From a virus, in the IMG/VR virus record IMGVR_UViG_3300010371_000110, positions 1 to 24,595 of that record: a stretch of 24,595 nucleotides of DNA. One strand, 5' to 3'. Under the pieces are notes generated by a model. That model was not told the DNA's origin and did no database searches. It saw nothing but the letters and a program-made list of their open reading frames with translations. Of this stretch, positions 1 through 24,595 are shown piece by piece; position 1 is the stretch's first letter; every line of letters begins with the position of its first letter. The translations under genes and the position numbers were made by a program.

Positions 1-1
1 A

Positions 2-1420
2 GGTTTTGATGGTCCCGGTGGAGAGGAGAAACCTGCTTCTGAACCTAAAGAGGCTAAAGAACCCGCCGCGCCGAAGACACCCAAGGAACCGAAAGAAAAA
101 GAGCCGAAGGAATCGGTAGCCAATACTCCCGGCGAGCCAGTTCTGAAACCTGCCAAGCAAGCGCGGGTTGGTAGTGCGGAGGCCGGCAGCGCCGAAGAAG
201 AATACTCCGAAAAAGTAAAAACTCCCACGCCAACGGAGAATAACGCTGTGGAAGAAGTAGCTGCTTTCCTCGTCTATAACGCCAAATGGAACCAGTCCGC
301 GCGAGATGCTCTTACCAAGGAAGCACCGGAAGATTTTGCTGGGCCGCATCAGTCGTTCCCGATTAAGAGTCAGGAAGACGTAGACCATGCAGCACGTCTC
401 ATTGGCCACGCAGATAATCCCGACTTGGTAAAGAGCAAAATCAAAACGATTGCCGAGCGCAAAGGACTTGCCCTACCCGATTCCTGGAAAGGAACTACCA
501 ACGCCATGCCTCCTGTCCCTCAGCCCGATATGTCCGACGACGGCCAGCGCCAGGGCTTTATGGCTCATCTGGCTGGTGCCTCGAGTCCTGAATCTTTCCG
601 CGCGGCTCAGGCCAGCCAGGATGCTACGAAGGGTGGCACGGCAGAAGAACATCTAATTGCGGCTCACTCTCATCGCGTTGCCGCGAAGTGTGCCAAAGCA
701 AGCAATAACCCGTACCTGCAAAATGCCCATATCGCGGCGGCAAACTACCACGCGACCAAAGCACGATCTGCGCCGGCTCTCCAGTACCATTCCACTCTCA
801 AACCTACGAAAGAAAGTGACCTTATGAAGCGCAAAGAACTGGAAGCGCTGGCGGCAAACTGCCAGTGCGAGGAAACGAAAAAGGCCATCACCGCTGTCCT
901 CAACGCCAAAAAGAAGGATGAGGACGACGATGAGTACATGAACAATGACGACACGAATATGCACTCCTTTGATGGTTCCGGCTCCGGTAAGGGCGGTTCC
1001 ATGCAAGCGGGTGGCAAAGGCACCAAGGACGAGTACACAGGTAACAAGGCCATTGACCAGTGGCTCAAGGAGTCGAACGCACCCCCCGCCGTGCGCGAGA
1101 TCATGGCCAACGCGCGCCGTGTTGAGATCGAAGAGAAGCATCGCATCGTCTCGCGTCTGGTTGGCAATATCGCCGACAAGGATAAGCGTAATCAAGTCGG
1201 CAACCGCTATATGCAGAAGTCGCTTGGTGAACTCAAGGAAATGGAGTTGATTCTGCCTCCGGTTCAGAACAGCCAGCAGCAGCCCCAAGCGCTCTATTTT
1301 GGTGGCGCGGGCGCTCCGGATGTAACCGCTAACGCCAACTTGGGCGAAGCAATTCCGACTACCAATATCGACTATACGGAGATGGCTAGCCCGCATCTCC
1401 TCAAGAAACTTAGCAAGTAA
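2..1420 (+). CDS. Prohead protease/scaffold-like protein, 3' part (5' end outside window)
   Basis: The frame is open from base 2 to the TAA at 1418-1420 (472 residues), so the gene starts upstream. A GTG at 248 has no ribosome-binding site and lies inside the open frame, so I do not use it as the start. The first ~40 residues are rich in Lys, Glu and Pro. A segment at about residues 112-161 (FAGPHQSFPI ... LPDSW) resembles the small DUF6582-type domain found in phage head-maturation proteases and neighbours. A His/Ala-rich helical stretch, an acidic linker and a helical C-terminus follow. Its place directly before the decoration and capsid genes fits a scaffold or a protease with scaffold tail. 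No protease active site lies in the visible part, so the catalytic role is inferred from position. Confidence 0.6.
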   Translation, partial: GFDGPGGEEKPASEPKEAKEPAAPKTPKEPKEKEPKESVANTPGEPVLKPAKQARVGSAEAGSAEEEYSEKVKTPTPTENNAVEEVAAFLVYNAKWNQSARDALTKEAPEDFAGPHQSFPIKSQEDVDHAARLIGHADNPDLVKSKIKTIAERKGLALPDSWKGTTNAMPPVPQPDMSDDGQRQGFMAHLAGASSPESFRAAQASQDATKGGTAEEHLIAAHSHRVAAKCAKASNNPYLQNAHIAAANYHATKARSAPALQYHSTLKPTKESDLMKRKELEALAANCQCEETKKAITAVLNAKKKDEDDDEYMNNDDTNMHSFDGSGSGKGGSMQAGGKGTKDEYTGNKAIDQWLKESNAPPAVREIMANARRVEIEEKHRIVSRLVGNIADKDKRNQVGNRYMQKSLGELKEMELILPPVQNSQQQPQALYFGGAGAPDVTANANLGEAIPTTNIDYTEMASPHLLKKLSK

Positions 1421-1444
1421 CTGCGCGCGTCCATCTCTCCCGAT

Positions 1445-1487
1445 CTAGCTGGCGAAAGTCTACTAAGGCAAGTAGCCAGCTAGTTTT
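1445..1487 (+). terminator. Hairpin with T-tract after the scaffold/protease gene
   Basis: A perfect 9-bp inverted repeat (CTAGCTGGC at 1445-1453, GCCAGCTAG at 1475-1483) is followed by TTTT. Inside it, TACT (1461-1464) can pair with AGTA (1471-1474), leaving a 5'-side bulge. It fills most of the 93-base gap between the scaffold-like gene and the decoration gene. It could be a partial intrinsic terminator or an RNA processing/stability element setting off the highly expressed capsid genes. The T-tract is short, so termination would probably be incomplete. Confidence 0.5.
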
Positions 1488-1513
1488 ACCCGCACATAAC
1501 ACCGGAGATACCA

Positions 1514-2023
1514 ATGAAGGGTTCTGAGATTCTGCTTACTGCCGCACAACCGCGCGGCGTTTTCCTGGAAGGGCTTTTGGCCGCGAACCAAACTCCCTAT
1601 CCTGGCTCAGCCATGATGATCGTGGCTGGCGCTGCCCTTGTTAACGGCGAACCCACCTGGACCCCGTATGCGCCTTCGGCGGACGGCGATCCGCGCCTTG
1701 CTGCCATCCTTCTGCCTGACAGCCTCCAGGGACAACTGTACTCGACCGCTTACGCTTCTCCAGGCGCAAGCGCGGGTGGCCGCGTTTTCCTTTACTGTCC
1801 GTTGGCTGGCGAGTACATGAATATCGCCGTGGCTCCACAGGTTGGTACTGGTTCCGCCAACGCCTATACCATCGGCGAGCGCATGATTCCGTCGCACTCG
1901 ACCGCGCCTGGCCAGTTCATCCAGACTTCGACTAGCTCGGTTCAGGCGTGGTTCATGTCGATGGAACACTATGACGCTACCGCTGACGCGGTTGGCTGGC
2001 TCTTTAGTCAGAAACAGTTCTAA
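1514..2023 (+). CDS. Head decoration / structural cement-like protein
   Basis: This 169-residue protein starts at an ATG preceded by GGAGATACCA. It lies directly upstream of the major capsid gene, where many siphoviruses encode a small capsid-stabilising or head-fibre protein. The sequence is rich in Gly, Ala, Pro and Thr, with beta-type segments. Recognisable stretches are RGVFLEGLLA near the N-terminus, ILLPDSLQG in the middle and VFLYCPLAGEYMNIAV, a pattern I associate with capsid decoration/head-fibre proteins. There is no signal peptide or membrane segment. The call rests on position and general pattern; no catalytic motif is present. Confidence 0.55.
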   Translation: MKGSEILLTAAQPRGVFLEGLLAANQTPYPGSAMMIVAGAALVNGEPTWTPYAPSADGDPRLAAILLPDSLQGQLYSTAYASPGASAGGRVFLYCPLAGEYMNIAVAPQVGTGSANAYTIGERMIPSHSTAPGQFIQTSTSSVQAWFMSMEHYDATADAVGWLFSQKQF

Positions 2024-2079
2024 ACGTACCCCCGCCGCTCCCTCTTAATTTCCCACCACCGACAACCCGGAGAATAACC

Positions 2080-3360
2080 GTGTTTGTGCAGCAAGATTAC
2101 ATTCTGAACGGCCAGGGGCACGGCCAATTGGCTGAAGCGCTCCAAGGCGTTCGCTTCGACCCGAAGCTCATGCGTCCTTACCTCAACGAGCGCGGTCAGC
2201 GTGTTGTTGATGTCTTTAAGGGCATGGTTCTTAACCACAACGCCAAGGGCAACGAACCGAAGTACGCTCCTCAGTATCAGCCCGAACTTATCACGAACCT
2301 TCAGGCGCGCGGCATCAACAGCCCAGTCTTCAATGCCGTGGCTCTGCGCAAAGAGGAATGGATTCAGCTTGACGCCGTGGTTCTGCGCGCTGCTCGCTAT
2401 CGTTTGCGCGCTTGGGCGGACCTTGCCTCTGCCAACAGCTTCGGCGGTTTCAACGGCATGGGCAAGATGATCCTCGAACATGAAACCATGTCCGATCCCG
2501 GTGAGGCGATTGTGGACATGGACGGTTTGACAGAAGGCCGCACGGATGCCCCGCAGTTCCAACTCCAGGGCTTGCCGTTGCCTCTGACGCATTCGGATTT
2601 CTGGTACAGTTCGCGCCGTCTGGCTGTCAGCCGCAATAGCTCGACCCCACTTGATACGACTTCGGGCGAAACGGCTGGCCGACGTGTGGCGGAAGCCATT
2701 GAGAAAACCCTGATCGGGGTTATCCCCGGCATGTCCTACGGTGGCTCTGGCACGCCCTATAGCTCTGGCTACGGCTATGGCCGTGTCAGTCAGGTCTATG
2801 GCTACGGTAACTTCCCCAACCGCAACACGGCCACTTTCTACCGGCCCAACGGCAACGGTCGTTCGGGGTCTGGCTGGGTTCCTGGCGACTTGATTAAGGA
2901 TATCCTCGCCGCCCGCAGTCAGTTGTACGCCGACAAATTCTATGGTCCCTTCATGGTCTACCATAGCCCCGACTGGGACCAGTACCTTGACAACGATTAC
3001 ATCGTGACGGCAGGCGCGGGTAACGTGTCGGGCCTGGCCACTCAAACTCTCCGCGACCGCTTGCGCTCGATTGAGGGCATCACCGATGTCCGCCGCTTGG
3101 ACTTCATGTTTACCTCTGCTGCGGCGCAAGCTGCTGGGGCAGGTAACGACGCGACCACCTTCTTCCCCTTCACCATGATGATCGTGCAGATGACGCCTGA
3201 CGTTGCGCGGGCTGTCAATGGCATGGACATCACCACGATCCAGTGGGAATCGATTGGAGGCATGAAGCTGTCCTTCAAGGTCATGGCCATCCAGGTTCCT
3301 CAGTTGCGCGCTGACTTCTACGGTAACTGCGGTATTCTGCACGCCACCGCGAGCCTGTAA
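2080..3360 (+). CDS. Major capsid protein, HK97-fold / encapsulin-like
   Basis: This 426-residue protein uses a GTG start with GGAG nine bases upstream. It forms the icosahedral shell. The segment at residues 168-214 (ending ETAGRRVAEAIEKTLIGV) resembles the spine-helix region of encapsulin/linocin-type HK97-fold shells. A Gly/Tyr-rich insertion follows at about 218-250 (GYGYG, YGYGNFPNRNT). The C-terminal part (ITTIQWESIGGMKLSFKVMA, then VPQLRADFYG) is the typical closing beta-strand region of such capsids. Length, position after a decoration-like gene and the downstream connector genes support the call. It appears to be a full-length protein lacking the scaffold domain, which is probably supplied by the gene at 2-1420. 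Confidence 0.85.
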   Translation: MFVQQDYILNGQGHGQLAEALQGVRFDPKLMRPYLNERGQRVVDVFKGMVLNHNAKGNEPKYAPQYQPELITNLQARGINSPVFNAVALRKEEWIQLDAVVLRAARYRLRAWADLASANSFGGFNGMGKMILEHETMSDPGEAIVDMDGLTEGRTDAPQFQLQGLPLPLTHSDFWYSSRRLAVSRNSSTPLDTTSGETAGRRVAEAIEKTLIGVIPGMSYGGSGTPYSSGYGYGRVSQVYGYGNFPNRNTATFYRPNGNGRSGSGWVPGDLIKDILAARSQLYADKFYGPFMVYHSPDWDQYLDNDYIVTAGAGNVSGLATQTLRDRLRSIEGITDVRRLDFMFTSAAAQAAGAGNDATTFFPFTMMIVQMTPDVARAVNGMDITTIQWESIGGMKLSFKVMAIQVPQLRADFYGNCGILHATASL

Positions 3361-3416
3361 ACCACTCCGCTTCGCTACCGGATGGAAAGGGGTTGGGCGA
3401 ACCCTTCCTCAATGTT

Positions 3417-3420
3417 GAGG
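3417..3420 (+). promoter_or_regulatory. Ribosome-binding site choosing the ATG at 3430
   Basis: GAGG at 3417-3420 lies nine bases before the ATG at 3430. The earlier in-frame ATGs at 3382 and 3412 have no comparable purine-rich site, so 3430 is the preferred start for the membrane/coiled-coil protein. Confidence 0.5.
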
Positions 3421-3429
3421 AACAGAGAG

Positions 3430-3741
3430 ATGGAAATTGTCGAAGTCTCGAAAATGATCGGTAGTTTTAGCGTGGGGGCAATCTGCCTGGCTACGCTCAT
3501 TACTACCCTGATCTACGTTGTGCGCGTCACAATTCCTAACATGCAAGATCGTGCTGACGCGCGGCACGACAAGCAACTAGACGTATTCTCAAAAGAAATG
3601 GCCAGCGAACGGGCGATGTGTCGAGAAGACCATGCGACCATGAATCAGGCCATCCAATCAAACCAGCGCAGCCTTAGCCAGATTAGTACAACGCTGGCGC
3701 GTCTAGTAGACCGGATCGACGGCAAAAAGGAGCAACCATGA
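3430..3741 (+). CDS. Small membrane protein with coiled-coil tail
   Basis: A 103-residue protein. One hydrophobic segment (about residues 12-31, GSFSVGAICLATLITTLIYV) is followed by a charged, Gln-rich helical region to the C-terminus with heptad character, suggesting an N-terminal anchor and a coiled coil. It is the first gene of the insert between capsid and connector genes. The stop overlaps the next start by four bases (ATGA), so the two are probably translationally coupled. Small anchored coiled-coil proteins occur among phage lysis accessories and holin-like genes, but no family motif is visible. I do not know its function. Confidence 0.6.
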   Translation: MEIVEVSKMIGSFSVGAICLATLITTLIYVVRVTIPNMQDRADARHDKQLDVFSKEMASERAMCREDHATMNQAIQSNQRSLSQISTTLARLVDRIDGKKEQP

Positions 3742-4181
3742 GTCAGACCACCAAACCAACCTTTTATTTTGAAGTTCTGGCTGGCAAGCATTGTGAGCCG
3801 ATTCCTGGCAACAAGGAAGTCCTTGGGATCAGCGTCTCACAGGGCGAAGTATTCCAAAGTCCCTTTCCTCACTACGCCGATAAATGGCCGGAAAAGTTCA
3901 AACAGGTCCACGCCGATGAACTGGCCAGCTACAAACGGCGCGGCAAGGAAGTGGTGATTCCTGGCGTAACTCAGCGCAATGCACCTAGCACTCCGCTAAC
4001 TCAGGAAGAACGCGGCAAGATGCTCAACTTCACCGTGTCAGACCTGGACCGAATGAACCTTCAGCAGCTTAAGGACTTGGCCAGCGAGGAAGAGATTCCG
4101 CTCGGTCAGGCCAAGAGCCGTGAGGAAGTCTTAAAGGCAGTGAAACAAGCCTTCGGCTCTCCGGCAACAAGCGCTGCCTAA
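3738..4181 (+). CDS. Unknown protein with C-terminal helix-extension-helix (Rho-N/SAP-like) domain
   Basis: A 147-residue protein whose ATG directly follows GGAGCAACC, the leader repeated before several structural genes here. The N-terminal half (FYFEVLAGKH ...) looks like a small beta-rich domain. The C-terminal segment at about residues 103-139 (LDRMNLQQLKDLASEEEIPL, then SREEVLKAVKQAFG) has the helix-extended-helix pattern of HeH/Rho-N/SAP modules, often nucleic-acid-binding or protein-docking and common in phage head-tail adaptor regions. It may be a virion or head-completion accessory. Function is not established. Confidence 0.55.
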   Translation: MSQTTKPTFYFEVLAGKHCEPIPGNKEVLGISVSQGEVFQSPFPHYADKWPEKFKQVHADELASYKRRGKEVVIPGVTQRNAPSTPLTQEERGKMLNFTVSDLDRMNLQQLKDLASEEEIPLGQAKSREEVLKAVKQAFGSPATSAA

Positions 4182-4212
4182 CCCGTAACCCTTCGCCGCC
4201 TACGGAGTTCCC

Positions 4213-4812
4213 ATGACTTTTCTACAGTGGCTTAAACAACCGTTTCTCTGGCTGGTCCAGGGGTTCGGTTATGTGAAAGGCACCGGACCTAAAGCGGTCG
4301 CTTTTTTCGAGCGCCCGTTCGTCCAGTCCCTTTGGGTAGCTGTTCTGGCTGGAGCCGTTGGCGGTTTCGCGGGCCGAATGCAGCTACCGAGTCTGCCTCA
4401 CTTCCAATGGCCCTGGCACTGGCCGGTTATCCCTCAGCCCGGCCCTGGCCCCGCTCCTAAGCCGACACCGGCTCCAATTCCGGTTAGCGGTCTTCACGTT
4501 CTGGTTGTCACGGATCGCACCACAGCCCTGACACCAGCCCAACAACTGGCATTGTCTTCGGGTGATGTGCGCAGCTACTTGAACCAGACCTGTCCGGCTG
4601 GTCCTAGTGGTCAAAAGGAATGGCGCTTTCTCGATAAGTCAGCGGACCTGACGAACGAGTCTCCGCTCTGGCAGGAAGCCTTTAAGCGCACAAGTGGCAA
4701 GCCCGTGCCTTATATCATCGTCAGCAATCCGGACAAGGGTGGTGGCTTTGAGGGTGCGCTGCCTACTGATGCTGCCTCTCTTCTGGCCCTTCTTAAGAAG
4801 TATGGAGGATAA
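4213..4812 (+). CDS. Membrane-anchored thioredoxin-fold-like protein lacking CXXC
   Basis: This 199-residue protein has a hydrophobic N-terminal half (a probable membrane segment at about 37-53), a Pro-rich linker at 74-90 (PGPGPAPKPTPAPIP) and a C-terminal alpha/beta domain from about 93. That domain begins with the strand GLHVLVVTD and carries KPVPYIIVS, which resembles the cis-Pro strand of thioredoxins, and ends LLALLKKYGG. The usual CXXC is absent; the only Cys in the domain is C127. The build suggests a tethered domain on a proline arm, either a redox-dead thioredoxin relative or a binding domain. A thioredoxin-like lipoprotein with CXXC is encoded downstream at 7055. The fold call is inference from pattern. 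Confidence 0.45.
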   Translation: MTFLQWLKQPFLWLVQGFGYVKGTGPKAVAFFERPFVQSLWVAVLAGAVGGFAGRMQLPSLPHFQWPWHWPVIPQPGPGPAPKPTPAPIPVSGLHVLVVTDRTTALTPAQQLALSSGDVRSYLNQTCPAGPSGQKEWRFLDKSADLTNESPLWQEAFKRTSGKPVPYIIVSNPDKGGGFEGALPTDAASLLALLKKYGG

Positions 4813-5292
4813 ATGCGCGCTGACGAAATGAACTATATCAACGGTGAAGGACCGAAACCGGCTGACTGGGATGAGCGCCACGGTTCCCAGCAGAACGAAT
4901 TGCGCGGAACGGTCCTCGGCCAAGAACCTCATCCGCATCATGGACTGGCTCCCATCTCTCAGAAGCTTGACGCTCTGGCGCATAACGTCCATGAACTGGA
5001 GGAGGCTTACGATGAACTCCAGTCTATCCGCGCTACCTTACTACTCAACTTTGGCCGGACGGCGCAGAACAAATACGGTTTCATCGTCAGGCACGATGAA
5101 TCGACTCTGCGCCTACTTCTCCGTGTCCTTCAGGGTTTGAGCCGGCACTGTCCTGACTACCTACCGGCCACAAAGTATGAGGGCAAATCTGGTCCTGGAT
5201 TTTACCCCAGCGGCGTTGACTGCGACCCGCCGAAGTACCAAGGAAAGGACAAAGGCGCAGATGACGATGTAATTATCCCAGCAGGAGACTGA
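4813..5292 (+). CDS. Hypothetical phage protein with central helix
   Basis: A 159-residue protein starting one base after the previous stop (TAA ATG), with GGAGG at 4804-4808 inside the upstream gene, so it is probably coupled to it. The N-terminus is polar with a His-rich patch (GQEPHPHHG). A long amphipathic helix follows at about residues 46-80 (QKLDALAHNVHELEEAYDEL), then a second helical stretch and a polar, acidic C-terminus. There is no membrane segment, signal peptide or catalytic motif that I recognise. It sits among membrane and peptidase genes; function unknown. Confidence 0.55.
   Translation: MRADEMNYINGEGPKPADWDERHGSQQNELRGTVLGQEPHPHHGLAPISQKLDALAHNVHELEEAYDELQSIRATLLLNFGRTAQNKYGFIVRHDESTLRLLLRVLQGLSRHCPDYLPATKYEGKSGPGFYPSGVDCDPPKYQGKDKGADDDVIIPAGD
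5283..5287 (+). promoter_or_regulatory. Ribosome-binding site for a TTG start
   Basis: AGGAG at 5283-5287, seven bases before TTG 5295, makes that TTG a convincing start for the small membrane gene. The site overlaps the end of the upstream gene. Confidence 0.5.
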
Positions 5293-5294
5293 TC

Positions 5295-5513
5295 TTGACT
5301 TGGTACTGGTACTTACTTGGTTTTTACGCCCTGTTTGCCTGTGCCTCTGCTTGGTTTGTTTGGGTTGTCTCTGACCCTTACGGCCATCTTAGCCTAAAAG
5401 AGCGCACTAGGCAGACCGTTACCTATGGCGTTTTCTGGCTCCCCTGTCTTCTTTGGACGATTGGGGAACTTCTCTACGAAAGTTGGAAAGATTACCGATG
5501 GCGCTCGAAATAA
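5295..5513 (+). CDS. Small two-helix membrane protein (holin-like candidate)
   Basis: A 72-residue Trp/Tyr-rich protein with a TTG start and AGGAG at good spacing. Two hydrophobic segments (about residues 3-25 and 43-61) flank a short polar loop (SDPYGHLSLKERTRQ), and the C-terminus is positively charged. Two helices, small size and a basic tail are typical of holins and antiholins, and the next gene, a peptidase, overlaps its end by 16 bases. The holin role is inferred from size, topology and neighbourhood only. Confidence 0.55.
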   Translation: MTWYWYLLGFYALFACASAWFVWVVSDPYGHLSLKERTRQTVTYGVFWLPCLLWTIGELLYESWKDYRWRSK

Positions 5514-6310
5514 TCACACAGCACAACATGCACAAGTTCATGGCTCCCTTGCCGGGGAACCAGAACGCGCTCGGCCATCACGGGCTTATCCCGCGCGACT
5601 TCTCCCTCTATCCGCACGGGAGCCTTTACTACGCGCAGCCCTTTACGTTGCCTCTCATTCCGCGTAGCGAGTGGAAGGCGCGCATCCAGGCCAAGATCGC
5701 AGCCAAAGCGCAGCTATCAGACATTCGCAAGTCTGGTCGCGTCGGTCAGATCGTACCTTCCCGCGACCAGAACGGCAAAGGCTACTGCTGGATGCACTCA
5801 GGCGTTAGCGCTCATCTCTTGGCGCGTGCCTACATGAACGAGCCGTATGCCGATCTCTCGGCTTATGCTGGCGCGTGCATGATAAAGAACTTCCGCGATG
5901 AAGGCGGCTGGGGTGGCGAAGGTGTCGAGTTTGAAGCCACAAAGGGCGTCCCCACGTCTGAGTTCTGGCCGCAACAGTCGATGAGCCGTGGCAACGACAA
6001 CCCGAAGACGTGGGAGAACGCGGCGCTTCATAAGTACGTGCGCTGGATGGACCTGGACCCTAACAACATGCTGGACCAGTTGGTCACAGCCGCGCTTCTC
6101 GATTGCCCGGTCGTCTCGGATTTTTCGTGGTGGTCCCACTCGGTCTGTACGGCTGACATTGTAGACTGGGATGGTCGTCAATTGACCACGCGCATTTGGA
6201 ACAGTTGGGGTGATTCGTGGTCCGAGCAAGGCATGGGCCTTCTCAATGGCAACCACTCGATCCCCGATTCCGCTATCGCCTGTATCGTCGTCAGCCCTTC
6301 GCTTGCATGA
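5498..6310 (+). CDS. Papain-like cysteine peptidase (family C1)
   Basis: A 270-residue protein, starting at ATG 5498, overlapping the preceding membrane gene by 16 bases; an in-frame TTG at 5453 is less likely. All four papain active-site positions are visible. Gln91 and Cys97 lie in QNGKGYCWMHSG, at the papain spacing of six residues. His214 is in WWSHSVCTADIVDWDG, and Asn235 in RIWNSWGDSW, the NSWG signature. Family members hydrolyse peptide bonds with the Cys-His pair. The first ~80 residues are neither a signal peptide nor a clear inhibitory propeptide, so export would need a holin-type route or virion packaging. Roles could include host-envelope protein cleavage, lysis or virion processing. 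The family call is firm; the role is open. Confidence 0.85.
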   Translation: MALEIITQHNMHKFMAPLPGNQNALGHHGLIPRDFSLYPHGSLYYAQPFTLPLIPRSEWKARIQAKIAAKAQLSDIRKSGRVGQIVPSRDQNGKGYCWMHSGVSAHLLARAYMNEPYADLSAYAGACMIKNFRDEGGWGGEGVEFEATKGVPTSEFWPQQSMSRGNDNPKTWENAALHKYVRWMDLDPNNMLDQLVTAALLDCPVVSDFSWWSHSVCTADIVDWDGRQLTTRIWNSWGDSWSEQGMGLLNGNHSIPDSAIACIVVSPSLA

Positions 6311-6366
6311 GTGTCCCTTACTTTTACAACTTCCGACCTGTTCGCCCTAAACGAAAGGAACTCCCA

Positions 6367-6624
6367 ATGTCTCAAAAGTTTGTCGAAGCCGCTCTGACCA
6401 GCCCGTCTCTACCGATTGGCCTGTGGGCCAAGCTCATTAGCATCATCACTGGTAATGGCTGGGATGTCGTTTGGAGTCTTATTCTCCAGTACGGTGGCCC
6501 GGCTGTGGTGGCTGCGCTTGAAGAAGTTCTGTCAAACTCTTCCATTCCGCAAGAGTGGAAAGCGATTCTTGACGCGCTTCTGCAAAAGTTGGCTAGTAGC
6601 GCTGGCATTCCGGCCAAGTCCTAA
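6367..6624 (+). CDS. Small hydrophobic/amphipathic protein
   Basis: An 85-residue protein whose start at 6367 is set by AAAGGA at 6354-6359; the frame is open further upstream but without a site. It has a hydrophobic segment around residues 17-50 (LWAKLISIITG, VVWSLILQYGG) and a helical C-terminus (EWKAILDALLQKLAS). It could be a membrane-associated peptide or small holin-like protein. It lies between the peptidase and another membrane protein. No family is recognised. Confidence 0.5.
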   Translation: MSQKFVEAALTSPSLPIGLWAKLISIITGNGWDVVWSLILQYGGPAVVAALEEVLSNSSIPQEWKAILDALLQKLASSAGIPAKS

Positions 6625-6668
6625 CGATCTAACCAACTGAACCTTTAACTCGTTCGTAGAGCCAATCC

Positions 6669-7055
6669 ATGACCAACCCCACAAATTCTGGCAAAGGCAT
6701 CTGGGAACCCAGTCCGTGGTACATGGCCCAAGTTATTCATGTCCTGGCTGGTGCCTTCATCCTTTTTGCTGGAACAACGCATGGCCTGTCCGTGGGTTGG
6801 CTCTACGCCAGTTTCTTCCTTGTTACTGCACTCAAAGAGTTTGCTCTCGATACTGCCTCTTGGTTTGAGGGTGATACCTGGGGCGGTTCGGCCTGGGACT
6901 TTGGTTGCTACCAAGTAGGAGCCATTGGAGGCATCGTTGCCTCTTGTGGTCACTTCTGGTTAGGCACGGTCCTTACCTCTTCCGCTGTACTCGTTCTGTT
7001 TGGCATCGACCTAGCCAATCAAACCCTTGGCTGGTCCATATTTGGAGAAGACTAA
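6669..7055 (+). CDS. Multi-pass membrane protein
   Basis: This 128-residue protein has about three or four hydrophobic segments (roughly residues 20-37, 43-57, 83-98 and 100-117). The N-terminus is polar. Two acidic/aromatic stretches (LDTASWFEGDTWGG and the terminal IFGED) separate or follow the helices. The stop codon overlaps the start of the lipoprotein gene (TAATG), so both are likely made together and may act in the same envelope compartment. Possible roles are holin, superinfection exclusion or membrane partner of the lipoprotein. No motif decides among them. Confidence 0.6.
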   Translation: MTNPTNSGKGIWEPSPWYMAQVIHVLAGAFILFAGTTHGLSVGWLYASFFLVTALKEFALDTASWFEGDTWGGSAWDFGCYQVGAIGGIVASCGHFWLGTVLTSSAVLVLFGIDLANQTLGWSIFGED

Positions 7056-7669
7056 TGCGCTACTTTGCCGCCGTAAGCCTGATACTCTGTACCTTCTTCC
7101 TCCTGGCCTGTTCTTCGGTACAACAGACGGACGCCGCTAACCCGAACCCCAGTATCCTGCCGATTCCTGTTGCGCCTATCCCCGTCACTCCCGCGCCTAT
7201 TCCTAACTGCGGCTGTAATGGTCCTGATTGCCGTTGCCAGTCGGGTAAGTGTGACTGCGATCTCGATAACGGGCGCTGCTCGATTGACTGTAACTGCACG
7301 CAAGTTTCTCACAAAAAGCCCTTAACTCTCAATACCGCCGTAGACCTAGCGCTTATTGAGAACAAGCCCCTGTGCGTGTGGGTTGCAGAGGTTTGCGTTC
7401 CTTGCGAGAAGAAGCTCACAAATTGTCTCCATGTTCATGTCAAAGAATACGAGCGCATGAACGGAATCGTAGTCAAAGACCCGTGCGTTATTGTGGCCAA
7501 GCCTAATAACGGCGCGGTCTTTATCTCTGGTACGGTGCCTGGATGCCCAGACGATTTGCCCGTCCAAGTCCAGCGCATTTTGAATCCGCCTGCTTTTATT
7601 CCGCAGCCGCAATACTTCGCGCCGCCTCCCATGTTCTTTGGCTTTAGCGGTGGTCGCGGAGGCTGCTGA
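7055..7669 (+). CDS. Cys-rich lipoprotein with thioredoxin-like domain (CVPC)
   Basis: A 204-residue protein starting at the ATG overlapping the previous stop. The N-terminus is a signal peptide ending in the lipobox LLAC, with lipidated Cys19. A Pro-rich spacer follows at 34-50. Nine cysteines between residues 52 and 81 (CGC, CRC, CDC, CNC patterns) look metal- or disulfide-binding. From about 90 comes a thioredoxin-like domain with the strand LCVWVAEVCVPCEKK, carrying a C114-V-P-C117 redox motif. The C-terminus is Pro/Phe/Gly-rich. It should sit on the periplasmic side of a membrane. Phage-encoded lipoproteins often act in superinfection exclusion or lysis; a redox role would fit the CXXC. 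The lipobox and CXXC are directly visible; the role is inferred. Confidence 0.7.
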   Translation: MRYFAAVSLILCTFFLLACSSVQQTDAANPNPSILPIPVAPIPVTPAPIPNCGCNGPDCRCQSGKCDCDLDNGRCSIDCNCTQVSHKKPLTLNTAVDLALIENKPLCVWVAEVCVPCEKKLTNCLHVHVKEYERMNGIVVKDPCVIVAKPNNGAVFISGTVPGCPDDLPVQVQRILNPPAFIPQPQYFAPPPMFFGFSGGRGGC

Positions 7670-7719
7670 GGCTAGAGCCGTCTGAAAATGCCGCCGCTCC
7701 GTGTGAGTCCCAACTAAGT

Positions 7720-7724
7720 GAGGA
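7720..7724 (+). promoter_or_regulatory. Ribosome-binding site for ATG 7730
   Basis: GAGGA at 7720-7724 lies five bases before ATG 7730 and overlaps an in-frame GTG at 7718. The site therefore favours the ATG as the start. Confidence 0.45.
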
Positions 7725-7729
7725 TCAGT

Positions 7730-7921
7730 ATGGACCGAGAACAGTTCCGTCAGCTTCTTCTCAACAAGGGCGAAAAACTGCGCAATAGCTTCGGTTGGAA
7801 GTTTATGAACGCTGAAGAGAAGAAGCTAGCCACGGATGCTCATACCTTTTGGAGTCAGCAGACACCAACCACCAACGCGGCCTTGGATGCCTACCTACTG
7901 ATCTATAACGGCACTACATGA
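7730..7921 (+). CDS. Small hypothetical protein before the connector gene
   Basis: A 63-residue charged, helical protein (MDREQFRQLLLNKGEKLRNS, later EEKKLATDAHTFWSQQ). It has no membrane segment. Its stop overlaps the next start by four bases (ATGA), so it is coupled to the head-tail connector gene and probably belongs to the head-completion group rather than to the membrane genes upstream. No family is recognised. Confidence 0.55.
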   Translation: MDREQFRQLLLNKGEKLRNSFGWKFMNAEEKKLATDAHTFWSQQTPTTNAALDAYLLIYNGTT

Positions 7922-8391
7922 TTCCGCCACGTACTAAAACCAGCGCCGTCGAAGCCATCCTAGGGGGATTGAATGACAATTCTAACTGGGATGGCTTAAC
8001 GGACCTGACACCGTTCATCGCCTCAGCTAGTGCGGTTGTGGACCGGGTGAATACGGCTGCGCAAAACAAAGCCATTATGCCCGTTACTCTCTCCGCCGTG
8101 GAGCTAGAGCTTATCGAGCGCTGGCTTGCCGCTCACTTCTATACCGTGATGGACCCTCTCTATCGTAGTAAATCGACGATGGGAGCGAGCGGTAATTTTC
8201 AGCGCGGCCAAGCCAACGATGGCTTTGAAACGACCGACTACGGACGCCAAGCCTGTATGCTCGATTACTCCGGTATGCTGCGCGCTATCGGGAAGCGTCA
8301 AGTTGCGGGAGGCTACTGGGCCGGTATCGAGTACGGTTGCGGCACGGGTGACATTAACCCCAATGGTTACTCCACTCTCTTTGGGGGCTAA
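7918..8391 (+). CDS. Head-tail connector (gp6-like adaptor)
   Basis: A 157-residue protein at the position of the adaptor that docks under the portal. The helical N-terminal half (DLTPFIASASAVVDRVNTAA, then SAVELELIERWLAAHFYTVM) matches the usual pattern of gp6-like adaptors: a helix, a short loop and a helix containing the ERWLAAH-type segment. The polar C-terminal half (GRQACMLDYSGML) is typical of related phage proteins. The next gene starts immediately after the stop, consistent with a connector-stopper pair. Assignment rests on this pattern plus gene order. Confidence 0.65.
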   Translation: MIPPRTKTSAVEAILGGLNDNSNWDGLTDLTPFIASASAVVDRVNTAAQNKAIMPVTLSAVELELIERWLAAHFYTVMDPLYRSKSTMGASGNFQRGQANDGFETTDYGRQACMLDYSGMLRAIGKRQVAGGYWAGIEYGCGTGDINPNGYSTLFGG

Positions 8392-8772
8392 ATGCCAGGT
8401 TTAGAGACAAACGATCTCCTGGGGCAAGCTGTCCTCATGCCGTTTATAGGCTACGACAGCTACGGTCAACCGGCAGTAGGCGCTCCAGTCCAAATAAATG
8501 TGCGCTGGCTAACCAAGCGCCGAGAAGTAGTGGAGGCCAAAGGGAACACGGTCGCCTTTGATGCTATTGCCATCGTTGGTCAGCGTATTGATATCGGGAG
8601 CCATCTTTGGCTAGGGCAACTGGCAGACTGGGTAGGTACGGGTTCTGGATCGTCTCATCTCGATCAAGAGCTTATGGAGGTCAAGACCTACTACGAAACG
8701 CCTGATATCAAGGGCCGTGCCATACGCCGACAAGTTGGCCTCATGCGCCTTCATAACAAGGGAGCCGACTAA
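8392..8772 (+). CDS. Head-tail stopper / closure protein
   Basis: This 126-residue protein begins directly after the adaptor stop. It has a beta-rich pattern seen in head-closure proteins: an opening strand near VLMPFIGYDSYGQPAVG, the strand INVRWLTKRREVVEAKG, a mid-domain GSHLWLGQLADWV and a closing IKGRAIRRQVGLMRL. In tailed phages this protein sits below the adaptor, retains packaged DNA and provides the docking surface for the tail. The last two bases of its stop are shared with the next start. Confidence 0.6.
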   Translation: MPGLETNDLLGQAVLMPFIGYDSYGQPAVGAPVQINVRWLTKRREVVEAKGNTVAFDAIAIVGQRIDIGSHLWLGQLADWVGTGSGSSHLDQELMEVKTYYETPDIKGRAIRRQVGLMRLHNKGAD

Positions 8773-8900
8773 TGGGAACACTGAAAACAATTTGGATAAC
8801 CGCAATCCTTTACGCGCGTTTCGTGTGGGAGTTCGCCAAGGTTTGGGCCTGGGTAATGAAGGGATGGTTCGTTAACCAGTTGCGCGGGGGCAAGTCCTAA
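8772..8900 (+). CDS. 42-residue Trp-rich membrane-like peptide
   Basis: A short gene of 43 codons, overlapping the upstream stop and the downstream start by one base each (TAATG on both sides). That double coupling is the main argument that it is real. The peptide is hydrophobic and Trp/aromatic-rich (GTLKTIWITAILYARFVWEF, then AKVWAWVMKGWF) with a short basic tail (LRGGKS), consistent with a single membrane-associated helix. It lies in the head-completion block, where I would not expect a membrane protein. Function unknown. Confidence 0.5.
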   Translation: MGTLKTIWITAILYARFVWEFAKVWAWVMKGWFVNQLRGGKS

Positions 8901-9349
8901 TGGCCAAGTTTGTCTCAGCGCTTGTAGAAGGTGTTTCAAGGCTTGTTGAAGACCTACTAAAGCGCCGCGCCCGTAGCCAGAAAAAGGACAACGGCATTTG
9001 CACGGTGGGCTATTCCGCGCCTTATGCCATCTACGTTCACGAAGACTTGCAAGCCAATCATCCCAACGGTGGGCAAGCCAAGTTCCTGGAACGACCGGCC
9101 CGACAGATGCGCAACGAACTGGGCACAAAGATTAGAGGCGATGCTGAACATGGGATTGGCCTGAAAGTAGCCAACCTGAACGCGGCCAAAGCGCTCTTAG
9201 CTGCGAGCCAACCTCTCGTTCCCGTGGATACGGGCGCTCTCAAAGCCTCTGGATTCGTTCAGGATGCGCAAGGTAATACAGAAACAGCCGTGGATTTGGG
9301 GCTAGCTGAAGAACCAAAGGTGAAGCGTGGGCATTCCACTCCTGAATAG
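8900..9349 (+). CDS. Neck / HK97 gp10-like tail-completion protein
   Basis: A 149-residue protein carrying two hallmarks of the HK97 gp10-like/minor-capsid family. A segment at about 36-68 includes VGYSAPYAIYVHEDL and KFLERPAR, and a second motif lies at 107-118 (VPVDTGALKASG). In most members that I know, the VDTG motif precedes the YAIYVHE segment; here it follows it. Such proteins form the neck between head and tail. The start shares a base with the previous stop (TAATG). The end overlaps the next gene by 23 bases. Confidence 0.65.
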   Translation: MAKFVSALVEGVSRLVEDLLKRRARSQKKDNGICTVGYSAPYAIYVHEDLQANHPNGGQAKFLERPARQMRNELGTKIRGDAEHGIGLKVANLNAAKALLAASQPLVPVDTGALKASGFVQDAQGNTETAVDLGLAEEPKVKRGHSTPE

Positions 9350-9770
9350 CCCTGCCGAGCTTACGGCTGCGGTTCTAGTGCAGCTAGGGCTAGCCACCAG
9401 TCCGCCTAGTCCACCGACAAAGCCAAACGCTTGGCCGGTCTATGCTTCCAACGAACCCAGTGAACCAGACAACTGCATCACCTGTTACGACTCGGCAGAT
9501 CAGGAAGACGGGCGCTGGATGCAAGGTAGTCTCTTTACCCACTACGGGATTCAGGTGCGCGTTAGGGCTGTCGATCATCCTACTGATTACCAAAAGGCTT
9601 TTGCCATAAAGCAAGTGCTGGCTACGGTCAATCAGCAAAGTATTGTTCTTGGTACGAACAGCTACATCGTTCACTGCTTCTCGAAAATTCGTCTGGCGAT
9701 CCTTGGCAAGAACACTCCTTCTAGCAAGCGCTCAATATCCGTTGTCAACGCCCTCTTAACCTTGAGCTAA
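9327..9770 (+). CDS. Tail terminator-like protein
   Basis: This 147-residue protein has a GTG start inside the previous gene. It has a helical N-terminus (PAELTAAVLVQLGLA), a Pro-rich loop and an alpha/beta core (QGSLFTHYGIQVRVRAVD, then DYQKAFAIKQVLATV). It closes with strands (IVHCFSKIRLAILG and SISVVNALLTL), the usual layout of tail-terminator/minor-capsid proteins that cap the head-proximal end of the tail tube. It lies directly before the tail tube gene. No catalytic site is expected. Confidence 0.6.
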   Translation: MGIPLLNSPAELTAAVLVQLGLATSPPSPPTKPNAWPVYASNEPSEPDNCITCYDSADQEDGRWMQGSLFTHYGIQVRVRAVDHPTDYQKAFAIKQVLATVNQQSIVLGTNSYIVHCFSKIRLAILGKNTPSSKRSISVVNALLTLS

Positions 9771-9792
9771 CAACCTTCAGAAAGGAAAGAAC

Positions 9793-10311
9793 ATGGCTAC
9801 TCCTCCAAGCCCAGCAACCGGCGTCAATAACCCGACAGGGTTTTACCTACGCGACGGTTTTGCCAGTCTGCTTTGCTTTTCGGCAAACGCCTCCGTTCAT
9901 CTATGGGAAAAGACCATCAAGCCCCCTGGAATTGATGGCGGCGATCCCACGGACATCTCGACCATGCACAACCTTGTATGGCACACGATGGCCCCGCGCA
10001 AACTCAAGAAGATGGATACGATTGAGTGCGTTTGCGCTTATGCGCCAGCCGCTTACTCGGATATGCTGTCTCTTATCAACGTCCACCAGACCGTAACGGT
10101 CTTCTTCCCCGAAGGCAAGCATATCTCCGGCACTGGCATTAACGATGGCTCTGTGTCGACTTTGGCTTTCTATGCCTACGTGCAGAAGTTCGAGCCGCAA
10201 GAACTCAAGGAAGGGGAAATGCCCTTGGCCAATGTGACTATTGTTTTGACCAACACCGATCCGACCGGCGCGGAGGCTGGTCCGGTCTTTACTTCTGGCA
10301 CGGGCAGCTAA
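9793..10311 (+). CDS. Major tail tube protein
   Basis: A 172-residue protein with AAAGGAAAG before its ATG. It has a beta-rich composition, a Thr/Gly/Pro-rich N-terminus and tail, and strands such as NVTIVLTNTDP near the C-terminus. It lies between the tail terminator and the chaperone pair, the standard place of the siphovirus tail tube gene. A branched hairpin with T-tract follows it, consistent with a highly expressed structural gene set apart from the chaperones. No sheath gene accompanies it. Confidence 0.65.
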   Translation: MATPPSPATGVNNPTGFYLRDGFASLLCFSANASVHLWEKTIKPPGIDGGDPTDISTMHNLVWHTMAPRKLKKMDTIECVCAYAPAAYSDMLSLINVHQTVTVFFPEGKHISGTGINDGSVSTLAFYAYVQKFEPQELKEGEMPLANVTIVLTNTDPTGAEAGPVFTSGTGS

Positions 10312-10317
10312 GCGACC

Positions 10318-10378
10318 ATCCGCTGCGCCGGTAGAAACCGGCGGCACACGGGAGTTCTCTGCCGGCCAGCGGATTTTT
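10318..10378 (+). terminator. Branched hairpin terminator after the tail tube gene
   Basis: An 8-bp outer stem (ATCCGCTG at 10318-10325, CAGCGGAT at 10367-10374) runs into a T-tract ending at 10378. Inside it, CGCCGGT (10326-10332) pairs perfectly with ACCGGCG (10337-10343) around a 4-base AGAA loop. The remaining stretch can form a weaker second hairpin with one mismatch, giving a three-way junction. It probably reduces transcription into the chaperone and tape-measure genes after the abundant tail tube protein. Confidence 0.6.
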
Positions 10379-10402
10379 ACCTCTAACCTTTAAGGAGCAA
10401 CC

Positions 10403-10909
10403 ATGTCTCAAGTTGACGTTTCCCCGATGAATTTTGATGAGGACAACTTGGCCCTCATCCAAATCCCTGTGACGTACAAAGGTAAAACTTACCTCTTGAC
10501 TGAGGCTTTCGGCGACGCTGTGGCTCAGTGGCGTAATGCGCAATTGGCTGGCACTACCATGCGCCAGTCCGAAGACGATGGCGTAAAGACCATTAGTCTC
10601 GGTGGCATGGCCGATAGCGAACCCTTACTTGTAGCTCTATGCCTCTTTTGCCCTGGACCAGACGGGAACCTTATCCTCGATGCGCGCGGCAACGTGGATC
10701 GTAAGCATCAGGTTCCTCTCTCGGTCGTTCGTAGCTGGCCTCAGCGTCTTGTCGGCCCGCTCTTTGAGCGAGTTAAAGAGATTAGCCGACTCAACGAAGT
10801 CGAGACGGTGGAGAGTCTCGAAAAGAAGATTGCTGATCTTCAGAAGCGCTTAGGAAAGCTGAAAAAGAGTAAGGAGAACTCGGAAGAGGATTTAACGGCA
10901 AAAAACTAG
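10403..10909 (+). CDS. Tail assembly chaperone, upstream frame (lambda gpG-like)
   Basis: A 168-residue protein starting after GGAGCAACC. A globular N-terminal domain (including LALIQIPVTYKGKTYLLTEA) is followed by a charged coiled-coil C-terminus (VESLEKKIADLQKRLGKLKK, ending SEEDLTAKN). It lies between the tail tube and tape measure genes, where tailed phages encode a G protein and, by ribosomal frameshifting, a longer GT protein that coat the tape measure during tail assembly. Its last codons GCA AAA AAC TAG contain the slippery heptamer. The fusion made by slippage would be about 288 residues. Confidence 0.8.
   Translation: MSQVDVSPMNFDEDNLALIQIPVTYKGKTYLLTEAFGDAVAQWRNAQLAGTTMRQSEDDGVKTISLGGMADSEPLLVALCLFCPGPDGNLILDARGNVDRKHQVPLSVVRSWPQRLVGPLFERVKEISRLNEVETVESLEKKIADLQKRLGKLKKSKENSEEDLTAKN
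10900..10906 (+). promoter_or_regulatory. -1 programmed frameshift site A AAA AAC
   Basis: The heptamer A AAA AAC is in phase with the upstream frame and ends directly before its TAG. The -1 frame is open only from 10873 (a TAA lies at 10870) and continues through CTA at 10906 to the TAA at 11266, so slippage must occur in a 34-base window; this is the only canonical X XXY YYZ heptamer there. The product reads ...TAKN-LALSWWGWLAMAKE..., joining the G-like and T-like proteins. Confidence 0.8.
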
Positions 10910-10921
10910 CGCTTTCGTGGT

Positions 10922-10960
10922 GGGGCTGGCTCGCTATGGCCAAGGAAACGAGCCGGCCTC
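10922..10960 (+). promoter_or_regulatory. Stem-loop downstream of the slippery site, enclosing the T-like ATG
   Basis: GGGGCTGGCTCG (10922-10933) can pair with CGAGCCGGCCTC (10949-10960), a 12-bp stem with two G-U pairs and a 15-base loop. The loop contains the ATG at 10936. The stem begins about 15 bases after the slippery heptamer, longer than the 5-9 bases usual for frameshift stimulators, so it may instead limit independent initiation of the T-like frame. Confidence 0.4.
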
Positions 10961-11268
10961 TCCACGATCTTCTCGGCTGGCCGGGTCCGGTAACAAACCG
11001 GCAGTACCTTGCCTGGCAAGGTCATCGTTCAGAGGGCTGGAACCTTCCCGACCGTACCGACCATTACCTCATGCAGATTGCCTGTGAGGTTCGGCGCGTT
11101 CTGTCCAAAGACCCAGCTTCTATAACAAACGATCAGTTCAAGATCGGCTTTGAGAAGAGAAAGCATCTAACACGCAAGGAAAAGCGTGCTGCAAAGAAGG
11201 CTCAGCGAGAACTCAATATGGCGAAGTGGAAAGCACTCGCAGGCTACAAGGAACCCAAAAAAGCCTAA
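10936..11268 (+). CDS. Tail assembly chaperone, -1 frame extension (lambda gpT-like)
   Basis: A 110-residue reading from the ATG at 10936, but probably made mainly as the C-terminal part of a frameshift fusion; the -1 frame enters at CTA 10906 and adds LALSWWGWLA before this Met. No good Shine-Dalgarno site precedes the ATG, and the ATG lies in a potential hairpin loop. The protein has a Trp/Pro-rich start (HDLLGWPGPV, NRQYLAWQG) and a very basic, helical C-terminus (KRKHLTRKEKRAAKKAQREL). The T domain of such fusions contacts the tail tube or tape measure. The stop overlaps the tape measure start (TAATG). Confidence 0.75.
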   Translation: MAKETSRPLHDLLGWPGPVTNRQYLAWQGHRSEGWNLPDRTDHYLMQIACEVRRVLSKDPASITNDQFKIGFEKRKHLTRKEKRAAKKAQRELNMAKWKALAGYKEPKKA

Positions 11269-14200
11269 TGAACGAAACCGAACTAGATAACTTAGTAGTG
11301 CGCTTAACAGGTGATGGCTCAGGCTATCAAAATATGCTGCGCGAAGCAGCCGCACAGACTAAGCAGTTCACGCAAACCGTCTCGGAAACCTTCGCCACGA
11401 TAGGTGGTCTAATTGGCGCTCAGAACACAACAAGCGCCTTTGGCCACCTGGAAGAAGAGACGGTACGTCTTGGCTCGGCTATTAAATCCACAGGGCGCGA
11501 TGTGGAAAAGACAATGGCTAAGTACGGCGAGTTCGTGGAGTCGATGCAAAGAACGAGTTTGCAATCGCGCTCCTCGACCATTAGCCTTTTGGCCCAAGCG
11601 GAAGCAATGGGTATGATCGGCGAAGAAGCTGAGAAAGCAGTACGAGTAGCCTCTAACCTAGAATCTCTTGGTCGTGGCTCGGCTCAGAATGCTCTAGCCG
11701 CGCTCTCGGTGTATCAGCGTACCGGCAACTACTTTGCTCTGGCCCAGTTCATCCCCACCTTACGGCGGGGGCGCGGGATCGGTATGGAGCAAGGTAAAGG
11801 CGGACAAGAGAAACACAATGAGTTTGTTAAGTCGGAGGTTGCGCGCGTTCTCGGCATGGGGGCAGAGACTCAGACCAACCTTATGGCAACTTTCAACGGC
11901 CAACTCAAACTTCTTCAAAATAACCTGCAAGGGCTACGTGAGGATTTGGGACAAATTGTCTCCAAATATGTAAAGCCTGTCATTCAGTTCTTCAACGATG
12001 CCGTCAAGTGGGTGCGCGGTCTGAACCCAGAAATCAAAGAGTTGGTAGTAGTTCTGGGTGGCCTCTTTATCATACTTTCGGGCGCTGGTCCTGTCATGCG
12101 CTTCTTTGCGCTGCTAGCACGTTTGGCTACCTCGATCTCCCCCATGTCAGGTCTTATTATGGGCCTGGCTGCGGCAACCGGGATTTGGGTGAAGTCGGTT
12201 GGAGGTATCTCTAAAGCGTGGGACATTGCCCAGCGGAAAATATACGAAGTTTATAGCCTAGCTACCAGTTGGCTCAGTCAGTTCCTTCAGACGAACCAGC
12301 GCTTAGTACTAGGCATGGGCCTTACGGCAACTGCTATCGCGGGGGTTGTCGTCTCCTGGAAACTCCTTACCGGCACGATAGCTGTTGTCGATTCGGTACT
12401 GACGCTTTTCTACATTAAGCAGACGCTTCAAAAGGCCGCTCTCTTTGCCTGGCAGTCTGCCCTCTATGGAGTTGAGACGGCCCTTGCTGCCGTAAGCCTT
12501 CTGATATCTGGCGCTCAGTGGCTCGGCTCTCTGGCCCTCTCTCTGACTTCGCTGCTGCTTCAGAAAACAGCGCTCTTAGCTTACAACGCTGTTCTGATTG
12601 CTACAACCGGACTGGTCTTTACCTACCAGTTTGCGGTAGGGCTTTTGGCTGCGGCTAGTGGCGCTCTCACTGCCTCCACTACAGCGGGCGCTATTGCAAT
12701 GGCTTTCTACAACGTCGTCATTGCCCTGGCGACCTTAGACTTTAACTTACTTACCCTGACGATCTTTGGCTGTACCGCAGCCAGCGCTGCGTTTGGTGTG
12801 GTAACGACTATTGCCACGGCTGGTCTTAACTTGCTTGTTGGTGCTATCGTTCTAGCTGTTTTTGCAATGGGGGGCTATCTTCTAGCGCAAGTGGCTGTTG
12901 ACGGAGCAATTTCAGCAACCATCGGCCTCATCGGTCTTATGGGGTCTGCCATCGCCAGCTTGGTAGGTATCATAATTGGAGCGCTAACGCCGGTTCTTGC
13001 AGAAGTAGGAGTTGCCCTCGGTATTATCACAACAGCGGGCGGAGTAGCGGCAACAGTTTTCGGTCCACTAATCGCGCTCTTTGGTGTAGCGCTCGTCACA
13101 GCATTCAGCGCTTCTTCAGAAGCGATCAACGGTTTTCTTGATACGCTTCTAACTATTCCAGGCAAGTCTGGGCCATTGGCTACAGTCGGTTCTATGTTCA
13201 TAGAGTGGTATAACATCTTGGTGGATGTCTACCACGCCATTACGCTTATGCCCGCTGCCATTCGAGCGATTAACAGCCCTCTCAAAAATACTCTTGGTAT
13301 CACAACCGGCCTTGACCTGGCATGGCATATTATTCGCGCTGGCTATGATCTAATGGTGGCACAGATTCGCGGCTCCTGGCCATCCTTATGGGACTTTGCT
13401 GTTACAGTAGCTTTAGGAGCGTGGACACTCATCCAAGCCGGCTGGACTGCCTTTACCGCGCAGCTAAAAGTACCTTTCACAAAAGCATTCCATGAGTTGG
13501 CCTATGTAATAAAGAAGCTATTCTTTGATACGCTTGCCGCTATTGCAGACAAAATAGCGCTTGGATTTGCCAAACTGATTCTCGCTAACCCGGATGGCTT
13601 TTTTGTCAAGCAGTTCCGTAGCGCAATGCACGCCATGACCGATCTGCGCGATTCTCTCAAGGAGACTTCGGCTGAGGCTTCGCGCATTCATGCTGTGGAG
13701 GATGCTTTCGGCTATGCGGGTATGGCCGACGATATGAAAAAAGCCAAGGCAGCTATCGACGATCTAAATGCCAAAATCGCCGAGCAAAAGAAGATTATCG
13801 CCGATGCCGCGTCGAAGGGAGTAATTCTTACCGATGCCGACAAAAAGGCTGTAGATGCTGCCCGTAAGCGCCTGGATGATTTGCGCGGTTTGTTAAAGGC
13901 TGCTAGAGCAGAAGAGGAAAAACTCGAAAAGAAGTCGAGCGAACTAAATCCAGGCAAGGGCTTTGAGAGAGGCGAGCAAGAGATTAAGAAATGGGAAGCA
14001 GCGCTAGTTGGCTCCGCTGAAGCTGCTACCCGTATCCAGGAGTATTACGAAAAACTTAGCGAAGGTCCAGGGCATGTGGGATCAGCGCCGGAATTTACCA
14101 AAGACCCCAAAGAAGGCTTACCCGAATTTGTCGGTCCTCCAGCACCTTCCGCACCTGGAGGGGGAGGCACTGGAGGCATGGAAGCGATTCTAGAAAAAAT

Positions 14201-14279
14201 CTACGTGGCACTGACGGATAAGGTTGGTGCCTACGAACGGCGCGTGCGCCTTTCAGGTGTTGGAAAGGTAGGTCTCTAG
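11268..14279 (+). CDS. Tail tape measure protein
   Basis: A 1003-residue protein starting at the ATG that overlaps the chaperone stop; the frame extends upstream without a better start. It begins with a helical segment (LVVRLTGDGSGYQNML) typical of tape measure N-termini. A soluble helical domain (MGMIGEEAEKAVRVASNLES) follows, then many hydrophobic stretches between about 250 and 640, and a C-terminal Lys/Glu/Ala-rich coiled coil (about 820-905, for example KKAKAAIDDLNAKIAEQKK). It sets tail length and is ejected before the DNA; at the roughly 1.5 angstrom per residue seen in siphoviruses, a tail near 150 nm is expected. No peptidase or muramidase motif was seen. Confidence 0.85.
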   Translation: MNETELDNLVVRLTGDGSGYQNMLREAAAQTKQFTQTVSETFATIGGLIGAQNTTSAFGHLEEETVRLGSAIKSTGRDVEKTMAKYGEFVESMQRTSLQSRSSTISLLAQAEAMGMIGEEAEKAVRVASNLESLGRGSAQNALAALSVYQRTGNYFALAQFIPTLRRGRGIGMEQGKGGQEKHNEFVKSEVARVLGMGAETQTNLMATFNGQLKLLQNNLQGLREDLGQIVSKYVKPVIQFFNDAVKWVRGLNPEIKELVVVLGGLFIILSGAGPVMRFFALLARLATSISPMSGLIMGLAAATGIWVKSVGGISKAWDIAQRKIYEVYSLATSWLSQFLQTNQRLVLGMGLTATAIAGVVVSWKLLTGTIAVVDSVLTLFYIKQTLQKAALFAWQSALYGVETALAAVSLLISGAQWLGSLALSLTSLLLQKTALLAYNAVLIATTGLVFTYQFAVGLLAAASGALTASTTAGAIAMAFYNVVIALATLDFNLLTLTIFGCTAASAAFGVVTTIATAGLNLLVGAIVLAVFAMGGYLLAQVAVDGAISATIGLIGLMGSAIASLVGIIIGALTPVLAEVGVALGIITTAGGVAATVFGPLIALFGVALVTAFSASSEAINGFLDTLLTIPGKSGPLATVGSMFIEWYNILVDVYHAITLMPAAIRAINSPLKNTLGITTGLDLAWHIIRAGYDLMVAQIRGSWPSLWDFAVTVALGAWTLIQAGWTAFTAQLKVPFTKAFHELAYVIKKLFFDTLAAIADKIALGFAKLILANPDGFFVKQFRSAMHAMTDLRDSLKETSAEASRIHAVEDAFGYAGMADDMKKAKAAIDDLNAKIAEQKKIIADAASKGVILTDADKKAVDAARKRLDDLRGLLKAARAEEEKLEKKSSELNPGKGFERGEQEIKKWEAALVGSAEAATRIQEYYEKLSEGPGHVGSAPEFTKDPKEGLPEFVGPPAPSAPGGGGTGGMEAILEKIYVALTDKVGAYERRVRLSGVGKVGL

Positions 14280-15583
14280 TGGCAACGATACTTCTGCCTG
14301 GCCAAACGACTTGGGAAGGCGAGCGCGACGATGAAGGGCACCGCGAGTACAAGGTCACATTCCGCGTCCAGGGCAGTACCTTAGACGGCCCGGCCAACGT
14401 CCTACAAACTCCAGGTCTGCCCGTCTTTGGCACCTACTGGGTTATCGACAACGACGCCGATCTCTGGGCATGGTGTCGCTGGCAAGCCTCTGTAAAGCCT
14501 GAAGTAGAAGATGAACCCAACGAGTTTTGGAAAGTTACCTTTACCTTCTCCACCAAGCCACCAGATCGGGATGACCGCGCTTGTAAAGATTCCGAAGTTC
14601 AAGACCCACTCCAGGAACCACCGAAAATCAATGGCAGCTTTGTCGTCTACTCGGAAGAAGCGACCAAAGATCGCTTTGGCCGTCCGATCCTCAACTCTGC
14701 TTTCGAGCGCTTACGTGGTCCTCAAGTCGAGTTTGACGCCAACCGGCCACAAGTCAAGATCGAGATGAATGTAGCGCAGCTTGACTTCGCCTTTCTCTCG
14801 GTGATGGGTAACTCCGTCAACGACCAAGAACTGTGGGGAATGCCCGCGCGCTGCATTAAGCTGTCTGAGATTGAATGGGAACGCCGCTATTACGGAACCT
14901 GCTACATTTACTACACGCTCCACTTGACCTTTGACATCCGCGCCGATAGCTTCGACCGTGACTTGCTTGACGAAGCCACCAAAGTCCTATCTGGCCACTG
15001 GGACGGAGCCACCGGAGCCTACTTCCTCGATCCGATTAACGGCTCTCCCCCCGTTGCTTCTAATCCGCAACATTTTGTGCGCTTTAAGGATCGGCTTGGT
15101 AATCCGATGAAGGGCATCCTTAACGGCGCTGGTCTTCCGGCTGGTGTCCAGGTCGGTACAGGCACCGATAGTGGCCTATTTATCTTGCCCTTTATAAATC
15201 CGGGGCTACAACCTACACCGCCAGCAGCGCCGTGGGTCTTTATTGGACCAAACATTTCGGACAACGTAGAAGACTGGAACATAATAACCACCTATCAAGC
15301 TGGCTCGGTTGTTAACTCTGGCACGACGCAAGAAGGCGCGGCTGCCTACTGGATCGCTCTTCAACAAAATAAAGCAAAGCTACCGGGCGCTTCTGGTTCC
15401 TCTTCGTACTGGCTCTTTATCGGCGCGGCTGCTCCGCATAATATGGGCATCTACAAAGCCTCTACAAGCTATCAAACCGCCGATTACGTAGCGCTTCCGC
15501 ACACAACCACGGAAGGCTTTGTCCACGTTGAGAAATATACAGAAGTCGATTTTACCCAACTGGGGATACCGCTTGTCTTTTAA
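14279..15583 (+). CDS. Tail-tip protein with C-terminal carbohydrate-binding-like module
   Basis: A 434-residue protein with a GTG start overlapping the tape measure stop (TAGTG). The N-terminal ~110 residues are beta-rich (REYKVTFRVQG, EFWKVTFTFSTKPP). The middle includes VKIEMNVAQLDFAFLSVMGN and the Tyr-rich YYGTCYIYYTLHLTFDI. At about 333-382, TYQAGSVVNSG ... YWIALQQNK ... SSYWLFIG resembles the short aromatic modules (CBM5/12-like) that bind polysaccharide, and a second partial copy appears at 392-420. Position after the tape measure suggests a distal tail or tip protein contacting host surface sugar. The tail-tip role comes from synteny; the sugar-binding module from pattern only. Confidence 0.5.
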   Translation: MATILLPGQTTWEGERDDEGHREYKVTFRVQGSTLDGPANVLQTPGLPVFGTYWVIDNDADLWAWCRWQASVKPEVEDEPNEFWKVTFTFSTKPPDRDDRACKDSEVQDPLQEPPKINGSFVVYSEEATKDRFGRPILNSAFERLRGPQVEFDANRPQVKIEMNVAQLDFAFLSVMGNSVNDQELWGMPARCIKLSEIEWERRYYGTCYIYYTLHLTFDIRADSFDRDLLDEATKVLSGHWDGATGAYFLDPINGSPPVASNPQHFVRFKDRLGNPMKGILNGAGLPAGVQVGTGTDSGLFILPFINPGLQPTPPAAPWVFIGPNISDNVEDWNIITTYQAGSVVNSGTTQEGAAAYWIALQQNKAKLPGASGSSSYWLFIGAAAPHNMGIYKASTSYQTADYVALPHTTTEGFVHVEKYTEVDFTQLGIPLVF

Positions 15584-15592
15584 GGAGTAACC

Positions 15593-16012
15593 ATGTCCGC
15601 GCGTGTAACTGCCAACCTCCAGATTGTTCAGGGCGGGCTTTCCTACCAGAGTCAACCCTCTGCTTTTCAACCTTCCGTCTCTGGAACAAATGGCCCGACT
15701 CCAGGCGCGGTAACGATTACAACGAGTGGCACGGACATTAGCCTAGCCCAGCTTGACGCTATGGGCGGTTTGTGTGTACTATGTAACATCGATTCGACGA
15801 ACTACGTTACGGTAGGCATCCGCGATAACGTGACGAACGAGTTCTACCCGATAGTTGAACTGCTCCCCACTGAATTTTATGTTGTGCGCCTTTCGCGCAA
15901 ACTACCTAAAGCAGAAGCCGGCACCGGAACTTTCTCCGGTACTCGTTCCACTCTTCACGCCAAAGCTGATACGGCTAATGTCATTCTCCGTATCGATGCC
16001 TTCGACCCTTAA
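15593..16012 (+). CDS. Small beta-rich tail-associated protein
   Basis: This 139-residue protein has an ATG directly preceded by GGAGTAACC. It is mostly beta-type, with strands such as GAVTITTSGTDISLAQLD, TNYVTVGIRDN and YPIVELLPTEFYVVRLSRK, and it ends in VILRIDAFDP. The pattern of a small beta-sandwich with the text NIDSTNYVTVG recurs in phage tail/tip clusters. It probably contributes to the tail tip or a fibre assembly. No catalytic motif or membrane segment was seen. Confidence 0.5.
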   Translation: MSARVTANLQIVQGGLSYQSQPSAFQPSVSGTNGPTPGAVTITTSGTDISLAQLDAMGGLCVLCNIDSTNYVTVGIRDNVTNEFYPIVELLPTEFYVVRLSRKLPKAEAGTGTFSGTRSTLHAKADTANVILRIDAFDP

Positions 16013-16041
16013 AGAATAATGGCCGAAACACCGGAGCAACC

Positions 16042-16602
16042 ATGTCCGAAGATACCGTTCACACTGGAAGCGACAGTTCAAGCGCTACAGAGGAAACTCC
16101 ATCGCGCGAAATTAAGGCGACAACAAAAGCGCGCTTCGGAGTCGTGGAGACGGTCTACTTTCAACAGCCCGAAACCATCCCGGTAGCCGTTGACTCGCGC
16201 TTTACTCGCTGGCTTGACTCGGAAGAACAACCCTACTTGCGGCAGGCCAAGATCGGCCAGGACTGGCAAGAGGTTGATGTTGGCTGGATCGAAAATCTGC
16301 CCGTCAGTCAGCTTGTTCTTCGTAACGATGAGGGTAAGTTCCAAGTCCAACCGACTCCCGAACAGCGTGCCCTTGTTATGGGACGCATTCTGGAGCTAGC
16401 CATCCTGCCTCGTCCCGATGCGTCGGACCTGACCAAATGCCGCACCATGCGCAGCCCTCCCAAGCGAGAGACACCGCCTCTATCCTTTGCCGTTCTCCGT
16501 CCCGGTCAATCCTTGCGCTTTGAGCCAGTGGACGCTAACCGACTTGTTATCCGTTGTAGATCGGGTATCGCTCGGCTAACCCTGTTCGCTATCCCTGCTT
16601 AA
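16042..16602 (+). CDS. Hypothetical tail-region protein
   Basis: A 186-residue protein whose ATG directly follows GGAGCAACC. The N-terminus is Ser/Thr/Glu-rich and probably disordered (HTGSDSSSATEETPSREI). A central domain (PVAVDSRFTRWLDSEEQPYL, then VGWIENLPVSQLVLRNDEGK) and a C-terminal beta segment (LSFAVLRPGQSLRFEPVD, RLVIRCRSGIARLTLFAIPA) follow. Its stop overlaps the next start by one base (TAATG), coupling it to the mucin-like protein, so it may be an attachment or assembly partner of that adhesin. No family recognised. Confidence 0.5.
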   Translation: MSEDTVHTGSDSSSATEETPSREIKATTKARFGVVETVYFQQPETIPVAVDSRFTRWLDSEEQPYLRQAKIGQDWQEVDVGWIENLPVSQLVLRNDEGKFQVQPTPEQRALVMGRILELAILPRPDASDLTKCRTMRSPPKRETPPLSFAVLRPGQSLRFEPVDANRLVIRCRSGIARLTLFAIPA

Positions 16603-18806
16603 TGTCCGATGCTTTTTTCGTTCTCAGCGAGAGCGATAGACAACAGCTTAAAAGGCTCTTAAACCTCGTCAAGACGGCTCCGCGCAATACGCGCAACCGA
16701 GACGCGGTGGAAGAGGAAGTTGGTTGGGGCGCAGAGCTTTATGTGGCTCTGACTCCATCAGGCGGCATTAACGCGGCTCTCTCTTCCGCGTCCTGTCCGA
16801 TCTATCAGCTTCTTCCCAACTGGGCACTAACTCCCCCGGCTGGAACGCTCCAGCAGATCGGCGGTACGAGCCAAACCGTCTTTGCCCTCAATCCCATCCC
16901 CGGCTCGACTTGGGTTTTAGTCTCACGCGACCGCTACGGCGTGTGGTGGGTTGTCGCTGAAGCAGTAGGTACAACCAGCACCACGACCAGCACTTCCACG
17001 ACTCCCCCGCCCTGTCAGGGAAGCTGTACGTTCATCTGGTCAGGAAGCGCCTGGCAAATCCAGTCCTACGGCTGTACGCCGTCTAGCTGCGCTTGTATCT
17101 CACCTACGATTGTTGGTACGAAAACAGGTCAAACGACTACCACCAATTGCAACGGTTCCAGTACCACAACCACGACCACAACTAGCGCTCCCTGTACGGG
17201 TAGCTGTGTCTACAACTGGTCGCCTGGCACGGGCTGGGTACTAAATACTTCGACTTGCTCTGGCGGTTGTCAGTGCGAGACGCCACAGTATTGCCCCTGC
17301 ACGAACGCGGGTGGAGAATGCACACAAACCTACTGTGTGTCTAATTCCTACTACGTACCACCGCAACCGTGGTGTCCGAATGGTTCCTCAACCACGACCA
17401 CGGGAACGCCGACAACCACAACGCAACCGCCCGCTTGCACCACAACCATCTCACCGAGTTGCTCGGCCTGTACGTGGTTCTGGAACGGTCTGGGCTGGTA
17501 TCAGGTAACAAATGGCTGTGTGGCAACAAACTGCTTCTGTCCAGGTCCGGGTAACGTCACTCCATCGGATTGCTATGTCTTTAGCGTTCCCTGTCAAACA
17601 GTACCACCACCACCGCCCCCCTCTTGCGGAGGCTATTGCAACTGGACTTGGGACGGGTTTGCTTGGGTATTAACTCTTGGCGGTTGCACAAGCTATGGAG
17701 CCGTAACGGGCTGCGGTTGCTCTTGTCCCTCTCCGTCTATAGCTGGCTCGTACTGCGGCGCGACAACGCAAACCTCTTGCGGTTGGAACGGTTGTCCTGG
17801 CGGCACTACTCCCCCGCCCTGTACCCTTCCCTGTCCGTGGCAATGCCCGACAACCACCGTACCACCAACAACGACGCCCGCGCCCTGTTCAGGCAACTGC
17901 TGCTTCAGTTGGAATGGCTCAGCTTGGATACAGACGGCCAATAATTGTACGAGCGGAGGCGCTCCTGGCTGTGGCTGTTGTCCTCCTGGCTACGCGGGAC
18001 AAGCGACGTGCGAAACGGCCCAAACTTCTTGTGCTAACCCGCCTACTTGCGTTACCAGTACCACGACCACTACGACCACAACCACGACTACCACGACTAC
18101 CCTTTGCGGATATTGTATCTACCTTTATGGAGTATTTGGCAACGTCACAAACGTAACGAACCTCTGTAACTCGAATTGCACCTGTCCCGGCGCGCCTCCC
18201 CCGCCTATTGGTGGTGTCGGTACGATTAAAGCGAACTGCATCCCCACGACAACAACTACCCCGCCCCCCTGTGGTAGCTGTACATACCAATGCGCTCCTG
18301 GCAACTACTGGACTTTACAGAGCGTCAACTGTTCGGGTAGTTGCCAATGTCTGTTCCTGTCGAATACTGTCTACTGTCCTATTGTGGGGCAAACCCAGAG
18401 CTTTAACTGTAGTAACGTCTGTGTCAATTGCGGTGGACTTCCAAACGTCACGCTACCCTGTCCAGCCACAACGACAATAGCGCCTATCTCTTGCGGGCAA
18501 TGTATCTGGAACTGCGGTTATGGTCTTCAGTGGACTCTTTACGTTGGCTGCGCACAGCCCGGTTGCACTTGCGACACGCCAGCCGGCCAATGCGATTGCT
18601 GTTGCAATCAGACCGCTGTGACCAACTGTAGAACGACTACGACCACGCAACCGCCTCCGGTCTGCGGCACTTGTACCTTTACCTGGACTGGTTCTAGCTG
18701 GAGTACTCCGACAAACAATTGCCATACAGGAAGTGGCTGTATCTGCCGCGCGCCTACCTTTAACGGTACAACGCCCGGTCAGCAAGCGACAACCAACTGT
18801 TCATAG
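16602..18806 (+). CDS. Mucin-like tail adhesin: nine Cys-rich modules on Thr/Pro linkers
   Basis: A 734-residue protein, coupled to the previous gene (TAATG). Residues 1-123 form a non-repetitive domain (for example STWVLVSRDRYGVWWVVAEA) that probably joins it to the virion. From 124 to the end there are nine modules of about 45-60 residues, starting near residues 138, 198, 279, 342, 429, 502, 557, 631 and 688. Each has a core of roughly C-x2-3-C, one or two Trp, Cys, then C-x-C and a final Cys; about 80 Cys in all. Linkers are Thr/Pro/Ser-rich, one with 14 consecutive Thr. No signal peptide is seen. This build recalls mucins: rigid, disulfide-bonded knobs on potentially O-glycosylated stalks. 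The next gene is a glycosyltransferase. Confidence 0.7.
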   Translation: MSDAFFVLSESDRQQLKRLLNLVKTAPRNTRNRDAVEEEVGWGAELYVALTPSGGINAALSSASCPIYQLLPNWALTPPAGTLQQIGGTSQTVFALNPIPGSTWVLVSRDRYGVWWVVAEAVGTTSTTTSTSTTPPPCQGSCTFIWSGSAWQIQSYGCTPSSCACISPTIVGTKTGQTTTTNCNGSSTTTTTTTSAPCTGSCVYNWSPGTGWVLNTSTCSGGCQCETPQYCPCTNAGGECTQTYCVSNSYYVPPQPWCPNGSSTTTTGTPTTTTQPPACTTTISPSCSACTWFWNGLGWYQVTNGCVATNCFCPGPGNVTPSDCYVFSVPCQTVPPPPPPSCGGYCNWTWDGFAWVLTLGGCTSYGAVTGCGCSCPSPSIAGSYCGATTQTSCGWNGCPGGTTPPPCTLPCPWQCPTTTVPPTTTPAPCSGNCCFSWNGSAWIQTANNCTSGGAPGCGCCPPGYAGQATCETAQTSCANPPTCVTSTTTTTTTTTTTTTTLCGYCIYLYGVFGNVTNVTNLCNSNCTCPGAPPPPIGGVGTIKANCIPTTTTTPPPCGSCTYQCAPGNYWTLQSVNCSGSCQCLFLSNTVYCPIVGQTQSFNCSNVCVNCGGLPNVTLPCPATTTIAPISCGQCIWNCGYGLQWTLYVGCAQPGCTCDTPAGQCDCCCNQTAVTNCRTTTTTQPPPVCGTCTFTWTGSSWSTPTNNCHTGSGCICRAPTFNGTTPGQQATTNCS
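17013..18803 (+). repeat. Nine tandem Cys-rich protein modules
   Basis: The protein-level repeat reads approximately C-x-G-x-C-x-[WY]-x-W-x-G-x-x-W, later C, C-x-C and a terminal Cys, with one to six extra cysteines in several copies (modules 2, 4, 5, 7 and 8 are the most Cys-rich). The copies have diverged at DNA level, so this is an old duplication held by selection rather than a recent tandem expansion. The copies at 138, 198 and 688 are closest to the consensus. Confidence 0.7.
18060..18101 (+). repeat. Run of 14 threonine codons
   Basis: Residues 487-500 of the mucin-like protein are all Thr, encoded by a mixture of ACC, ACG, ACT and ACA. The mixed codons argue that threonine itself is selected, rather than replication slippage of one triplet. 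Shorter Thr runs occur in the other linkers. Confidence 0.8.
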
Positions 18807-18825
18807 TTCGCCCTAGGAGCAACCA

Positions 18826-21366
18826 ATGACCGATTACAAGTCTCTCCTTACCGTGGGGATGGCTACCTACGATGATTTTGACGGAGTGTATTTCACTCTC
18901 CAAGCGCTTGCTACCTATCACGCGCCCTGTCAATACCTTGTCATTGACAACGCACCACAGGGTTGCCAGCGCACTAACCATGCGACCTTGGCTGTGGGTG
19001 GAACCTATCTGCACCGTCCCGATCTGGTGGGAACAAGCGCTCCGCGTGATGCCCTTTTCCGTCTGGCCAAAACGCCGTGGGTACTATGTATTGACAGTCA
19101 CGTTCTTTTAGAACCGGGAGCCATTACCGATCTCATTGCGTTCATCAAAAAGTATCCAGACTCCAGGGATTTACTCCAAGGTCCGCTCGTCTATGACGAC
19201 GGCAAGACGGTCGTGACCCACTGGCGCATGACCAATCCCCCCGGTCTTTGGGGCGTCTGGGACACTGCCTGGGAGAACACCAAAGGCCGACTGTTCACGA
19301 TTGGCGCTCCCGATAAGAACGGTCAGCCAACTCTACCTAACCTTGACGGTGGACAGTCGGATATGCCTGCTCCAAAAGCGCGAGCAGGAGAGACGCTTGA
19401 GGATGCGCTACGGCGGGTCGGTTGCCGCAAAGTCCCTGACTTGTCCTTTGACATTCCCATGCAAGGGCTTGGCCTCTTCGCTATGCGTAAAGATGCCTGG
19501 CCTGGCTTCAATCCTCTCTTTCGCGGGTTTGGTGGCGAAGAGGGCTACTTGCACGAAAAGGTACGGCAAGCAGGAGGACGCGCGCTTTGTCTTCCTACTC
19601 TGCGCTGGCGGCATCGTTTTCGCCACACGGAAGCGGGCCATCCTGGACCGTCTTACAACCCTCAGCTAGAGGATCATGTCTGGAACCTTCTCATTGGCCA
19701 CCGTGAACTCGGTATCCAGGCTATTCCGCAAATCGATCAGGATTTTGGTCAGCGCTTGCCATCCGGCAAGTTCCAGGCACTTACTAAAGAATCGCAAGAG
19801 AAACAGCCACTCCATCGACCAATTGAGCGTAAGCGATTGAAGCTCTTAGGAGTTTGGTACACGAACAACGCCGCGCCGGAAAAGCTACTCCAAAGCTCGC
19901 TTCAGTCTATTAAACGAGCGCAAGGCGAGACGATGTACCATGACGTAGTGATTGGTGTCTCGGCCTGGAAGCCAATCCCCAATAACCCTTTCCAGACAAA
20001 CACGCTCTACTTAAAGCCTCAAGCAGAAGGTCATGCCGCTATCCTGTCTCAGATTCATACAGCCATGACCGCATCGGGGGCCAAGAACGACTTCGACGGA
20101 ATCTTGTTCTTAGAACACGATGTCCTTTACCCGCCCGATTACTTTGACCGCATGGGCAATGCACTCATAACCAACCCCGTTGCCAGCAATCTTGACTATG
20201 AGGGCATGAATGAGACAGGATGGCTCCGTGTCAAAGAGCGCCATGAACCGATGCACCAACTGGGAATGATTGCTCACGTCGCTCTTGAGAACTTAGAGCG
20301 CTGCCGTATCGAGTGTGCGGAAAAGGGTTGGTGTCTTCTAGAGCCACAGGGCGACCGTACCGACTGGGCGCGCCTACCTTTCCGTGGCCTCATGCCGTCA
20401 ATCCACGTCAACCATCCCAAACGCTTTACAAGTCATGGCGAAGTATGCTATGAGGCTAGTTCGCAAGGTCGTCTTCAGCATCCCTTCTGGGGCGACTATC
20501 GGCAGTATTGGCCATTAGAAGCCAAACCCGCCGTTGCGCAAAGCTGCGGCACTTGTGGAGGTCAGCCACCCCAACCGATTGTCACAGCTTCTAGCCTTGA
20601 AGAATGGTTTGAGCAAACGAAAGCACGTCCGTCAGACTTCCACGAACATATGGACACAATGCGTGACCTGGCTTCCCAGTCCAAGGTTTGCGTTGAGCTA
20701 TCCGCTTGGGGCAAGCCCGCGCTATTGGCAATGGCAGCCGGCAAACCGGATAAGCTACTTAGCATTTGTCACGCTCCGAAGGGAGAATGGACGATCCTCG
20801 ATAAGCTCTTGCCTGGATTTGAAGGCATCGTTAGCGAAAGTCTGAAATCTACTCCAGTTACTTGCGATCTGCTCTTTATCGACACGCTCCATCAGGCCGA
20901 ACGGCTACACGACGAACTAGAGCGCTGGGCACCCTACTGCAAAAAGTGGATCGCGGTTCACTGTACGCGCACCTATGGCGAAGTCGGCGATCACGGCGGG
21001 CCAGGAGTTCTACCCGCTATCCGGCGCTACATCAAAGACCATCCTGAATGGTCCGTGAAATGGCACCGCCACGAAAACCACGGTCTGATTTTGATGACCT
21101 GCGACCCCGCCGACAAGAAAGCGCTGCCATCCAAATGGAAGCAAGCAGTCAACGCGGCCAAGGCCAGTTGGCGCGCTGGTCAGTCTGTTCTCGGCAACAT
21201 GGGCGAATGGGCAGGTACTCTCAAGCAAGATGAGCGCTTGGCTCTATGCCTTGTCTGCGAGTCCCTAAACGGTGGAGCCTGCGCTGAGTGTGGTTGCCCG
21301 GTTGAGAATAAGTCGAGCTTTCCTACTGAAGAGTGTCCGCTAGGAAGGTGGACTAAAAATGCTTGA
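18826..21366 (+). CDS. Multi-domain glycosyltransferase (GT27-like + second GT-A + methyltransferase-like + Cys cluster)
   Basis: An 846-residue protein starting after GGAGCAACC. Residues 1-300 are a GT-A glycosyltransferase: the start LLTVGMATYDD, the metal motif D90-S91-H92 in WVLCIDSHVLLEPGA, the acceptor-side segment GFGGEEGYLHEK and H263 in WRHRFRH. A DxH motif with a distal His followed by -x-F-R is the Mn-site pattern of polypeptide GalNAc-transferases (GT27). Residues 335-560 look like a second GT-A domain (GILFLEHDVLYPPDYFDRM, with E-H-D at 430-432). Residues 600-760 resemble a Methyltransf_24/CmcI-like Rossmann domain (VCVELSAWGK, CDLLFIDTLHQAERLHDELE). C808, C811, C819, C822, C824 and C837 form a C-terminal metal-binding-like cluster similar to DUF6171-type tails. 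Likely substrate: phage or host surface protein; this is inference. Confidence 0.7.
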   Translation: MTDYKSLLTVGMATYDDFDGVYFTLQALATYHAPCQYLVIDNAPQGCQRTNHATLAVGGTYLHRPDLVGTSAPRDALFRLAKTPWVLCIDSHVLLEPGAITDLIAFIKKYPDSRDLLQGPLVYDDGKTVVTHWRMTNPPGLWGVWDTAWENTKGRLFTIGAPDKNGQPTLPNLDGGQSDMPAPKARAGETLEDALRRVGCRKVPDLSFDIPMQGLGLFAMRKDAWPGFNPLFRGFGGEEGYLHEKVRQAGGRALCLPTLRWRHRFRHTEAGHPGPSYNPQLEDHVWNLLIGHRELGIQAIPQIDQDFGQRLPSGKFQALTKESQEKQPLHRPIERKRLKLLGVWYTNNAAPEKLLQSSLQSIKRAQGETMYHDVVIGVSAWKPIPNNPFQTNTLYLKPQAEGHAAILSQIHTAMTASGAKNDFDGILFLEHDVLYPPDYFDRMGNALITNPVASNLDYEGMNETGWLRVKERHEPMHQLGMIAHVALENLERCRIECAEKGWCLLEPQGDRTDWARLPFRGLMPSIHVNHPKRFTSHGEVCYEASSQGRLQHPFWGDYRQYWPLEAKPAVAQSCGTCGGQPPQPIVTASSLEEWFEQTKARPSDFHEHMDTMRDLASQSKVCVELSAWGKPALLAMAAGKPDKLLSICHAPKGEWTILDKLLPGFEGIVSESLKSTPVTCDLLFIDTLHQAERLHDELERWAPYCKKWIAVHCTRTYGEVGDHGGPGVLPAIRRYIKDHPEWSVKWHRHENHGLILMTCDPADKKALPSKWKQAVNAAKASWRAGQSVLGNMGEWAGTLKQDERLALCLVCESLNGGACAECGCPVENKSSFPTEECPLGRWTKNA

Positions 21367-21916
21367 CATTCGAGAGGAACTAGAGCGTTTAAAAAGTACT
21401 CCGCGCGTTTGGAACAACTACAACGCGGAAAATGTGACTCCCGGCCTTATCGAGTTGTGTGAGGAATGGATTCACCCAAACATGGTAATGGCCGAAGTCG
21501 GTTGCTTTCGTGGAGTTAGTACCTCCGTATTTGCTTGCTTTGCACATACAGTATTTGCTGTAGACCCGTGGACACTTGGCATATCTCAGGGCTATGGCGA
21601 GATACCGGCTGATATGATGCGCAAGGCTGAAGACGAGTTCTTAGAGGTTTGCCGCAAGTTCTCTAATATAAGGCGCATCAAAGGGTTTTCCGTTGAAGCT
21701 GCGCAAGACTTCCATCCTCAAATTCTTCACGCTGTTTACTTAGACGGGGCGCACTCTAAGGAGGCCATTTCACAAGATGTACGAGCCTGGCTCCCGAAGA
21801 TAAAGCCCGGTGGTCTTCTTATGGGCCACGACGCTGGACTTGTACCTTTTGGCGATCTGGGACTTCCTTCCGTAACAAAAACCTATTCCGAGTCTTCTTG
21901 GGTTATAAAGCTATGA
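21359..21916 (+). CDS. Class I SAM-dependent methyltransferase (Methyltransf_24-like)
   Basis: A 185-residue protein with an ATG overlapping the end of the glycosyltransferase gene by eight bases. SAM-binding motif I is AEVGCFRGVSTS (E46-V-G-C-F-R-G), followed by the second-strand acidic motif VFAVDPW (D69), D129-G-A-H in VYLDGAHSKEA, and GGLLMGHD (D158) near the end. This order is typical of the Methyltransf_24/CmcI group, which methylates small molecules and sugars. The location between glycosyltransferases suggests glycan O-methylation, for example capping of a sugar on the phage surface protein. The fold is clear; the substrate is inferred from context. Confidence 0.75.
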   Translation: MLDIREELERLKSTPRVWNNYNAENVTPGLIELCEEWIHPNMVMAEVGCFRGVSTSVFACFAHTVFAVDPWTLGISQGYGEIPADMMRKAEDEFLEVCRKFSNIRRIKGFSVEAAQDFHPQILHAVYLDGAHSKEAISQDVRAWLPKIKPGGLLMGHDAGLVPFGDLGLPSVTKTYSESSWVIKL

Positions 21917-22632
21917 CTCTAACTTGGGCCTACGGTGTTACGACTGTACCGGAGCGCATTGATTCCACGCTCCCTCTCACTCTTCGGAGCCTGGCTGCGG
22001 CTGGCTTTGATGAGCCACGTCTCTTTGTCGATGGAGAACGGCTGGCTATACGCTATGAAGATATGTTTGGCCTACCCGTATCGACGCGCTGGCCACGCAT
22101 TCGCACGCATGGCAACTGGCTTTTATCTATCGTGGAACTGGTATCCAGAAATCCGAACGCGGATCGCTACGCCATCTTTCAGGACGATTTACTAACCTGT
22201 AAGAACTTGCGCGGCTATCTCGACCAGTGCAAGTATCCACGCGACGGCTATTTGAACCTTTATACGTTCCCAGAGAACGAAGCCATTGTTCCGCCCGATC
22301 CCACTGGCAAGCGCTCAAAGGCAACGGGCTGGTTCCGCTCCAATCAGCGCGGTAAAGGCGCTCTCGGTCTTGTCTTTGGCAACGCCGTTGTCTACAAGCT
22401 TCTCTCTAGCCTCCATATCTGGGATCGTCAGCGCGACCCTAACCGTGGTTGGCAGAGTACCGATGGGGGCGTAGTAACCGCGCTTTCATTCCAGGAAGTC
22501 TCTGAGTACATCCATAGTCCGAGTCTCGTTCAGCACATCGGCCATGTCTCGACAATGGGCCACGGGAAGTATCCTGAAGCGCTCTCATTTCGTGGTGAGA
22601 ACTTTAACGCTCTCGATCTTCTGACTCCCTGA
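21913..22632 (+). CDS. GT-A-type glycosyltransferase
   Basis: A 239-residue protein. The start at ATG 21913 overlaps the methyltransferase stop (ATGA); a TTG at 21898 is in frame but less likely. The N-terminal strand-helix (WAYGVTTVPERIDSTLPLTL, SLAAAGF) and RYAIFQDDLLTCKNLRGYL with the acidic pair D91-D92 give the nucleotide-sugar/metal site expected of GT-A enzymes. Near the C-terminus, PSLVQHIGHVSTMG resembles the closing segment of GT54/MGAT4-like enzymes. It is the third transferase-type gene of the putative glycan cassette after the mucin-like protein. Donor and acceptor cannot be deduced from the sequence. Confidence 0.65.
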   Translation: MTLTWAYGVTTVPERIDSTLPLTLRSLAAAGFDEPRLFVDGERLAIRYEDMFGLPVSTRWPRIRTHGNWLLSIVELVSRNPNADRYAIFQDDLLTCKNLRGYLDQCKYPRDGYLNLYTFPENEAIVPPDPTGKRSKATGWFRSNQRGKGALGLVFGNAVVYKLLSSLHIWDRQRDPNRGWQSTDGGVVTALSFQEVSEYIHSPSLVQHIGHVSTMGHGKYPEALSFRGENFNALDLLTP

Positions 22633-22688
22633 TACTCTGACCTGTGACTATTGACCTTGTACGTTGCTCCCCTTCAGTGAGGAATACA

Positions 22689-24595
22689 ATGCGAAAGAGT
22701 CTTTGGGCCGTCATCCTCTCGACTGGCCTTGCTACTGGCCTCAGCGCCTACCTAGGTGTATCGGGGCAATCGCCTACACCGACAACCAATTACTCCGCTG
22801 TCCTGCCTCAGCCCGGCACGGTGCCCTATGATCTTGTGGCCGTGCGTTGGCCGCATGATCCGACCGGCCAGACAGAGACATCGTGGGCTGAAGTCACCAC
22901 AAGTAACACCAAGGTTGCTTCAGGCGCGGACCTTGTAACGGTCCACAATGACGGCACGGTTGATACGCTCGTTTCAAGTGCTAATGGAACCGCTTTGGCC
23001 GATGGGATTAGCGACCCCTACATCTCCTTCGACGGCCAAAACGTCTACTACACGCGCTACCGACTCTCGCAAGTTGTTGGCGCTGCGGTTGGAACGGCAG
23101 CTTGCACCGGAGCCGATTGCTACCGCGTCAATGTCGCAACGAAGACTGTTACCCAGCTAACAAACGGCGGTTACTCTCCAATCAATCCAAATAACGCCGT
23201 CCCCAACTATCCGGTTATTAACTCCTGTCCCTGTCCGCTGCCGGACGGTGGATTTATATTCTGTTCCAACCGCGATTCCGTAAAGCCAGCCAAAGCTTAT
23301 ACGCTCTATAACATGAAGTTATACCGCGCTAGCGCGGACGGCTCCAATGTCGAGTGTATTACGCCCATGTCTCTTGGCTCGGCTCTCCATCCTTTTATCG
23401 GGCCGGACGGCATGATCTATTTCTCGACCTACGAATGCCAGGGTCTAAAAGACTTGCGGCAATGGGCGATCTGGAAAATCCGCCCCGATGGAACGCAATG
23501 GGGTCCAGTCATTTCTGCGCTAACCGGACCTTTTGTGTGGCACTTTGGCCGCGTTGTCTCGGATGGCTCGGTGGTGGCTACCTCCTACTACAACGAAAAC
23601 GCCAAGTCGTTTGGCTCGGTCTATCGCGTTCCGGCGCAAGGCTTGCCGCCAAACTTTGGTCCCGCCTATCCTGGACCTGGACTCTTCGCCGATGGTGTTA
23701 TTAATTTCCGCTTTCGGCCCAATGGCTTGACCAGACTAACTACTTTTTGCACAGGTGAGGATCGTCCTTCGGACCTGTCGATTCCGACCGATCCCAACTC
23801 GCCGCGCGTGGGTAAGGTCACGCATCCTAGCGCCGCGCCCGGTAACAAAGTGCTAGCAACATGGTCGCCCGGCGCGGTCCATCGGCAAGACTTGCCCGCC
23901 AATTGGGGGCAGATCGTCCTCTTTGATGCCGTAACACCAACGACGGCAATTAACCAGATGGTTGCACTGAAAACCGATCCGGCCTGGAACTATGCTTGGC
24001 CGCAAGCGCTTCAGTCCCATCAACAGATTTATGGCAAAGCGCAACCAGACACGATTGCCGACTTGAAGAACGACGGCAAGACGACACCGGGTTTGCCTGA
24101 AGGCACACCTTTCGGCTATGTCGGTACAGCCTCACTCTTGCAAAGTGAGTGCTTCCAGAACGGCACGGTTGTTAATGGACGGGGAACGAATCCTAACGCC
24201 AACGATCCTTTTAGTGGTCTACAAAACGTCTACCACGGCGATGCCAACGCTTGGAGCTTTCAGGGTACGACAACTAAGAACTACTCTAACGACGATGTAG
24301 TTGCACTTGAAATCATCTACCAAGAACCGACGCCTGCTGTTCCTACCAACACTTCTACCCAGAAATGGGGCAATAAGGCGAACGAGCGCATGCGTTCGGG
24401 CGGTATATTCCCGGTACGGCAATTCACGAACGGTCAGCAGCAGAAAGACCCGACCGGAAATTGGGACACGTCGATTCTCGTCAAAGTCACAGCCAATACA
24501 AGCTTCACCTTTGCTACCGTCTTAAAGGATGGTACGCGCGGCAATCTGTCGCAGACCTGGCACCAACTTCGGGCTGGTGAAGTGCGGGCTGACTG
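22689..24595 (+). CDS. Secreted beta-propeller-like (PD40/TolB-like) protein, 3' end outside window
   Basis: A frame open from ATG 22689 to the window end (635 codons), preceded by GAGGAA at a usable distance. The N-terminus is a signal peptide: Arg-Lys, then a hydrophobic core (LWAVILSTGLATGLSA). The mature part shows repeated propeller-like blades: YISFDGQNVYYTRY (110-123), PLPDGGFIFCSNRD (183-196) with LYRASADGSN, FIGPDGMIYFSTYE with WKIRPDGTQ, and GKVTHPSAAPGNKVLATWSPG (375-395). This is the PD40/TolB pattern; the later segments recall HzsA-related proteins of Planctomycetota, at low certainty. Unlike upstream virion genes it is clearly exported. It could be a moron changing the host surface or the first gene beyond the structural operon. 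Confidence 0.6.
   Translation, partial: MRKSLWAVILSTGLATGLSAYLGVSGQSPTPTTNYSAVLPQPGTVPYDLVAVRWPHDPTGQTETSWAEVTTSNTKVASGADLVTVHNDGTVDTLVSSANGTALADGISDPYISFDGQNVYYTRYRLSQVVGAAVGTAACTGADCYRVNVATKTVTQLTNGGYSPINPNNAVPNYPVINSCPCPLPDGGFIFCSNRDSVKPAKAYTLYNMKLYRASADGSNVECITPMSLGSALHPFIGPDGMIYFSTYECQGLKDLRQWAIWKIRPDGTQWGPVISALTGPFVWHFGRVVSDGSVVATSYYNENAKSFGSVYRVPAQGLPPNFGPAYPGPGLFADGVINFRFRPNGLTRLTTFCTGEDRPSDLSIPTDPNSPRVGKVTHPSAAPGNKVLATWSPGAVHRQDLPANWGQIVLFDAVTPTTAINQMVALKTDPAWNYAWPQALQSHQQIYGKAQPDTIADLKNDGKTTPGLPEGTPFGYVGTASLLQSECFQNGTVVNGRGTNPNANDPFSGLQNVYHGDANAWSFQGTTTKNYSNDDVVALEIIYQEPTPAVPTNTSTQKWGNKANERMRSGGIFPVRQFTNGQQQKDPTGNWDTSILVKVTANTSFTFATVLKDGTRGNLSQTWHQLRAGEVRAD

Follow-up and report, generated by a model that had tools for sequence, protein, structure and literature searches.

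The stretch of viral DNA analyzed here (IMG/VR record IMGVR_UViG_3300010371_000110, positions 1 to 24,595; 24,595 nucleotides, hereafter the window) raises the question of whether a bacterial virus can encode a mucin-like tail protein together with an enzyme that would start its O-glycosylation. Four consecutive genes on the plus strand are at issue: ADH (16602-18806), a Cys/Thr-rich protein of 734 residues predicted to be a mucin-like distal-tail protein; GT1 (18826-21366), a multi-domain glycosyltransferase of 846 residues that begins after a gap of 19 bases; MT (21359-21916), a separate Methyltransf_24 protein (E = 6.6e-13); and GT2 (21898-22632), a GT-A-like enzyme of unassigned family referred to below as the 21898 enzyme. 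The ends of GT1, MT and the 21898 enzyme overlap, and these coordinates agree with the layout given in an initial annotation of the locus. Upstream of ADH are TMP (11226-14279) and the genes starting at 14279, 15593 and 16042. Searches of the window for promoters, terminators, tRNAs and Rfam families returned nothing beyond chance; searches of its proteins against NCBIfam, and of the PDB by sequence with ADH, GT1 domains 2 and 3 and the 21898 protein, returned nothing useful.

The composition of ADH (81 Cys, 133 Thr, 76 Pro and 63 Ser) agrees with the earlier description of nine Cys-rich modules on Thr/Pro/Ser linkers, and the nine module starts were mapped to residues 138, 198, 287, 342, 429, 501, 557, 631 and 688, within a region (17013-18803, plus strand) that contains the long Thr/Ser/Pro-rich stretches expected of a mucin-like protein. 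DNA slippage of the microsatellite type was rejected as the origin of the Thr runs, in which all four Thr codons are used and a tandem DNA repeat is absent. Relative to a sister contig, 33 of the codon differences in ADH are synonymous and 1 is non-synonymous, where chance would give approximately 24% synonymous; for GT1, over its first 142 codons, the counts are 21 and 1. Synonymous changes thus dominate, and both proteins are under purifying selection.

The N-terminal domain of ADH (approximately residues 1-123; 16602-16970, plus strand) is found at 27-32% identity in three related phages (L188, L189 and L190), in the same slot after homologues of TMP and the 14279, 15593 and 16042 genes, in tail proteins that carry other C-termini, one of them fibre-like (L189). 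From this synteny and shared domain we infer that ADH is a virion-type tail protein. It could instead be an exported lysogenic-conversion protein that is glycosylated on the host cell, outside the virion; secreted proteins often combine Thr/Pro linkers with Cys modules, and the next protein, at 22644, has a signal-peptide-like start. ADH itself shows no signal peptide by inspection, lies inside the tail operon and has the N-terminal domain of the proteins in the same slot, which makes an exported role highly improbable.

The first domain of GT1 (d1; 18826-19815, plus strand) is a polypeptide GalNAc-transferase-like GT-A domain. The initial annotation had read a DxH metal motif at residues 90-92 and a distal His followed by x-F-R at 263-266; D90-S91-H92 (19093-19101) and H263-R264-F265-R266 (His263 of a WxHRF motif, 19612-19614; both on the plus strand) are present, and D90, H92, H263, R264 and F265 are invariant among 38 aligned relatives, whereas R266 is not conserved and R267 nearly so. 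A profile of d1 matched GALNT10 (E = 1.9e-6) over both halves of the domain, aligning the DSH, GGE and distal-His motifs (DSH and GHIYR in GALNT10), and also matched GALNT7, 4, 9 and 12. TarP scores above GALNT10 with the same profile, yet covers just the N-terminal half of d1. The AlphaFold2 model of d1 (pLDDT 90) allowed the comparison with GT27 structures that had been proposed as a check, and these proved to be the best matches: the best 50 Foldseek matches in the PDB were all polypeptide GalNAc-transferases (GT27), including Toxoplasma GalNAc-T3 with a Muc5AC peptide (TMq 0.64), with moderate TM-scores of 0.58-0.64 at approximately 15% identity. Domain 2, which has the same fold class and served as an internal control, had 0 GALNT among its best 50 matches. 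Pfam assigned PF00535 (Glycos_transf_2) to all 38 family members; no catalytic model that Pfam reserves for GT27 is known to us. Domain 1 thus shows whole-length similarity to GALNT structures and a DxH plus distal His metal ligand, and GT1 gave no match to Ricin_B, the C-terminal lectin domain of GT27, its C-terminus consisting instead of domains 2 to 4. As modelled, d1 resembles GT27 in fold and site, and we make no claim of strict GT27 membership for it.

Domain 2 (d2; 19828-20517, plus strand) is a second GT-A transferase, of GT2 type, with a FLEHDVLYP motif conserved in the alignment; its AlphaFold2 model (pLDDT 91.5) matched heparosan synthase 2, SpsA and RmlT in Foldseek. Domain 3 (d3; 20578-21195, plus strand) is Methyltransf_24/CmcI-like, resembles rhamnosyl-O-methyltransferase and is degenerate in this phage, and domain 4 (d4; 21229-21351, plus strand) is a Cys-rich, Zn-ribbon-like tail (DUF6171/phrog_13558).

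If ADH were the acceptor of GT1, the two genes would be expected to recur together, as the initial annotation had proposed to check, and they do so across many phages. Among all relatives of d1, a Thr-rich neighbour was present in 33 of 72 clusters and in 0 of 35 control windows (p = 9e-8). Where the enzyme combines d1 and d3, the Thr-rich neighbour lies upstream in 10 of 11 clusters, and a Cys/Thr-rich partner, in most cases at most 80 bp away, accompanies every such fused enzyme for which upstream sequence is available, except L117, which is without a Thr-rich neighbour. The reverse search, from the partner protein, found a GT in 9 of the 9 loci long enough to tell, and an HMM of the Cys module searched against 4813 ORFs matched only proteins from GT-bearing loci. 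Phages with the same tail genes and a different ADH C-terminus are without GT1; the C-terminus and GT1 therefore occur together and are absent together, and GT1 tracks the C-terminus, not the tail module. The presence of the Thr-rich neighbour requires approximately 16 state changes on the tree, so that the pairing is not one inherited block. Some stand-alone d1 enzymes follow near-pure Thr/Ser/Pro proteins (45% Thr in L027, 54% in L186 and 35% in L181), and the Thr/Ser/Pro stretches of L027, L167, L181 and L186 are more extreme than those of ADH. In the other 39 of the 72 clusters, among them a large clade whose enzymes are short and stand alone, a Thr-rich ORF is absent within 4 kb upstream, and d1 enzymes may therefore also have other acceptors.

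A different target could also account for these last clusters, for the many d1 relatives in cellular genomes and for the match of the N-terminal half of d1 to TarP, which is likewise phage-encoded and transfers GlcNAc to wall teichoic acid: GT1 could act on a glycan of the host surface (LPS, the S-layer or a wall polymer), in the manner of seroconversion or superinfection exclusion, and adjoin ADH since both genes concern host adsorption. We consider this unlikely: GT1 follows the Thr/Cys-rich C-terminus and is missing from tail relatives with other ADH C-termini, the whole-domain fold matches of d1 are polypeptide-modifying enzymes, and a transmembrane or lipid-carrier step is not apparent. 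The partners, moreover, have Cys-rich modules at one extreme and are near-pure Thr/Ser/Pro proteins at the other, and Thr/Ser is therefore their common feature.

The distribution of the two downstream genes ruled out the original proposal that all four form one cassette. Homologues of the 21898 enzyme (43-45% identity) occur in L188, L189, L190 and L191, tail relatives that are all without GT1, and in 0 of 13 cassette records; it probably belongs to the tail-gene lineage and not to the mucin pair. A homologue of MT (51% identity) was found in 1 of 13 other cassette records (L115, where its gene separates that of the Cys-rich protein from that of the GT) and was absent from the remaining 12, a pattern that marks it as a putative occasional accessory tailoring gene. 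Methyl capping is still plausible because GT1 itself contains an O-methyltransferase-like domain.

We therefore predict that ADH and GT1 constitute a cassette through which the phage carries out mucin-type O-glycosylation, as a variant of the virion glycosylation known from phages, and consider this reading likely to be correct. In the proposed mechanism, the conserved N-terminal domain would dock ADH to the distal tail, and its C-terminal part, in which Thr/Ser/Pro linkers connect the Cys-rich modules, would serve as the glycan acceptor. GT1, translated directly after ADH, would act as a dedicated cytoplasmic O-glycosylation enzyme, in which the metal-dependent, GT27-type d1 would place the first sugar on linker Thr/Ser, d2 would add a second, and d3, perhaps with the separate MT in this phage, may O-methylate the glycan, to yield a stiffened, sugar-coated, mucin-like tail protein. 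The acceptor role of ADH, its presence in the virion, the identity of the sugars and the order of the steps are all presumptive here. The initiating sugar might, for example, be Glc, GlcNAc, Gal or a deoxysugar rather than GalNAc, a refinement that is compatible with the cassette and that we regard as evenly balanced: a fold shared at approximately 15% identity cannot give substrate specificity, GT2-type neighbours use various donors and d3 has its rhamnosyl-modifying resemblance, while the closest folds, all UDP-GalNAc enzymes, bear against it only indirectly. A role in adsorption, receptor masking or shielding from proteases or host defences is speculation.

The results suggest that, in a manner close to mucin synthesis in animals, some phages coat their own tail proteins with sugars. 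The putative dedicated acceptor beside a GalNAc-transferase-like enzyme occurs in many unrelated, mostly uncultured phages, and mucin-style coats would, if the reading is true, be a common viral strategy; the enzymes would offer compact tools for O-glycoprotein production in bacteria and would bear on the origin of the GT27 catalytic domain. We lean slightly towards the broader view that a GT27-like initiator dedicated to Thr/Ser-rich acceptors, in a compact two-gene cassette, is widespread in bacterial viruses, possibly as an independent or ancestral branch of the animal and protist enzymes. A search of 50,697 annotated phage records detected no member of the d1/GT1 family, which may be why it has so far gone unnoticed; tblastn with GT1 and ADH found no match in INPHARED or PLSDB, nor did the stand-alone GT in INPHARED. 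As for the host, a planctomycete-type N-terminal motif was absent from the predicted ORFs scanned.

Among known systems, TarP of S. aureus phages is likewise a GT-A/GT2 enzyme and matches the N-terminal half of d1 and the fold of d2, but its match to d1 ends before the distal-His region; it acts on teichoic acid, and we know of no Thr-rich partner for it. The GT27 polypeptide GalNAc-transferases (animal GALNTs, PGANT and Toxoplasma GalNAc-T) share with d1 the GT-A fold, the DxH and distal His, a whole-domain profile and fold match and an association with Thr/Ser/Pro-rich proteins; unlike them, GT1 is phage-encoded, distant in sequence, without a match to the ricin-B lectin domain and fused to GT2-type, O-methyltransferase-like and Zn-ribbon-like parts. 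In mycobacteriophages Che8, Corndog and Myrna, phage enzymes glycosylate the phage's own virion proteins (Freeman et al. 2023, via PMC12363180), and phage virion glycosylation has so far been described for a few mycobacteriophages (PMC12363180 and PMC11256854), with capsid and tail-tube proteins as targets. The predicted likeness lies in phage GTs acting on virion proteins; the genetic linkage of GT to putative acceptor is strong, and synteny points to a virion location for the latter. In Che8 the genes for the GTs are found towards the right end of the genome, whereas here a putative dedicated, mucin-like acceptor adjoins its enzyme, and gp108-110 of Che8, considered as homologues of d1, were rejected because they lack whole-domain similarity to it. 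Eukaryotic mucins and mucin-like viral domains share with ADH the combination of Thr/Ser/Pro-rich stretches and Cys-rich modules; ADH differs from them as a protein of a bacterial-virus tail module, with no export pathway seen and with glycosylation that is predicted.

Head genes come first in this 24,595 bp IMG/VR virus record (major capsid gene, 2080-3360), followed by tail genes (tape measure, 11226-14279) and then, as called by simple open reading frame rules, by ADH (16602-18806), a mucin-like protein, and GT1 (18826-21366), a multi-domain glycosyltransferase that starts 19 bp past the end of ADH. A methyltransferase gene (from 21359) and a GT-A-like gene (from 21898) follow 3' with overlapping ends. 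The 734 residues of ADH include 81 Cys and 133 Thr and form nine Cys modules carried on Thr/Ser/Pro linkers; all four Thr codons occur in its Thr runs, which contain no tandem DNA repeat. Relative to sister contig L002, codon changes are 33 synonymous and 1 non-synonymous in ADH, and 21 and 1 in the first 142 codons of GT1, an excess indicating that selection maintains both proteins. Most neighbouring proteins of the sister contig (L002/L096) are 95-100% identical to those of the window, except the tape-measure protein (~50%) and the product at 10936 (~65%); judging from these identities, the tape-measure divergence is mosaic exchange between otherwise near-identical phages. The structural module also holds a papain-like (C1) cysteine peptidase-like gene (5453-6310; weak Pfam match, E=0.041) with homologues in other phages (47% and 49%; L100, L111). 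Directly 3' of the cassette, 22644-24595 encodes a protein that starts as if with a signal peptide and weakly matches PD40/beta-propeller; the gene runs past the window end and could be either a moron or flanking host DNA.

Curated family models assign GT1 only to generic family 2 (PF00535). When a profile of domain 1 was built from 38 relatives, it aligned with both halves of the polypeptide GalNAc-transferase GALNT10 (E=1.9e-6), pairing D90-S-H92 with the GalNAc-transferase DSH, FGGEE with WGGE, and H263 with the distal His, and it also matched GALNT7, 4, 9 and 12; TarP outscored the GALNTs, but its match covers the N-terminal half only. The AlphaFold2 model of residues 1-330 (pLDDT 90) had polypeptide GalNAc-transferases as all of its best 50 PDB matches (E from 4e-13, TMq <= 0.64). 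Domain 2 (335-564), confidently modelled in the same fold class, served as an internal control: its best 50 matches comprised heparosan synthase, SpsA, RmlT, TarP and similar enzymes, and no GalNAc-transferase. Domain 3 groups with Methyltransf_24 (9/16 members) and rhamnosyl O-methyltransferase/CmcI (3/16), and the C-terminus is a Cys-rich DUF6171/phrog_13558 tail. Thus, by predicted fold and family, the single chain looks like a combined initiator, extender and methyl-capper; domain 2 is missing from several other cassette enzymes. That the sugar is GalNAc would be a guess from fold similarity alone.

Among GT1 relatives with domains 1 and 3 and upstream sequence, all but L117 have a Cys/Thr-rich protein 5' of them, the complete ones containing 48-88 Cys; the fused L117 enzyme (7698-10721; order d1-d3-d2) has 4 kb upstream without a Thr-rich ORF. 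Two such proteins precede the L137 enzyme consecutively (1.2 kb and 3.1 kb upstream; L137:3037-6791), and two ORFs make up a split GT1 homologue at L113:7704-10842, a frameshift or assembly error. Across 4,813 ORFs, the window-built Cys-module profile matched only proteins of GT-bearing loci. A Thr-rich ORF lay within 4 kb upstream of 33/72 domain 1 clusters versus 0/35 windows taken from other parts of these loci (Fisher p=9e-8) and 1/36 in GT-free phage loci, both small control sets. Because this trait switches state ~16 times on the domain 1 tree, the association is not a single inherited block. Some stand-alone domain 1 enzymes follow near-pure Thr/Ser/Pro proteins (L027, 344 aa, 45% Thr; L186, 249 aa, 54% Thr; L181; L167). 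The L181, L167 and L168 partners share a C-terminal motif, C-N-[KR]-L-G-[FY], which might serve for recognition or anchoring. A reverse search from the L073-type partner found a GT in 9/9 loci with enough sequence, some already known via the GT and the new ones being three (L199, L203, L204) plus L201. The 4 kb upstream of the other 39/72 clusters lacked any Thr-rich ORF, so some members of the family may act on different acceptors.

Four phages (L188-L191) carry head and tail genes as in the window, with a run of tape measure and 14279, joined in three of them by homologues of 15593 and 16042, and then the N-terminal domain of ADH, which is 27-32% identical in L188-L190 and similar by inspection in L191. 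Their ADH counterparts end in different C-termini, one fibre-like, and Cys-module matches and GT1 are both absent from these records. Homologues of 21898 (43-45%) are present in all four and in 0/13 other cassette records; GT1 therefore tracks the Thr/Cys-rich C-terminus and 21898 the tail lineage. The separate methyltransferase occurs in 1/13, namely L115, where the Cys-rich protein and the GT flank it. As these records may be fragments, absences weigh less than presences.

Most likely, GT1 would put sugar on Thr/Ser of the ADH linkers inside the infected cell, then extend the glycan and perhaps methylate it, after which ADH would join the tail tip via its N-terminal domain. The analysis shows the fold, the site, the gene pairing and the joint absence of the two genes; we infer which protein is the acceptor, which sugar donor is used and at what stoichiometry, that ADH is in the virion, and what role it has.

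No homologues were found among 50,697 annotated phages and 72,556 plasmids, and no description of such a cassette turned up in the open-access literature searched, which covers a limited range of journals and gives weak evidence of novelty. The cassette differs from reported mycobacteriophage systems (PMC12363180, PMC11256854), including Che8, whose enzymes gave no whole-domain match. We do not file GT1 as GT27, because it lacks the lectin domain characteristic of that family, curated models leave it in family 2, and its activity is predicted. By analogy, the proposed working of GT1 on ADH would resemble mucin-type O-glycosylation.
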